Of a stretch of 64,000 nt of DNA, positions 1-64,000 are shown one piece after another. Position numbers and translations under genes: made by a program. Position 1 is the stretch's first letter, and the number at the start of each line of letters is the position of its first letter. The stretch is from Myxococcales bacterium (GTDB lineage Bacteria; Myxococcota_A; Polyangia; Polyangiales; Houyiibacteriaceae), in contig JAOTVB010000020.1 in assembly GCA_029863605.1 (NCBI GenBank), positions 1-64,000 on the forward strand, written 5' to 3'. The notes under the pieces are model-generated. The model saw only the letters and a program-made list of their open reading frames with translations. It made no database searches and had not been told where the DNA came from.

Positions 1-207
1 CTCGATAGCCGTCTGAGATGCCACAGAAAGCCGATCCCCCTCGAGGCTCCCCAGCAGAGGCCCTGCGAGCCAGGCATACCCCGCCGTGGCCGCCGCCGAG
101 ACAGCCATAAAGATGAGAGAGCCCACGACTAGGGGTAGTCGCCTGCTGATAGATTCCAGCAACTCGCGACGAGCAGGACTATCACTGGAATTATGGGACA
201 GAGACAC
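1..207 (-). CDS. N-terminal fragment of a membrane protein, possibly an ABC transporter permease/ATPase (cut by window edge)
   Basis: Reverse-strand reading from a GTG at 207 is open to the edge: VSLSHNSSDSPARRELLESISRRLPLVVGSLIFMAVSAAATAGYAWLAGPLLGSLEGDRLSVASQTAIE, with one clear TM helix. It is absent from the ORF track because it is truncated. Confidence 0.45.
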   Translation of the reverse strand, partial: MSLSHNSSDSPARRELLESISRRLPLVVGSLIFMAVSAAATAGYAWLAGPLLGSLEGDRLSVASQTAIE

Positions 208-445
208 GCCGAATTGCCCTTCTCAAGGCCGTAGAAGGACCCATATACTCAAAAGTGCCCCTACGAGGAAGCGACACGCTAGAGGGCGAAATCTACGTTC
301 CGTGCGATTTCCGGCACGGCGCGTGCATCTCGTTTAGTCGAAACGGCTAGCTCACGTCCGAGGAACACTCGGGTGTGCTCTGGTGTTCAGCCAACATACG
401 GGGCGCCACTGATTACGAGGGGCGCCACCGGAGGCAAGAGGGAAA

Positions 446-1849
446 ATGGCACGACAGGCAGCGACACGACAGTCCACCAGCAAGGCCACTCGGAAGAGCA
501 GGGTTCAAGCCAAGGCATCCAAAGTGACGGAGCCGAAGGTTGCAGCAAACGAGCGCACAGTAGCGAAAGCTCACACCACCGCTCCCGCTCCGCAGTCGGC
601 CGAGCCCTCGAAGGAGCAACTGGAAAAGGCCCGACTCGAGAGCGAGAAGGCGCTCAAGGAATTCGAGCGCCAAGGCGCTGGCGATTCGACCCTCACCCGT
701 TACTTCCGCGAGATGATCGGTCATCGGGTCCTGACACCCCAGGAGGAGATCGAGGCGGCCAAGCGCGTCGAACGGCTCGAGATCGCTTACTGGGAGGCCC
801 TCTTCAGCTATCCAGCGTGCTTCGAGACGGTAGGCACGATCATCGAGCTGCGCGTCGAGGACAAGCCGCTCCCTGAGATCGCCGCGCTTCGCAAGCTCTC
901 CCGAAGCGCCAAGGCCGATAAGCTCGGCAAGCGCCAAGAAGCGCGCTGGGGCGACCTCTGTCTGCAGCTTGCCACCAAGATGCGGGAGCTCGATAGCGAC
1001 CGCCTCTTCGTGCAGGAGTCCGACCGTGCCGTTCATCGGCTTGCCGGCAACTTCGCAGACGAGCGCGACATCGTGGGCGACCACGTTCGCATGACGCCCG
1101 CGTTCAAGAAGTACCTGCAAGCAGTGCGCGCGGCGCAAAAGGCGCAGCAGCGTGCGAAGAATCGCTTCGTCGCGGCCAACCTGCGTTTGGTCGTTTCGAT
1201 CGCTCGCCGGTACAACCGCGGTCGCCTTCCGCTCATCGACCTCATTCAAGAGGGCAACATCGGTCTGATGAAGGCCGTCGAGCGGTTCGACCACAATCGC
1301 GGCTACCGCTTCAGCACCTACGCATCGTGGTGGATCCGCCACGCGATCAGCCGTGCTCTCGCCGACAAGGGCCGCGCTGTACGCATTCCAGTCCACATGC
1401 TGGACACGTACAACCGCGTCGCCCGCGCAACACAGGCCATCGCCACCCGCACCGGCAAGCAGCCGACGCCTGAGGAGCTCGAAAAAGAGACGGGCATCGC
1501 CGCCGAGAAGCTCGAAAAGATCAAGGGCTACTGGGCCGAGACCCCATTCTCGCTCGATCGTCCCGTCAACGACGAAGATGGGCGAAAGTTCATCGACTTC
1601 CTCGAAGAGGAAAACGTGCCGACCCCGTATGAGCAGCTCGTCTCCCGCAAGTGGAGCGACGAGGTGAGGAGGCTCCTCGACACGCTTACGCCGATGGAGG
1701 CGCGCATTCTCCGGTGGCGCTTCGGCCTCGACGATGAAGATGAGCTCACCCTCAAAGAGATCGGCGACAAGTACAATCTGTCGCGCGAGCGCATCCGTCA
1801 GCTTCAAGAGCAAGCGCTCGGGAAGATCCGACGACAGATCAAAGAATAG
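446..1849 (+). CDS. sigma-70 family RNA polymerase sigma factor (RpoD/group 2-like)
   Basis: Region 2 ([61 protein letters not shown]) and region 4 ([29 protein letters not shown]); RBS-like ggaggcaagaggg upstream. Confidence 0.95.
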
Positions 1850-1874
1850 TGGGAAGCCCGTTGCCCACGACTCG

Positions 1875-1905
1875 AGCGCCGGCGAGGTCCCCCTACGCCG
1901 GCGCT
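1875..1905. terminator. 10-bp GC-rich stem-loop between convergent genes
   Basis: AGCGCCGGCG (1875-1884) pairs perfectly with CGCCGGCGCT (1896-1905), 11-nt loop; no T tract. Confidence 0.35.
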
Positions 1906-2798
1906 ACTAATTCACACTCGTCTTCGCGGCCGCGGACGACGCGCTTCCCAACGAGTGGGCCCCGATACTCGGTGACGACGGTGCATTGGCCCTCGTCTCC
2001 GTCTCGTTCGAAATAGATCACCACCCAGTCCCGCGTGCGACCGAGCTCGTGTGCGCGGTCGGTGTTGGAGAACAGGGCGGTGAAATGCCAGTCATCCTCG
2101 TAGGTGTGCAGGATGGGAAGCCAGGGTGCGCCGTCGGGGTTGTTTCGTCGCGGCGCGATTCGTGGAAGCGAACCGGCTTCCGCCTTCTCGCGATAGTCTT
2201 GGTCGACCTTCAAAAGAAGACCCACATCTGGTCGCGCGTGGGCACCCGGGGGCGCACTCACCTGGGCCCCTGCCTTCTCTAGCTCGTCGAACCTGCGGGC
2301 GCGACCGCGTGCAGACCGGGCCAGCATCGTCGCCAGGATGTCGCGGACGGCCTCGAGGCGTCGCGGACCAAAGCCTGCAACGGCGTCGAGCCTTCCATCG
2401 TGCGCGGCGACCTCCAGTGCCTCGAGCGTATCGATGTCGAGCTCTCGGTGGATGCGCTCTGCGAGCTCCTCGCCGATCCCTGGGACCCTCTTGAACAGCT
2501 CGACGGAAGAGAGCCGGCCGTGGAGTCGATCGAGCAAACGCAGACGCCCGGAATATGCGATCTCTTCGATCGAGCCCGACAAGCTAGACCCGATCTGCGG
2601 AAGGGCATCGAGAGCTTCGCGCCCCCCCGTCAGGGCCAAATCCTGAATGCTGCTCTCGTGCCCCCGCACCACCGCCGCGCCAGCGCGGTACGCATCGATT
2701 CGATAGATGTTGGCGTGTTGCGCCTCGAGTTGGTCGGCGACCTGCTCGAGGATGCTGGCGATCTGGTCGTTCGTGACGATCGGGGGAGTCGTGGCCAT
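1893..2798 (-). CDS. helix-hairpin-helix protein resembling the N-terminal DNA-binding part of PolX family enzymes
   Basis: MATTPPIVTNDQIASILEQVADQLEAQHANIYRIDAYRAGA, two HhH segments (FKRVPGIGEELAERIH; AVAGFGPRRLEAVRDIL). Start set at MATTPP (2798), not the longer ORF start. Confidence 0.75.
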   Translation of the reverse strand: MATTPPIVTNDQIASILEQVADQLEAQHANIYRIDAYRAGAAVVRGHESSIQDLALTGGREALDALPQIGSSLSGSIEEIAYSGRLRLLDRLHGRLSSVELFKRVPGIGEELAERIHRELDIDTLEALEVAAHDGRLDAVAGFGPRRLEAVRDILATMLARSARGRARRFDELEKAGAQVSAPPGAHARPDVGLLLKVDQDYREKAEAGSLPRIAPRRNNPDGAPWLPILHTYEDDWHFTALFSNTDRAHELGRTRDWVVIYFERDGDEGQCTVVTEYRGPLVGKRVVRGREDECELVAPA

Positions 2799-2922
2799 GG
2801 CTCCTGATGCATGCCATGCACGGTCTGACGCTGAGGCGCAAACCTTTCGGTTCTTCGCGGCGCTCGCCCGGGCGTGGACGTGGTACACCCCGCCGTAACG
2901 AACGGAGGGTGCGAACGCGACG

Positions 2923-3567
2923 ATGACTCTGAACGGACTAGGCGAGCTGGTGACTGCGGTCGGCCTCGGTGCCCTCCTCTGGGGCGAGTGGAAAGACCGT
3001 TCTATCGTCCGCGCCATCGGCAAGCCCGTAGCGTCGGCTGGCTTCATCGTGGCTGCGATCGGCTTCGGCGCCCTCGAGTCGCGCTACGGCAGCATTGTCC
3101 TGACGGGGCTGATCCTCGGGGCCGTCGGTGATGTCTGTCTGCTGGGCAGCGGCAAAGGAGCTTTCATTGCCGGGCTGGTTTCGTTCTTGTTGGGTCACGT
3201 CGCCTACGTCATCGCGTTCAGCTCTCTGCCGATGAGCGGCCCACAGGCGTTCATCGCCGCAGTTGCGATGGCCGCCATCATGGTCTTCATCGCGCGGTGG
3301 GTTTTCCCGCACGCCCCCGACATGCGCATCCCCATCGGGGTCTACATGCTCGTCATCGCCGCGATGTGCGTAGTCGCGATCGGCGCCGGAGCGGCGGGTG
3401 CGCCTTGGATGATTCCGGTAGGTGCTGTCATGTTCACCACTTCGGACATCGCCGTCGTGCGCGATCGATTCGTGTCACCCGGTTTCGTAAACCGCCTCTG
3501 GGGACTTCCGCTCTACTACGCAGCCCAACTGATCATCGCCTGGAGCATCAAAGCGGTCGCCGGCTGA
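2923..3567 (+). CDS. lysoplasmalogenase / YhhN family membrane protein
   Basis: Multi-TM protein with YhhN-like ALESRYGSIVLTGLILGAVGDVCLLG and FLLGHVAYVIAF. Confidence 0.8.
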   Translation: MTLNGLGELVTAVGLGALLWGEWKDRSIVRAIGKPVASAGFIVAAIGFGALESRYGSIVLTGLILGAVGDVCLLGSGKGAFIAGLVSFLLGHVAYVIAFSSLPMSGPQAFIAAVAMAAIMVFIARWVFPHAPDMRIPIGVYMLVIAAMCVVAIGAGAAGAPWMIPVGAVMFTTSDIAVVRDRFVSPGFVNRLWGLPLYYAAQLIIAWSIKAVAG

Positions 3568-3584
3568 AGACGCATCGAGGCATG

Positions 3585-5027
3585 TCAGCGGCGCACCGGC
3601 TCTGGTTGACTCGCATACCTGGCTAAGAGGGTAACGATCTGGTCCGCGAGATCTCTTGCTTCGGCTTGTTTCCCTGCGATTCCATTCGCCAAGAAGCTGA
3701 ACGCAAACGACCTGTCGGGTTCTCCAAGAACGTACCCCGACAGCGCGATCACATCCCGAAGGGTCCCGGTCTTCGCCCGCACCATCCTCGGCAGCGGCAG
3801 ATTCTTGAAACGCGACTGGAGCGTCCCATCCGCCCCTCCCACGGCGAGCTGCGAGACGTACTCCGGGCCGATGGCAGGGTCACGATATGCGGCGACCAGC
3901 GTCTGGGTGATGTGATGTGGCGACACCTGGTTGCCGTCGAAAAGACCCGAGCCATTGATCATGATCAGCCCCTGCACGTCGACCCCGCGAGAGGCCAGCT
4001 CCTCGCGAACGACTTCGACGCCTCGGGAGGAGGTACCTGGGGTTTGCGATTCGGCGCCCATGATCTTGAGCAACATCTCGGCGGTGAAGTTGTCACTCCA
4101 CTTGCCGACCGAATAGAGGAGGGCGCTCAACTCTCCCGACGGCATATCGGCAAGAACCGGCAACCTTTCAGCGACGTGGGCGTACTCTACGTCGAGAGCA
4201 CCCCGCATTCCGGCTTGCCGGAGCGCGCGTACCCAGAGGCTAGCAGCGTGAGCGCGGGGATCGGGAACGCGGCGACGGTAGTACAGGGTCCGCGTCGTTG
4301 CGGGGACTTGGCCACCAACCCTGACCTCGAGGCGACCGTCTTTGGTCGGCGTGTGGTCGATTTGGATCTTTGGCGGTCCACTCGCCTTCGTGATGGTCTG
4401 ATTTTCGACCACGATGTAACCGTCGGCGAGGACGCGCACCCGCCCTTGGGCGCCGACCTTGGGCCCGGGTCCCACGTGAACGATGTAGCTGTTGTGGTCT
4501 ACCGAAAACGCGGAAATGGCCGCGCGAAACGCTGAAGTCTCAGCCGGCTGCTGGTCGAAGGCCGGGGGGAGCATCTCGCGATCGAAGTAACTGTCATCGA
4601 TGACGATCTGTTCCACCCGGTCGACGCCGCGCAGGCGCAGCGCTTGGGCCAGCGCGAACAAAGTGCGGTACCCGAGGCTCGGGTCCCCCGCTGCTCTCAG
4701 GATGAGTCGCTTTACGTTGCCGTTCTCGAGGATCCCTTCCACCTTGGTAGACGCTCGAAAGGTCGGGCCGAGATGCCAAAGGGCGGCCGCTGCGGTGAGT
4801 ATCTTCTGGTTGGACGCCGGATTCAGGGGGCGCTTGGCGTGTTTTTGATAGAGTTGGGCTCCGTCGTGCAATCGAACGATTTCGATCCCGATCCGATCCC
4901 CAAGCCCGGCCTTGCGTACGAGGTGGGAGATCGTTTGCGCGAGGGGCTCGGGGCCCTTGGCGAGGGCACCAGGGCTCACGACCAGGAAGCCGAACAGAAT
5001 CAGGCAAAGAAGCGCGCGGTGCGCCAT
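3585..5027 (-). CDS. dacB: D-alanyl-D-alanine carboxypeptidase/endopeptidase (PBP4, peptidase S13)
   Basis: Signal peptide, LNPASNQKILTAAAALWHLG (SxxK), SVGKWSDNFTAEMLLK (SxN), VRAKTGTLRDVIALSGYV (KTG). Confidence 0.9.
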   Translation of the reverse strand: MAHRALLCLILFGFLVVSPGALAKGPEPLAQTISHLVRKAGLGDRIGIEIVRLHDGAQLYQKHAKRPLNPASNQKILTAAAALWHLGPTFRASTKVEGILENGNVKRLILRAAGDPSLGYRTLFALAQALRLRGVDRVEQIVIDDSYFDREMLPPAFDQQPAETSAFRAAISAFSVDHNSYIVHVGPGPKVGAQGRVRVLADGYIVVENQTITKASGPPKIQIDHTPTKDGRLEVRVGGQVPATTRTLYYRRRVPDPRAHAASLWVRALRQAGMRGALDVEYAHVAERLPVLADMPSGELSALLYSVGKWSDNFTAEMLLKIMGAESQTPGTSSRGVEVVREELASRGVDVQGLIMINGSGLFDGNQVSPHHITQTLVAAYRDPAIGPEYVSQLAVGGADGTLQSRFKNLPLPRMVRAKTGTLRDVIALSGYVLGEPDRSFAFSFLANGIAGKQAEARDLADQIVTLLARYASQPEPVRR

Positions 5028-5045
5028 CGGTCGCAGACTAGCAGC

Positions 5046-6548
5046 GTGATCGCGCTGCTCCTAGTGATCGGCGCAGGGTGCTCCAATAAACCCGAACGTG
5101 ATCCCGAGGCGCTCGTCGTCGTCCTTCCGCGAGACGCCGAGCAGCTCGACCCCCGGTTCGTCGCCGATCCCTACGGCCTCCGAGTCTCGCGACTTCTCTT
5201 TGCGTCCCTGGTCACCATCGACCCGAGAACGCTCGAGGTGGTCCCTGATCTCGCCGAGTCGGTCGTGGCCCTGAGCCCCACCGAGTACGAAGTTCGGCTG
5301 AAGCGGGGGCTTCGCTTCAGTGACGGCACCTCGCTCGACGCGGAAGATGTCGCGGCGACCTTCCGAGGCGTCGTCGATCCCGAGCTCAAGAGCCGGTACG
5401 CGCACACGTATCGCCGGATCCAGAGCATCGAGATCCTCGATCCACGAACCCTCCGGTTCGTCCTTCGCGAGCCGCACGCGACCTTCCTGACCGATCTCGA
5501 GCTGCCGATCGTCCGGAGCCTCGATGCGCACCGTCGGGTCGCCACGGAGGAAGACCCATTTCCCGTGGGCGCAGGGCCCTATCGTTTGGTGAAGCGTTCG
5601 CCAGGCGTCCTCGAGCTTCGCGCCAATCCGCATTGGTACCGAGGCGCGCCAAGGCTCCCGAGCGTTCGACTGGTGGTGATCCGCGACGACAACACGCGGG
5701 CGCTGCGAATGCTCGCTGGACAGGGCGACCTCGCAATCGGCTCGATCCCACCGCTCCTGCTTCCGATGTTTCAAGATGACCCGCGCTTCGAAACGCGGAG
5801 CGCGCCCGGGGTCTCTACGATGTACCTCGGATTCCTCACCACTTCGCCCAAGCTACGAGACGTCCGCGTGCGGCAGGCGATTGGGGCCGCCATCGATCGA
5901 CAGCTGCTTGTCGAAGCCAAGTACGATGGGCTCGCTCGGATCACCGACAGCTGGATTCCATTCGACCACTGGGCGCATCTCGACTCACTCACAGCGCAGC
6001 TCTTCGATCCAAACCGAGCCCGTGAGCTTCTCGATGAGGCCGGGTTCGTCGATCCATCGGGGCCGGAGCCTAGAATGCGTTTGGTTCTTCGGACGACCTC
6101 GGATCGATTTCGGCAATCGGTCGCGAGGGCGATCGCGGCGATGCTCCGAGAGGTCGGGATCGAGGTCGACGTTCGCCCGTCCGAGGCTGCTACCCTGATC
6201 GCCGATCTGAACAAGGGCCGGTTCGAGCTCACGCTCCTTCAGGTTCCCGAAGTGCTCGAACCGCACGTGCTGAGTTGGTTCTTCGACTCCTCCCGGATTC
6301 CAGGCCCCGATAGCGAGGGCGCGAATCGTTGGAGGTACGAAAACCCAGAGCTCGACAAGCTCTTCGAGCGCGGAAGGACACGGATCGACCGTGCCGAGCG
6401 TCGCGCCGCATACGCACAGGCCCAGCAGATCCTCGCACGCGACATTCCCGTCCTGCCGCTGTGGCAACCGGATACCGTAGCCGTGGTGCGCCGAGGAACC
6501 GACTTCGACGTCCCCCGCGACGGTCGGTTCGGAACGCTGGCGTTCTGA
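5046..6548 (+). CDS. ABC transporter substrate-binding lipoprotein (peptide/nickel, SBP_bac_5)
   Basis: GTG start at 5046 giving VIALLLVIGAGCSNKPERDPEALVVVLPRDAEQLDPRFVADPYG; lipobox GAGC. The longer ORF start (4644) lies antisense to dacB. Confidence 0.85.
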   Translation: MIALLLVIGAGCSNKPERDPEALVVVLPRDAEQLDPRFVADPYGLRVSRLLFASLVTIDPRTLEVVPDLAESVVALSPTEYEVRLKRGLRFSDGTSLDAEDVAATFRGVVDPELKSRYAHTYRRIQSIEILDPRTLRFVLREPHATFLTDLELPIVRSLDAHRRVATEEDPFPVGAGPYRLVKRSPGVLELRANPHWYRGAPRLPSVRLVVIRDDNTRALRMLAGQGDLAIGSIPPLLLPMFQDDPRFETRSAPGVSTMYLGFLTTSPKLRDVRVRQAIGAAIDRQLLVEAKYDGLARITDSWIPFDHWAHLDSLTAQLFDPNRARELLDEAGFVDPSGPEPRMRLVLRTTSDRFRQSVARAIAAMLREVGIEVDVRPSEAATLIADLNKGRFELTLLQVPEVLEPHVLSWFFDSSRIPGPDSEGANRWRYENPELDKLFERGRTRIDRAERRAAYAQAQQILARDIPVLPLWQPDTVAVVRRGTDFDVPRDGRFGTLAF

Positions 6549-6555
6549 CCCTCCG

Positions 6556-7869
6556 GTGGTAGCGTGCAGGGTGATCCTCAGGGACCCGGTCCACGGTTTG
6601 ATCGCCTTCGAAGGTATGGCGGAGCGGGTGATTCGGTCGATCCTCGACACCCGCGAGGTGCAGCGCCTTCGACGTGTGCGGCAGCTCGGGCTTGCATCGT
6701 TGGTCTTTCCGGGGGCAGAGCACACACGGTTTTCCCACGCGATTGGCGCAGCGCACGTCATGCAGGCCTTGCTGCAACGCATCGACGCTTGCAGTCACGA
6801 GCTCCCGCAGGACCAACGCCTCGACGAAACGGCAAGAGCCGAGGCCCTGGCGGCCGCGTTGCTCCACGACGCTGGGCATGGCCCGTTCTCACACCTATTC
6901 GAAGAGGTGCTCCCCCACGCGAAACATCACGAGCTTTGGACCCAAGACATTCTTCTCGACTCCTCGACTGAGGTGCATCGGACGCTCGAAGGCATCTCGC
7001 GCGGCATGGCAGAGCGCGTCGCGGGGCTATTGGACGGGAAGTATCGCCTCGATTATCTCTGCCAGAGCGTCGCGGGGACCATCGACGTCGACCGAGCCGA
7101 CTACCTCCTGCGCGACAGCCACATGACCGGTGTTCGCTACGGGCTCTACGACCTCGACTGGTTGCTTCAGGCGTTGACGTTCGCTTGCGTCGACGGCCGT
7201 TGGGTCCTCGCGGTACAGGGGCGCAAGGGGCTGCCACCCGCCGAGAGCTTCTTCCTCGGACGGCACTTCATGTACCAGCAGGTGTATCACCACAAAGCCA
7301 CCCGCGCGGCTGAAGCGCTGGTGCGCGCGATCTTCTCGCGCGTGAGTGAGCTGATCTTCGACGGCAGCCCACCCGACCCTTTGCTTCCCGCGTTTCGTGC
7401 CGCGGCGCTCGGGGAGTCGCTTTCGCTGGGGGAGTATCTCCGAATGGACGACGCCGAGTTGCTGACCTGCCTCGCGGCGTGGGAGCACGGACCCGACTCC
7501 ACCTTGGCCAGCCTCAGCCGACGATTGCGCTCGCGCGCGCTTCCGAAGACCGTTCCCCTTCCGGAGAACCGCCCCGCACAGTGGCAAGCCGCGCTCGACA
7601 TGACGAAGCGAATCGTCGAGGCCCGAGGCCATCGGTCGGACCTGTCGGTTTGGCTCGATATCGCCGAAGACGTCCCGTACCAAGAACCGACGGACGGCAG
7701 CTCCGATGGGCTGTGGGTCACGCTTCGACATCAGCCGTTGCAGCGCCTCGGCGATGCTTCGTTCTTGCTCGGCCAGCTCCGGAACAAACGCATCCAGCGG
7801 CCGCGCCTGATTTTTCCCGCCGAATTTCGCGAGGACGTGCTTGCGGCGATGCGTCGGGTGCTCGAGTGA
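6556..7869 (+). CDS. HD-domain phosphohydrolase (dNTPase/SAMHD1-like)
   Basis: ILRDPVHGLIAFEGMAERVIRSILDTREVQRLRRVRQLGLASLVFPGAEHTRFSHAIG...AALLHDAGHGPFSHLFE. Confidence 0.85.
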   Translation: MVACRVILRDPVHGLIAFEGMAERVIRSILDTREVQRLRRVRQLGLASLVFPGAEHTRFSHAIGAAHVMQALLQRIDACSHELPQDQRLDETARAEALAAALLHDAGHGPFSHLFEEVLPHAKHHELWTQDILLDSSTEVHRTLEGISRGMAERVAGLLDGKYRLDYLCQSVAGTIDVDRADYLLRDSHMTGVRYGLYDLDWLLQALTFACVDGRWVLAVQGRKGLPPAESFFLGRHFMYQQVYHHKATRAAEALVRAIFSRVSELIFDGSPPDPLLPAFRAAALGESLSLGEYLRMDDAELLTCLAAWEHGPDSTLASLSRRLRSRALPKTVPLPENRPAQWQAALDMTKRIVEARGHRSDLSVWLDIAEDVPYQEPTDGSSDGLWVTLRHQPLQRLGDASFLLGQLRNKRIQRPRLIFPAEFREDVLAAMRRVLE

Positions 7870-7960
7870 AGGCCGGGCGCTAACCCCTCGTTTGAGGTAA
7901 GGTTCGGGCGGTGAGGGGTGGTTTCATTCGGGGGCCCGCGGGTCGCGAACCACTGCAGCG

Positions 7961-9304
7961 ATGGCCAGGATTCTAATCGTCGACGACCAGGACAGCGCGC
8001 GCACCATGCTCGCCGAGATGCTGCGTGGGGAGGGGTACGACGTCGACCAAGCGCAAAGTGGCGAGTCCGCCTGCTCGATGGTCGTGGAGAACGGTTACGA
8101 CTTGGTGATCACCGACCTGCGCATGGGGGACATCGGCGGCCTGGAAGTCCTGCGACACACACGCGAGGCGTCGCCGGTGACCGAGGTCATCGTCATGACG
8201 GCCTTCGGCACGATCGAAGATGCTGTCGAGGCAATGCGGTTTGGCGCACGCGATTTCGTGCAAAAGCCGTTCGTCGAAGAGGAGCTGCTGCTCAAGGTCT
8301 CGCGTGCTGCACGCCTACGCGAAATGGCTGGCGAGCTTCGCGCCATGGCTCACGATTTTCGTGAGAAGTACAACTTCGGCAATATCATCGGCCAGTCGGC
8401 CGAAATCCGGGACGTCCTGGGCCGCATCGTCCGGATCGCACCGACCGACGCGACGGTTTTGATCACCGGGGAGAGCGGGACGGGCAAGGAGCTGGTCGCG
8501 CGTGCGATTCACGCCAACTCACTGCGTGCCGAGCGGCCGTTCGTGTCGATCAACTGCGCCGCATTGACCGAGACCTTACTAGAGAGTGAGCTCTTTGGTC
8601 ACATGCGAGGCGCGTTCACAGGCGCCGTGCAAACCCGAAAAGGCCTGTTCGAAGAAGCGAACGGCGGCACGTTTTTCTTCGACGAAATCGCGGAGACGCC
8701 GCCGTCGCTCCAGGCCAAGTTGCTACGGGCGATCCAGGAGGGTGAAATACGTCGGCTCGGCGACAACAAGCCCATCAACGTCGATGCAAGAATCATTGCG
8801 GCAACCAACCAGAACCTCCGGCGGCTCATCGAAGAGAAGCGTTTCCGCGAAGACCTCTACTACCGGCTGAATGTCGCGCGCTTCGAGCTCCCGCCCCTTC
8901 GCGACCGCAAAGAAGATATCGCACCGATCGTCGAGAGTTTCCTCGAAAAGTACGGCCAGAAGATGGGACGTAAAGCCTCGGTTGGCCCCGGCGTCCTCGA
9001 GTACCTGGTGAGCTACGACTTCCCCGGCAACATTCGAGAGCTCGAAAACCTCATCGAACAAGGAGTGGCGCTCGCACCGGACGGGCAGGTTCAGCTCCAA
9101 GACATCGTTCCGAGCTCGACCAACGGCGGCTCGCACTTGGGTCTGCGGTCACTCGCCGACATCGTGCAAGAGGCGGAGCGCGATGCGATCGTTCGAGCGT
9201 TGCGCGCCTCCGAGGGAAACAAAGAACGCGCCGCAGCGATCTTGGGGCTCAGCCCGACGACCCTGTGGCGCAAGATGAAACGCCTCCACCTAGAGTGGCC
9301 GTAG
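7961..9304 (+). CDS. sigma-54-dependent response regulator (NtrC family)
   Basis: Receiver ([14 protein letters not shown]...DLVITDLRM), AAA+ ([21 protein letters not shown]), Fis-type HTH ([23 protein letters not shown]). Confidence 0.93.
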
Positions 9305-9375
9305 CTAAGCGATAGCGGGGGGCGGGACCGATTGCCGACCAAAGGCCCGACTGGAACCAACCACGTGACCAGGTT

Positions 9376-9720
9376 CTAGCGAGACTCTTCTTCGCGAACA
9401 GCCTCGATGCGCTGCTCACGCCGATACACGGGGCCGGTGACGCCCCGAAGCTGGTCGGCGACCTTTTCGGGAACTTCGGACGCGCCAGCATCGACTTCGG
9501 GCGGTTGCGTCACGTCGTAGACCTGTTCGCCAATGTGCTTGGTGATCTTCTTGGTGGCGATGCCGACCTCGTAACCGAGCTCCTGAGCTTCGTCAGTGCT
9601 GATCACACGCATCAAGTGCTGGAACGGGGTTCGACCTCCGAGGCGGGCGAAAAACAACGCGTAGGTCAAGAAGCCGATGACGGCCCCCCTCCACAACAGC
9701 CTGATCGTTCGACGGATCAT
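9376..9720 (-). CDS. hypothetical single-TM protein
   Basis: 114 aa, N-terminal TM (AVIGFLTYALFFARLGG), overlaps the upstream regulator by 4 nt on the same strand. Confidence 0.6.
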   Translation of the reverse strand: MIRRTIRLLWRGAVIGFLTYALFFARLGGRTPFQHLMRVISTDEAQELGYEVGIATKKITKHIGEQVYDVTQPPEVDAGASEVPEKVADQLRGVTGPVYRREQRIEAVREEESR

Positions 9721-11114
9721 CCCTCTGCTCTACGGATACCATAAGTCCGCATTTTCTTGTGAAGATTGGTGCGCTCGACTCCCAAGATGGTGGCAGCTCG
9801 GGAGATGTTCCAACCCACCTCGTCGAGGGTTTGTAGGATGTAGTCCTTCTCGGCTCGGCTCCGGTATTCCCGCAGGGTCAAGCGCGCGCCTGACTCGTCG
9901 AGGGTGGGGGGGAGATCGCTTGGCGGCGTCGAACCGCGGCGTCCCTCGCTCAGCACGCCTTCCTCGGGGAGGTCGTCCATGGTGATGCGATCCCCGCTCA
10001 AGATCGCCATCCGTTCGACGACGTTGCGAAGCTCGCGGACGTTGCCCGGCCACGGTCGATCGGCCAACTCCTCGAGGACCTCGTCGTCGATCGGCTTCTC
10101 GCGAAGGCCATTCTCGAGCGAAAACTCGCGAAGGAAGCCCGTGGCCAGAAGCGGAATGTCCACCTTCCGATCGCGCAGAGGCGGGGTCAAAATCGGGATG
10201 ACATTGAGTCTGAAGTAGAGATCCTCCCGGAAGCGGCCTTCCTGGACCTCGACCTCGAGGTCTTTGTTGGTCGCCGCGAGCACGCGCACGTCCACCGCGA
10301 TCGACTTCTCGCTACCCACGCGAGAGATCTCGCCGCTTTGCAGAGCGCGAAGCACCTTCGCTTGAGCGCTAGCGCTCATGTCCCCAATCTCGTCTAGAAA
10401 AAGCGTGCCCTCGTTTGCCAGCTCGAACATGCCCTTCTTGCGACCCTGCGCCCCGGTGAACGCGCCTCGCTCGTAGCCAAAAAGCTCGCTCTCGATCAGC
10501 TCGGCAGGAATAGCCGCGCAGTTGACCTTGATGAAAGGACCGTCTGCTCGCGGGCTCAGCCGGTGGATCGCGCGCGCGATCAGCTCTTTGCCCGTGCCGC
10601 TCTCGCCCGTGATCAGAACGCGCCCGTTGGTAGGTGCGACCTTCTCGAGTTGTGCGAAGAGCTCCCGTATGGCCGGGCTCTCCCCGATCATTTCGTATCG
10701 GTGCTCGACGTCCGCGCGAAGCTGTTCGACCTCGCGCTGAAGCTGCCAGGTTTTGAGCGCGTTGCGCACGGTCACGAGAACGCGGTCGCGGTCGAGAGGC
10801 TTTTCGAAGAAATCGGTGGCGCCGAGTTGCACCGCTTGGACGGCCTCGGCAAGCGACGCGTGACCCGAGACCATGAGCACCGGCAATCGTCGGGTCTCGG
10901 GCTTACTGCGGATCTTGGAAAGTGCTTCGATGCCACTCATCTTCGGCAGCCGCACGTCGAGAATCACCAGGTCGACTTCGTGGTTCTCGAGCGCCTCGAG
11001 CCCCTCTTCGGCCGACCCTGCTTCGAGGGCGCTGAACCCCGAACCTTCGAGGACCATGCGAAGCGTGCGACGGATGTTCTTTTCGTCATCAACGACGAGG
11101 ATCGTGGCGCCCAT
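9717..11114 (-). CDS. sigma-54-dependent response regulator (NtrC family)
   Basis: [43 protein letters not shown], Fis HTH (NISRAATILGVERTNLHKKMRTYGI). Confidence 0.93.
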   Translation of the reverse strand: MGATILVVDDEKNIRRTLRMVLEGSGFSALEAGSAEEGLEALENHEVDLVILDVRLPKMSGIEALSKIRSKPETRRLPVLMVSGHASLAEAVQAVQLGATDFFEKPLDRDRVLVTVRNALKTWQLQREVEQLRADVEHRYEMIGESPAIRELFAQLEKVAPTNGRVLITGESGTGKELIARAIHRLSPRADGPFIKVNCAAIPAELIESELFGYERGAFTGAQGRKKGMFELANEGTLFLDEIGDMSASAQAKVLRALQSGEISRVGSEKSIAVDVRVLAATNKDLEVEVQEGRFREDLYFRLNVIPILTPPLRDRKVDIPLLATGFLREFSLENGLREKPIDDEVLEELADRPWPGNVRELRNVVERMAILSGDRITMDDLPEEGVLSEGRRGSTPPSDLPPTLDESGARLTLREYRSRAEKDYILQTLDEVGWNISRAATILGVERTNLHKKMRTYGIRRAEG

Positions 11115-11175
11115 ACGACACGCTTATATCACGTGGCCGAATGACCGCCTCAAAGAGTGATAAGGTAGACGAAGC

Positions 11176-11994
11176 GTGATGGACGCAGAGAAGACGGCGC
11201 GGGCGCGTTTGCGCGCACTGCTCGAGGACGCGAGGCCGCCGACAGGCGGGGTACCACTCGATGACATCGCGAAGGAGACCGCGCCCCTGCTTCCGCTGTT
11301 GAACGAGCTTTCGGAAGAGGAACGCGCTGCCGGCGATTACGAGTCGTTTCAGTTTCGCGAGTGTCTCACCGTGCTGACCTTGCTGGGCCGACGATTGGCG
11401 CTCTTGGATCTAACACCCACGGCCGCAGTGCAAGTCGTGCAGCTAGCGCTGCGCGCTGCCGATGACAGCGAAGCTCTTCCGGCAAGACGGTTCGCCGAAC
11501 GCGCGGTAGCCGCTGTGATCGAGGGTTTCGTCCTAGGGCGTGAAGAACGAGTCCTGCAGGAGCACGAAACGGGGGCGGCCAAACACCTCGGCCCGATTCG
11601 GATCGACGACAAGATCTTCGCGTTGATCATCTCGGGACTTCACGAACCTTCGACGCTCAGCGAGCATGTCGACGCCCTCGGGCGTGCGATGCTCGACGCA
11701 GATGCCGAAATCGCCATCGTCGATTTGTCGCAACTCGGAGAGGCCAACCGCGACAGGGCCGCAGCGATGTTCGCCGCGGATGAAGTCGTGCGCATGTTGG
11801 GAGGCTTGTGCTTCTTCTCCGGTGTCGACGCGCGGTGGAAGGCAGCCATGGCCGACGCGCGGATTGCGCTCGACCCGATGCAAATCACCGAAACCTTCGC
11901 GGCGGCCCTGGCCGCGGCTCGCGAAACCGCAAACGCAGCTACGCCGGGGCGTACCGCGAAGTGGCGCGGCCTTCTAGATCTCCTCCGGCGCTAA
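11176..11994 (+). CDS. RsbR-like protein with C-terminal STAS domain
   Basis: C-terminal pattern GPIRIDDKIFALIISGLHEPSTLSEHVDALGRAMLDADAEIAIVDLSQLGE...LGGLCFFSGVDARW is STAS-like; N-terminal half helical. Confidence 0.5.
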   Translation: MMDAEKTARARLRALLEDARPPTGGVPLDDIAKETAPLLPLLNELSEEERAAGDYESFQFRECLTVLTLLGRRLALLDLTPTAAVQVVQLALRAADDSEALPARRFAERAVAAVIEGFVLGREERVLQEHETGAAKHLGPIRIDDKIFALIISGLHEPSTLSEHVDALGRAMLDADAEIAIVDLSQLGEANRDRAAAMFAADEVVRMLGGLCFFSGVDARWKAAMADARIALDPMQITETFAAALAAARETANAATPGRTAKWRGLLDLLRR

Positions 11995-12019
11995 GGGCGA
12001 CGAGATCGATCAGTGTGTA

Positions 12020-12997
12020 CTAGTCGATGGCCAATTCTTCTAGGGCGGTTTGGGCGCGGGTCTTGGTTTTGGGGTGAGCGGCTGCGCGTTCTAGCCATGT
12101 GCGGGCCCGTTTCGCGTCGCCGAGCTTGGCATAGCAGCGCCCCAAGGCGAGCTCTTGCTCGGGGTCGGGCTTGACGCCCGCGTCGCGCCGGCGACGCTTC
12201 TCGAAGTCCGCGACGGTCTTTCGGCACGTGGCGTCGGTATCATCGCCGTCTTCCTTGACCTCTTTGTTGGCCTCTTGATCCGCCGACTCGTCCGCCAATG
12301 CCACGGTGCGTGCAGCGCCGGCAGCGCGTGCGTTGGCGGCCGGCGCCTGAACCATGTCCTCCATCCCCGCCACTGCACCAATGTCGGAGGCTTCTTCGGG
12401 CGCCGCTTCGACCGCTTTGGCTTGTCTCACAGGAGCAGAGGCGGCCCTACGCTTTTCTTGCGCGCGCTTCCGTCGCACGACCGAAGTCTTCGGTGGGCCC
12501 TCTGCCTGGCGCTCGGCCCGCGTTTCTTGATCGAGTCGCAACCCCTGTTCGGCTTTGTCGCTCACCGCCTCTTCGACCTCTACCGGGGCGCTCGCCGGCC
12601 TCGGCTCCGTCACGATGTCTTCGTCCGATTCGGCGAGGGGGGTGCCAAACCCATCTTCGGTTGCGAGCTCGTTGTCGCCCGGAATCGCCCACACGCCGAT
12701 GCCCACAGCCAGAAGGGCAATGGCTGCCATCGCCCACGGTGGCGCTTGAAAGCGGCGCTTGCCGACGCGCGCCACGTTCGTGCGTCGCATCACGGCTGCA
12801 CGCAGGATGTCGGCATCCACGCGTGCCGACGGGTCTTCCAGCGGAAGTTGGTCCACCGCGACGAGCGCGGCCTTCATCTCGTCGAACAGCGCTCGGCAAT
12901 CCGGACATCGGTCGAGGATCTCTCGCACTCCGGCAGGATCGACCGCCTCGCGTTCGATCAACTCGAGGACCTCCTCTTTGCATTGCTCACAGTTCAT
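12020..12997 (-). CDS. putative anti-sigma factor with TM segment and TPR-like C-terminus
   Basis: N-terminal MNCEQCKEEVLELIE...EILDRCPDCRALFDEM, TM WAMAAIALLAVGIGVWAI, C-terminal ALGRCYAKLGDAKRARTWLERAAAH; overlaps the ECF sigma gene by 11 nt. Confidence 0.75.
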   Translation of the reverse strand: MNCEQCKEEVLELIEREAVDPAGVREILDRCPDCRALFDEMKAALVAVDQLPLEDPSARVDADILRAAVMRRTNVARVGKRRFQAPPWAMAAIALLAVGIGVWAIPGDNELATEDGFGTPLAESDEDIVTEPRPASAPVEVEEAVSDKAEQGLRLDQETRAERQAEGPPKTSVVRRKRAQEKRRAASAPVRQAKAVEAAPEEASDIGAVAGMEDMVQAPAANARAAGAARTVALADESADQEANKEVKEDGDDTDATCRKTVADFEKRRRRDAGVKPDPEQELALGRCYAKLGDAKRARTWLERAAAHPKTKTRAQTALEELAID

Positions 12998-13598
12998 GTT
13001 TCTGCGGCTCCACTTCGCGTACGTGCTCCTCGAGGTCGCTCAAGCCGTTCTGCAGGCGCTCGAGCGCGTATCGCATGCGGCTCTTGACCGTATTGGCTGA
13101 CACCCCAACGACCTCGGCGATCTCTTTGAAGGCAAGGCCTTGCACCTGGCGCATCAGGAACACCTCCCGCTGGTCTTCGGGAAGTTCCTCCACCGCTTCG
13201 GCGATTCGCCTTTGGAGGGTCCGCCGCATCGCCAGGCGATCCGTGGACGGCCCGGGGTTGGGAACCCGCTCGCCCAGGCTCCGCGCCGAGCCCGGACCCG
13301 TGGCATCGAGGGATGCATGTCGCCGAAAGACCATCTTTCGCTGATGATCGACGCAATGGTTCCGGGCGATGGTGTACAGCCAGGTCGAGAACTTGGCGTC
13401 CCCCCGGAACTCGTCGCACCGTTCGATGACGCGCATCCAGACATCCTGGTAGAGTTCTTCCGCCCTCTCGCGATCGCGCGCCGACCGCAATAGGAAGTTG
13501 AAGAGAGGCCGTCGGTATCGAAAGAGCAACATCTCGAAGGCTTGGGTGTCGCCGGCTTGATAGGCGCAAAGGAGCTCTTCGTCCGGGGGATCGCTCAC
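12987..13598 (-). CDS. ECF-type RNA polymerase sigma factor
   Basis: FNFLLRSARDRERAEELYQDVWMRVIERCDEFRGDAKFSTWLYTIARNHCVDHQRK; region 4 EDQREVFLMRQVQGLAFKEIAEVVGVSANTVKSRMRYALERLQ. Confidence 0.93.
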   Translation of the reverse strand: MSDPPDEELLCAYQAGDTQAFEMLLFRYRRPLFNFLLRSARDRERAEELYQDVWMRVIERCDEFRGDAKFSTWLYTIARNHCVDHQRKMVFRRHASLDATGPGSARSLGERVPNPGPSTDRLAMRRTLQRRIAEAVEELPEDQREVFLMRQVQGLAFKEIAEVVGVSANTVKSRMRYALERLQNGLSDLEEHVREVEPQKHEL

Positions 13599-13758
13599 GA
13601 TGCGCTCCCGTACCCCATAGCCAGCGTATGCATGCTCGAGTCACACATGGATCGACGGTTGACGTTGCCTGAGGATCTACCCGATCGGCGCCCTGCAAGT
13701 GAAGGACAATTCAGCGATTCTCGTCGGTCACGCTGCTCCGCGTCGCTCCCGACCTTCA

Positions 13759-13788
13759 TTGACCCACGTGCTGGCGCTTTGGTATAAG
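13759..13788 (+). promoter_or_regulatory. sigma-70-like promoter of the 13.8-24.0 kb operon
   Basis: TTGACC (13759-13764), 18-bp spacer, TATAAG (13783-13788), about 60 nt upstream of the start codon at 13849. Confidence 0.6.
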
Positions 13789-13848
13789 CGCGAGGACCAC
13801 CAAGGGGCAATTTCGCTTCAGATGGTGGTCACTTAGAGGGGAATCGCG

Positions 13849-14577
13849 ATGCGCGGGAAAGTTGCGCTTTCAGTCGTAGTGGCGTGCCTTTGGGCGGGCG
13901 GTGCCGTAGCGGTAGCCCAGACCGAAGCAGCGCCCCCACCGGATACGTCGACCGACACGCCGAGCGAAGCCGCGCCGAGCGAAACTGCGCCGACCCCGGC
14001 GGCACCTGTCACGGTGGCGCCGATCGATGCCGGCACGTATGCGGTCCGACTCCGAGATCTGGAACAGCGGATCAACGAGCTCAAAGAGCAGATTTTTCGT
14101 TCCAAGGCCCGGCTTTCGCTGCTCGCCGAAACAGTGCTCGAGGGCGTCGTTGGAGGTGGCCAGACGGTCATCGTCCACGAGAATCGAATGTCGGAGGGCT
14201 TCAAGCTCGTGCGCGTCGTGTACGCGCTCGATGGCGCTCCGATCTTTACCAAGGCCGATGAAGAAGGAGCCATCGGCGACCAAAAAGAGTTCGAGGTTTA
14301 CAACGGAAGCATCGTACCGGGCGAGCACACGTTGACGGTGAACCTCGAGTACCGTGGACATGGCTATGGGGTCTTCGCCTATTTGAAGGGCTACCGCTTC
14401 AAAGTTCGATCGACGTATACGTTCTCGGTCCCCGAAGGCCGCGTCGCGACCCTGGTCGTGGTCGGCTACGAGAAAGGTGGCCCGACGACTCCGCTCGAGG
14501 AACGACCTGCGGTGCGTTTCATCGAGCGGATCGAGCGTCAGGCGCGACCCGACGCAGAGGGTGAGGGCGTTCGGTAA
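13849..14577 (+). CDS. secreted hypothetical protein, coiled-coil plus beta-rich domain
   Basis: Signal peptide MRGKVALSVVVACLWAGGAVAVAQ, Pro/Ala linker, coiled coil RLRDLEQRINELKEQIFRSKARL, C-terminal beta-rich region. Stop overlaps the next start (TAATG). Confidence 0.75.
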   Translation: MRGKVALSVVVACLWAGGAVAVAQTEAAPPPDTSTDTPSEAAPSETAPTPAAPVTVAPIDAGTYAVRLRDLEQRINELKEQIFRSKARLSLLAETVLEGVVGGGQTVIVHENRMSEGFKLVRVVYALDGAPIFTKADEEGAIGDQKEFEVYNGSIVPGEHTLTVNLEYRGHGYGVFAYLKGYRFKVRSTYTFSVPEGRVATLVVVGYEKGGPTTPLEERPAVRFIERIERQARPDAEGEGVR

Positions 14578-16967
14578 TGGGACGGCGTGGGGCGACTCCA
14601 TCGCCGCCCTCACCAAAACTTGGCAGAGGGCGAGCGTGGCAACGGCGGTTGGGGGCAGTCCTGGCCGGAAGCCTTCTTGCGTCCGCCGCGTCCGTCGCCG
14701 CCCAGGACCTCAATCAACTCAACCGCGACTTAGCGGACGTCGAGTCCGACACGCAGCGTCTGATGAGCAGGCCGGTCCCCGTGGATACCCGAAAGACCGA
14801 CACATTCGTCGAGGAACGCCTCACGGACGGGGAGCTCTATCTTCGCCTGGAAGATTACCTTCGCGCGGCAATCTTGTTCACCGACATCGTCGAGCACTAT
14901 CAGACGCATCAGGCTTACCCGGAGGCGCTCTTCCTTCTCGGTGAGTCGCTCTTTCTCGCTGGTGACACCCTCGGTGCGAGACGTCGTTACGAAGAAGTCA
15001 TCGATCGGGGAACCGATTCAGCATTTTCCGTCTATCTCGAACGCTCACTCAGTCGGCTCATCGAAATCGCGATCGAGACCCAGGACTTTAGAGGCGTCGA
15101 TGTCTACTTCGCCCGACTGGAGGCGTTGCCGTCCTCCACGTTGTCGGTAACCACGGCATACTTCCGCGCCAAGTATCTCTACAACCGCGCCGTTCCGGTC
15201 GACCAGGTGCTCAACGCGCCTACCGATCGAGCGATTCGCGGCATCGACCAAGCCCGCCTCGAGCAGGCCCGTCAAGCTTTTCTCGCGATTCCGAGCGGCA
15301 ATGCCTACTCGCTTCGCGCCAAGTACTTCGTCGGAACCATCTATATTCTTCGTGCAGAGTACATCGATGCGATTGCGGCGTTCCGCACGGTTCTCGGCCA
15401 CGAGCCAGCGAACGAAGATGAAGCCGAGGTCGTCGAGCTCACCTATCTCGCATTGGCAAGGCTTTACTACGAGACCAGCCAACTCGAACAGGCCATCGAT
15501 GCATATCGCGCCGTGCCCCAAACCTCCGACCGGTTCGACGCTGCGCAGTACGAGCTCGCCTGGACGTACATCGCCATGGGCGACGCGGTCCAGGCGGAGC
15601 GGGCGCTCGAGGTGCTGTCGATTGCAGCACCGGACAGCCCGCTCAACGCGGATGGAAAAGTGCTGCGAGGAGAGCTGCTGGCACGTGCCGCCCGCTACAA
15701 CGAGGCAGAAGCGGTTTTCGAGGAGGTTCGAGACCAGTTCGGGCCAATCAGCGCGGAGCTCGACCGGACGCGCCTCGAGCACCCCGATTTACCCGAGTAT
15801 TTCAGGGGGCTTGTCCGGCAAAACCTAACCAACTTCGACATCGATGCCTTCCTGCCCGAAAGTGCGCGCCAGTGGGCGCCAGTCGAGGGCAACTACCAGC
15901 GCGCGCTTGGCTTGCTGGCGGACCTCAGCGAGGCGACGCAGCTCGTGGACGAAACCGACGAGCTAGCAGCTCGGATCACCGCCGCCCTGGCCGCGCCCAA
16001 TCGACTGGCTGTGTTCTCGGATCTACGGCGGCAACGCGAGAGGACGACCGGGCTTCGGAATCGACTCGCCCAGCTGCGCGGAGCCTACATCGATAGCGAG
16101 GAGCGCGCTCTCGGCCGTCGGACGGCGCAGGCCGACCAGATTCGGACCAGGCGCAAGGAGCTCCAGGCCAAAGTCAAGAAGATGCCGGTCGACACCGAAG
16201 ACTTCGTCGACCGAGATTTCGAGAAGCTCGGCGAATACCGAGCGCTCGAACGCGAGCTCCAGGGCCTTCGCGTCGAGATCCTAGGCCTCGAAGCGCGCAT
16301 CGTTGCCTCGAAGACCGGGATGGCGTCGGTCGACCCCCAGAAAGTCGACAGAGCCGCGCTCGAGGCACAGCTAGCCGACCATCAGGCAGAAATCGCAGAT
16401 TACGAGGAACGTTTGGTTTGGATCCGGCGGCGACTCGAGGTTGGGCGACTGCACGTCGGTGTGGGCGACAAACGATACCAATCCGATGCTCTCGAGCGGT
16501 CGAAGTTCAATGACCTGGTCAGACGAGAGCGGGGCATCGTCGGTTCGGCTGGGGCTGCGTTCGACAGCGCCCACGGGCGCATCGCAGCCACGGAGCGACT
16601 CCTCGACCGACGTGATGCCGAGGTCGACACGGTGGTCCAGAAGAGGGTTTCGCGGATGATGGCCGTCGTCGACGAAGAGACCCGAAATCTCTCACGCTAC
16701 CGTCGCGCGCTGAAGTCCGTCGAAGGTGAGACGGAGGATGTGGTCGGCGCGATCACTTACCTGAATTTCGAACGCATCCGACGCCGTTTCTACGATTTGG
16801 TCATGCGGGCTGATGTCGGCAAGATCGACGTCGCCTGGGCCAAACGCGAGGACCACCGGCTTCGAATCGACGGTCTGACACGGGAGCGTGCGCGCGAGAT
16901 TCAAGCGCTGGACGACGAGTTTCGTGATGTGATGGACCAAACCGATGGTTCAGAGGGGGGGCGATGA
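14577..16967 (+). CDS. TPR protein, large periplasmic; candidate GltC/NfsC-like by position
   Basis: Multiple TPR-like segments (LYLRLEDYLRAAILFTDIVEHYQTHQAYPEALFLLGESLFLAGDTLGARRRYEEVI) then long coiled coil; ATGA overlap with the next gene. Confidence 0.7.
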   Translation: MGRRGATPSPPSPKLGRGRAWQRRLGAVLAGSLLASAASVAAQDLNQLNRDLADVESDTQRLMSRPVPVDTRKTDTFVEERLTDGELYLRLEDYLRAAILFTDIVEHYQTHQAYPEALFLLGESLFLAGDTLGARRRYEEVIDRGTDSAFSVYLERSLSRLIEIAIETQDFRGVDVYFARLEALPSSTLSVTTAYFRAKYLYNRAVPVDQVLNAPTDRAIRGIDQARLEQARQAFLAIPSGNAYSLRAKYFVGTIYILRAEYIDAIAAFRTVLGHEPANEDEAEVVELTYLALARLYYETSQLEQAIDAYRAVPQTSDRFDAAQYELAWTYIAMGDAVQAERALEVLSIAAPDSPLNADGKVLRGELLARAARYNEAEAVFEEVRDQFGPISAELDRTRLEHPDLPEYFRGLVRQNLTNFDIDAFLPESARQWAPVEGNYQRALGLLADLSEATQLVDETDELAARITAALAAPNRLAVFSDLRRQRERTTGLRNRLAQLRGAYIDSEERALGRRTAQADQIRTRRKELQAKVKKMPVDTEDFVDRDFEKLGEYRALERELQGLRVEILGLEARIVASKTGMASVDPQKVDRAALEAQLADHQAEIADYEERLVWIRRRLEVGRLHVGVGDKRYQSDALERSKFNDLVRRERGIVGSAGAAFDSAHGRIAATERLLDRRDAEVDTVVQKRVSRMMAVVDEETRNLSRYRRALKSVEGETEDVVGAITYLNFERIRRRFYDLVMRADVGKIDVAWAKREDHRLRIDGLTRERAREIQALDDEFRDVMDQTDGSEGGR

Positions 16968-19900
16968 CCTGGGCGCGGCTCACGGCGTTCGCCTTGTGCG
17001 CGGCCTTGCTCCCAGTAACGCCCTCCGTCGGTGCGCAGGACGCGGAGCTCGAGCCGCAGCCCGACTCGGACGAGCCGGACCGTGACTCTCCACGAACCGA
17101 AGACGTCAAAGCAACCCCGTGGGAGGGTACGACCGACACCACCTTGCCGCCATTCTTGCAGGATACCGAAGAGCGCGTGGTGGACGAACGGCCGCGGCCC
17201 ACGGAGCAACAACTCGAGGGGTTGCGGCAGCTGGAAGGGGAAGTCGAACGGTTCCTCGAGAGCGGAGGTGCCTACCGCGACACGGTGACATCGCTGGTGC
17301 GTCGCGAATACCTTCAGCGACGACGCGCACGCGATCGTTGGTACGGCGCACAGATCGAGGCAGAGGACCGAGCCTTCAACGAGGCCCGGAAAGACGCGAT
17401 CCAAATTTTTGAAGAGTTCATCCGTCGTTATCCCGACCACCCGAGGTACAGCCCTGACGCGATGTTTCGCCTGGGAGAGCTCTACTTCGAGCAGAGCGCC
17501 ATCGAGTTTCAGCAGCTCTACGACCGGGCCCAGGCAGCTCGCGAGGCTGGAGACGCGACGGCGGAGGACGCTCTTCCGGCTGCGCCCGACTTCACCCCGA
17601 CGATCGAGCTCTACAAAGACTTAGCCCGCCGATTCCCGAAGTACGAGCGTTCCGACGGCGTGTACTATTTGATCGGATATACCCTGAACGAGACAGGTCG
17701 CCCCGAAGAGGCCATCGCCGCGTGGCTCGCCCTCGTGTGTGCCAACAAGTACGACTACGACCCCAATTGGCGCCCGCCACCTCCAGACGCCTCGGCAGCC
17801 GCGCAGGCCAGGTACCCGGCGCTGACCCTCGATGGTCGGCGCCTCGGCGCCTCGGTCGGCGGGAGGTTCGTCGACCCGTATGCGAACTGTGAGCCGATTT
17901 CGCCGGATGCTCGGTTCGTGAGCGAAACCTGGTTTCGAATCGGTGAGTACCACTTCGACGATTTCGGCGGCGAGAATGCCCTCGACCTCTCGATCGCCGC
18001 CTACGACCGAATCCTCGAGCAGCCCGATGATCGCAACTACAACCTCGCTCTCTACAAAGTCGCCTGGGCCTATTACCGCGCCAGCCGCTACCCCGAAGCG
18101 ATTCAGAACTTCGCCAAGCTCGTTCAGTGGTCCGACGACGCAGAGCGCGAAACTGGACGGGCTGGATCCGAGCTGCGACCCGAGGCAGTGGAGTACCTCG
18201 GCATCGCGTTCGCCTACGACGACTGGAACGAGAACCAGATCCCGGATCGTGCCGAGGGGAAGCGCACCGGCATCCAGCGAATCCAAGACGAGTCGTTGCT
18301 GCCACAAGACCGCGCCTGGACGCCGGAAGTCTACTTCCAGCTCGGCCAGGTGTACTTCGACGAAGCCAAGTATCCCGAGGCGATCGCCGCCTGGCGGCTC
18401 GCGCTGTCGAGGTGGCCCAATCACCACCGGACACCGGAGGTTCTGAACGACATTGCAGTTGCACATCAGATGCACAACGAGTTCGAAGAGGCGATCATCG
18501 CGCGCACCGAGCTCACCGGTTACGTGCAGGGGAGCACCTGGTGGAATGCAAACATGGATCGCCCGGCGGAGCAGCGAAACGCCGAGCAACTGGCCGAGAA
18601 CGCCCTGATCGTGACCGCCGTCCACCACCATTCTCGAGCGCAGCGCTTACGGCAACAATGCGTGGAGGAGCGGAACGTGCGGCTTTGTCGAGACGCTCAG
18701 CGCGAGTATGCACTCGCAGCGGCGGCGTACCGAGGATATCTCGAGCACTATCCCAACAACCCTCAAGGCTACGAACTACACTACAACCTGGCCGACGCGC
18801 TCTATTGGTCGGAGAGTTACGAACAAGCGGCCACCGAGTATGCGGAGGTTCGCGACTCCAATGTCGACGACAGCTATCTGGCCGAGTCCGCTCGTCGAGT
18901 CGTCGAGTCCTTGAAGCGAATTTCGGACCGGGACATCGAAGAGGGCCGTCTGGCCGTGCGGGATAAGGCCCCCGCAGTGGCGGGGGAGCCGCCGACCGCT
19001 CAGCCCGTCGCAATGCCGGGGACGGTCCAGCGTCTTGCGCGCGCGCGCGAAATCTATCTGACACGGGTCAGCCCGCAGCGCGACACCGAGGCCGTCCGCG
19101 CCGCCTACGACTACAACAATGCGTTGCTGCTTTATTGGTACGGCTACTGGCCACAGGCCAAAGCGCGCTTCAACCGCATCTACGAGGAGCGCTGCTCAGG
19201 AGCGGAAGCCGACGCCACGGGGCAAGTCGCGTGGGAGAATCTGCGCGCCATGGCGGTGGCCGAACGAGACTCCGAAGAGATCCGACGACTCGCGACCGAC
19301 ATTCAAGAGCGCGGTTGCACCTTCTCGGCGCGTGCCGCGGCGATCGATTGTGGCAAGCCCGCCAATCGTGACAAACCGATCTGTCGCGCCGGCTCCGATC
19401 TCAACGCGCTCGTCTATCAAGACGCGCTCGAGGTCTACAAGAGTGCGGCCGAAGCGACAGGCGCCGAACGCCAACGGCGCTACGAGCAGTCAGCGACGAT
19501 GTTACTCGGGGCGGTCAACGCCAATCCAAATGACAAGCAGGCTCCGATCGCGCTCGAGTATGCCGCGTTGGCACTGGAGGCGACCAACCGCTACGAGTCG
19601 GCCGGCACGCTGTATCAGCGAGTCATCGACGAGGTGGGGCCGCGTCGAGCAGAAGACGCAGAAGAGCAGAAGAGCCTCGACGCGATCCTTGCCAATGCAC
19701 ATTTCAAGCTCGCTTACAACGCAGCCCGCTACTTCGACTTCGACCGTGCCGTCGAAAACTACCGCGTGCTCGCCGACTCGAAGCGATTTGCAAGCTCCGC
19801 CGACCCGGCGGTCCAGCAGCAACGGACCAATGCCCTGGTCAACTCGGCCATCATGCTCGAGCAACTCCAGCAATACGAAGAGGCAGACAGATATTACAGG

Positions 19901-20845
19901 CGCGTCTACACCACCGTGGATGACCCCGACGTGAAGCGGACCGCCCTCTATCGAATCGCCGAGATGGCGTATCGACAAAAACGATACCCGGAAGCAATCC
20001 GAGGGATGCGCGAATTCATCAACGCGTACAGCAATGATGGCCAGGCCGGTGACCTCGTCGTGCAGGCCCATTGGCGAATCGCAGAATCGGAAAAGGCCCG
20101 AAGACGCTCTCGCGAGCATCGCGCAGCCCTGCTCGATGTGACCAAAGCGTATGAGCGCACCGGACAGCCGCCAGGATCGCTGGCTGCGGGTTACGCCGCA
20201 GAGGCCCGCTTCATTCTCGCCGACGGCAGGATCGACGATTTCGAGAAGTTCCAGATCAAAGTCAGCAAACCGAGGACGATCGAGGCGTACACCAGCAGTT
20301 TGGCCAAGCAGATCGAAAGGGGCAGCGCCGAGGCCCAGTCGATCGTGAAGGGATATGAGCCGGTGCTCGAGTATCGCCGTCCTCGCTGGACCATCGCGTC
20401 GTTCGTCCGCCAAGGCCGAACCTACGAGCTCCTGGCTCGTTCTATCCTGAACGCGCCGTTCGTCATGCCGCTCGACATGCAGAAGCAACTCCGTAAGGTC
20501 GACCAATACGACCGCGAAGACATTCGACTCGAGGTCGAAGATCGGGTGCGTCAACTGCTCGATGAAAAGGTGCGCCCCGTCGAATGCTTTGCGGTTGCGC
20601 GCTACGCGCTTGCGGCTCGGGCCGCGCGTGCGGGAAGCTTCGATGACGAGTACACCCGCATCGCGACCGATCGCTTGCAGGCCTATGGAGACGAACGCAT
20701 CGCGGAGTGCATCGCTGAGGCGCAAGCGCGAGACGCTACCTTCCAGGGCTACACACCCGGCGAGTTTGCCCGTGCTCCGCGTGGCAAGCCGATGGAGATT
20801 CGACCAGGCGTAGCACCCCCTGCTATCACGAAGGAGGAACGGTGA
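16964..20845 (+). CDS. very large TPR protein (1293 aa), GltD/NfsD (AgmU)-like
   Basis: Signal peptide, many TPR repeats (YSPDAMFRLGELYFEQSAIEFQQLYDRA; TPEVYFQLGQVYFDEAKYPEAIAAWRLALSRWPNHHRTPEVLNDIA). Family from size, architecture and order. Confidence 0.65.
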   Translation: MTWARLTAFALCAALLPVTPSVGAQDAELEPQPDSDEPDRDSPRTEDVKATPWEGTTDTTLPPFLQDTEERVVDERPRPTEQQLEGLRQLEGEVERFLESGGAYRDTVTSLVRREYLQRRRARDRWYGAQIEAEDRAFNEARKDAIQIFEEFIRRYPDHPRYSPDAMFRLGELYFEQSAIEFQQLYDRAQAAREAGDATAEDALPAAPDFTPTIELYKDLARRFPKYERSDGVYYLIGYTLNETGRPEEAIAAWLALVCANKYDYDPNWRPPPPDASAAAQARYPALTLDGRRLGASVGGRFVDPYANCEPISPDARFVSETWFRIGEYHFDDFGGENALDLSIAAYDRILEQPDDRNYNLALYKVAWAYYRASRYPEAIQNFAKLVQWSDDAERETGRAGSELRPEAVEYLGIAFAYDDWNENQIPDRAEGKRTGIQRIQDESLLPQDRAWTPEVYFQLGQVYFDEAKYPEAIAAWRLALSRWPNHHRTPEVLNDIAVAHQMHNEFEEAIIARTELTGYVQGSTWWNANMDRPAEQRNAEQLAENALIVTAVHHHSRAQRLRQQCVEERNVRLCRDAQREYALAAAAYRGYLEHYPNNPQGYELHYNLADALYWSESYEQAATEYAEVRDSNVDDSYLAESARRVVESLKRISDRDIEEGRLAVRDKAPAVAGEPPTAQPVAMPGTVQRLARAREIYLTRVSPQRDTEAVRAAYDYNNALLLYWYGYWPQAKARFNRIYEERCSGAEADATGQVAWENLRAMAVAERDSEEIRRLATDIQERGCTFSARAAAIDCGKPANRDKPICRAGSDLNALVYQDALEVYKSAAEATGAERQRRYEQSATMLLGAVNANPNDKQAPIALEYAALALEATNRYESAGTLYQRVIDEVGPRRAEDAEEQKSLDAILANAHFKLAYNAARYFDFDRAVENYRVLADSKRFASSADPAVQQQRTNALVNSAIMLEQLQQYEEADRYYRRVYTTVDDPDVKRTALYRIAEMAYRQKRYPEAIRGMREFINAYSNDGQAGDLVVQAHWRIAESEKARRRSREHRAALLDVTKAYERTGQPPGSLAAGYAAEARFILADGRIDDFEKFQIKVSKPRTIEAYTSSLAKQIERGSAEAQSIVKGYEPVLEYRRPRWTIASFVRQGRTYELLARSILNAPFVMPLDMQKQLRKVDQYDREDIRLEVEDRVRQLLDEKVRPVECFAVARYALAARAARAGSFDDEYTRIATDRLQAYGDERIAECIAEAQARDATFQGYTPGEFARAPRGKPMEIRPGVAPPAITKEER

Positions 20846-22194
20846 TGCGTCTTGAGGTACAGACGACTATGGCGTTCGTAGCGGTGATCTTCGCTGTGCA
20901 GGGTTGCAAGGGCGGCGGGCCGTCCATGCCCTCGGACCCCGAGGTCACGAGCGGCGGCGAGCTGCCGACGCAGAGCGACAGTGTCGAGAATGGTGGGCCA
21001 TCGCCGGCCATCGCGTCCACCGACCCGTCAGCAAGCCCATGGGGCGCTACGCGAGCAGAGCAATGCCGTCGCCCTGAGCGTACACCGATGTCGTCCAAAG
21101 CGAACAGGGCGTTCAAGCGCGGTGTAGACGCAACGCAGGCTAACGATGTCGCCTCCGCTCAAGAGCATTTCCAAGATGCCCTAAAGAAAGACGCGCGAGC
21201 ATACCCGGCACTCTACAACCTCGGCGTGCTCGCCGACCGATCCGGTAACGAGCAGAAGGCCCTCGATTATTATAAACGGTCTTTGGGAGTCCTTCCGGAC
21301 TACGAACCGGCGGCGCGCGGAATCGCGACGATCGAGATCCGTCAAGGAGATGTTCAACGCGCCGTGGCATCCGTAGAGCCCCTTGCCCGGGACCATCGAA
21401 CCAACCTGGAGATGCAAGCGCTCTACGCGGAAGTATTGGTCGAGGCGCGACGCTATGATGAAGCATGGATGGCGGCTAGGCGTGCTCTGAGGTGCGACGA
21501 GCGGTTCGTGCCGGCTCTGATCGCACTGACCAAGGCAAGCCGTGCGCAGGGTCGTGATGAGCTTGCTGACTCGATTTTGGACCAAGCGATGTCCATCGAC
21601 GCAAACGTGGCCGAGCTTCACTTCCTGATGGGTGAGAAGCTCAAAGACGAACCCGGTAGGCTCCGTGACGCGCTCCAGGCTTATCAGAAGGCGGTGCAGT
21701 TGCGTCCCGACTACACCGAAGCGCGGATGGCGCTCGGCATTCAGCTCTTGGCGGGTGGCAACTACGCCGGTGCTCTTTCCCATTTTCAGGTGGCGCAGAG
21801 GCTGGTGCCGGGCCTGCCAGCGGTCCACGTCAACCTCGGAGACGCCTATCGGGCCTCCGAACGATGGACCGATGCCCAGCAAGCCTACCGCCGCGCCCTC
21901 GAGCTCGAAACGAAGCTTCCGGAGGCTCACTTCGGCCTTGGGCTGCTATACCTGTCGGCAGCTGGGGATTTCCCGGGGCTCGACGAGGTCAGCGCGCTCG
22001 AAAAATCGGTCGACGAGTTCAAGCTGTACCGAAACCAGATGGGCCCCCGCCTTCGCCGTGACGACCAGTCGGAGGAGTACTTGCGCGACCTCGACCGCAT
22101 GATCCAACGCGCGAGGCGTCGGATCGAGCGCGACAAGGAGCGTGCCGCTCGAGAATCCGAGCGGGGCGCGAGAGAGGAGGAAGGGGCCGAATGA
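20845..22194 (+). CDS. TPR lipoprotein, GltE/NfsE (AglT)-like
   Basis: Lipobox-like AVIFAVQGCKGGG; TPRs (YPALYNLGVLADRSGNEQKALDYYKRSLGVLPDYEPA). Follows the 1293-aa TPR gene without gap. Confidence 0.65.
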   Translation: MRLEVQTTMAFVAVIFAVQGCKGGGPSMPSDPEVTSGGELPTQSDSVENGGPSPAIASTDPSASPWGATRAEQCRRPERTPMSSKANRAFKRGVDATQANDVASAQEHFQDALKKDARAYPALYNLGVLADRSGNEQKALDYYKRSLGVLPDYEPAARGIATIEIRQGDVQRAVASVEPLARDHRTNLEMQALYAEVLVEARRYDEAWMAARRALRCDERFVPALIALTKASRAQGRDELADSILDQAMSIDANVAELHFLMGEKLKDEPGRLRDALQAYQKAVQLRPDYTEARMALGIQLLAGGNYAGALSHFQVAQRLVPGLPAVHVNLGDAYRASERWTDAQQAYRRALELETKLPEAHFGLGLLYLSAAGDFPGLDEVSALEKSVDEFKLYRNQMGPRLRRDDQSEEYLRDLDRMIQRARRRIERDKERAARESERGAREEEGAE

Positions 22195-22445
22195 AACGCT
22201 ACGTATCCACGATTTGGCTCGTCTTTCTGCTGGCCGCGATCTTCACGACGACCGCTCTCGGCCAAGGCAAGAAGAAACGACAGCCGCGTGTGATTCAGCT
22301 CGAGGAGATCGTCATCGAAGGGCGCGTGCAAAAACCGAACGCGTTTTACATCCTCAATCGCTCCAATTTGGGCTATGAAGTGCTCGAGCTCCGCACGAGC
22401 TTCCTCCGCGAGGTCGCCCGGAGCGTGCAGGAGGAGCCGTTTTGA
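22191..22445 (+). CDS. small secreted protein, GltF-like
   Basis: 84 aa, signal peptide, RQPRVIQLEEIVIEGRVQKPNAFYILNRSNLGYEVLELRTSFLREVARSVQEEPF; ATGA overlap with the preceding TPR gene. Confidence 0.6.
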   Translation: MKRYVSTIWLVFLLAAIFTTTALGQGKKKRQPRVIQLEEIVIEGRVQKPNAFYILNRSNLGYEVLELRTSFLREVARSVQEEPF

Positions 22446-22512
22446 TGATCCGCACGCCCACCAGATCCTTGGTTTCGGCCAAACGTCTCCTCGAGATACG
22501 GAGTAGGGCACG

Positions 22513-23979
22513 ATGACGCAACCGGAGAGTCCGAGGACGGGAACACGACCCGGCGCCATGACGATGGCCATGCAGGCCGTGCCGATGAAAAGGGGCGGCC
22601 CAAAGGTCCTGCGTATCGGTCTCTTCAAAGAGAAGAAGATCGTCGAAGAGCGGATCATTCGTCGCCGAGAGACCGTCTCCATCGGAACTGCGGCGAGGAA
22701 CCATCTGATCATCAAATCTGGTACGTTGCCGGCGAAGCTGGAGTCGCGCTTCGATCTCTTTCAACTGGTAGGCGACGACTACATCCTGAACTTCACCGGG
22801 GACATGAGCGGCAAGGTGGCGCTACCCGGGGGCGTCCAAAAGCTCGAACATCTTCGAGAAACGGGCGCAGCTCGCAACGCCGGGACGCACTATCAGATCA
22901 AGTTGGCAGACAGCTCCCGCGGCACCATTCGGATGGGAGACTTCACGGTTTTTTTCGAGTTCGTGGCCGCCCCGCCGATCACGCCGAAGCCGCAATTGCC
23001 GGCGGCGGTTCAGCGAGGCTTCGTCAAGAACATCGACTGGGCCTTCACGATCTCGGTGATCCTCTCCTACCTGTCGTTTTTCGGGTTCATCATCTATCTA
23101 GAGAACGCCGACTGGGAGATCGAAACAGGCACCCAAGAGATGCCCGAAAATCTGGCTCGCCTGATCTTCGAAGCGCCCGTCGAACCCCCCGAGGTCGAGG
23201 AAGAAGTACCGGGAGACGACGCCGAGGAAGAGTCCGAGGAAAAAGAGGCAAAGGCGGAGCGGCCGGACAAGAAACCCGACGCCCGAGAAGCCCAGGAGGC
23301 CGCAGGCAGCGCGGAAGACCCGGCCGTTAGCGCCGAGGCCCGTGCACGGATCGCGCAGGAAGCAGCGGCCCAGGCCGAAGCGATGTTGCTCGGCGCGCTG
23401 GGTGGCGACGGAGGGGCGCTCGGTGACGTACTCGCCGGGGGCGCCGTGACAGGCAACGCCGCCGATGTGTTGGCGCAGGCCTCGGGCGTCGGGGTCGCCA
23501 CCAAAAGCGAGACCGGAACGCTCCGCACGCGTACCGGAGGTGGCAGCGGGCAAAGCGCAGGCCTCGGCTCACTCAAGGCTTCGAAAGGCGCTGGCAGAGC
23601 CGCCAAGGAGGGCGCCGCGGTCAAGGAGCGCCAGGTCCGTGGAAACGTGGGGGTCCGAACGGGTGGTGACATCGGCGGCAGCGGCGAGTTCGATGCAGCG
23701 CTCGTCCAGCGGCAGATCAAACAGCGCATCAAGTCGATCACTCGGTGCTACGAATCCGAGCTTCGGAAGAACCCGGGCCTTGCCGGCAAGGTCACCGTGA
23801 CCTTCACGATCCAAGAACGCGGAAACGTGACCGGCGCCAAGGCGACAGAGAATACGACGGGTAGCCCTGCCGTCGCAGACTGCGTGACCCGAACGATCAG
23901 CCGCTTTCGATTCAATCCGGGACCGGACGGCGGCAGTGTCACCTTCCGCTATCCCTTTGTTTTCCAGCCCCAGAACTGA
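22513..23979 (+). CDS. FHA-like / TM / TonB-C-terminal (AgmX/PglI C-terminal domain) protein, GltG/NfsG-like
   Basis: N-terminal FHA-like region (VEERIIRRRETVSIGTAARNHLIIKS), single TM (AFTISVILSYLSFFGFIIYL), acidic/Ala-rich linker, C-terminal RQIKQRIKSITRCYESELRKNPGLAGKVTVTFTIQERGNVTGAK...DCVTRTISRFRF. Confidence 0.8.
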   Translation: MTQPESPRTGTRPGAMTMAMQAVPMKRGGPKVLRIGLFKEKKIVEERIIRRRETVSIGTAARNHLIIKSGTLPAKLESRFDLFQLVGDDYILNFTGDMSGKVALPGGVQKLEHLRETGAARNAGTHYQIKLADSSRGTIRMGDFTVFFEFVAAPPITPKPQLPAAVQRGFVKNIDWAFTISVILSYLSFFGFIIYLENADWEIETGTQEMPENLARLIFEAPVEPPEVEEEVPGDDAEEESEEKEAKAERPDKKPDAREAQEAAGSAEDPAVSAEARARIAQEAAAQAEAMLLGALGGDGGALGDVLAGGAVTGNAADVLAQASGVGVATKSETGTLRTRTGGGSGQSAGLGSLKASKGAGRAAKEGAAVKERQVRGNVGVRTGGDIGGSGEFDAALVQRQIKQRIKSITRCYESELRKNPGLAGKVTVTFTIQERGNVTGAKATENTTGSPAVADCVTRTISRFRFNPGPDGGSVTFRYPFVFQPQN

Positions 23980-24028
23980 TTTTCTTGGAGCAGCGACACA
24001 TTTACCGCATAACTGGACGGTCAATCCA

Positions 24029-24056
24029 TTGACTTGAGTGACACGCCACGTATAAT
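24029..24056 (+). promoter_or_regulatory. near-consensus sigma-70 promoter
   Basis: TTGACT (24029-24034), 16-bp spacer, TATAAT (24051-24056), 25 nt before ATG 24082; AGGAG at 24070-24074. Confidence 0.75.
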
Positions 24057-24081
24057 TCTGCGCAAGTTTAGGAGATCGTTG

Positions 24082-24678
24082 ATGTTTACACGGATGAGGC
24101 CGTTGGTGGGGGTGTGCCTCGGCTTGTTGCTGGCTGGAAGCGGGCTCGACTACGGCATGGCTCAGGGCCGCGACGCGACCGTCGAGGTGCTCAAAGTCGA
24201 ATCCGTCAACGCGAGAGCCGAGCCGACGATCCTGTCTCCGAAACAGCAGGCGCAAGCGGCAGACGCTGCCGTGACGGAGGCCACCTCTACGTGTGCAGCG
24301 CAGGCTCAAGCCCTTCAAAGCGCCAAGAGTGAGAAAGACATCATCCGTGCGACTTGCCTCGATGACAAGCTCGCGCAGTGCAACGCAAACCTTCAAAACC
24401 TAAAGCGCCGCCAAGCCGCGCTGAACGAGTCGATCCAGGCCAACGACGCGGGGAGTCGCAATCACGAGTTTGCAGTCATCGGTGTCTTGTCGCAGAAGTT
24501 CAAGATGCTTCAACAGGCAGCCAACCAGTGTATAGGGCAAGATCTCTTCGACACTGGAGATACGAAAGTGAGGCAAGAGGTTGATCTATTCGCGCCCGAC
24601 GCGGACCCCGCGGTCGTAACCGGAGTTCCGGAGCCGCCCATCCCCTACATTCCCCCACCGGTGAGTGGTGTCAGCTAA
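24082..24678 (+). CDS. secreted hypothetical protein, coiled-coil
   Basis: MFTRMRPLVGVCLGLLLAGSGLDYGMAQ signal peptide; helical, Ala/Gln-rich; Pro-rich C-terminus. Confidence 0.7.
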   Translation: MFTRMRPLVGVCLGLLLAGSGLDYGMAQGRDATVEVLKVESVNARAEPTILSPKQQAQAADAAVTEATSTCAAQAQALQSAKSEKDIIRATCLDDKLAQCNANLQNLKRRQAALNESIQANDAGSRNHEFAVIGVLSQKFKMLQQAANQCIGQDLFDTGDTKVRQEVDLFAPDADPAVVTGVPEPPIPYIPPPVSGVS

Positions 24679-24714
24679 CTAGCGGAGTGCGATGCGTAGG
24701 GGGGGTACTAGTTC

Positions 24715-26031
24715 ATGCGCTGCTGCCTGAAGCTAGGGCTCTCTCTGGCTGCAGCAGTCCTGGCGTTTTCGACGCTTGCAGAGGCTCAGCCGTTTCTCGA
24801 GGACCGTGCTGCAAACGAAGGCCCGGGTTTCAAGACCGGCCGCTTCGTTCTTCATCCAGGCATAGCAGTCGATGGCGGGTACGACTCGAACGTCTTTCTC
24901 GAAAGCTCGAATGCCGAAGACTCATTCATCCTTCGTCTGACCGGCTACTTGGACTTCGCAACGCTGAGCGCGCAGCGCCAGGCTGAAGGCGAGAGCAGGA
25001 AAGTCGAGCCACAGAAGATCACGTTTCGAGGCGGTGTCGGCGCGACCTACTACCACTACTTCAGTAACCGCGTGCAGGACAATGTGGGGGCCGACGCCCA
25101 CGTAGACTTCGCCTACAACCCCTCGCGCGTGTTTTCGCTGCAGATACGGGACACATTCCGTCGGACCATCCGGCCATTTTCTGATCCGGATACCGTGACG
25201 GGGGAGACGACCAGCTACGGACGCAACATCAACAATGCGACGCTCGATCTCGTCGGGCGTAGCAAGAGCGAAGTGCTGGAAGGGCGGGTCGGCTATAAGA
25301 ACTCCATCGAGCTCTTCGACGCGGAGATCTATCAGTACGGCGACAACCTAACCCATCGGGTTCCGGCGCAGCTCAGTTGGCGCTTTTTCCCAAGCTCTGC
25401 GATCGTCTACGACTTCGAGTTCGCCCACCAGCAATACCTCAACCCAGATCTCGTCGCGCTCTCCCCGACCGAACTGTCAGACAACAATAGGGTGCGAAGT
25501 CAGATCGGGTACAACGGCGCCCTCACCAATACACTGTCGCTTACGGCACTTATCGGATACGCGGTAGGGTTCTACGAGGTGCTCCAAGACTTCGACGACG
25601 TCACGGCAAGAGTCGAAGCACGGTGGACGCCACGCCCCACGATTTCTCTCGATGGGGGCTACATCCGCAATATTCTTCCGTCGTTCATCGGCAATTTCAC
25701 GGTGATGAATCGCCTCTATGTCAACGCGACATTCACCGCCGCGGGGGCCTTGTCGCTTGGGCTCAAGGCATGGGTGTCGTTCGACAAGTCGGGACTGGCG
25801 CTCACCCCAGAGGGCTCTTTGCTCGGGACGGAGCCCGAGCGTAAGGATATTCGGACCCGCGTCGCACTCTGGGGCGAATACCGCTTCAAAGCGTGGTTCT
25901 CGGTGTTTGCCGAGGTCGGTTACCTGGCAGACTTCACCGACTTCCAGTACGTGGGCGTCACACCATTGCTGGATCCGTCTGGGGAATACCAGAAAGTCGA
26001 AGCATGGATCGGCCTTCGCGTCTTTTACTGA
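24715..26031 (+). CDS. outer-membrane beta-barrel protein, polysaccharide-export porin-like (WzpX/EpsX-type candidate)
   Basis: Signal peptide, HPGIAVDGGYDSNVFLESSNAEDSFILRLTGYLDF, alternating amphipathic strands to the C-terminus ending in an aromatic (RVFY). Confidence 0.7.
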   Translation: MRCCLKLGLSLAAAVLAFSTLAEAQPFLEDRAANEGPGFKTGRFVLHPGIAVDGGYDSNVFLESSNAEDSFILRLTGYLDFATLSAQRQAEGESRKVEPQKITFRGGVGATYYHYFSNRVQDNVGADAHVDFAYNPSRVFSLQIRDTFRRTIRPFSDPDTVTGETTSYGRNINNATLDLVGRSKSEVLEGRVGYKNSIELFDAEIYQYGDNLTHRVPAQLSWRFFPSSAIVYDFEFAHQQYLNPDLVALSPTELSDNNRVRSQIGYNGALTNTLSLTALIGYAVGFYEVLQDFDDVTARVEARWTPRPTISLDGGYIRNILPSFIGNFTVMNRLYVNATFTAAGALSLGLKAWVSFDKSGLALTPEGSLLGTEPERKDIRTRVALWGEYRFKAWFSVFAEVGYLADFTDFQYVGVTPLLDPSGEYQKVEAWIGLRVFY

Positions 26032-26612
26032 TAGTTGTCCCGCTCATCGCTGGAATTGGTGCAACTGCTTGCAGCAAACGCCACGTTCAGGTGACCGAGG
26101 TGCCCCCACCTGCGACGGATGACACGACACTCGGGCCGGGAGACTCGTTCTCGATCCGGGTCTTCGGCGAAGACGCGCTGTCGGGCGATCATCAAGTGGC
26201 TCCCGACGGCACGATCAACTTCCCGCTTCTCGGCGCAGTGGAGGTCGACGGCCTCGAGCCCACCGAGGTCGCAACCAAGCTCGAGAACGAGCTTCGCGAA
26301 CGGGATCTGCTTCGTAATCCAAATGTCTCCGTCTATGTTCGGGAGTACGCGTCAAAACGGATCAGCGTGGTCGGGGCGGTCGCAAATCCAGGCGCCTTCC
26401 CGCTCGAACCAGGCATGACAGTCGTCCAGGCGATCAGCATGGCGGGAGGGTTTTCGTCGTTGGCTGACCGAGACGGCACGGTGGTCACGCGTCGCATCGG
26501 TGACGAGACCGTGCGCTACCGGGTTCCCGTGGAGCGCGTGACGCGGGGTCAAGCTAAAGATATCGAGGTCGCCGCCGGCGACATCATTTTCGTCCCGGAA
26601 AGACTCTTCTAG
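26004..26612 (+). CDS. short OPX (Wza-like) polysaccharide export lipoprotein
   Basis: Lipobox GIGATACS, PES domain (GPGDSFSIRVFGEDALSGDHQVAPDGTINFPLLGAVEVDGL), SLBB (RISVVGAVANPGAFPLEPGMTVVQAISMAGG); 203 aa, overlaps the porin gene by 28 nt. Confidence 0.88.
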   Translation: MDRPSRLLLIVVPLIAGIGATACSKRHVQVTEVPPPATDDTTLGPGDSFSIRVFGEDALSGDHQVAPDGTINFPLLGAVEVDGLEPTEVATKLENELRERDLLRNPNVSVYVREYASKRISVVGAVANPGAFPLEPGMTVVQAISMAGGFSSLADRDGTVVTRRIGDETVRYRVPVERVTRGQAKDIEVAAGDIIFVPERLF

Positions 26613-27886
26613 AGGCTCCAGTATCTCAAGTCGCTTCTCAGGCCGCTCGGGTCTACTAACGACTTCACATCGACGAACACACCACCGCTCCGCACGCAGT
26701 CGACGATGTGATCGAGCCGATTGAGATAGCGTGCGTGGGGTACCACCAACACGACGCCATCGAGATCGGTCAGCGCGTCCCAAGGGCGGAGCTCGATCCC
26801 GTAGGTGCGGCTCGCTTCCTCGCCCGACGCCAAGGGATCGTGCACGAGGGGCTCGATGCCGTAGTCACGAAGCTCCTCGATCATGTCCGGGACCCGGCTG
26901 TTGCGAAGGTCCGGGACATTCTCCTTGAACGTCAAACCGAGAACACCGATGCGGCAGTCCTTGATTGGATGACCTTGCTGCCGCAGGAGCTTCACGACTC
27001 GCTTGGCCACGTAGCGCCCCATGTCGTCGTTGATCCGGCGGCCGGCGAGGATCACCTCGGGATGATAGCCCACTGCCTCGGCCTTCGAAGTCAGATAGTA
27101 GGGGTCGACCCCGATGCAATGCCCACCGACCAACCCTGGTGAGAATCGGAGGAAGTTCCATTTCGTGGCCGCCGCATCGAGCACATCCTTGGTACGAATG
27201 TCGAGCCTGTCGAAGATCAGCGCAAGCTCGTTCATGAGCGCGATGTTGAGGTCTCTTTGTGTGTTTTCGATCACCTTGGCTGCCTCGGCGACCTTGATCG
27301 ACGGGGCGCGGTGGACGCCGGCGTCGACGACTCGTTCGTAAGCGCTGGCGACTCGTTCGAGGGTTTCGGGATCTTCGCCAGCAACGACCTTGATGATCTT
27401 TTCGAAGGTGTGTTCCCTGTCGCCTGGGTTGATGCGCTCTGGCGAATATCCGAGCTTGAAGTCTCTGGACTGCGTCAACCCTGAAGCTTCGGACAAGACA
27501 GGCCCGCAGCGTTCCTCGGTCACGCCGGGGTAGACGGTCGATTCGTAGACGACCACTCCACCCGGCGCCAGAGCGCTGCCGACGATCTTCGTCGCCGAGA
27601 TGAGGGCGCTGAGATTTGGTCGCCGATCGTCGTCGATCGGGGTAGGCACCGCCACGATGAAGAAGGTGCACCCGCGGAGATCGGCAGGGTCGCTGGTCAG
27701 TTGCAGCGTTGACTCGGCAAGCTCCGACTCGCTCATTTCCCGCGTGCGATCCTCGTTGGCATGCAATGCCTCGATGCGTTCGGCCGACACGTCGAAGCCC
27801 ACAGTCTTTTCGAACTCACGGGCGAAGGCCAACGCCACAGGAAGCCCCACATACCCGAGACCTATCACTGCGACCCGTTCACTCAT
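26609..27886 (-). CDS. nucleotide-sugar dehydrogenase (UDP-N-acetyl-hexosamine/WbpA-TviB type)
   Basis: MSERVAVIGLGYVGLPVALAFAREFEKTVGFDV, ESTVYPGVTEE, FSPGLVGGHCIGVDPYYLT, GLTFKENVPDLRNS. Confidence 0.9.
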   Translation of the reverse strand: MSERVAVIGLGYVGLPVALAFAREFEKTVGFDVSAERIEALHANEDRTREMSESELAESTLQLTSDPADLRGCTFFIVAVPTPIDDDRRPNLSALISATKIVGSALAPGGVVVYESTVYPGVTEERCGPVLSEASGLTQSRDFKLGYSPERINPGDREHTFEKIIKVVAGEDPETLERVASAYERVVDAGVHRAPSIKVAEAAKVIENTQRDLNIALMNELALIFDRLDIRTKDVLDAAATKWNFLRFSPGLVGGHCIGVDPYYLTSKAEAVGYHPEVILAGRRINDDMGRYVAKRVVKLLRQQGHPIKDCRIGVLGLTFKENVPDLRNSRVPDMIEELRDYGIEPLVHDPLASGEEASRTYGIELRPWDALTDLDGVVLVVPHARYLNRLDHIVDCVRSGGVFVDVKSLVDPSGLRSDLRYWSL

Positions 27887-28827
27887 GAAGGCTCCGATTC
27901 GAAGCGAAACCAATCGGTCGTAGCTTCCAAGCCTTCGGCTAGCGGGGTTGGATCTCCCAGCATCGACGTCATGACTGTGGGATCGAGGACCGAGCGCTCG
28001 AGATCGCCGGCTCGATGCTCGCCGTCGCGAACGATGGCAGGCTTGTTGACCAGACTGGCGATCTTCTCGGCGAGCATTCGCGTCGATGTCCCGATCCCCG
28101 TCGCGATGTTGATCGTGCGCCGTTCGAGTACCCCTTCGAAGGCCGCGAGATTTGCTCGAACCGCATCACGAACGAAAACGTAGTCACGAACGCAGCCGTC
28201 GTCCCCGAGGCGCGCTCGCGCGTTGACCTGGATCGGTTCGCCTCGGAGGAGCCTTCGGAGAAAGATCGCAACCACGCCAGCTTCGCCGTGGGGGTTCTGT
28301 CGGGGGCCGTAAACGTTTGCGTATCGCAGAATCGTATAGTTCAGGTCCGCCGTCTCCGCGAAGGCTTTGAGATAGAGTTCGAAGCTCGCCTTACTACATG
28401 CATAGGGGCTCAACGGCCGTGCTGGGGACCCCTCTCCGGCCGCAGCGCCATCGGCAACCTCTCCGTAAAGCGCGCCTCCCGTGCTTGCGAAGATCAAGCG
28501 GCTGCTGACCTCGCAGGCGACCTCCGCCACGTTGAGCGAGCCAAGAACGTTTACCTCGGCATCGTAGCCCGGCTCTCGAACGCTGATGGAAACGCTGGCC
28601 TGTGCAGCGTGGTGACTGATCGCGTCGGGTCGAAACTGGAGCGCCAGCTCGCGGAATACTTCTCGATTGCGAATGTCGACGGGATGGAAATCCACACCCG
28701 GCGGAAGGTTTTCCGTGCGCCCGGTACTCAGATCGTCGACGACGAGCACATTGTGACCCGCCTCGCTTGCCGCTTCGGCCACGTGACTTCCTATGAAGCC
28801 GGCTCCCCCGGTTACGAGCACTCTCAT
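27883..28827 (-). CDS. NAD-dependent epimerase/dehydratase (UDP-glucose 4-epimerase-like)
   Basis: MRVLVTGGAGFIGSHVAEAASEAGHNVLVVDDLSTG; YACSKASFE. Confidence 0.88.
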   Translation of the reverse strand: MRVLVTGGAGFIGSHVAEAASEAGHNVLVVDDLSTGRTENLPPGVDFHPVDIRNREVFRELALQFRPDAISHHAAQASVSISVREPGYDAEVNVLGSLNVAEVACEVSSRLIFASTGGALYGEVADGAAAGEGSPARPLSPYACSKASFELYLKAFAETADLNYTILRYANVYGPRQNPHGEAGVVAIFLRRLLRGEPIQVNARARLGDDGCVRDYVFVRDAVRANLAAFEGVLERRTINIATGIGTSTRMLAEKIASLVNKPAIVRDGEHRAGDLERSVLDPTVMTSMLGDPTPLAEGLEATTDWFRFESEPS

Positions 28828-30758
28828 AGCGTCCCCAGCGGTTTCGAGTCGCGGAGAGGGAGCGCGCTCGCGGAAGCAGCAGACGGCTCGCTGTCCGCAG
28901 CCTCGACCTGGAGCTCGGGAACGAGACGCTCCAACGCTCTTCGGAGCGATGTAGAGTCGGAATTGCAAAGACCCCCCACCGCGTCGAGATTCTCACGAAG
29001 GTCCTCGAGGCTGGGGCAATCGTAGGTTCCGACGAAGATCTTTGGGTGCGCTGTTCGTTGGATCCCCTCGCTTGCGGTCGAAAGCTCTTCAAAGAGCTTC
29101 TCTCCGGGCCGAATCCCCGTGAACCGGACCTCGATGTCCTTGGGCTCGAAGCCGCTCAATCGGATCAGGTCACGCGCTAGATCCACGATGCGCACCGGCT
29201 GCCCCATGTCGAGGATGAAGATCTCGCCGCCCTTGCTCAACGCGGCTGCTTGAGTCACCAACTGAACCGCCTCCGGGATCGTCATGAAGTATCGGGTCAT
29301 GTCGGGATGGGTCACCGTGATCGGCCCGCCATCTCGAATCTGCTTCCGAAAGATGGGGATGACGCTTCCAGCCGAGCCCAAGACGTTGCCAAATCGAACC
29401 GTCGCGAAGTGGGTTGCGCTGTTGCTCGAGAGGGCCTGGATGTATAGCTCCGCGGCTCGCTTCGTCGCGCCCATGACCGACGTCGGGTTCACTGCTTTGT
29501 CGGTGGAGATCATGACGAATTTTTCGACAGCCAGACTGTCTGCCAGGTCTGCGACGATCCGCGTCCCGAGCAAGTTGTTTTTCACAGCCTCCGTGGGATT
29601 CCACTCCATCATGGGAACGTGCTTGTGGGCAGCGGCATGAAAGACGATCAACGGCCGGTGGTCGCGAAAGACCTGAGTGATGCGTGGAATGTCGGTGATA
29701 TCCGCGATGACTGGGGTGAGCTCGAGGCTGGGGAACCGCGTGCACAGCTCGGCGTGGATCTCGAAGAGATTGTTCTCGCATCGCTCTACCAAGACCAAAT
29801 GGGACGGCCGATAGACCGCCACCTGGCGGCACAGCTCCGCGCCGATGCTGCCCCCGGCCCCGGTCACCATCACCGGTTGAGATCGAATGACATCGGCTAC
29901 CGATTCGGTATCGAGTCGGACCTGCTCGCGTCGTAGCAAGTCCTCGATCGCCACGTCCCGGATTCGAGAGAGATTCACTCGGCCGCCCACGATCTGATAC
30001 GTGCCGGGCACGATCTTCACCGCGAGTCCCGCGTCTTTGCATTTCTCCGTGATGCCTCGAATAGCCGTGCCCGGCGCATTGGAAATCGTGATGAGCGCCT
30101 GTTTCACCTCGTACTTCCGTGAGAGGCGACCGAGGTCGTCGGTCTTGCCCATGACCTTGATTCCGTTGATCAGCGCTCCCTGCTTCACCGGATCGTCATC
30201 GACGAAGCCGACGGCCTTGATGCCGAGGTCCGGCCGTCTTGCGATCTCTTGCGCGACCAGCACGCCGCCCTGACCGGCGCCGACCAACAAGGTTGGCACC
30301 CGAGTCTCCTGACTTTGTGGATGTTTCTGTGATGCGATTCGCTCGCCTAGCATTCGGCGAAGCGCCCGCACACCCGTGAGGCCGATGAACGCCAGAACGA
30401 AGTCACCGAGCAACACTCCAAGCGGCACGATGCCGTACCGCGCCACCGGGAAGTCCTGCGCAAGACTCGGGCTCAACAGACGCAGGAGTACGAGGAGCGC
30501 CGCAGCGGAAGCGACCGCGACGAAAATGCGCACGGTGTCCCGGAGGCTGATGTACCGCCAAGAAAAACGCGTAGTGCCAAATGCGGACAGAAGGGCGTAT
30601 TGCAACAACACGATGTAGGGCATCACGATGAGCAATGGGCGCAGCGTCGTCCACGGGACATTCCAATCAAACCGCACCATGGTCGCCAACAAGAAGGCGA
30701 GCATCAGAACGCCGATGTCGATCACGAACTGGGACGTTCGCCAGAGGAACCGAGTCAT
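28824..30758 (-). CDS. nucleoside-diphosphate sugar dehydratase/epimerase, membrane type (WbpM/CapD/PglF)
   Basis: N-terminal TM segments, MVTGAGGSIGAELCRQVAVYRPSHLVLVERCENNLFEI, ISTDKAVNPTSVMGATKRAAEL. Confidence 0.92.
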   Translation of the reverse strand: MTRFLWRTSQFVIDIGVLMLAFLLATMVRFDWNVPWTTLRPLLIVMPYIVLLQYALLSAFGTTRFSWRYISLRDTVRIFVAVASAAALLVLLRLLSPSLAQDFPVARYGIVPLGVLLGDFVLAFIGLTGVRALRRMLGERIASQKHPQSQETRVPTLLVGAGQGGVLVAQEIARRPDLGIKAVGFVDDDPVKQGALINGIKVMGKTDDLGRLSRKYEVKQALITISNAPGTAIRGITEKCKDAGLAVKIVPGTYQIVGGRVNLSRIRDVAIEDLLRREQVRLDTESVADVIRSQPVMVTGAGGSIGAELCRQVAVYRPSHLVLVERCENNLFEIHAELCTRFPSLELTPVIADITDIPRITQVFRDHRPLIVFHAAAHKHVPMMEWNPTEAVKNNLLGTRIVADLADSLAVEKFVMISTDKAVNPTSVMGATKRAAELYIQALSSNSATHFATVRFGNVLGSAGSVIPIFRKQIRDGGPITVTHPDMTRYFMTIPEAVQLVTQAAALSKGGEIFILDMGQPVRIVDLARDLIRLSGFEPKDIEVRFTGIRPGEKLFEELSTASEGIQRTAHPKIFVGTYDCPSLEDLRENLDAVGGLCNSDSTSLRRALERLVPELQVEAADSEPSAASASALPLRDSKPLGTL

Positions 30759-31735
30759 GGGGTTTCCGCCTCCAGCACTGCATGCCGGTACCAATGAAAG
30801 AACTTTCGCACTCCGGCGGCAACCCCGGTCTTGGGGTCGTAGCCGAGCAGCTCCCTGGCCTTGGTGATGTCGGCGTAGGTGTATTCGATGTCGGCCGGTG
30901 GCATCGGGCTGTCGATTAGGCTCGCCGATCGGCCGGCCTGCGCTTCGATCAGTCGCACGAAGTCGGCGAGCAGGGTGGGCTCGCCCCGTCCGAGGTTGAT
31001 GATCTCGTACCCGAGGGGTCGGTCTGCCGCTGCGACGATTCCCTGCACGATATCATCCACGTAGGTCCAATCGCGATGCATCTTTCCGCTGTTGTACAGA
31101 GGGACCGCGGCCCCACGAAAAATGTTGTCGAGGACCTTATACGCCATCATGTCGGGTCGACCACGGGGACCGTAGACGGTGAAGAAACGAAGCGCCGTGA
31201 AGTCCTGTTCGAACAGATGAAAATACGAGTGACCGAGGAGCTCTGCTGCCCGCTTGGTGGCAGGATAAGGCGCAAGAGGGCGGTCCGCACGGTCGGTTTC
31301 GATGAACGGAATCACCTCGGTCGCCCCGTAGGCGGAGGACGTCGACGCGAACACGAACAGAGGCTGCCCATGTAGCTGGCCACTTTGCAAGAGGTTCAAG
31401 GTCCCCCTGAGATTCACATCCAGGTAAAGCGTCGGGTCCTCGATCGAGGCGCGCACCCCTGCCATCGCAGCGAGATGAATCACGGCGTCGAAGCGATGCT
31501 TGGCGTAGAGCGCGTCGATCCCCTCCGCGTCCCGGATATCGATCTCATGAAAGATCAGCTTCTCGGGTTCGGGAGCATCGGCTCGAACCTCACGCAAGTT
31601 CGCGCGTTTGCGGGCGGGATCGTAGTAATCGTTGAGGTTATCGACCCCGACCACCAAGTCGCCACGCTTCAGAAGGGCCGCAGCCGTATTGCTTCCGATG
31701 AACCCAGCAGCCCCGGTCAACAGGATGGTCTTCAT
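30755..31735 (-). CDS. NAD-dependent epimerase (UDP-glucuronate 4-epimerase-like)
   Basis: MKTILLTGAAGFIGSNTAAALLKRGDLVVGVDNLNDYYDPARKRANL; YPATKRAAELLGHSY. Confidence 0.88.
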   Translation of the reverse strand: MKTILLTGAAGFIGSNTAAALLKRGDLVVGVDNLNDYYDPARKRANLREVRADAPEPEKLIFHEIDIRDAEGIDALYAKHRFDAVIHLAAMAGVRASIEDPTLYLDVNLRGTLNLLQSGQLHGQPLFVFASTSSAYGATEVIPFIETDRADRPLAPYPATKRAAELLGHSYFHLFEQDFTALRFFTVYGPRGRPDMMAYKVLDNIFRGAAVPLYNSGKMHRDWTYVDDIVQGIVAAADRPLGYEIINLGRGEPTLLADFVRLIEAQAGRSASLIDSPMPPADIEYTYADITKARELLGYDPKTGVAAGVRKFFHWYRHAVLEAETP

Positions 31736-31818
31736 GTCCCCACTCGTGTGGATCTAGCTCGGGACTTTATGGTCCCACAATGCTTGGTGCGAATCTCAGC
31801 GGAGTTTAGGATGCCGTA

Positions 31819-32748
31819 GTGCAGGCCATGCTTCTAGCAGCTGGGCTTGGAACGCGCCTCAAGCCGCTGACCGACCTTCTCCCCAAACCAGTGGTTCCGG
31901 TGGCAAATCGCCCACTTGGGGCGTTTGCAATGGACCATCTCGCACGGTCGGGGGTCCGGGCGATCGTGGCCAATACGTACCCCCGCCCGAAGCTCGTCGA
32001 GGGGCTACTCAGGAGCCATTGCCCAGCTGGAATCGATCTTGCGTTCTCCAGGGAGACGACGCTCTTGGGGACGGGAGGAGGCCTTCGAAAGGCCCGCACA
32101 CGCTTCGGCGACCCGGCAGCACCGGTGATCGTCATGAATGGCGACATGCTTTTCGCCCCCGACCTCGCCGAAGCCTACCGACTGCATCTCGAAAAGGGCG
32201 CCGTTGCAACCATGATACTTCGCCGAACCCCTCACCCCGCGCGGTTCGGGGCGATCGGAATCGACCACGAGGGCTGGGTGACCACGCTTCTTGGAGCCCC
32301 GAGCGGCCGGAACGTGGACGAGGAACTGATGTTCACCGGAGTGCACATCCTCGCGCCGCGGGCATTCGACGCCATGCCAGCGTCCGGGTGCATCATTCGG
32401 TCCGCATACCGAAGTTGGGTGGACGCCGGCGCGCCTGTCCTGGGGCTCATCGACGACTCACCCTGGGCGGATCTAGGTACCGTGTCGGACTATCACCGAG
32501 TAAACCTAGAATTGGCTTCAGGTTTGCGTCGGTGGCCAGGGGTCGTGCCGGTCGACGGAAGCTTGCTGGCGCCCGATCGAGTTGCAGTTGCCGATCGCAG
32601 CGCAATCCGAAACTCGGTGGTGGGAGCCGGCGTGCAGATCGCGGGGGGCGCTTCGGTCGATGCATGTGTCGTCTGGCCGGACTCGGTGATCACGCGCTCC
32701 GCCAGCCGAGCGGTCATCACTCCGGAGCATCGAATCGAGCTCAGCTGA
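31819..32748 (+). CDS. sugar-phosphate nucleotidyltransferase (NDP-sugar pyrophosphorylase)
   Basis: MQAMLLAAGLGTRLKPLTDLLPKPVVPVANRPLGAFAMDHL. GTG 31819 or ATG 31828 start. Confidence 0.9.
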   Translation: MQAMLLAAGLGTRLKPLTDLLPKPVVPVANRPLGAFAMDHLARSGVRAIVANTYPRPKLVEGLLRSHCPAGIDLAFSRETTLLGTGGGLRKARTRFGDPAAPVIVMNGDMLFAPDLAEAYRLHLEKGAVATMILRRTPHPARFGAIGIDHEGWVTTLLGAPSGRNVDEELMFTGVHILAPRAFDAMPASGCIIRSAYRSWVDAGAPVLGLIDDSPWADLGTVSDYHRVNLELASGLRRWPGVVPVDGSLLAPDRVAVADRSAIRNSVVGAGVQIAGGASVDACVVWPDSVITRSASRAVITPEHRIELS

Positions 32749-33517
32749 GCCCCATCACCTTGGCCAGCACGACTGTGATGTTGTCAGGCCCGCCGTTGTC
32801 GTTCGCCTCTTCGATCAACCGGTTCGCAGCCGTCTGCAGATCCGGCTGCGAATGCACGATGCGATGAATCGCCTCGTCGGTGACCGGGCCACACAGGCCA
32901 TCGCTGCACAGTACGTAGATGTCGCCGATTTCGGGGCGGTCGAGGAAAGTGTCGACCTTGACGGTGGACTTCATCCCCAACGCTCGAACGATGACGTTCT
33001 TGAGCGGAAAGCTCTCGATCTCTTCTTCGGAGAGTCGCTTCATTTTGATGTAGTCGTTGAGAAGCGAGTGATCGCTGGTCAGCTGCTCCAGTTTTCCCTC
33101 GCGGATACGATAAACGCGGCTGTCACCAACGTGCGCGATGAGCACGCCATCCTCGATGACGAGAATGCCGGCGACGGTGGTACCCATGCTGTGCATCTGG
33201 GGATCGTTCTGGGCCGCTTCGTAGATGCGGAGATTCGCGAGTTTGATGCCGGTGATGAGACGGTTCTCTTCATACCCCCGCGCCTTGTCCATTTTGTAGG
33301 GCCAAGTCGCTTCCGGATCTGCGCTCGTCGCGCGGAAGAACTCCCGGAGGGTGTCGATCGCCATGCGGCTCGCAACTTCACCCGAGGCGTGCCCGCCCAT
33401 GCCATCGGCTACGACAAAGAGGTTGTCCTCATCGGCAAGCATGAAGCTGTCCTCGTTGTGAGTTCGCTTCATCCCGATGTGGGTGTCCCCAATGGCGAGA
33501 ACTCGTGCCCGTGACAT
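32741..33517 (-). CDS. PP2C-type Ser/Thr protein phosphatase (Stp1/PrpC family)
   Basis: GDTHIGMKRTHNEDSFMLADEDNLFVVADGMGGHASGEVASRMAI; HVGDSRVYRIREGKLEQLTSDHSLL; SDGLCGPVTDEAI. Confidence 0.92.
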   Translation of the reverse strand: MSRARVLAIGDTHIGMKRTHNEDSFMLADEDNLFVVADGMGGHASGEVASRMAIDTLREFFRATSADPEATWPYKMDKARGYEENRLITGIKLANLRIYEAAQNDPQMHSMGTTVAGILVIEDGVLIAHVGDSRVYRIREGKLEQLTSDHSLLNDYIKMKRLSEEEIESFPLKNVIVRALGMKSTVKVDTFLDRPEIGDIYVLCSDGLCGPVTDEAIHRIVHSQPDLQTAANRLIEEANDNGGPDNITVVLAKVMGLS

Positions 33518-33597
33518 ACCCCAAAACCCCCGTGAGATCTGAGCTTAACGATCCCAGCGCGGCCAAGTCAACGAAACAGGCTTATACTCGCCCCGAC

Positions 33598-34326
33598 GTG
33601 GCGAACAGACCCGACGACGAGCTCGCATCGGTGGTGGCCAGCGCACAGGAGCTCCTGCGCTGGGAAGACGCGCTCGGGGGGAGTGGATTCCCCGGCGTCG
33701 AGCGCGGACGAGCTGCATCGCCGTCCGAAACGGGGGGAGACGCCGCAGCTTCGGAGGGCGCGCAGGTTTCCCACACACACCTACAAATGCTCGCGTCCGA
33801 GGCAGCTGAGTGCACTCGTTGTGAGCTTCATCGAAGCCGCACCAAGAGCGTGTTCGCGCGCGGCACACCCGACACCAATCTGGTATTCGTCGGCGAGGGC
33901 CCAGGCTTTCACGAGGATCAGCAGGGCTTGCCCTTCGTAGGCCGGGCGGGACAGCTTCTCGATCGGATGATCGCCGCGATGGGGTACGACCGAGAAGGCG
34001 TCTACATCTGCAACGTCGTGAAGTGCCGTCCGCCGGAAAACCGAACGCCGCTCCCGACGGAGGCTGTCGCATGCGCTCACTTCCTGGTGCCGCAGCTCGA
34101 GGCCGTATCGCCGAAAGTGATCGTCGCGCTTGGTCGGTGCGCCGCCGAAAATCTGCGGTGCGTGCCGCCGTCTGGGAAATGGAGGGGAATCTGGGGCGAA
34201 TGGCGCGGCATCCCGGTCATGCCGACGTACCACCCGGCTTTTCTGCTGCGGAGCCCACAATTCAAGAAGCCTGTCTGGGAAGATCTCCAAGAAGTGCTTC
34301 GAAAGCTCAACCGGGAAGAGCGCTGA
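33598..34326 (+). CDS. family 4-type Fe-S uracil-DNA glycosylase
   Basis: CTRCELHRSRTKSVFARGTPDTNLVFVGEGPGFHEDQQGLPFVGRAGQLLDRMI; NVVKCRPPENRTPLPTEAVAC; PTYHPAFLLR. GTG 33598 chosen; 33505 also possible. Confidence 0.9.
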   Translation: MANRPDDELASVVASAQELLRWEDALGGSGFPGVERGRAASPSETGGDAAASEGAQVSHTHLQMLASEAAECTRCELHRSRTKSVFARGTPDTNLVFVGEGPGFHEDQQGLPFVGRAGQLLDRMIAAMGYDREGVYICNVVKCRPPENRTPLPTEAVACAHFLVPQLEAVSPKVIVALGRCAAENLRCVPPSGKWRGIWGEWRGIPVMPTYHPAFLLRSPQFKKPVWEDLQEVLRKLNREER

Positions 34327-34350
34327 ATAAAGGGGACAGTCCCTTTTATT
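34326..34350. terminator. AT-flanked palindrome, likely bidirectional terminator; REP-like core
   Basis: AATAAAGGGGACAGTCCCTTTTATT overlaps the stop codons of two convergent genes (TGA 34324-34326; TTA 34346-34348). Confidence 0.6.
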
Positions 34351-34702
34351 TGCGGCGGCAGCTGCCGAACGGCTTGAACTCTTGCTGTTCCGAGTCGCTC
34401 GTGGTCTGCGCTTCCTCGCTCATGTCGGGGCCGACGGTCAGCATCACGGGAGGCCGGGGATTGACGTCCGTCCAGACCGTGCACTGAAGCCAGTACTCGC
34501 AGTTGTTTTTGACGATGACGATATGTGCCCAGCCGCTCCCGAGGTTTCGCGACTTGCCCGAGATCTCGTAACAACCAGCTGCGCTGACCTCGTCGGGACC
34601 GACTTCCGATAGGGGGGAGAGCAGCGCGAGACCGATCCCAAGCGCGCATAGCGCGGCACTGATTGCCTTCATAGCGGCTGATCGTACGGGACACGTGACC
34701 AC
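34346..34702 (-). CDS. small secreted hypothetical protein
   Basis: 118 aa with hydrophobic N-terminus (MKAISAALCALGIGLALLSPL) and 4 Cys after it. Confidence 0.55.
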   Translation of the reverse strand: MVTCPVRSAAMKAISAALCALGIGLALLSPLSEVGPDEVSAAGCYEISGKSRNLGSGWAHIVIVKNNCEYWLQCTVWTDVNPRPPVMLTVGPDMSEEAQTTSDSEQQEFKPFGSCRRK

Positions 34703-34741
34703 GCAACAAGAGGCGTGGTTTTCCGAAGACTCAGGCCCAGC

Positions 34742-34783
34742 TTGACGGAGATGCCAAATGGCCTTAGGATAGTGCCAAATGGC
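34742..34783 (+). promoter_or_regulatory. promoter with two operator-like dyads for the RES-Xre locus
   Basis: TTGACG (34742-34747), 17-bp spacer, TAGGAT (34765-34770). TGCCAAATGGC at 34752-34762 and 34773-34783, 21 bp apart, second copy over the ATG (34779). Confidence 0.65.
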
Positions 34784-35234
34784 AACAGCAAGCGCCGCAG
34801 ATCTATATCACGAAACGTATCGGCTTCTCGGCGGTGTGAAGACGCTCAAAACCCGGCGGCGCACTCCGGACGCCTGGGTGTCGCTGATCCGCCGGGGTTT
34901 TCGACCGAGCACGCTCACCGCCATCGCCGACAACACCGGCGTTCCCGTGAAATCCCTGCTGGAGCTCATCTCGCTCCCCGAGCGGACGTGGGCCCGCAAG
35001 TCCAAGAAGGACGAAGCGCTGTCACTCCCCCAGTCGGACAGGCTCTATCGCATCGCGCGCGCCGTGGCGCGAGCAACGGAAGTTTTCGAGCGTCGCGAGA
35101 CCGCGGTGGACTGGTTGCGCACACCGAACCGGGCGCTTTCCGGCGCCACGCCATTCGCCATCTTGGACACCGAGGTGGGCGAAGAGCAGGTACGAACACT
35201 GCTCGGGCGAATCGAGTACGGGGTGTACACGTAG
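34779..35234 (+). CDS. antitoxin of Xre/MbcA/ParS (DUF2384) type, RES-Xre system
   Basis: N-terminal Xre-like segment, C-terminal SDRLYRIARAVARATEVFERRETAVDWLRTPNRALSGATPFAILDTEVGEEQVRTLLGRIEYGVYT. Confidence 0.9.
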   Translation: MATASAADLYHETYRLLGGVKTLKTRRRTPDAWVSLIRRGFRPSTLTAIADNTGVPVKSLLELISLPERTWARKSKKDEALSLPQSDRLYRIARAVARATEVFERRETAVDWLRTPNRALSGATPFAILDTEVGEEQVRTLLGRIEYGVYT

Positions 35235-35701
35235 TGCGGGTCTACCGACTGTCTGCACCAAAGCACGTCAAGACGTCGTTGAGTGGAGAGGGCGCTCGCC
35301 TGTTTGGTGGGCGGTGGAATCCTCGAGGCCTGGCGATGGTCTACACCTCGGAGCACCTTTCGCTCGCAGTGCTCGAGAACCTCGTCCATCTCGAGCCTGC
35401 ACAACTGCGGCCCGATCGACTGGCGCTCACCATCGACGTGCCGGATCGAGACGTCGAGGTCCTTGTTCCTTCCGACCTCCCCAAGAATTGGCGCGCCGCC
35501 CGCTCTCACAGGCTGCTCCAAGACTTGGGAAAGGCCTGGATCGTCGAGGGACGCTCGCTGGCGCTGCGGGTGCCGTCTGCGGTGATTCCGCAGGAGTACA
35601 ACATCTTACTCAACCCGACCCATCCCAAGCACGAGAGGCTCTCGGTCGAGGCGCAGGAGCCCTTTTCCTTTGACCCACGGTTGTTCAGGTTCCCGACCTG
35701 A
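35234..35701 (+). CDS. RES-domain toxin
   Basis: GTG start overlapping antitoxin stop (TAGTG); VRVYRLSAPKHVKTSLSGEGARLFGGRWNPRGLAMVYTSEHLSLAVLENLVHL. Confidence 0.9.
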   Translation: MRVYRLSAPKHVKTSLSGEGARLFGGRWNPRGLAMVYTSEHLSLAVLENLVHLEPAQLRPDRLALTIDVPDRDVEVLVPSDLPKNWRAARSHRLLQDLGKAWIVEGRSLALRVPSAVIPQEYNILLNPTHPKHERLSVEAQEPFSFDPRLFRFPT

Positions 35702-35736
35702 CAGTTTCGGGCGAAAACCAGTCTCGAGGTTTATCC

Positions 35737-37542
35737 TTGAAGAAGCGCGTGACCAACAGAACTGAACCGAACTGGACCGCTCTCGAGCACTTCCTCCGGG
35801 AAGGCATCGCCAGCACGGAGTACGGGGATCCTAGAGAAGAGCTGGGTCGCGCACCGGACGCAGAAGACCGCGAGGTGGCCCGCGAGTTGGTGCGGGCCGC
35901 GGCTACCTTCGACATCGAGGAGATTGGCACTGAAAGCCTCCACCCAGAAGCGGTGCGACACCCGTCAGTCCGGCCTCTGCCCGAAGGAGCCGCCGACCCG
36001 TCCTTCCTCGGGCGACTGTCGGCGACCGGGACGGGCGACATGTCGGTCGATCAGATCGACGACGTTCCGACGATTCTGGCGGTGCTGCGCGCGGGGTCCC
36101 GCAAGCAGCGGCGCGCGGCTCTCGAACGACTGGGTGAGCGTCTCCGCGAGCGGCGCGGAGTACCAAACGAGGCTCTCCGAGCTGCGACACAGACCATCAC
36201 CGAGCTCCGGGACGTGGAGCTCGGGCACGAGCTGGCCCGATTGCGCGCCGAGCTTCCGGGTGCACCCGGTCGCAAAGCGCGGAGCGAAGACGAGCGTTGG
36301 AAACGATTAGCCGCCGAGACCAAAGAAGCGGTCCGAAGCTTCTGGGACGGGCTACTGGACGTCGAGCCCATCCACGTGCTTCCCGGCGACCAAAGAGCGC
36401 TTCTCTTGATGCGTACGCCCGAGCTTCCGGCGATGGTGTTGCATCACATCAACGCGATCATCGAGGGAAGCGACGGATGTGTTCCGCGAGAGTCCCGCGT
36501 CGGGCTTCTCGCGTCGCTCCGATATGCGACCGATCGACGCCTGGTTCCTGCCCTCGTAGCGGTAATCGAGTCCGCAAGAGGCGAGCTACTTGCCGAGGCG
36601 GCCCGCGTTCTGGGTGGCATCGACGATCCGCGGGCGCACCCTGCGCTCGTCGAGCGATTCGAACGAAGCATCGTCAGTGAAGAGCGGGTCGCTCTGGCTG
36701 GCGCGCTCGGGTTGCACGGAGACTGTCGCGGTCTCCCCGAAGTACGGAGCCTCCTTCAACAGGAGCAACCCTCGTCGATCCTACACGCGCTCGAAGCCAT
36801 GGAGAGCTTGGGGTCGTCCGAGAACAGCGAGCTCGTCGTTCGGTTTCTCGATCACTCCGATATCGGGATAGCGGTTCAGGCCGTCCGCACGTTGGCTCGC
36901 ATTAGCGACGGACGCGTCCTTGATGAGCTAGGTGAACGCTACAACACCACTTCGGTACCCGCGCTGCGCGCCGCGATCGAAGACGCACTCTCCGCGATCG
37001 CGGCACGCATGGAGCTTCGGGGTGAGGAAGTGGCCGAGATCGATTGGTCGGAGGTCGGCAACAAGCCCGCGCCCCGCAAGAAGGGCGCCCGGGACAGCTT
37101 GCCCGCGATCGTGCTCGGCTGGCGCGACTACTTCATGGGGCGCCTGTGGTTGCTGCTCGGACGCATCAACTGGGCCGTCGCGCGCTTCGAATCGGCTGCG
37201 AGAAGGCGTGCGGGATGGGTGGTCCCGTTGATCGGGATCGGGATGGCGTTTGCGCGCGGAGAACAGTACGCATTGGCCTTGCCCGCTTTCCGCCGGGCGA
37301 TCGAGCTCGACCGGCCGCGCATCGAACGTAATCCCATTCTCGTGCGGGCCATGGCGAAGTCCTTCCTTCATCGAGCCGAGCAGGTGGAGCGGGAGGGCCG
37401 CGACGACATCGCGAGAGGGCTCGTGGGCGAGGTGCTGACACTCGATCTTCGACGGGCACCTGGCACGGTTCGCTTCGAGCTCAAACGCAAGCACGATGTC
37501 CTAGGCAAACCGGAGCATGACGATGTCCACTCGGCTGCGTGA
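35737..37542 (+). CDS. HEAT-like/TPR repeat protein of unknown function
   Basis: HEAT-like repeats (RLVPALVAVIESARGELLAEAARVLGGIDDPRAHPALVERFE), C-terminal TPR-like. TTG start uncertain. Confidence 0.7.
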   Translation: MKKRVTNRTEPNWTALEHFLREGIASTEYGDPREELGRAPDAEDREVARELVRAAATFDIEEIGTESLHPEAVRHPSVRPLPEGAADPSFLGRLSATGTGDMSVDQIDDVPTILAVLRAGSRKQRRAALERLGERLRERRGVPNEALRAATQTITELRDVELGHELARLRAELPGAPGRKARSEDERWKRLAAETKEAVRSFWDGLLDVEPIHVLPGDQRALLLMRTPELPAMVLHHINAIIEGSDGCVPRESRVGLLASLRYATDRRLVPALVAVIESARGELLAEAARVLGGIDDPRAHPALVERFERSIVSEERVALAGALGLHGDCRGLPEVRSLLQQEQPSSILHALEAMESLGSSENSELVVRFLDHSDIGIAVQAVRTLARISDGRVLDELGERYNTTSVPALRAAIEDALSAIAARMELRGEEVAEIDWSEVGNKPAPRKKGARDSLPAIVLGWRDYFMGRLWLLLGRINWAVARFESAARRRAGWVVPLIGIGMAFARGEQYALALPAFRRAIELDRPRIERNPILVRAMAKSFLHRAEQVEREGRDDIARGLVGEVLTLDLRRAPGTVRFELKRKHDVLGKPEHDDVHSAA

Positions 37543-38743
37543 CGCTGCGATTCGTCATCTTCGGGCGCAGGGTGCGGTCTCGCCGGAAGGATTGGTACAC
37601 CGCCTGACGATGGACATCGAGGTGGACGGCAGGGTCGAGATGGTGACCCTGAGTCTCCGCGACGGAGAGCTTCAGTGCGTGTCCAGCGACGGTCAGAACG
37701 ATGGTCGACACGTGATCTGCGCGCTCGAGTGGGTCGCCGGTCTCGAACAGCGCGCCGACTCGCTGCAACCGGGGGTCGAGGCAGTCATCGGTCGGCGCTC
37801 GCTCGAGCCACCCCAACAAAGCGAGCTCGCAGACGCCCTAGACGAGCTCCTCATCGCGGTCACCAGAGTCGGGATCGACAAAGCCCGTTACGCGCCCTCG
37901 GTCGATGCGGCACTGGAGGGCGTCGTCGAGGTTGCCGCCGAACCGACACCCCCGGGTCTCGGACGCTTCATCGGGCGACTTCGACAAGAGGTCCTTTCAG
38001 GCCAACCCCGCCGTGCCGCTCGGATTCTCGAGGGAGCCGCGAGGCTTGCGGACGCCCTCCGGGTCGAGTCTCGAACCGAGGCCTCGGAGGAGCGCATCCG
38101 GGCCTGGCTTGGCGCGCGCCCCGGATCTGTGCCCGAGCTCGAGCTCCTCTACGACCGCACGATGGTCGAAGTCGCACGCGAGTGGCTTGCCGGCACGACG
38201 CGGGCGAGTGTCGAGCGACGATACCTGATCGATTTGACGGCGGGCGCGATCTATCGTGAGGATCGGCCCAGCCAAGCAACGGCTTCGCTTGGGCCGTGTC
38301 CGCGGCAGATACACGTGGGATTGGCCGAAGTCGAGCCCGGGCCGGCGCCGCAACGCATTCGTGTCCTGCAGTATGAGGTTCGCCCCGAGGTTTCCGCGGA
38401 AAGCTGGGAGCGGCTCCACCAAATCGCAAGACGAAGCTTCGCCCAGCTGACGGAAACCTATCGCCGAGCCGTGCAGATCTACCCGACGCTTGCCGAGCCC
38501 TTCGCCCTGATCGCGCCGTATCGCATCGAGCACGACGACGGCTTCATCGCGATCGACTCGGAAGGTCATCGGCTCGCGCTGGAGCGCACCGAACGAAGGG
38601 GCAGTGTGCTCGCGTTCTACGAACTTCTAAACGAGGGCATCGAACCCACCTGGTTGGCAGGCCGTCTGACGGACGCTGGGAGCACGCTCTGCATCTCACC
38701 GTTCGCCTTCGCGACCCGGAATCACGACTACACGCGTTTATAG
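37517..38743 (+). CDS. hypothetical protein (408 aa)
   Basis: Overlaps the preceding gene by 26 nt; codes through to TAG at 38741-38743; no family recognised. Confidence 0.65.
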   Translation: MTMSTRLRDAAIRHLRAQGAVSPEGLVHRLTMDIEVDGRVEMVTLSLRDGELQCVSSDGQNDGRHVICALEWVAGLEQRADSLQPGVEAVIGRRSLEPPQQSELADALDELLIAVTRVGIDKARYAPSVDAALEGVVEVAAEPTPPGLGRFIGRLRQEVLSGQPRRAARILEGAARLADALRVESRTEASEERIRAWLGARPGSVPELELLYDRTMVEVAREWLAGTTRASVERRYLIDLTAGAIYREDRPSQATASLGPCPRQIHVGLAEVEPGPAPQRIRVLQYEVRPEVSAESWERLHQIARRSFAQLTETYRRAVQIYPTLAEPFALIAPYRIEHDDGFIAIDSEGHRLALERTERRGSVLAFYELLNEGIEPTWLAGRLTDAGSTLCISPFAFATRNHDYTRL

Positions 38744-38807
38744 GTCCAAGTCGAGCTAACGTATCCCCAACGCTTGCGTAGGGGCCTCACGGAGCCAAAA
38801 TCCGACG

Positions 38808-39878
38808 ATGTCATCCGGCGCCGCACCCAAGACGACTCGACCCGGCTCACTCAAGTCGCGTCATCTGCCGCTGGCATCGGCCGAGTATCAACTCGCCGAG
38901 CTCGGCCGGCTGCCGATGGACAAGACCTTCGACGAGGCGCTCACCCCCGAAGGCCTTTGGCCGCTTCGACCCACCTCGATCGAGATCCTTCAAATCAACG
39001 TCGGTAAGCTTTGCAACCAAACCTGCCGGCATTGTCACGTCGATGCGGGACCCGATCGAACCGAAGTGATGTCGCGCGAGACTGCCGAGCATTGCATCGA
39101 CGTCCTTCGACGTTTCGCCATTCCGACGGTCGACATCACGGGCGGCGCCCCCGAGCTCAACCCGAGCTTTCGATGGCTCGTAAAGCAATGCGCCTCCCTC
39201 GGCCGCCACGTCATGGACCGGTGCAACCTCACCATTCTCGAGACCGGCGCGCATCGCGATTTGCCCGAGTTTTTCGCTGAGCACGGGGTCGAGCTCATCT
39301 GCTCGCTCCCGCACTACCAACCGACCTGCACCGACATCCAGCGCGGCGACGGCGTCTTCGACAAGAGCATCCGGGCTCTGCATCGTTTGAACGCTCTCGG
39401 CTACGGGGAGGGCAAGTCGGGGCTTCGTTTGGTGCTGGTGACGAATCCGGTCGGCGCAATCCTTCCGGCAGCGCAGGCATGTCTCGAGGTCGAGTGGAAG
39501 CGCGAGCTCAAGGAGCGCTACGACGTGTCGTTCGATGCCCTCTACACCATCACCAACATGCCGATCAGCCGATACCTTGAGTGGCTTCTAAAGACCGGGA
39601 ATCTCGAGGGTTACATGCGAAAGCTCGTCGAGTCGTTCAATCCGCAAGCGGCACACGGCGTCATGTGCAGGAGCACGATCTCGGTCGGCTGGGACGGGCG
39701 CCTCTTCGACTGCGACTTCAATCAAATGCTCGACGTCCCGGTCACTGACGGGGCCCCGCGCCACATCCGCGACTTCGACCTGTTGGGGCTCGAGGCTCGC
39801 ACGATCGTGACCGACCGACACTGCTTCGGCTGCACCGCAGGCGCCGGCTCGAGCTGCGGCGGTGTAACGGCCACCTAG
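38808..39878 (+). CDS. radical SAM protein, ArsS-like (arsenosugar biosynthesis family, DUF3641)
   Basis: EILQINVGKLCNQTCRHCHVDAGPDRTEVMSRET; DITGGAPELNPSFRWLV; C-terminal RSTISVGWDGRLFDCDFNQML...CFGCTAGAGSSCGG. Confidence 0.88.
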   Translation: MSSGAAPKTTRPGSLKSRHLPLASAEYQLAELGRLPMDKTFDEALTPEGLWPLRPTSIEILQINVGKLCNQTCRHCHVDAGPDRTEVMSRETAEHCIDVLRRFAIPTVDITGGAPELNPSFRWLVKQCASLGRHVMDRCNLTILETGAHRDLPEFFAEHGVELICSLPHYQPTCTDIQRGDGVFDKSIRALHRLNALGYGEGKSGLRLVLVTNPVGAILPAAQACLEVEWKRELKERYDVSFDALYTITNMPISRYLEWLLKTGNLEGYMRKLVESFNPQAAHGVMCRSTISVGWDGRLFDCDFNQMLDVPVTDGAPRHIRDFDLLGLEARTIVTDRHCFGCTAGAGSSCGGVTAT

Positions 39879-39884
39879 TGGGCG

Positions 39885-41108
39885 CTACTGCGGCGGTGGC
39901 TCCGGAAACCCGATCGGGAAGCAGATCTGGTCGAGGGACAGGTTGATGTCGACCAAATCGTCTTCCGGCAAGTCAGGGGTGCCGTTGTCGTTGACGGTGC
40001 CACCCTCGCACTCGATCGCGAGGGACGCTGCGTCTGCGGTGACCCGGATGCCGGTCCTGATCGGAAGCCCGACATCAGGGTCGGAGGCATCGCCAGCGAC
40101 ATCGAAGCAGACCTCACCGGAGCGGAACGCCCCGTAAATCGCCCCTTGGATCGTCTCGAGGCGCAAGACGAGGCCGCCGGTGACCAGGTTAGCGCAATTC
40201 TCTGGAAAGCATCCGGGGCCACATGCACACACGCACCGACCCGCGAAAGCGCACAGCTGTCCGAATTCCCCAAGCGGGCAGTCGTCGTGGGTCTCACAAA
40301 GCTGCCCGCTACGGTCACCCGGATTGGCGACTTGTGGAATCATGACCGTCTGTGGCAGCGGGGCCAAGGTCGTGTTCACGGGTGTGCCGGAGGCTACGCG
40401 CGTGGTGGCGATCTCGGCGCGCGCACCGGTCACTTCGATGCTGGGCAACGGGGTTGGGAAGCTCGCTATGACCGCTTGTTGCAGGAGCGCCTGGGGAATC
40501 AACAGCGCGGAATCGAGGGTAGCGTTGAACTGCGCGGCGGGCATGATCGGGGTCGGCGCGACGGTCAAATCCATCGACGAGTCGAAGAGCGCCGGAGAGA
40601 ACGAGCTCCCACAAGCGATCGGAACGAGCTTCCGGGTGGGAGCCCACGGGCCCGAGCAAACACCCGATCTACATTCGCCACTGCTACAGGGAGTGCCGTC
40701 AGGCAAAGGGTCGGGAGGTGGACAGGCCTTATTGATGCACTGTGAATCCTCGAGGCACTCGTCGGGAAAGAAGGCTTCGCACTGTTCGTCGACGTTGCAG
40801 CCCACACAGCGACCCTCACCATCGCAAACGAAGATCCCATTCTGGCCGCAGGGTGTGTTTGTGGGCTCTACGCCAGCCCCGACGCATTGGCCCGACATGG
40901 GCTCGCACATTCCGTCGGTCGTGCAGTCGTTGTCGTCCTGACAACCGGACTCGACGCAGCTCACCCCTGCATCCGGCATCCCTGCAATGCCTCCGATTCC
41001 TGCGCTTCCACCGGAACCTCCGGTGTTTCCAGCACTGTCGGCGCAGCCGACGAGCACGAAGATCGCAACGAGAGGACAAGGAAGGATCATCCAAGGACGC
41101 GTGACCAT
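39885..41108 (-). CDS. Cys-rich secreted lipoprotein
   Basis: MVTRPWMILPCPLVAIFVLVGCADSAGNTGGSGG (lipobox), Cys-rich repeats; start set at 41108. Confidence 0.75.
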   Translation of the reverse strand: MVTRPWMILPCPLVAIFVLVGCADSAGNTGGSGGSAGIGGIAGMPDAGVSCVESGCQDDNDCTTDGMCEPMSGQCVGAGVEPTNTPCGQNGIFVCDGEGRCVGCNVDEQCEAFFPDECLEDSQCINKACPPPDPLPDGTPCSSGECRSGVCSGPWAPTRKLVPIACGSSFSPALFDSSMDLTVAPTPIMPAAQFNATLDSALLIPQALLQQAVIASFPTPLPSIEVTGARAEIATTRVASGTPVNTTLAPLPQTVMIPQVANPGDRSGQLCETHDDCPLGEFGQLCAFAGRCVCACGPGCFPENCANLVTGGLVLRLETIQGAIYGAFRSGEVCFDVAGDASDPDVGLPIRTGIRVTADAASLAIECEGGTVNDNGTPDLPEDDLVDINLSLDQICFPIGFPEPPPQ

Positions 41109-41141
41109 CGCGGGAGAATAGCTCAGAATCGCATTCACGAA

Positions 41142-41804
41142 ATGATCGATTCCAAAAGTCCCACCCTCATCGTCGACTCCGAGCACCCCCGCGTCCAAGC
41201 GTTCGCTGCGGCTGGAGCCGACGGGGCCGACGACGACCGAGACCGTGCCATCAAGCTCTACTATGCCGTGCGAGACGGGATCAGGTACGACCCGTACGAC
41301 CTCGACTTGACCCCACAGGGTTTGCGCGCGAGCCGGACACTAGAGCTTGGTCGTGCTTGGTGCGTCCCAAAGGCGGTGTTGTTGGCCGCGAGTTGCCGCG
41401 TGCTCGGGATCCCGGCCAAGGTCGGTTTTGCGGATGTCAAGAACCACCTATCGACGAAACGGCTCCGCGAGCGGATGGGGACCGACGTCTTCTATTGGCA
41501 CGGCTACACCGCGATCCAACTCGGGGGAACATGGGTCAAGGCGACGCCTGCCTTCAACATCGAGCTTTGTCAGCGCTTTCGAATCGAGCCGCTTGAGTTC
41601 GATGGCCTCGCGGATTCGATCTACCACCCGGTCGATCTCGAAGGCCGAAAACACATGGAGTATTTGAAGTTCCGCGGCGAGTTCGACGATGTCCCACTCG
41701 AGGAAATGCTCGCGACCTACACGTCGAAATATCGGCCAGCCACATACGAGTCGACTGGCGCAGACTTCGATCGAGACGTCGACCTCGAAACCGGAAGCTA
41801 CTAG
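41142..41804 (+). CDS. transglutaminase-like domain protein
   Basis: AIKLYYAVRDGIRYDPYDLD...LELGRAWCVPKAVLLAASCRVLGIPAKVGFADVKNHL...YWHGYTAIQLGGTWVKATPAFN. Confidence 0.82.
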   Translation: MIDSKSPTLIVDSEHPRVQAFAAAGADGADDDRDRAIKLYYAVRDGIRYDPYDLDLTPQGLRASRTLELGRAWCVPKAVLLAASCRVLGIPAKVGFADVKNHLSTKRLRERMGTDVFYWHGYTAIQLGGTWVKATPAFNIELCQRFRIEPLEFDGLADSIYHPVDLEGRKHMEYLKFRGEFDDVPLEEMLATYTSKYRPATYESTGADFDRDVDLETGSY

Positions 41805-42740
41805 CTACGCATCACTGAGATCGACCTCGACCGGCGCGTGGTCGTCCCCGAGGTAGATCACTGCATCGGCCCGACCGGGCATCTCCTCCCAGATGAAGCG
41901 TGTCAGGCGCTCGAAGTGCATGACGAAGCGGCGCACGGCGGTGGGCGTCATCACCGCGGGGCCTCCCGCGGCTCGGAGCCGGGCCTCCTGCTTTTCCCGC
42001 CACGCGTAGACGCGATCGAAGTCGGGTGGCCGCAACAAGATCAACAAGTCGAGCTCGGCGAAGAGCTTCTGATAAGCCCCGGCGAGCTGCCGATTCACAT
42101 ACCACCGCCAATCGCCGGTGGAGTCCTCGAGGCGTTCGAGCCCGTTGACCGGCGCTTCGAGCTCGTCGCCGCGCTGGGGTCGGGCGCCCACGCACCAACC
42201 CTCGAACAGGACCACGTCACAAGGACCGTTCCAGATCGGCCATTTGAACTTGGGGAAGGGCTCGTCGGTGGCCTTGTCGAAGCGGGGTAGCGCGACGCTT
42301 TCCCCGGCCCGCAGGCTTCGGAGAACGTGAAGGCCGAGCTCGACATCGTGGGTGCCCGGAACGCCTCGCGTCACGAGCAGAGGATGGTAGGTTTCGGCTC
42401 GGTGCCCGCGCGCAGCCTTGCTAAGGTAGAGATCGTCGAGCGACAGGATTGCGACACGCAGGCCAAAGAGTTGCTCGAGGAGCCCTTTCGTGAGCCGGGC
42501 GAGCGCCGACTTGCCCGTCCCCTGCGCGCCGCTCAGCCCAACGACCACCGTGCGGTCGACGACGTGCTCGGCGATCCACTGAGCCATCGGCACGTAGAAG
42601 TCCGCGATCAATGCATCGGACGGCCGGGCGATTCCCTCAACGTCGCACCACGCCTCGACCTGAGGGCGAACGTCGGGCACTTCGGCATGCAGGCTACGGA
42701 CGGAAGACAACGGCCAGAGCACGAGGGATCGGAACCACAA
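41805..42740 (-). CDS. P-loop kinase, D-glycerate 3-kinase-like
   Basis: VVVGLSGAQGTGKSALARLTKGLLEQLFGLRVAILSLDDLYLSKAARGHRAETYHPLLVTRGVPGTHD; VVLFEGWCVGARPQ. Confidence 0.82.
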   Translation of the reverse strand: MWFRSLVLWPLSSVRSLHAEVPDVRPQVEAWCDVEGIARPSDALIADFYVPMAQWIAEHVVDRTVVVGLSGAQGTGKSALARLTKGLLEQLFGLRVAILSLDDLYLSKAARGHRAETYHPLLVTRGVPGTHDVELGLHVLRSLRAGESVALPRFDKATDEPFPKFKWPIWNGPCDVVLFEGWCVGARPQRGDELEAPVNGLERLEDSTGDWRWYVNRQLAGAYQKLFAELDLLILLRPPDFDRVYAWREKQEARLRAAGGPAVMTPTAVRRFVMHFERLTRFIWEEMPGRADAVIYLGDDHAPVEVDLSDA

Positions 42741-42764
42741 ACCCCAACGACTCGCAACCCCATT

Positions 42765-42818
42765 GACGCCGTCGCTGGCGCTGACACTGACGCGGTCGCC
42801 GACACTGGCGCTGGCACC
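42765..42818. repeat. degenerate GTCAGC-type hexamer array (intergenic)
   Basis: gacgccgtcgctggcgctgacactgacgcggtcgccgacactggcgctggcacc; on the minus strand units such as GCCAGC GCCAGT GTCGGC GACCGC GTCAGT GTCAGC GCCAGC. Confidence 0.6.
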
Positions 42819-42847
42819 AAAGCATTCCCTGAAGTAGATCTCCCCCC

Positions 42848-43261
42848 GTGCCCGCTCCCAAGATCCGTATCCTCGTCGCGAAGCCCGGGCTCGACGGGCA
42901 CGATCGTGGGGCGAAGGTGGTGGCCCGAGCGCTCCGTGACGCGGGCTTTGAGGTGGTCTACACGGGGCTTCATCAGACCCCCGATATGATCGCCGTTGCG
43001 GCAGTCCAAGAAGACGTCGATGCCGTCGGCCTCTCGATCATGTCCGGCGCCCACAATACGCTTTTTCCCGCGGTTCTCGACGCGCTCAAGGCACGCGGTG
43101 GCGAAGACATCATCGTGTTCGGCGGCGGGATCGTTCCCGAGGCAGACGCGGATGCACTTCGAGCGCGAGGCGTCGGCGCCATCTTCACGCCGGGCGCGCC
43201 ACTCGAAGAGATCATCGCATGGGTGCGTACGAATGTCGCGCCCAGGTCGCTCGGGTCATGA
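42848..43261 (+). CDS. cobalamin-binding (C-terminal/small subunit) domain of methylmalonyl-CoA mutase family
   Basis: [94 protein letters not shown]. Confidence 0.93.
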
Positions 43262-44022
43262 AGCAGCTTGCGCTCGCCCTCGCCCTCATCACGCTTGTCG
43301 CGTGCACGAGGGAAGGGCAGCGAGAACCGCTGCACGAACCCACATCCCCCTTCGAGGTCCTCGGGAGCGAATTCGGAGTGAGCATGGCGAGAGTGCACCT
43401 CGGCCCTTCACGAACCTTTCGGTTCGAGGCGGGCCCTTGCCAGGAGGTCTTGGTATTCGTCGAGAAGGGCACCGCGCGCGTGGGGCTAACGTGGCTCGAT
43501 ACGGGGAGGGCCGCGCGCTTTCACGCGCCAGCGCTGCTCCAAGGGATGTCCAATGATGGTACCGTGATCTTCGCAGTGGCGGCGCTCTCGAAGGAGGCCG
43601 CGATCGAGCAGATCGACTGGGCACGTGTGCCAAAGAACCCGTCGTGTCCCCCACGATCCAACGAAGTGGTCCTTTCCGACCCGGAGCGAAGCGGACCCTT
43701 CGTCCATGCCGGGGGTCGCCTTTCGGTCATGATCTATCTCGACGGCGTTCGGGACGGACCGCCTGTGGCAAGCCTTGGAACACTCACCGCCGATTCGACG
43801 CTTGCCGTGCCAGAACACCTTCACGAGCGCTCCGCTGAAGTGCTTTGGATTCAGGACGGCTCGGGGACGATGCGCGTCGGCGACCAGACGCGCGCGATCC
43901 GGCCGGGCACATTCGTCCGGGTACCGCCACAAACCCTTCACGGCTTCGTTCCAGACGGCACCAGGCCCCTATTGGCATACCAGGTCTATACGCCCTCAGG
44001 ACCCGAACAGCGTTTTCGCTAA
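43258..44022 (+). CDS. cupin-domain lipoprotein
   Basis: [20 protein letters not shown] lipobox; C-terminal cupin ([51 protein letters not shown]); ATGA overlap with upstream gene. Confidence 0.75.
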
Positions 44023-44035
44023 CTCCGCCCGCGGC

Positions 44036-45553
44036 TCATGGTTCAACGGGCGGAAGCCCATGGCCGGGTACGATCAGCGTTTTCTTGTACGTCTCATAGT
44101 CGAACTGGTCGCTGTGCTCTTCGTTGTGGCAGGGCAGACACGTCGACTCCGGCGCGTCCTCGACTATGTCGATCTCGGGATTCTTGGTATGCGCCGCGCC
44201 GGGTCCATGGCAGCTCTCACATCCGACGTTCACCAGCGCGCCCTTCAAGTTGTGTGTCACCGTGGAGCCGCCGGGCTGATCGTACCCCGTCACGTGACAA
44301 CCGACACAGTCGAGGTTGAACTCTTTGTTGCGCGTTTGCAGCGTGAGGTACGCGTGGCCGTGCGGATGAGACTGCCACCATACGTAGGCGGGGTTATGGC
44401 ATGTGCCGCAGGCTTCGCTTCCGACGTAGGCGATGTCGTCGGGCCCGAGCGGGCGAGGAGCTAGGTCTGCGAACGCTTCACGGTTGGCTTGATTGACTGC
44501 CTTGTCGTGCTCCCTCATCAGCTTGGTCACCTCTTGGTCCGTGGGGGCTTCCTTGGGCAGCTCCACCCACCTTGCCGTGAAGGAATTGCCGCGAGGTGAG
44601 CGCGGAGGCGCATCCATCGCTTCCCGTTGGGTCTTCAGCGCTGCGAGTCGATCGGATTGCGCACGAAGGTCTGCAGGATCGACGTCCTTCGATCTTTCCC
44701 ATTCCAGAATTTTTTCGGACAAGTCTGCGATCTGTGCCTCGAGTTGCCGGATTCTTTCTTTTTTCGACCACTCACTCAGGTCGGCGAAGGCTTCATCGGT
44801 TTTGCGATGCAGGTCGACGACGGTGAGTCCTTGGCCCTGCCGCCCGGCATTCAAGACCCACGCTTCGCCGGCTCGGTGGGGTGGGAGGGGCGCGTCTTGG
44901 TCGAGGCCACCGTGCACGACGAAATCGACGCCGTCGATCGCCCCGATCCGATTCGCGTCGCGCCGTGAGCCGTGCACCAGCGCAATCGTCAAGTCGGTTT
45001 CAGCCTGCGCAGAGCCAACCGCCGCCATCACCGCGTCGCGCTTGGCGCCCGGGCGCACACCCACGACAGCAATGCGGAGCTCACCAGCTTTAATCCGCAC
45101 GACCTCGGCAGCGCCCTTCATCGCCAGCCACGGGAACCTCGACGCGGTGTGCAAACGTGCGAGTTCTTCTTGTGGCTGCGCCCGATCGCGCCGACCGGGC
45201 AGCGCCGCATCGATCTCCAAGTGATCGAGGATCCCGAGGAGCGTACTGGCGTTTCGGTTCGCTTGGTCTACCCGCGCCGGCTCGAGAGCGTCGGTATCGA
45301 AGAACAGGTCGCCAGCCATGAGCACTACCAGCGGCACGGAGCCATCCCGCAGGGCCCGGATCTGGGCAGCGAGGCGATCGATGCCACCGAGCGGGCGGCT
45401 CGTGCAGCCGCAGGGCTCGAGATACCCCTTCAGGTCCGTCACGACGGCCAGGCGCAGCGTCGGGCTAGGCTTCCCATCCGGAGCCTCCTTCGACTGGCCA
45501 CGATTGCAGCCGGCGGTAGCGCCAAGGGCCAGAAGGACGAGCAAGCATCGCAT
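44036..45553 (-). CDS. lipoprotein with metallophosphatase-like N-terminus and tetraheme cytochrome c554-like C-terminus
   Basis: MRCLLVLLALGATAGCNRG lipobox; VVTDLKGYLEPCGCTSRPLGGIDRLAAQIRAL...VVLMAGDLFFD; heme motifs CGTCH, CVGCH, CESCH, CLPCH. Confidence 0.82.
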   Translation of the reverse strand: MRCLLVLLALGATAGCNRGQSKEAPDGKPSPTLRLAVVTDLKGYLEPCGCTSRPLGGIDRLAAQIRALRDGSVPLVVLMAGDLFFDTDALEPARVDQANRNASTLLGILDHLEIDAALPGRRDRAQPQEELARLHTASRFPWLAMKGAAEVVRIKAGELRIAVVGVRPGAKRDAVMAAVGSAQAETDLTIALVHGSRRDANRIGAIDGVDFVVHGGLDQDAPLPPHRAGEAWVLNAGRQGQGLTVVDLHRKTDEAFADLSEWSKKERIRQLEAQIADLSEKILEWERSKDVDPADLRAQSDRLAALKTQREAMDAPPRSPRGNSFTARWVELPKEAPTDQEVTKLMREHDKAVNQANREAFADLAPRPLGPDDIAYVGSEACGTCHNPAYVWWQSHPHGHAYLTLQTRNKEFNLDCVGCHVTGYDQPGGSTVTHNLKGALVNVGCESCHGPGAAHTKNPEIDIVEDAPESTCLPCHNEEHSDQFDYETYKKTLIVPGHGLPPVEP

Positions 45554-45610
45554 TCTTGGGGTTCTAGCAACCGTGTGGCCAACCGCAAAAACAGGAGCGG
45601 AGCCCGCGAC

Positions 45611-45639
45611 TTGACGCACGGGCATACGCTGACTACTTT
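45611..45639 (+). promoter_or_regulatory. putative rpsP promoter
   Basis: TTGACG (45611-45616), 17-bp spacer, TACTTT (45634-45639). Confidence 0.5.
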
Positions 45640-45651
45640 CCGGTCGCTTTT

Positions 45652-45672
45652 GGCGGGGCTTTCCGCCTTTTT
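45652..45672 (+). terminator. intrinsic-terminator-like hairpin in the rpsP leader (possible attenuator)
   Basis: GGCGG-ggcttt-CCGCC followed by TTTTT, 12 nt before ATG 45685 and downstream of the putative promoter. Confidence 0.55.
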
Positions 45673-45684
45673 GACGAGGACTCT

Positions 45685-45945
45685 ATGGTCAAGGTTCGAC
45701 TGAGGCGTGCAGGCGCGAAGAAGCGTCCCTACTATCACATCGTGGTGACCGATAAAGAAAAGCCCCGAGACGGGCGGTTCATCGAGCAAATCGGCACTTA
45801 TGACCCGAGCCGTCCCATCGCGGAGGCCAAGGTCGATCATCCCCGCCTCGACTACTGGGTTGGAGTTGGCGCGCAGGTGAGCGACCGCGTGCGCGACGTC
45901 GTCAAAGAGCACAAGAAGGCCGCAGCCGGCGGCGAGGCTTCCTGA
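45685..45945 (+). CDS. rpsP: 30S ribosomal protein S16
   Basis: MVKVRLRRAGAKKRPYYHIVVTDKEKPRDGRFIEQIGTYDP. Confidence 0.97.
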   Translation: MVKVRLRRAGAKKRPYYHIVVTDKEKPRDGRFIEQIGTYDPSRPIAEAKVDHPRLDYWVGVGAQVSDRVRDVVKEHKKAAAGGEAS

Positions 45946-45956
45946 GCGAGCGACCC

Positions 45957-46202
45957 GTGGCAGGAGACAGACTGCAGGACCTGATCGCGTACATCGCGAG
46001 CTCGCTCGTGGACGACCCCGACGCCGTCGAGGTCAACATCGTCGAAGAAGACCGTGCCGTCGTGCTGGAGCTCACGGTGGCACCGGACGACCTCGGCAAG
46101 GTCATCGGGAAAGAGGGTCGCACCGCGCGTGCAATGCGAACCCTGCTCGCGGCCACCTCGGCTCGACTCCACAAGCGCGCCATCCTCGACATCCTCGAGT
46201 GA
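45957..46202 (+). CDS. KH-domain RNA-binding protein (KhpA/YlqC-like)
   Basis: LQDLIAYIASSLVDDPDAVEVNI...VAPDDLGKVIGKEGRTARAMRTLLAATSAR; next to rpsP. Confidence 0.9.
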   Translation: MAGDRLQDLIAYIASSLVDDPDAVEVNIVEEDRAVVLELTVAPDDLGKVIGKEGRTARAMRTLLAATSARLHKRAILDILE

Positions 46203-46367
46203 GCGCCGAGTTGGGCCAATTACGAGGCGCACCGCGTTCGCGTGATCTCCGAGGCCACGCGTAATTTGCGCTTCGCGTGATGTCGTTGGATCGCCGAGAT
46301 CCCGAACGTTAGCGGGCACCCAAGTATCTTCGTATCTTGGCGCGCCGGATGCATGTACGGTCAGCGC

Positions 46368-48665
46368 ATGGCGGCGAGCACGGCGGATGTCGAGTTCATT
46401 CGAGGTTTTTCCACGTTGGGGCGTACCGACACCCCCGTGGCTGGAGGCAAAGGAGCGAACCTCGGTGAGCTGACGGCGGCTGGCTTGCCGGTGCCTCCGG
46501 GGTTCGTCGTGACCGGGCAAGCCTATCTGCACGCGCTCGACCTGGCAGGGTGTCGTCAGCGAGTCATCGACATCGTGGGCGACGCCGATCTCGACGACTC
46601 CGGCGCGCTCAAGCTGGTGTCCGAGGAGCTCAGGGCCACAGTCCAAAACGCAGGCATCCCCGACGACGTGCGGTCTCAAGTGCGCGAGTCGTTCGAGGCG
46701 CTCGGTCCCGGCGTTCGCGTCGCGGTAAGGTCTTCGGCGACCGCGGAGGATACTGCGGAGGCGTCTTTCGCCGGAATGAACGAATCCTTCACCAATGTCG
46801 ACGAGGCGACGTTGATGAACCGCATCGTCGACTGCTGGGCATCGCTTTGGGGTCCGCGGGTGATCGCCTATCGGCACAGCTTAGGGTTTACCGAGGAGCC
46901 CGCGATCGCCGTCGTGATCCAGAAAATGGTCGACTCCGAAGCGGCTGGGGTCATGTTCACGGTCGATCCCATTTCGCGAGACACGGGGCGCATGTTGATC
47001 GAGGCCGCCTACGGTCTTGGCGAGGTCGTCGTTGGAGGACAAGTCGAGCCGGATACCTACGTCGTGTCGCGTTCGCCTGATCTTTCGAATTTCGACGTCC
47101 AGCTCCTGAGCGCGCGAATCGGAAGCAAATCGCATAAGATCGTTCGCGGGCCGAGCGGAGCTCAAACCCGAGCTGACGTGCCGACCAGCGAGCGCGAGGT
47201 TCGAGTGCTCGACGATGCCCAGGTGCGCGAGATCGCAACGCTCGGGCTTCGGATCGAGCAGCACTACGGCAGCCCGCAAGACATCGAATGGGCCCTCGAA
47301 GGGGGTTCGTTCTCCATCGTCCAATCGCGTCCCATCACGACGCTCGAGGCGGAGCCCGGAACGCCGTTGGTGCGCGGTCTCGGAGCGTCCCCAGGGCGCG
47401 TCTCCGGAAAAGTTCGCGTGATGCGGACTCTCCAGCCGGAAGCGAGAATCGGCAAGGACGAGATCCTCGTGGCGGAGATGACGAGCCCCGATTGGGTGCC
47501 GGTGATGCGTCACGCGGGGGCACTGGTGACGGACGAAGGTGGTGTGACGTGCCACGCGGCGATCGTCAGTCGCGAACTGAGGATTCCGTGCGTGGTCGGC
47601 ACCGGCAATGCGACAAAGCTTCTTCGGAGCGCACAGGCGGTAACCGTCGACGGGAGCCGGGGCGAGGTGCTGGCAGGCACCGAGACGAGCCTTTCGTCCG
47701 CTCCGACCGACGTCAAGCCCACCGTGATGGCGGCACCGGAAATGACGCTCGAGCCCTTGGCGACGCGACTGTACGTGAACCTCGCGATCGCCGATGCCGC
47801 CGAAGAGGCTGCGGCTTTGCCGGTGGATGGGGTCGGTCTGCTGCGCGCGGAATTCATGATCATCGACGCGCTCGACGGCGCGCATCCGAAGGCCCTGATC
47901 ACCGAGGGGGGTTCCGAGGAGTTCGTCACCAAGATGACGGAGTCGATCCTCCGGATCGCGAGACCCTTTTTCCCCAGGCCCGTGATCTACCGAACCTATG
48001 ACTTCCGGACGAACGAGTTCAGCGCCCTGCGCGGCGCAGAACAATACGAGCCCCACGAGGAAAACCCGATGATCGGGTACCGCGGGTGTTATCGCTACGT
48101 GAAGGACCCCGAGCTTTTCGATCTCGAGCTCGAGATCTTGGCGCGTGTGCGCGAGGCGTCGCCCAACGTGCAGGTCATGATTCCTTTCGTCCGAACCACA
48201 TGGGAGCTCGAGGCGTGCCTCGAACGCATCGACAAGCACCGTCTCGGAGACGACCACGGGCTCCTCCGTTGGGTCATGGCAGAAGTGCCTTCGATCGTTT
48301 ATCGGATCCCCGATTACGCCAAACTGGGCATTCACGGAGTTTCGATCGGATCGAACGACTTGACCCAGCTGATGCTTGGCGTCGACCGCGATTCGTCGAT
48401 CTGCGCCGAGCTTTTCGATGAGGCCGATGAAGCCGTCTTGTGGGCGATCGAACGGATTGTGCGAACCGCCGAAGAGTGCGGCCTGACTTCGTCGCTATGC
48501 GGACAGGCACCCTCCAATCGCCCCGAGTTTGCGGAAAAGCTGGTCCGATTCGGCATCACGTCGATTTCGGTAAACCCCGATGCGGTTTCCCGCACGAGAC
48601 AAGTCATCGCTTCGGCCGAGCGGCGAATGCTTCTCGACGCAGCACGCCACGGAGAGCACCCATGA
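46368..48665 (+). CDS. ppsA: phosphoenolpyruvate synthase
   Basis: [86 protein letters not shown]. Confidence 0.93.
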
Positions 48666-48901
48666 ACGAAGAGGAACTCAAAGCGCTATATGCTTCATTT
48701 GCCGAGGTCTTTGCAAACGGCACACCGATTCGACGACCGATCGAGCTCGTGGCCGCCATTCGCGCCGCCGGCATCGAGCCGAAAGCCGTCACGACGGAGT
48801 GGCTGAGAACACTCAACGAGGACTGGGTCTATGGCAAGGCCATTCTTCCCTTCCAAGATGCGGTCGCCAATCGCCTATATCAGCAAATACTCCGCGGATA
48901 G
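48662..48901 (+). CDS. hypothetical protein (79 aa)
   Basis: [83 protein letters not shown] overlap with ppsA. Confidence 0.65.
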
Positions 48902-48912
48902 CGAGGGTCACG

Positions 48913-50670
48913 ATGCGCATCGAAAAACCCGCAGCTTCCTCTGAGGGACCTCCAAACCTGGCCGACTACGAACAGGCGCGAGCAGCGTTCTCGTGGGAAG
49001 CCGTGAGGCGTGAGCTCGATGGGTTGCCCAACGGGGGCGGGCTCAACATTGCCTACGAGGCGGTCGGCCGCCACGTTCAAAGCGGGCATGGCGGTCAGAC
49101 CGCAATGATTTGGCTCGGCAAGAAGGGTGAGCGCGAGGAGATCACCTATGCGGAGCTCGACGGGCTCACGAATCAGCTGGCAAACGTCCTTGCGAACCTC
49201 GGGGTGGAGGCTGGAGATCGCGTCTACTCGCTTGCGGGCCGCATCCCCGAGCTTTACGTCTGCGCCCTCGGCGCGCTGAAGCACCGCGCGATCTTCTGCC
49301 CACTCTTCTCCGCATTCGGGCCCGAGCCCATCGCTCAGCGGATGCAGCTCGGTGAAGCGAAGGTGCTTCTCACCACCGAGCGCCTCTACCGACGGCGGGT
49401 CATGGAGATCCGCGACCGCATACCGTCCCTCGAGCACGTGATCATCGTACCCGACCCGAAAAAGCCGAGGTCACCCGAGAACACGATCGACTGGAACAAT
49501 GCAATGGCTGGGGCATCACCGGATTACCGAATCGCTTCGACGAACCCCGCGACGCCGGCACTGTTGCACTTCACCAGCGGCACGACCGGGACACCGAAGG
49601 GCGCCCTGCACGTGCACGAAGCGGTGCTCACCCACTACGTGACCGGCAAGCTGGCACTCGACCTCCATCCCGAGGACATCTATTGGTGCACCGCCGACCC
49701 CGGCTGGGTCACAGGAACGTCGTACGGGATTATCGCGCCGCTCACGAATCGGGCGACGATGGTCGTCGATGAGGCCGAGTTTGATTCCCAGCGTTGGTAC
49801 CGAATCCTCGAAGAGGAGAGGGTGCAGGTCTGGTACACGGCCCCGACTGCGATTCGCATGCTGATGCGGTCCGGACCTGAGCTTCCACGAAGCAGGAACC
49901 TCTCGGCCCTTCGCTTCATGGCGAGCGTCGGCGAGCCTTTGAATCCGCAGGCGGTGGTCTGGGGCTACGAAGTGTTTGGACGACCATTTCACGACAACTG
50001 GTGGCAAACCGAAACCGGCGGAATCATGATCTCGAACTACGCTTCGATGGACGTGAAGCCGGGCTCGATGGGAAAACCTCTGCCGGGCATCACCGCGGCC
50101 ATCGTCCGCGAGGGCAACGATGGCCACATTCACCGGGTCGATGATCCGAAAAAGGACGGCGAGCTCGCGCTTCGCCCCGACTGGCCATCGCTCTTTCGCG
50201 GATATTGGAACAACCAGGACCGATACGATGCCTGCTTTCGAGATGGCTGGTACCTATCAGGCGACCTCGCGCGCCGCGACGAGGAAGGGTACTATTGGTT
50301 CGTCGGACGTTCCGACGACGTGATCAAGTCCGCTGGGCATCTGATCGGCCCGTTCGAAGTCGAGAGCGTCATCATGGGGCATCCGGCTGTCGCCGAGGTT
50401 GGGGTGATCGGCAAGCCCGACCCCGTGGCTGGCACGATCATCAAGGCGTTCGTAAGCTTGCAGCCTGGTCACCAATGGAGTGGCGAGCTCGAGAAAGAGC
50501 TCCTCGGCTTTGGCCGAAAGAACTTGGGAACTGCGGCGCCGCGCGAGATCGCCTTCGCGGAGAGCCTTCCCAAGACACGAAGCGGAAAGATCATGCGACG
50601 CTTGCTAAAGGCGCGTGAGCTCGGCTTACCCGAGGGGGATACGTCGACGCTGGAAGGAGAAAACGGTTGA
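48913..50670 (+). CDS. acetyl-CoA synthetase / AMP-dependent acyl-CoA ligase
   Basis: [90 protein letters not shown]. Confidence 0.92.
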
Positions 50671-51644
50671 GTATCGATATTTCACGCGACCACGCCCTTG
50701 ATCTCTTGTCGCAGATGCTTCGCATCCGCCGGCTAGAAGAGAAGAGCGCCGAACTCTACGCGAAGCAGAAGATCCGAGGTTTCTTGCACCTATACATCGG
50801 AGAAGAGGCCGTCGGGGTAGGCGCGATGCGCGCGCTTCGCGATGACGATAACGTCGTGGCCACCTATCGCGAACATGGCCATGCGCTGGTTCGGGGAATT
50901 CCCGCCGGTGAGATCATGGCCGAGATGTATGGAAAGGCGAACGGGTGTTCTGGAGGTCGCGGCGGCTCCATGCATCTATTCTCGGTCGAACGCAGGTTCT
51001 ACGGGGGTCATGCGATCGTTGGTGGCGGGCTGCCAATCGCAGTCGGGTTGGCGCTTGCCAACAAGATGAAGGGTGAATCTCGTGTGACCGCTTGCTTCTT
51101 CGGCGATGGCGCCACCGACGAAGGGGAATTCCACGAGTCACTCAACCTCACCGCCTTGTGGGAACTACCGGTCTTGTTCATCTGTGAGAACAACAGGTAT
51201 GCAATGGGCACCGCTTTCGCGCGTCACGTCTCCGATAACGACATCGTGAACAACCCGCCCGCCTATGGGGTTCACTCGGAAACGGTAGACGGTATGGATG
51301 TCGTGGCGGTCGAACGCGCCGTCCACAACGCCGCCGAGTCGGTCCGTGAAACCGGCGAGCCGCGTTTCATTGAGCTTCGCACTTATCGGTTTAGGGCCCA
51401 TTCGATGTACGACGCCGAGCTTTACCGATCAAAAGCGGAGGTCGAAGAGTGGAAGAAGCTCGACCCGATCGAGCAGCTCAAGGATCGCGCGCTCGCGGCG
51501 ACTTTGATCACCGGGGCGGACATCGAAACGATCGAGCGGGACGTCGCGCGGGAAATCGAAGAAGCTGTACAGTTTGCTGAACAAGGCGAGTGGGAGTCGA
51601 TCGACGACCTCGCCCGCCACACGTATGCGAGGGATCTGTCGTGA
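50667..51644 (+). CDS. 2-oxoacid (pyruvate/acetoin-type) dehydrogenase E1 alpha subunit
   Basis: [107 protein letters not shown]. Confidence 0.94.
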
Positions 51645-52615
51645 CCACGTACAGAGAGGCGATTCGCACGGCCTTACGCCGGCTTCTGCTCGAGGATTCG
51701 AGGGTGTTCTTGATGGGCGAGGACGTCGGCAGGTACGGCGGCGCCTATGCGGTGAGCAAAGGCCTCCTAGACGAGTTCGGCGAGGACCGTATTCGTGACA
51801 CCCCGCTTTGTGAGTCGACGTTCGTCGGCGCCGGCATCGGAGCCGCGCTCGGCGGGATGCGCCCGATCGTGGAGGTGATGACAGTAAACTTCAGCATGCT
51901 CGCCCTCGACCAGGTCGTGAACAATGCAGCCGTCATGCGTCATATGTCGGGCGGGCAGTTCGAGGTCCCGATCGCGGTCCGAATGGCAACCGGCGCCGGC
52001 AAACAGATCGCTGCCCAGCACTCCCACAGCCTGGAGAACTGGTACGCATCCATCCCGGGCATCAAAGTGCTCGCGCCCGCGACAGTGCAGGACGCGCACG
52101 ACATGCTCCTGGCGGCGGTCGAAGACCCGGACCCGGTGTTCATCTTCGAGCATCAAATGCTCTATGGCATCGAGGGACCATTTGATCCGAACGCGACACT
52201 CTCGTCACCCTGGAAGGCCGCTGTGCGGCACCCCGGCAGCGACGTGAGCCTGATCGCCTACGGCGGCTCGGTCCACAAGGCAATGACAGCTGCCGAGGAG
52301 CTCGAAAAGGAGGGGATCAGCGCAGAAGTCATCGATCTGCGGAGCCTCCGGCCGCTGGACCGACCGGCGATCAGCGCAAGCGTCTCCCGCACTCATCGTG
52401 CGATCGTCATCGACGAGGCTTGGAAGACCGGAAGCCTGGCATCCGAGGTCAGCGCGACGTTGGCCGAGGAAGCCTTCTACGAGCTGGATGCGCCGATCGC
52501 ACGGGTCTGCACACGCGAAGTACCGATTCCGTATGCGAAGCACCTCGAGGATGCGGCGCTTCCGCAGGTGCCCGCGATCGTCGAAGCAGCGAAGAGGAGT
52601 GTGGGCAATGGCTGA
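51641..52615 (+). CDS. 2-oxoacid dehydrogenase E1 beta subunit
   Basis: [84 protein letters not shown] start overlaps the E1 alpha stop. Confidence 0.94.
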
Positions 52616-53903
52616 ATTCGTCATGCCCTCGCTCGGTGCAGACATGACGGCGGGCACTCTCGGGAGATGGCTCGTGACCGTCGGGGATCGCGTCTCGCAG
52701 GGAGATATCATCGCCGAGGTGGAAACCGATAAAGGAACGATCGAGGTGGAGGTGTTCACAGGCGGCGTCATAGAAGCGCTGTTGGTGGGGGAAGGCGAGA
52801 AGGTCCCGGTGGGGACAGCGCTAGCGGAGATCGGGGAGGCGGGGACAGCGTTAGAGTCAGCGTCAGCTCCAGTGTCAGCGCCGGCGTCCGCGTCGGCCTC
52901 CCGATCTCGGGGGATCATGACTTTGGGGGGCAGTGGCGACTTGGATGGGCCGATGGCGACTCCGGCCGTTCGGCGTCGGGCGCATGAGCTAGATGTGCCT
53001 TTGCAGGGCCTCTCGGGCACGGGGGAGCATGGGCGGATCACCCGGGAGGATGTCGAGCAAGCGGCGGTCGCCGAGGTACAAGCGCCGTCCGGGGACCGAG
53101 TGCGGATCTCGCCCTACGCCAGGCGGCTGGCGCGTCAACGCCAGATCGACTTCACCGACGTTCAGGGAACGGGTCCCGAAGGAGCGATCGCCGCACGTGA
53201 CCTCGAAGGGGCGCCGGCCAAAGCCTCGGCCGAGTCACCGAAAAAGCGAATGCAACGGGCGATCGCGGCTGCCATGACGCGCGCCAATGACGAGATCCCG
53301 CACTACTACGTCGAACACGCGATCGACATGGGCACGGCGCTCGAATGGCTTCGCGAAAAGAACCAGTCTTTGAGCGTGAACGAGCGTCTTGTCTCTGGTG
53401 TCTTGTTTCTGCGGGCCGTCGCGCGCGCGTTGCGCAAGCACCCTCTGCTCAACGCCACTTGGCAGGGCCGCGAGGTCATTCAGGGTGATGGCTCTCACGT
53501 CGGTCTCGCGGTGTCGCTCCGGGGCGGTGGATTGGTTGCGCCGGCGCTTCGCGATGCCGACCAAGGGAGCCTCTCCGAATTGATGGCGCGGATGACCGAT
53601 CTGGTGAGCCGTGCGCGTGCCGGTGCAATGCGCAGCTCGGAGATGACCTCGGCGACGATCACTCTGACTTCGCTAGGCGAGCGCGGAGTCGAAAGTGTAA
53701 CGCCCATCATCTTTCCCCCTCAGGTCGCCATCGTCGGTTTCGGCGCGATCCTCACACGACCTTGGGTCGTCGACGACCAAATCGTCGCACGTCCAATCGT
53801 TCGAGTGACGCTAGGAGCCGATCATCGGGTGAGCAATGGCCACCAGGGAGCGCGATTCCTCGTTGCACTCGATCGCTTCTTACAGGAGCCAGACAAGCTA
53901 TGA
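52608..53903 (+). CDS. dihydrolipoamide acyltransferase E2
   Basis: Lipoyl domain ([14 protein letters not shown]), Ala/Ser/Pro linker, E3-binding domain ([33 protein letters not shown]), catalytic domain. Confidence 0.94.
52851..52897. repeat. degenerate GTCAGC hexamer array encoding the E2 inter-domain linker
   Basis: ttagagtcagcgtcagctccagtgtcagcgccggcgtccgcgtcggc; same unit type as the 42765-42818 array. Confidence 0.6.
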
Positions 53904-54142
53904 AACGAGACGAAATACGGGCGACTTTGATGGCGTGCTTGTCAGATGTCGCTCCTGAGATCGCCGAAGAAGAGGTCGAGGACGATGTAGACATTCGCGA
54001 CGAGCTCGACCTCGACTCGATGGACATCCTGCGGTGGGTTCAGGGGATCCACAAAGCGCTCGGCGTCGAGATCCCCGAAGAGGACTATGGGAAAATGACG
54101 AGCCTCGGGGATGCCATCGATTATGTCGCAGGCCGCATCTAA
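53900..54142 (+). CDS. acyl carrier protein (phosphopantetheine attachment)
   Basis: [84 protein letters not shown] serine motif; ATGA overlap with E2. Confidence 0.9.
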   Translation: MKRDEIRATLMACLSDVAPEIAEEEVEDDVDIRDELDLDSMDILRWVQGIHKALGVEIPEEDYGKMTSLGDAIDYVAGRI

Positions 54143-56813
54143 CACGACGCCGTGGGCGACAGAGCAGGAGCAAATCCTCGGCGACCTCGCCGTCCGGGCG
54201 GACCAAGGACTCACCGTGCAAGAGGCCCAAGCTCGTCTCGAGCTTTTCGGGCCGAATGTTCTCACCGATTTTCGAGCGACTTCTTGGCTGACGATTTTAT
54301 GGAGACAGCTCCGCAGTTTCATCATGTTCCTGCTAGTGGCCGGAGCCGCCCTTTCCTTTGCCCTCGGCGACCACCTCGAAGGGGTGGCGATCGTCACGGT
54401 GATCGTGCTCAACGCCATGATCGGGTTCGTCACCGAGCTTCGCGCCGTTCGGTCCACCGAAGCGTTACGTGAGCTCGGAAGTACGGAGACTACGGTGCGG
54501 CGGAGCGGTGGCATCCGACGTCTGCCCGCGGAGGAGCTCGTGCCAGGAGACATCGTCCTATTCGAAGGCGGCGACGTCATCACGGCCGATGTTCGAATTC
54601 TGACCGCCTCTCGGCTCGAGATCGACGAATCGATGCTGACTGGAGAGTCCGTTCCCATCGAAAAAAAGGTGGACGTGCTTCTAACGGACACCGCCGTCGC
54701 CGATCGGAACAACATGCTGTTCAAGGGAACCTCGGTCGCCAAAGGAAGTGCCGAGGGCGTCGTGGTCTCTACCGGGATGGACACCGAGCTCGGACGGATC
54801 ACGGCGTTGGTGCAAACCGCGTCCGATCGACGAACACCGCTCGAAGAGCGCATCGATGCGCTCGGTCGCGTCATGGGATGGCTTTGCATTGGGTTAGTCA
54901 CGATCGTCGGCATTCTCGGCGCGATCGGCGGCAAGGACACGGCGGAGATCATGAAGACGGCCATCGCCCTCGCAGTTGCGACCGTTCCCGAGGGATTGCC
55001 GATCGTCGCGACCCTCGCGCTGGCGCGCGGCGTTCTTCGAATGGCGCGGCGAAATGCGCTCGTCGAACAACTCTCAGCGGTGGAGACCCTCGGATCGACC
55101 AGAGTGATCCTCACCGACAAGACCGGGACCCTGACCGAGAACCGGATGAGTGTGACCGATCTCGTCGTCGCGGATAACGACATGCAACCGACGCGTGTCG
55201 CGATCCCAGAGTCGATGGAAGTCACCGAAATTGGCGAGGGCGTCCGAGCGCTGTTGACCGCGGCGGCGGTGTGTAGCGATGCCGCGATTAGTAGCGACGA
55301 AACCGGTCAGGAGATGCGGGTAGGCGACCCGATGGAGGTGGCGCTGCTCGTCGTCCTCGATCGAATCGGCGTCGACCGCGAGCAAGCTCTCGCCGAGCAC
55401 CCCAGGCTCTCAGAGGAGGCGTTCGATCCCGACACCAAGATGATGGCCACCTTTCATCGATATCGAGATGAGACTCGGATCATCGTCAAGGGCGCCCCAG
55501 AGGCTGTCTTCGCCGCGAGCCGTTTCGTTCGAAGCCCGCGGGGCACTACGGCTTTCGATGCGCGGCAATCCGAGTTGTGGCGCGCCGAGAACCTGCGACT
55601 GGCCACCAAGGGCCTTCGAATGTTGGCAGTCGCAGAGCGCGTGGCCAAATCTCCGAGCGAGCCTTATCGTCACCTTACGCTCCTCGGTCTGATCGCGCTG
55701 TCCGATCCTCCGCGTGCCGATGTCGTGGATGCGATCGAGCGGTGTCGTGCTGCGGGCGTCGACGTGGTGATGGTAACTGGAGACCAGGGCCCCACGGCCG
55801 AGCACATCGCTGCATCGGTGAAGATCATGGACGATGCAGATAGAGGCAGCGCGGTGAACGGCGGCGAGCTTCGGTCCTTGCTCGACGGCGGGGAAGCGGG
55901 AAAGGAGAAGCTGCTTTCGACCCGGGTGTTCGCCAGAACAGACCCGAAACAAAAACTTCAGCTCCTGTCTTTTTACCAAGCGCAGGGCGAAGTGGTCGCG
56001 ATGATCGGCGATGGCGTGAACGACGCCCCCGCGCTCAGGCGGTCGGACATCGGCGTTGCAATGGGAAAACGCGGTACCCAGGTTGCTCGCGAAGCTGCCG
56101 ACATGATCCTGCAGGACGATCGGTTCTCGACCATCGTAGTCGCGATTCAGCAAGGTCGGATCATCTTTCGCAACATCCGGAGCTTCGTGTTTTATCTCTT
56201 GTCCTGCAACCTCAGCGAGATCATCACAGTCGGTTTGGCCGCCGCCTTGAACGCACCGCTCCCCATCCTCCCGATGCAGATTCTGTTCTTGAATTTGGTG
56301 ACCGACGTGTTTCCCGCGCTGGCTTTGGGCGTCGGCGACAGCGGTCGAGGCATCATGAGAGATCCGCCCCGACCGAAGACCGAACGGCTCTTGACGGGGC
56401 GACACTGGGCCGGGCTCGTGGGCTATGGCCTGGTCATGAGCGCCGCCGTGCTCGCAGGGCTTGGTATCGCGCTCCTGGTGTTCGAGATGGAAGTGAAGCG
56501 AGCCGTCACCGTGTCCTTCCTGATTCTCGCCGGCGCCCAGCTCGGTCACGTGTTCAACATGGCCTCTCCGAGCTCGGGCCTCTTGTGCAACGAAGTGACG
56601 CGTAACCCTTGGATCTGGGGCGCGATCATTTTGTGCGTCGGCTTGCTGATCGCATCTGTGTATGTCCCGCTGCTATCGGAAGTGCTCGGCACGGAGGAAC
56701 CGGGGAAGGAGGGATGGCTACTCGTGTTGACCTTGAGTCTCGCGCCGACGTTCGTCGGCCAGGGTATGCGTGCAGCGCGGGAGATCGCCGGACGACTGGG
56801 GAGGCCACGATGA
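54123..56813 (+). CDS. P-type cation-transporting ATPase (P2, Ca2+-type or related)
   Basis: DESMLTGESVPIEK; VATVPEGLPIVATLALARGVLRMARRNALVEQLSAVETLGSTRVILTDKTGTLTENRMSV; MIGDGVNDAPALRRSDIGVAMG. Confidence 0.94.
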   Translation: MSQAASNTTPWATEQEQILGDLAVRADQGLTVQEAQARLELFGPNVLTDFRATSWLTILWRQLRSFIMFLLVAGAALSFALGDHLEGVAIVTVIVLNAMIGFVTELRAVRSTEALRELGSTETTVRRSGGIRRLPAEELVPGDIVLFEGGDVITADVRILTASRLEIDESMLTGESVPIEKKVDVLLTDTAVADRNNMLFKGTSVAKGSAEGVVVSTGMDTELGRITALVQTASDRRTPLEERIDALGRVMGWLCIGLVTIVGILGAIGGKDTAEIMKTAIALAVATVPEGLPIVATLALARGVLRMARRNALVEQLSAVETLGSTRVILTDKTGTLTENRMSVTDLVVADNDMQPTRVAIPESMEVTEIGEGVRALLTAAAVCSDAAISSDETGQEMRVGDPMEVALLVVLDRIGVDREQALAEHPRLSEEAFDPDTKMMATFHRYRDETRIIVKGAPEAVFAASRFVRSPRGTTAFDARQSELWRAENLRLATKGLRMLAVAERVAKSPSEPYRHLTLLGLIALSDPPRADVVDAIERCRAAGVDVVMVTGDQGPTAEHIAASVKIMDDADRGSAVNGGELRSLLDGGEAGKEKLLSTRVFARTDPKQKLQLLSFYQAQGEVVAMIGDGVNDAPALRRSDIGVAMGKRGTQVAREAADMILQDDRFSTIVVAIQQGRIIFRNIRSFVFYLLSCNLSEIITVGLAAALNAPLPILPMQILFLNLVTDVFPALALGVGDSGRGIMRDPPRPKTERLLTGRHWAGLVGYGLVMSAAVLAGLGIALLVFEMEVKRAVTVSFLILAGAQLGHVFNMASPSSGLLCNEVTRNPWIWGAIILCVGLLIASVYVPLLSEVLGTEEPGKEGWLLVLTLSLAPTFVGQGMRAAREIAGRLGRPR

Positions 56814-57829
56814 GCGTCTGGCAGGCCAGCCTGATTTTCATCGTCACAGCCGCCATTCTGGTACAGGCGGGCGCTGCGCTCGCCGCATATGGAGACCAGA
56901 TCGCCGAGCGGATGCGACTCAGCCGCCTCTTCGTGGGGACGCTGCTCTTGGCTTTCGCCACGTCCTTGCCGGAGTTGGTAACCGATGTCACGGCTGCGCG
57001 AGCAGGAGCGCCGGACCTCGCCGTCGGCGACCTCTTTGGCTCATCGATGGCCAACATGGCAGTTCTCGCGATCATCGATCTCCTCTACCGAGGAAGGGTG
57101 TGGCCTACGGTCGAGCTTGGTCACGCGAGAGTCGCGGCGGTCGCCATCGCGCTCACAGCCCTGGCCGCGCTGAGCATCTACGTGCCTCCAGATGCGAGGC
57201 TAGGATGGGTTGGCGCCACGCCGATTCTGATCTTCGCACTCTACATCGCCTCCGCTGCATGGTTTCGCCGCACGCCACTGATGGAACGGCACTTTATCCA
57301 GCCGAAGGGCATCCCCATACAAGCGCCGACCGGATGGAGCCGCGACGCCGCTCGGGTGTCGGTTCGGCGTCTCTGGATTCGTTTCGGAGCCGCAGCCGGC
57401 GTGGTACTGGTCACCGCGCCGTTCACGACCCTCAGTGTGAAGGCCATCGCGGACGCCACGGGTATCGCACAGACTTTCCTGGGGGCGGCTGTGCTTGCGA
57501 TCACCACTTCGTTGCCGGAGCTCATTGCGTCACTCGCTGCCGTTCGCATGGGCTCCTACGATCTGGCTGTTGGCAATCTCTTCGGTAGCAATGTCGCCAA
57601 TATGACCGTGCTCCTGTTCGCAGACCTAGCATACACCGACGGGCCCATCCTCGCCGCGGTCGCACCCACCCAGATCGTCGCTGCGCTGGGTGCGATCCTG
57701 CTGATGGCGATTGCGGTCGCCGCGATCGTCGGTGACTCAGAGACGCGCGCGAGGCGACTGGAGCCCGACGCTATCGTGCTTCTAGCCGCCTACGTCGGCG
57801 CTCTGGTCGCGGTTGCTCTGGCCCGTTGA
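56810..57829 (+). CDS. sodium/calcium exchanger (CaCA family) membrane protein
   Basis: Two inverted alpha repeats: TLLLAFATSLPELVTDVTAARAGAPDLAVGDLFGSSMANM and AVLAITTSLPELIASLAAVRMGSYDLAVGNLFGSNVANM; ATGA overlap with the ATPase. Confidence 0.92.
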   Translation: MSVWQASLIFIVTAAILVQAGAALAAYGDQIAERMRLSRLFVGTLLLAFATSLPELVTDVTAARAGAPDLAVGDLFGSSMANMAVLAIIDLLYRGRVWPTVELGHARVAAVAIALTALAALSIYVPPDARLGWVGATPILIFALYIASAAWFRRTPLMERHFIQPKGIPIQAPTGWSRDAARVSVRRLWIRFGAAAGVVLVTAPFTTLSVKAIADATGIAQTFLGAAVLAITTSLPELIASLAAVRMGSYDLAVGNLFGSNVANMTVLLFADLAYTDGPILAAVAPTQIVAALGAILLMAIAVAAIVGDSETRARRLEPDAIVLLAAYVGALVAVALAR

Positions 57830-57839
57830 GGCCCTCGAG

Positions 57840-58241
57840 TCAGACCAACCCGAACATCGCCCGGATCACGTCGTGCCGACTTACCATCCCGACGAGCCGG
57901 TTTTCCTCCACCACCGGATAGCTGCGGTACCTATGTTCGACGAACCGCGTGGCGACATCCATGAGGCTTTCCTCAGCGTCCACCGCCTGAACGTCTCGGG
58001 TCATGTAGTCGTCTACGCTGCCTCCGGTGTCGTGGTGATAGGTGGCCGACAGAACCGCGTTTAGGTAGTCGCGTTCCGTGAGCATGCCAACGAGATTCCC
58101 TAGCGCGTCCACCACTGGTGCGCCCGAAGCGCGTCGGTCCAGAAGCATGCGAGCTGCCTCGAGCAAATCCATGTCGGGCGCGAATGCCAGCGGCTTCCGC
58201 GTCATGAAGTCTCTGGTCCTTATCGGCTTTTCGTCATTCAT
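57840..58241 (-). CDS. tandem CBS-domain protein
   Basis: MNDEKPIRTRDFMTRKPLAFAPDMDLLEAARMLLDRRASGAPVVDALGNLVGMLTERDYL...VVEENRLVGMVSRHDVIRAMFGLV. Confidence 0.88.
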   Translation of the reverse strand: MNDEKPIRTRDFMTRKPLAFAPDMDLLEAARMLLDRRASGAPVVDALGNLVGMLTERDYLNAVLSATYHHDTGGSVDDYMTRDVQAVDAEESLMDVATRFVEHRYRSYPVVEENRLVGMVSRHDVIRAMFGLV

Positions 58242-58407
58242 GGCTGCTCCGTCCACTTCGCTCGCCATCGCAGAAATCGCAGTCGCTCTCTGTTCCGCCG
58301 CGACCGCCGCAACTGCCACGAATGGCTCCGCGACCTGCAAGCACCCCGAGCGCCAGCCCGACAAAGGCGAGGGCGAAGACCGTGAAACTGAGCAAATAGA
58401 TCTCCAT
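58234..58407 (-). CDS. nqrM: NqrM, Na+-NQR maturation factor
   Basis: MEIYLLSFTVFALAFVGLALGVLAGRGAIRGSCGGRGGTESDCDFCDGE: single TM plus Cys cluster, directly after nqrF. Confidence 0.8.
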   Translation of the reverse strand: MEIYLLSFTVFALAFVGLALGVLAGRGAIRGSCGGRGGTESDCDFCDGERSGRSSHE

Positions 58408-58408
58408 G

Positions 58409-59632
58409 TCACGCTCCAAAATCGTCGAACATGATGTTCTCGCGCTCGACGCCTAGACCTTCGAGCATCTCGAGCACCGCCGTCATCATGAGGCCCGGGC
58501 CGCAGATGTAGTATTCGCAGTTCTCTGGGTCGGGGTGGTCCTTGAGATAGCGGTCGTAGACCACTTGGTGGATGAAGCCGCGCGGGCCAGCCCAATGGTC
58601 CCCCGGCTCCGGCTCGGATAGCGCGACCGTCCAATCGAAGTTGTCGTGCGACGCTGCGAGCTCCACGAAGTCGTGGTGATAGAAGATCTCTCTCTCGCTG
58701 CGGGCGCCGTACCAGAAGCTGATCTTTCGGTTGCTATTTAGACGCTTCAGCTGATCGAGGACGATGGAACGCAATGGTGCCATGCCGGTGCCGCCCCCGA
58801 TGAAAACCATTTCTCTGCCCGTCTCTTGCGCGAAGAACTCTCCGTAGGGCCCGGTAATGGTCAGCGTGTCACCCTGGTTGAGACCGAATAGATAGGAGGA
58901 AACGACTCCTGGTGGCACCCGCCCACCGGCCCCGGGCGGTGGCGTCGCAATCCGAACGTTGAGGATGATGACCCCCTTCTCGCCGGGGTAGTTGGCCATC
59001 GAGTAGGCGCGCGTCGTTGGCTCACCGGTGCCCGCTTCGAATCTCCAAAGCTTCCGCCGGTCCCACTCCTCTCGGTAAGGCAGGTCGATGTCGAAATCCG
59101 CGAAGCTCATGCGATAGGGAGGGCACATGACCTGAATATACCCTCCCGCTCTGAAGGGGATCTGTTCATCGTGAGGGAGCGCGAGGACGAGCTCCTTGAT
59201 GTAGGTCGCGACATTGCGGTTTGATTGCACCACGCACTCCCACTGACGGACTCCGAAAACCTCGTCTGGGATCCGAATGCGTAGATCGCGTCGAACACTG
59301 ACCTGGCAAGCCAGACGGACCTGTGCATCCGCCTCGCGTCGGCTGATGAGCCCCATTTCAGTCGGTAGAAGCGGGCCCCCGCCGTCGAGGACTTGCAGGC
59401 GACACTGTCCGCAGGTGCCCTTGCCGCCGCAGCCGCCGGGCATGTGGAGGCCGACACGGGCTAGCGCAGTGATGAGTTTGCCGCCAACGGGGACCCGCAA
59501 GCGACGATCGTCGTTCACGATGATCTCCACGTTTCCCACCGGAACGAGCCGGGAGCGTGCAAGCAGGATGATCATGGACAGCATCAGGACGATGCCCGTG
59601 AAGAATATCACGCCGAAGATGACTTCTAACAT
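58409..59632 (-). CDS. nqrF: Na+-NQR subunit F
   Basis: TM, 2Fe-2S (MPGGCGGKGTCGQCRLQVLDGG...RLACQV), FAD/NAD domain (RAYSMANYPGEKGVIILNVRIATPPPG; MVFIGGGTGMAPLRSIVLDQL). Confidence 0.95.
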   Translation of the reverse strand: MLEVIFGVIFFTGIVLMLSMIILLARSRLVPVGNVEIIVNDDRRLRVPVGGKLITALARVGLHMPGGCGGKGTCGQCRLQVLDGGGPLLPTEMGLISRREADAQVRLACQVSVRRDLRIRIPDEVFGVRQWECVVQSNRNVATYIKELVLALPHDEQIPFRAGGYIQVMCPPYRMSFADFDIDLPYREEWDRRKLWRFEAGTGEPTTRAYSMANYPGEKGVIILNVRIATPPPGAGGRVPPGVVSSYLFGLNQGDTLTITGPYGEFFAQETGREMVFIGGGTGMAPLRSIVLDQLKRLNSNRKISFWYGARSEREIFYHHDFVELAASHDNFDWTVALSEPEPGDHWAGPRGFIHQVVYDRYLKDHPDPENCEYYICGPGLMMTAVLEMLEGLGVERENIMFDDFGA

Positions 59633-59646
59633 GATCGTGCTCCGTC

Positions 59647-60255
59647 CTAGAGTTGAATTCCTGAGAAAGCCATGAAGCCTAGGGACATCAGGCCGACGAT
59701 AATGAATGCGATGCCCAACCCTTGAAGACCCGCCGGGACGTCGCTGTATTTGAGCTTTTCGCGAATGCCCGCAAGCGCGACGACAGCCAGGGCCCAGCCG
59801 GTCCCACTACCTACGCCGTAAACGACGCTCTCCGCAAAGGTGTAGTTGCGTTGCGCCATGAAGAGCGTTCCGCCCAAGATCGCGCAATTGACCGTGATGA
59901 GGGGAAGGAAGATCCCAAGTGCGTTAAATAGCCGAGGAAAGTATCGATCGAGCGTCATCTCGAGGATCTGCACCATCGCAGCAATCACACCGATGTACGC
60001 GACCAGGCCGAGGAAGCTAAGATCTACATCGTCGAGGCCTGCCCAGCTCAGCGCTCCTGGTTTGATGACGAACCGATAGAGGAGATTGTTGGTCGGTACC
60101 GTGATCGCCTGTACGACGATCACGGCCGCCCCCAGCCCGAGGGCGGTTTCGATGCGCTTGGACACCGCCAAGAAGGTGCACATCCCCAAAAAGAATGTGA
60201 GCGCCAGGTTCTCTACGAACACCGATTGGATGAAAAGCTCGAGATAGCTGGACAT
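59647..60255 (-). CDS. nqrE: Na+-NQR subunit E
   Basis: [69 protein letters not shown]. Confidence 0.95.
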
Positions 60256-60917
60256 CACAGGACCTCCGTTCGATGAACCTCGTGGATCTGGAACTCCGGT
60301 TTCTCGACCTGCTCGACCCTCCACGAGCGCACAGCCCAAATGATCAGACCTATGATGAAGAACGCGCTCGGTGGGAGCATCATCATCCCGTTTGGGTTGT
60401 ACCAGCCACCGTCGGCGGTCGTGGGAAGGACGGTGATCCCCATTAACGTTCCGGCCCCTAACAACTCCCGTGCGCTGGCCACGATGATGAGAATTAAGCT
60501 GTACCCCAATCCGTTGCCAATACCATCAAGGAAGCTGAGTCCTACGGGGTTGCTCATGGCGAAGCCCTCGGTTCGTCCTAGGACGATGCAATTGGTGATG
60601 ATCAACCCGACGAATACCGACAGCTCCCGACTGGTTTCGAACGCGAACGCCTTCAGCGTCTGGTCGACGACGATCACCAAGGACGCGATGATGGTCATCT
60701 GGACGATGATTCGGATGCTGCTCGGCAAATAGTGCCGGATCGCGCTCACTGACGCATTCGCGAGCGCAGCTACCGTGGTCAGCGCAAGGCACATGTAGAG
60801 TGACGGCAGAAGCGAAGTCGTTACGGCCAGCGCCGAGCAAACGCCGAGGATCTGCAAGGTGATCGGGTTGTCGTCCACGATCGGGTTCAGAAGCGCCCGT
60901 TTCATCTCACTTCTCAT
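60255..60917 (-). CDS. nqrD: Na+-NQR subunit D
   Basis: [26 protein letters not shown]...[38 protein letters not shown]. Confidence 0.95.
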
Positions 60918-61741
60918 GATCCCTCCGGCTGGCTACGAATGCGTTGCAGATAAGGCCCGTACCCATGGTCGCCGAGCCAATACTGTAAAGCGCTGGTTAC
61001 GCCCCGGCCGGTCAGCGTCGCGCCGGATATGCCGTCGACATGGTAAGGGGCGAGCGGGCTATCAGGTGGGACGCGCCCCTTGACCACTTCGATCTTGAGA
61101 TCGTTGGACTCGTCGAACAGCTGTTTCCCAGACCATGAATCGCGCCACGGTCGCTTGCTGATCTGATCTCCGAGGCCGGGAGTTTCCCCGTGCTCGTAGA
61201 AAGTGATCCCTACGATGGTGTTGGCATCGGGCTCGACCGCGAGCAGTCCGTAGATCATCGACCAAAGACCTCGGCCGCGAACAGGCAGCACGATCGTCTC
61301 CAGCACACCGCCTTTACGGACCAAATAGACGGAGCCCCATTTGGACCGACGGCCGATTCCGGCCGCGTCCAATTCTTCGGGGATGGCCAGACTGAGCGCC
61401 GGATCTCTCGCGGCTTTCACGGGGTCGAAGCGCAACTCATCAACATGGTCCACATAGCTCCCCGTTTGGAGGTCGACGACGCGCGTCTCGATATGCCCTA
61501 ACAGCTCCTCGAATTCCTGCCCGGACTCGAGGAGCCCGGCCACATCGACGATGTTGCGGCGCATGTGGCGAGCCTCGTTGGCCTCCTGCCGAGGTTTGAG
61601 GAGCACCGCGGCCGACGCAACGAGCGAAGAGCACAGGAGGCTGACCAGGAACGCGACCAGCAGCGTTCTCCGGATGGTGTCTCTTTCGGACGTGATCTTT
61701 GGTTCCGCATCAGGCATTTCGTCGAATCCTTCGACGGACAT
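60914..61741 (-). CDS. nqrC: Na+-NQR subunit C
   Basis: [53 protein letters not shown]-attachment [14 protein letters not shown]. Confidence 0.94.
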
Positions 61742-62921
61742 TGGCCCGCACGACGAGGTGATCGATGGTAGGCGCGAAGATGTTTGCGAAGAGGATCGCC
61801 AACATGATTCCCTCAGGGAGCGCGATGTTTACCACCCGGATGACGACCGTTAAAAACCCAACCAGCAGGCCGAAGACCCATCGCCCGGCGTTGGTCACGC
61901 AAGCGGTCACCGGGTCGGTTGCCATGAACACCATGCCGAACGCGAACCCGCCCAACGCCAAATGCCAGTGCCAGGGCATCGCGAACATTGGATTGGTGTT
62001 CGACCCAATCGCGTTGAAGAGAAACGCCGTTGCCACCATCCCGGCGAATACGCCCGCAATGATTCGCCACGAGGCAATCCCGGTGTAGATCAAGAACGCG
62101 CCGCCCAGCAGACAGGCCAGAGCGGAGGTCTCGCCCAGAGAGCCTTGAATCGGTCCCAGGAAGGCGTCCATCCACGTGACCCCGTGATCGACAACGCCTG
62201 CGACCCCACTCTCTGCCGCCACGGCAAGAGGGGTAGCGCCCGTAACCCCATCGACCGGCGTCCATACCGCGTCTCCGGACATTTCAACCGGATAAGCGAA
62301 ATAGAGAAACGCACGTCCGGCAAGGGCGGGGTTCATGAAGTTCTTACCGGTGCCCCCAAAGGCCTCTTTGGCGATGACGACACCGAAAGAGATCCCCAAA
62401 GCGACTTGCCACAGTGGTGTCGTCGCCGGCAGGATCAATGCATACAGGATCGACGTGACGAAAAAGCCTTCGTTGATCTCGTGGTTGCGAAGTCCCGCGA
62501 ACAAAAGCTCCCAAAGCCCGCCTGCAAGGATGGTGACGGCGTAGATCGGAACGAAGTAAAGAGCCCCAACCAGAATGTTCGTGCCCACATTGGTGGGCTC
62601 GACGCCGACTTGCAGCGCACCGATCAGCCGCCCTTGCCATCCCAGAGGCTCGCCGAGGCCAAGCTGCTGCATGGAGAGTGCCGCCTGGTGCCCCGTGTTC
62701 CACATCGCGAATAGGGTGCACGGCACAACCGCGACCACGACCAGCCACATCACCCTCTTCAGGTCGGTGTTATCTCGAACATGCGGCGCGTGCCTCGCGA
62801 TATCCGATGGCGAATAGAACAGGGTGTCGACCATCTCGTACAGCGCCCGGTACTTCTCGAACCTGCCACCCTGGTCGAAGTGGGGCTCCAAACGGTCCAA
62901 CAGTTTTCTTAGCGGGCGCAT
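61710..62921 (-). CDS. nqrB: Na+-NQR subunit B
   Basis: [41 protein letters not shown]-attachment DGVTGATPLAVAA. Start set at 62921. Confidence 0.95.
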   Translation of the reverse strand: MRPLRKLLDRLEPHFDQGGRFEKYRALYEMVDTLFYSPSDIARHAPHVRDNTDLKRVMWLVVVAVVPCTLFAMWNTGHQAALSMQQLGLGEPLGWQGRLIGALQVGVEPTNVGTNILVGALYFVPIYAVTILAGGLWELLFAGLRNHEINEGFFVTSILYALILPATTPLWQVALGISFGVVIAKEAFGGTGKNFMNPALAGRAFLYFAYPVEMSGDAVWTPVDGVTGATPLAVAAESGVAGVVDHGVTWMDAFLGPIQGSLGETSALACLLGGAFLIYTGIASWRIIAGVFAGMVATAFLFNAIGSNTNPMFAMPWHWHLALGGFAFGMVFMATDPVTACVTNAGRWVFGLLVGFLTVVIRVVNIALPEGIMLAILFANIFAPTIDHLVVRANVRRRIRRNA

Positions 62922-64000
62922 TAACCTTCCTTCTCGATCAGGTCGAGGTTGTCCCGCAGGGCCGGGCCGTACTCGTATTTGCTGCAACAGACAAAAGAAC
63001 ACAGAGCGAGGTCCTCTTCGGCGAGCTCCAAACACCCCAGAGCTCGTGCCGCCTCGGTATCCTGAATGAGCAGCGCCTTCAGAAGCGGTGCCGGCAAGAT
63101 GTCCAGCGGCATCACGCGTTCGAAATTGCCGATCGGCACCATTGCGCGCGGGCTGCCATGCTGTGAAGTCGTCATCGGGAACCTGTGCCCGGGGCGCAGA
63201 CTCGATGCAAACGCGTGGATCGCCGAGTACTTCTTGAAGCCTGGCGCCGCCCAGCCGAGGAACTCGCGCTCCCGGTCCTCCTGCAACACGCTGACCTGCA
63301 AATCGTGAGGGCCCAGATAACGCGCCCAGCCCGCAGCGGGTCGCCCGCTCAGGATCGAGCCCGAAACCACCCGGCACTCGGTCTGTTGTAGCTCACCTTC
63401 GAGCAAGTCGACCGTGCTCGCACCCACCCGAGCTCGGAGCAGGCGTGGACGCAGAACCACAGGCCCCCCGAGAGCGACCACGCGCTCGACCTGGACGCGA
63501 CCGGTCGTGACAAGCCCGCCGATCGCGATGACGTCTTGGTAGTTCAGGTGCCAGACAGTTTTGTTTTCTCCCGCGGGGCCGAGGAAGTGGATGTGTGTCC
63601 CGGGCAGGCCCGCCGGATGCGGCCCACTGAAGGTCACTGTGCTGATCGAGTCGGCGTGAGGCACCGGTAACTCTGAGCCCGGTCCCTGACACACATAGAC
63701 CTCGCCGTCCGTCAGGCGGCTCAAAACTGCAACACCATCGGAGAATTCCCTTCCGCGCTCGCCGATCACGAGCCGCGGATCGGCGGCGAGCGGGTTGGTG
63801 TCGATCGCCGTGACGAAGATCGAGTGTGGCGAGTCCGTCGGTCGGGGGATCTTGCTGAAGGGACGCGTGCGGAAGGCGGCCCAGAGCCCCGAGGACAAGA
63901 GGAGTTTCCGAACCGACCGTCGATCGAGCGTCAGCAGTCTCGCCTGATCGTAAGCATCGAAGCGTTCCTCTTCGTCACCTTCGAGTCGGACTACGATCGA
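62921..64000 (-). CDS. nqrA: Na+-NQR subunit A (N-terminus beyond window)
   Basis: [25 protein letters not shown]...[37 protein letters not shown]; frame stays open to 64000 ([40 protein letters not shown]). Confidence 0.94.

Follow-up and report, generated by a model that had tools for sequence, protein, structure and literature searches.

Genes and features at the locus

The window, by which we mean the whole 64,000-nt stretch of DNA analysed here, carries six consecutive genes on the forward strand between positions 13849 and 23979, which we refer to as X1, C, D, E, F, and G (Table 1). All six open reading frames of the original prediction are real, and the tight junctions between them can be read directly as TAATG (14575-14579), ATGA (16964), GTGATG (20842), and ATGA (22191), followed by a 67-nt gap ahead of the last gene, G (22513). 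Screening with NCBIfam profiles supported the predicted Glt/Nfs-like order and architecture: C, E, F, and G match the GltC, GltE, CglF, and GltG models, and as profile similarities go these matches are far above chance, so that the TPR proteins C and E are not members of unrelated families. All four scores lie below the equivalog cut-offs, and the proteins are thus relatives of the Glt proteins, not necessarily orthologues. The operon is a diverged copy of the complex with which myxobacteria transmit force in the envelope during gliding and spore-coat assembly. The 1,293-aa TPR protein had no GltD equivalog match in NCBIfam and is therefore named D by architecture and position; it is conserved in 20 loci. 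E possesses a weak lipobox (VQGC).

X1 had no Pfam or NCBIfam match. Its mean column identity is 46% across 16 sequences, and a fold search with its structural model (pLDDT 79) returned only weak beta-sandwich matches, to cell-adhesion proteins and transthyretin (best E 2.6e-3). In family f5 and some others, X1 is tandemly duplicated (L151, L155, L158, L163, L166, L169, and L172). A PDB sequence search with the 488-aa G and the 1,293-aa D gave no match, nor did an Rfam scan of the 64,000-nt window.

Table 1. Features of the locus and the two motor triads elsewhere in the genome (positions are those of the window unless preceded by the contig name C28)
Feature	Position	Strand	Description	Evidence
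Putative anti-sigma factor	12020-12997	-	Membrane-anchored, zinc finger, C-terminal helical region	Overlaps sigma gene
ECF-type sigma factor	12987-13598	-	Divergent to operon	Sigma70_r2 1.4e-16, Sigma70_r4_2 7.8e-18
Sigma70-type promoter	13759-13788	+	TTGACC-N18-TATAAG	90 nt before first ATG (X1)
X1	13849-14577	+	Secreted, 242 aa; coiled coil (residues 61-97) and beta-sandwich domain	Cluster-type marker
C	14577-16967	+	TPR/coiled-coil protein, 796 aa, GltC-like	NF033756, E = 1.3e-20, 73.7 bits
D	16964-20845	+	Secreted TPR protein, 1,293 aa, GltD/NfsD position	TPR repeats, position, size
E	20842-22194	+	TPR lipoprotein, 450 aa, GltE-like	NF033758, E = 3.8e-28
F	22191-22445	+	Secreted, 84 aa, CglF/GltF-like	NF033764 (CglF), E = 4.8e-5
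G	22513-23979	+	488 aa; degenerate FHA fold, membrane helix 176-198, TonB/AgmX-PglI C-terminal domain	See text
Sigma70 promoter before H-B-O	24029-24056	+	TTGACT-N16-TATAAT	11 of 12 consensus positions
H	24082-24678	+	Secreted cysteine-containing protein beside B, 198 aa	ATG with AGGAG upstream
B	24715-26031	+	Putative outer-membrane beta-barrel, EpsL/BBP2_2-like, WzpB position	NCBIfam EpsL 8.7e-8, Pfam BBP2_2 0.0018
O	26004-26612	+	Short OPX lipoprotein, 202 aa, WzaB-like	Poly_export 7.9e-22, SLBB 2.6e-14, no Wza_C
Nucleotide-sugar genes	26609-31735	-	TviB-like UDP-GlcNAc dehydrogenase, epimerases, PseB-like dehydratase	TviB-like 8.8e-127, PseB-like 4.2e-56
R1-Q1-S1	C28:75748-77555	-	ExbB-ExbD-ExbD triad	AglRQS-like
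R2-Q2-S2	C28:77986-79695	+	ExbB-ExbD-ExbD triad	AglRQS-like

The G protein

G was expected to combine an FHA-like domain, one membrane helix, and a TonB-like C-terminus of the AgmX/PglI type, and both profiles and predicted structure bear this out. It matches GltG (NF033760, E = 9.7e-48, 163.2 bits) and, above the model cut-off, the AgmX/PglI C-terminal domain (NF033768, 2.2e-27). In the AlphaFold2 model, the N-terminal beta domain and the C-terminal alpha/beta domain are confident, and residues 176-198 form a helix; the underlying alignment was shallow (18 rows) and the linker disordered, and our use of the model is restricted to the helix and the two terminal domains. Foldseek matched the N-terminal domain to an FHA domain (1uht, probability 1.00, E 2e-3) and the C-terminal domain to the TonB C-terminal domain of FusB (probability 1.00). 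No Pfam FHA match was obtained with G, and its FHA domain is seen by structure only. In all aligned relatives this domain has IGT/VGS and lacks the Arg and the SxxH motif, whereas the GltG protein encoded on contig C5 of the same genome (see below) keeps these phosphothreonine-binding residues. The phospho-signal that G had been proposed to transmit is thus unlikely, and since the key residues are missing in all aligned relatives, the FHA fold of G is probably a protein contact rather than a phosphothreonine reader.

A longer conserved cluster with two promoters

The block had been described as six genes, but it runs on past position 23979 into H, the beta-barrel gene B, and the short OPX gene O (start ATG at 26004, lipoprotein-like signal), which are co-conserved with it: H is conserved in 18, B in 17, and O in 15 of the fetched loci. 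Upstream, 62 of 80 fetched loci have an orthologue of the divergent ECF sigma factor gene next to the operon, and the putative anti-sigma factor, which had no Pfam or NCBIfam match, reads as a CxxC...CxxC N-terminus with one hydrophobic segment. The layout ECF / X1-C-D-E-F-G-H-B-O recurs across the order, whose other families keep the order of the six genes at roughly 25-65% identity, and the gene order together with the divergent ECF gene is kept across many families of the phylum, 179 of whose 239 genomes possess X1. The X1 scan of genome contigs yielded 80 metagenome-assembled relatives, Myxococcus xanthus not being among them.

The promoter ahead of X1 has constant hexamers and a constant position across the genus as well as in several further families, with a varying spacer, and relatives also have a TTGACA/TATAAT-like site near H. 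Because there are two conserved sigma70-like promoters, X1-G and H-B-O probably form two transcription units. An ECF-type operon promoter was also sought; the conserved site is sigma70-like instead, and control by the neighbouring ECF factor is unsupported. H-B-O breaks up in places: the OPX gene lies about 3.7 kb from the barrel gene in one relative (L196:1492-7037) and on another contig in a second (G037). Two NtrC-type sigma54 response regulators are encoded further upstream of the operon (7961-9304, forward strand; 9717-11114, reverse strand), and only a few relatives have similar genes close to the cluster.

A probable link to polysaccharide export

Short OPX proteins that pair with an 18-stranded beta-barrel have been described as a composite export system, Class 3 OPX (PMC9601211, PMC9603273). 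O fits this class, as it combines Poly_export and SLBB domains with a lipoprotein-like signal and has no Wza_C; B is assigned as a barrel from its EpsL/BBP2_2 similarity, the count of 18 strands being that of the Class 3 partner in the cited papers. Two relatives connect these genes with polymer synthesis. One of them (G044) has X1-G without H-B-O, which elsewhere in that genome heads a cluster with Wzy- and Wzc-like genes, and in the other (G054), H-B-O adjoin Wzc- and Wzy-like genes. On contig C17, the genome that harbours the window encodes relatives of that Wzc (46.6% over 683 aa), of Wzy (34.5%), and of AsnB (48%), plus a WecB-like gene. No OPX gene was found at the C17 cluster, and the only other OPX in the genome is longer and distant from O. 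Given these three observations (H-B-O adjoining Wzc and Wzy in relatives, a C17 cluster without OPX, and a sole other OPX that is distant), O is likely the exporter of the C17 polymer. The nucleotide-sugar genes that follow O are predicted to serve an acidic, N-acetylated polymer; as neighbours they are conserved at the genus level only (in L043 and partly in L048).

Motor genes and an ExbB-like remnant

The original prediction saw an operon without motor genes, which is correct for the window and incorrect for the genome. Neither ExbB nor ExbD was detected by Pfam or NCBIfam among the genes at 13849-26612, and none of the genome's ExbB genes lies in the window. Genome-wide, the search for an AglRQS-type motor that had been suggested with the prediction revealed two AglRQS-like triads side by side on contig C28 (L034), which are divergent and account for two of four ExbB-family genes; the others belong to Tol-Pal (L033) and TonB-ExbBD (L035). 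We thus rejected the notion that all four are Tol-Pal or TonB components. The divergent pair of R1 and R2 triads is present in all 15 fetched genomes of the order, and the R1 triad on C28 has intact pore threonines.

In 11 of 20 loci of other families and classes, the window-type cluster carries an ExbB-ExbD-ExbD triad between F and G, and all 11 copies have both conserved pore threonines. By BLAST, the Q subunits of these in-operon motors are closest to Q1 of the window's genome in ten of 11 cases and the S subunits to S1 in all 11, while R is mixed. A concatenated motor tree unites the R1 triads of the order, six standalone triads (L238-L242 and L244), and seven of the 11 in-operon motors in one group (support 96), and places R2 in a separate deep clade (support 100). 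The standalone triads come from genomes whose window-type cluster has no motor, and four in-operon motors (OPL182, 183, 188, and 192) fall outside the best-supported R1 subclade. The simplest reading of these sequence relationships would be that the motor was once inside the operon and moved out in the window's order to sit back to back with R2. Across the phylum, motor genes have entered or left the operon on more than one occasion.

Most families of the order encode a membrane protein of about 200 aa at the old motor site, between F and G. Its alignment with the in-operon ExbB covers 186 columns (HHalign probability 97), and one copy reaches Pfam MotA_ExbB (1.2e-4). Both pore threonines are present in all 15 motor-type sequences, and both are lost in all 31 scorable remnants; a single exception in the list of remnants, L156, is a true in-operon ExbB. 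The remnant gene has been lost in the window genus and in family f5. Because relatives retain a remnant at the ancestral motor site and the window genus has lost it, the lack of motor genes in the operon is derived. Where the remnant persists (L044-L054 and L118-L148; e.g., L045:6823-7625), it is possibly an adaptor for the relocated motor.

By analogy with the contact between AglR and GltG (PMC3169522) and with the transport of Exo by Agl-Nfs (PMC3858216), we infer that R1-Q1-S1 drives G. A shared R2 motor, itself AglRQS-like, would be an unlikely substitute. Sharing is known from AglRQS, which serves both Glt and Nfs in M. xanthus (PMC3858216), and it is conceivable here since, at the threshold applied, the R2 type is the only triad in some genomes with a motor-less window-type cluster (G062, G090, and G139); against this, the in-operon Q and S proteins are closer to Q1 and S1 than to Q2 and S2, and the in-operon motors group with R1 in the tree.

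A separate Glt cluster in the same genome

The host genome (100% complete, 0.24% contamination) possesses a second Glt-type cluster on contig C5 (52585-61453), which matches GltC (280.8 bits), GltE (115), CglF (61.2), and GltG: its GltG reaches 391.7 bits versus 163.2 bits for the G of the window, and has an intact FHA domain (1.1e-18). The cluster (L036, C5:52585-70000) is followed by a TPR gene and then a giant TPR-like frame, at least 2,485 aa long, in an order that recalls the GltI arrangement. In a tree of 70 G proteins, those of the Glt type form one clade (99 SH-aLRT), and the window type and its derivatives lie on the other side. The proposed phylogeny against glt and nfs is thereby answered for its glt part, with the G of the window outside the Glt clade. 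Both types occur in several classes, which points to an old split. As the genome's true Glt cluster lies on C5, the window operon is, judged from these sequence comparisons, an ancient paralogue of the Glt cluster, and not the Glt orthologue as which it might have been read. X1, H, B, and O all went undetected in 20 Glt-type loci. No GltG exceeded the equivalog cut-off in searches that covered the phylum and the order of G064. Some genomes have a third type of cluster (L216 and L217), in which ExbB-ExbD-ExbD genes lie beside an AgmX/PglI protein and weakly similar C and D genes.

These data also bear on whether the operon could be a second Glt set, encoding an ordinary Glt/Nfs transducer that serves gliding or sporulation, with OPX and barrel neighbours that are incidental. 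The clear homology to GltC, E, F, and G would suit such a role, as would the service of Agl motors in both gliding and sporulation in M. xanthus (PMC3858216). We nevertheless consider it rather improbable, since the genome has a closer Glt cluster with a canonical FHA domain and a giant TPR gene, G proteins of the Glt type and of the window type form separate clades throughout the phylum, O and B lie adjacent across many families and are not found in Glt-type clusters, and polar mutation of the G4 gltD homologue in M. xanthus produced no motility phenotype (PMC3169522).

A proposed envelope machine acting on an exported polymer

We favour, with somewhat better than even confidence, a reading in which X1-C-D-E-F-G forms the envelope transducer of a machine powered by a proton motor, with a BPS-like polysaccharide leaving by its own O/B pore as the substrate. 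The six proteins would span the envelope as the transducer of an AglRQS-type, proton-driven machine whose load is a secreted acidic polysaccharide and whose motor would be R1-Q1-S1 on C28. Motion at the inner membrane would travel along the helix of G to its TonB-like C-terminus, and from there to the periplasmic TPR proteins D and C and the lipoprotein E, which would engage the polymer at the B/O pore or beyond it. The load would be the product of the Wzx/Wzy-type cluster on C17, exported through O and B as a composite translocon, and the machine would either move the emerging polymer along the surface or help to draw it out, as Agl-Nfs does with Exo. Contacts of G with R1 and of D and E with B and O are predicted, and export of the C17 polymer by O/B, like the direction and purpose of the movement, belongs to the inferred part of the scheme. 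The link between X1-G and H-B-O may be loose, because H-B-O has its own conserved promoter and is detached from X1-G in some genomes.

A static, motor-free periplasmic scaffold that only couples the OPX/beta-barrel pore to the inner membrane, as the original description of a motor-less operon suggests, would agree with the lack of a motor in the window and with a remnant that has lost both pore threonines and, in the window genus, is gone altogether, but it is very doubtful given a related complete triad with intact pore threonines on C28 and the divergent pair in 15 of 15 genomes of the order.

Extending the motor-driven reading to the phylum is more tentative, and we would put it somewhat below an even chance. 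The locus may represent a motorised exporter in which a proton-driven AglRQS-type motor is coupled through a Glt-like transducer directly to its own OPX/beta-barrel pore and exerts force on the polymer while it is exported or immediately afterwards. Motor genes would have left the operon in the window's order, with a threonine-less ExbB-like subunit remaining in most families as a possible structural adaptor.

Comparison with known systems

Every part of the locus is of a known kind, and their combination looks undescribed: in the open-access main texts searched, we found no description of a single conserved locus that unites an OPX/beta-barrel pore with a Glt-like transducer and the transducer's own motor, and none of motor relocation with a threonine-less ExbB remnant. 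Within the same body of texts, the OPX papers mention no Nfs neighbours and the BPS paper mentions neither Nfs nor AglR.

The locus resembles a Class 3 OPX translocon in its 202-aa OPX protein with Poly_export and SLBB domains, no membrane-spanning domain, and a barrel gene beside it; it differs in that the pair is linked to a motor-type transducer and not only to Wzx/Wzy genes. With the AglRQS-Glt gliding machine (PMC3169522) it shares homologous C, E, F, and G proteins and the type of motor, yet it belongs to a different clade, has a degenerate FHA domain, lacks GltI/GltJ-like neighbours, and coexists with a separate Glt orthologue on C5. The likeness to AglRQS-Nfs, which moves the Exo polymer at the spore surface (PMC3858216), concerns both the machine (a TPR/TonB-like transducer with a TolQR-type motor) and the load (a polysaccharide with a short OPX and a barrel, ExoA/ExoB), and the order C-D-E-F-G in one cluster is that of nfsA-H (PMC3858216). 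However, nfs and exo are separate loci, whereas here transducer and translocon form one locus, together with X1, H, and an ECF sigma gene. Nfs is reported to be closest to Glt (PMC3169522); the G of the window falls outside the Glt clade in the 70-protein tree.

In M. xanthus, the counterpart of the window operon is most likely the G4 cluster, beside the "orphan" genes wzaB and wzpB. WzaB/WzpB are MXAN_1915/1916 (PMC7310880, PMC9603273) and the gltD homologue of G4 is MXAN_1922 (PMC3169522), which puts six to seven locus numbers between it and the barrel and short OPX genes; by tag arithmetic, D-E-F-(Q)-G-H-B-O fits MXAN_1922 to MXAN_1915. Like the window operon, G4 is a paralogous Glt-type cluster, with no motility phenotype upon polar mutation of its gltD homologue. 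The papers on wzaB call the gene an orphan or orphan-like and mention no Glt-like neighbours, and they report a BPS mutant phenotype and, in Sandaracinus amylolyticus, a homologue accompanied by genes for BPS (PMC7310880). In 2011, no function was assigned to G4 and G5, which are Glt-like paralogues (PMC3169522). The conserved locus would bring a G4-type cluster and wzaB together, with the prediction that polymer from the WzaB/WzpB pore is the substrate of a Glt-like motor complex. The general view of Agl-type machines as transporters of surface polysaccharides thereby becomes testable in a vegetative setting that involves neither sporulation nor gliding, with such machines spread across most of the phylum.
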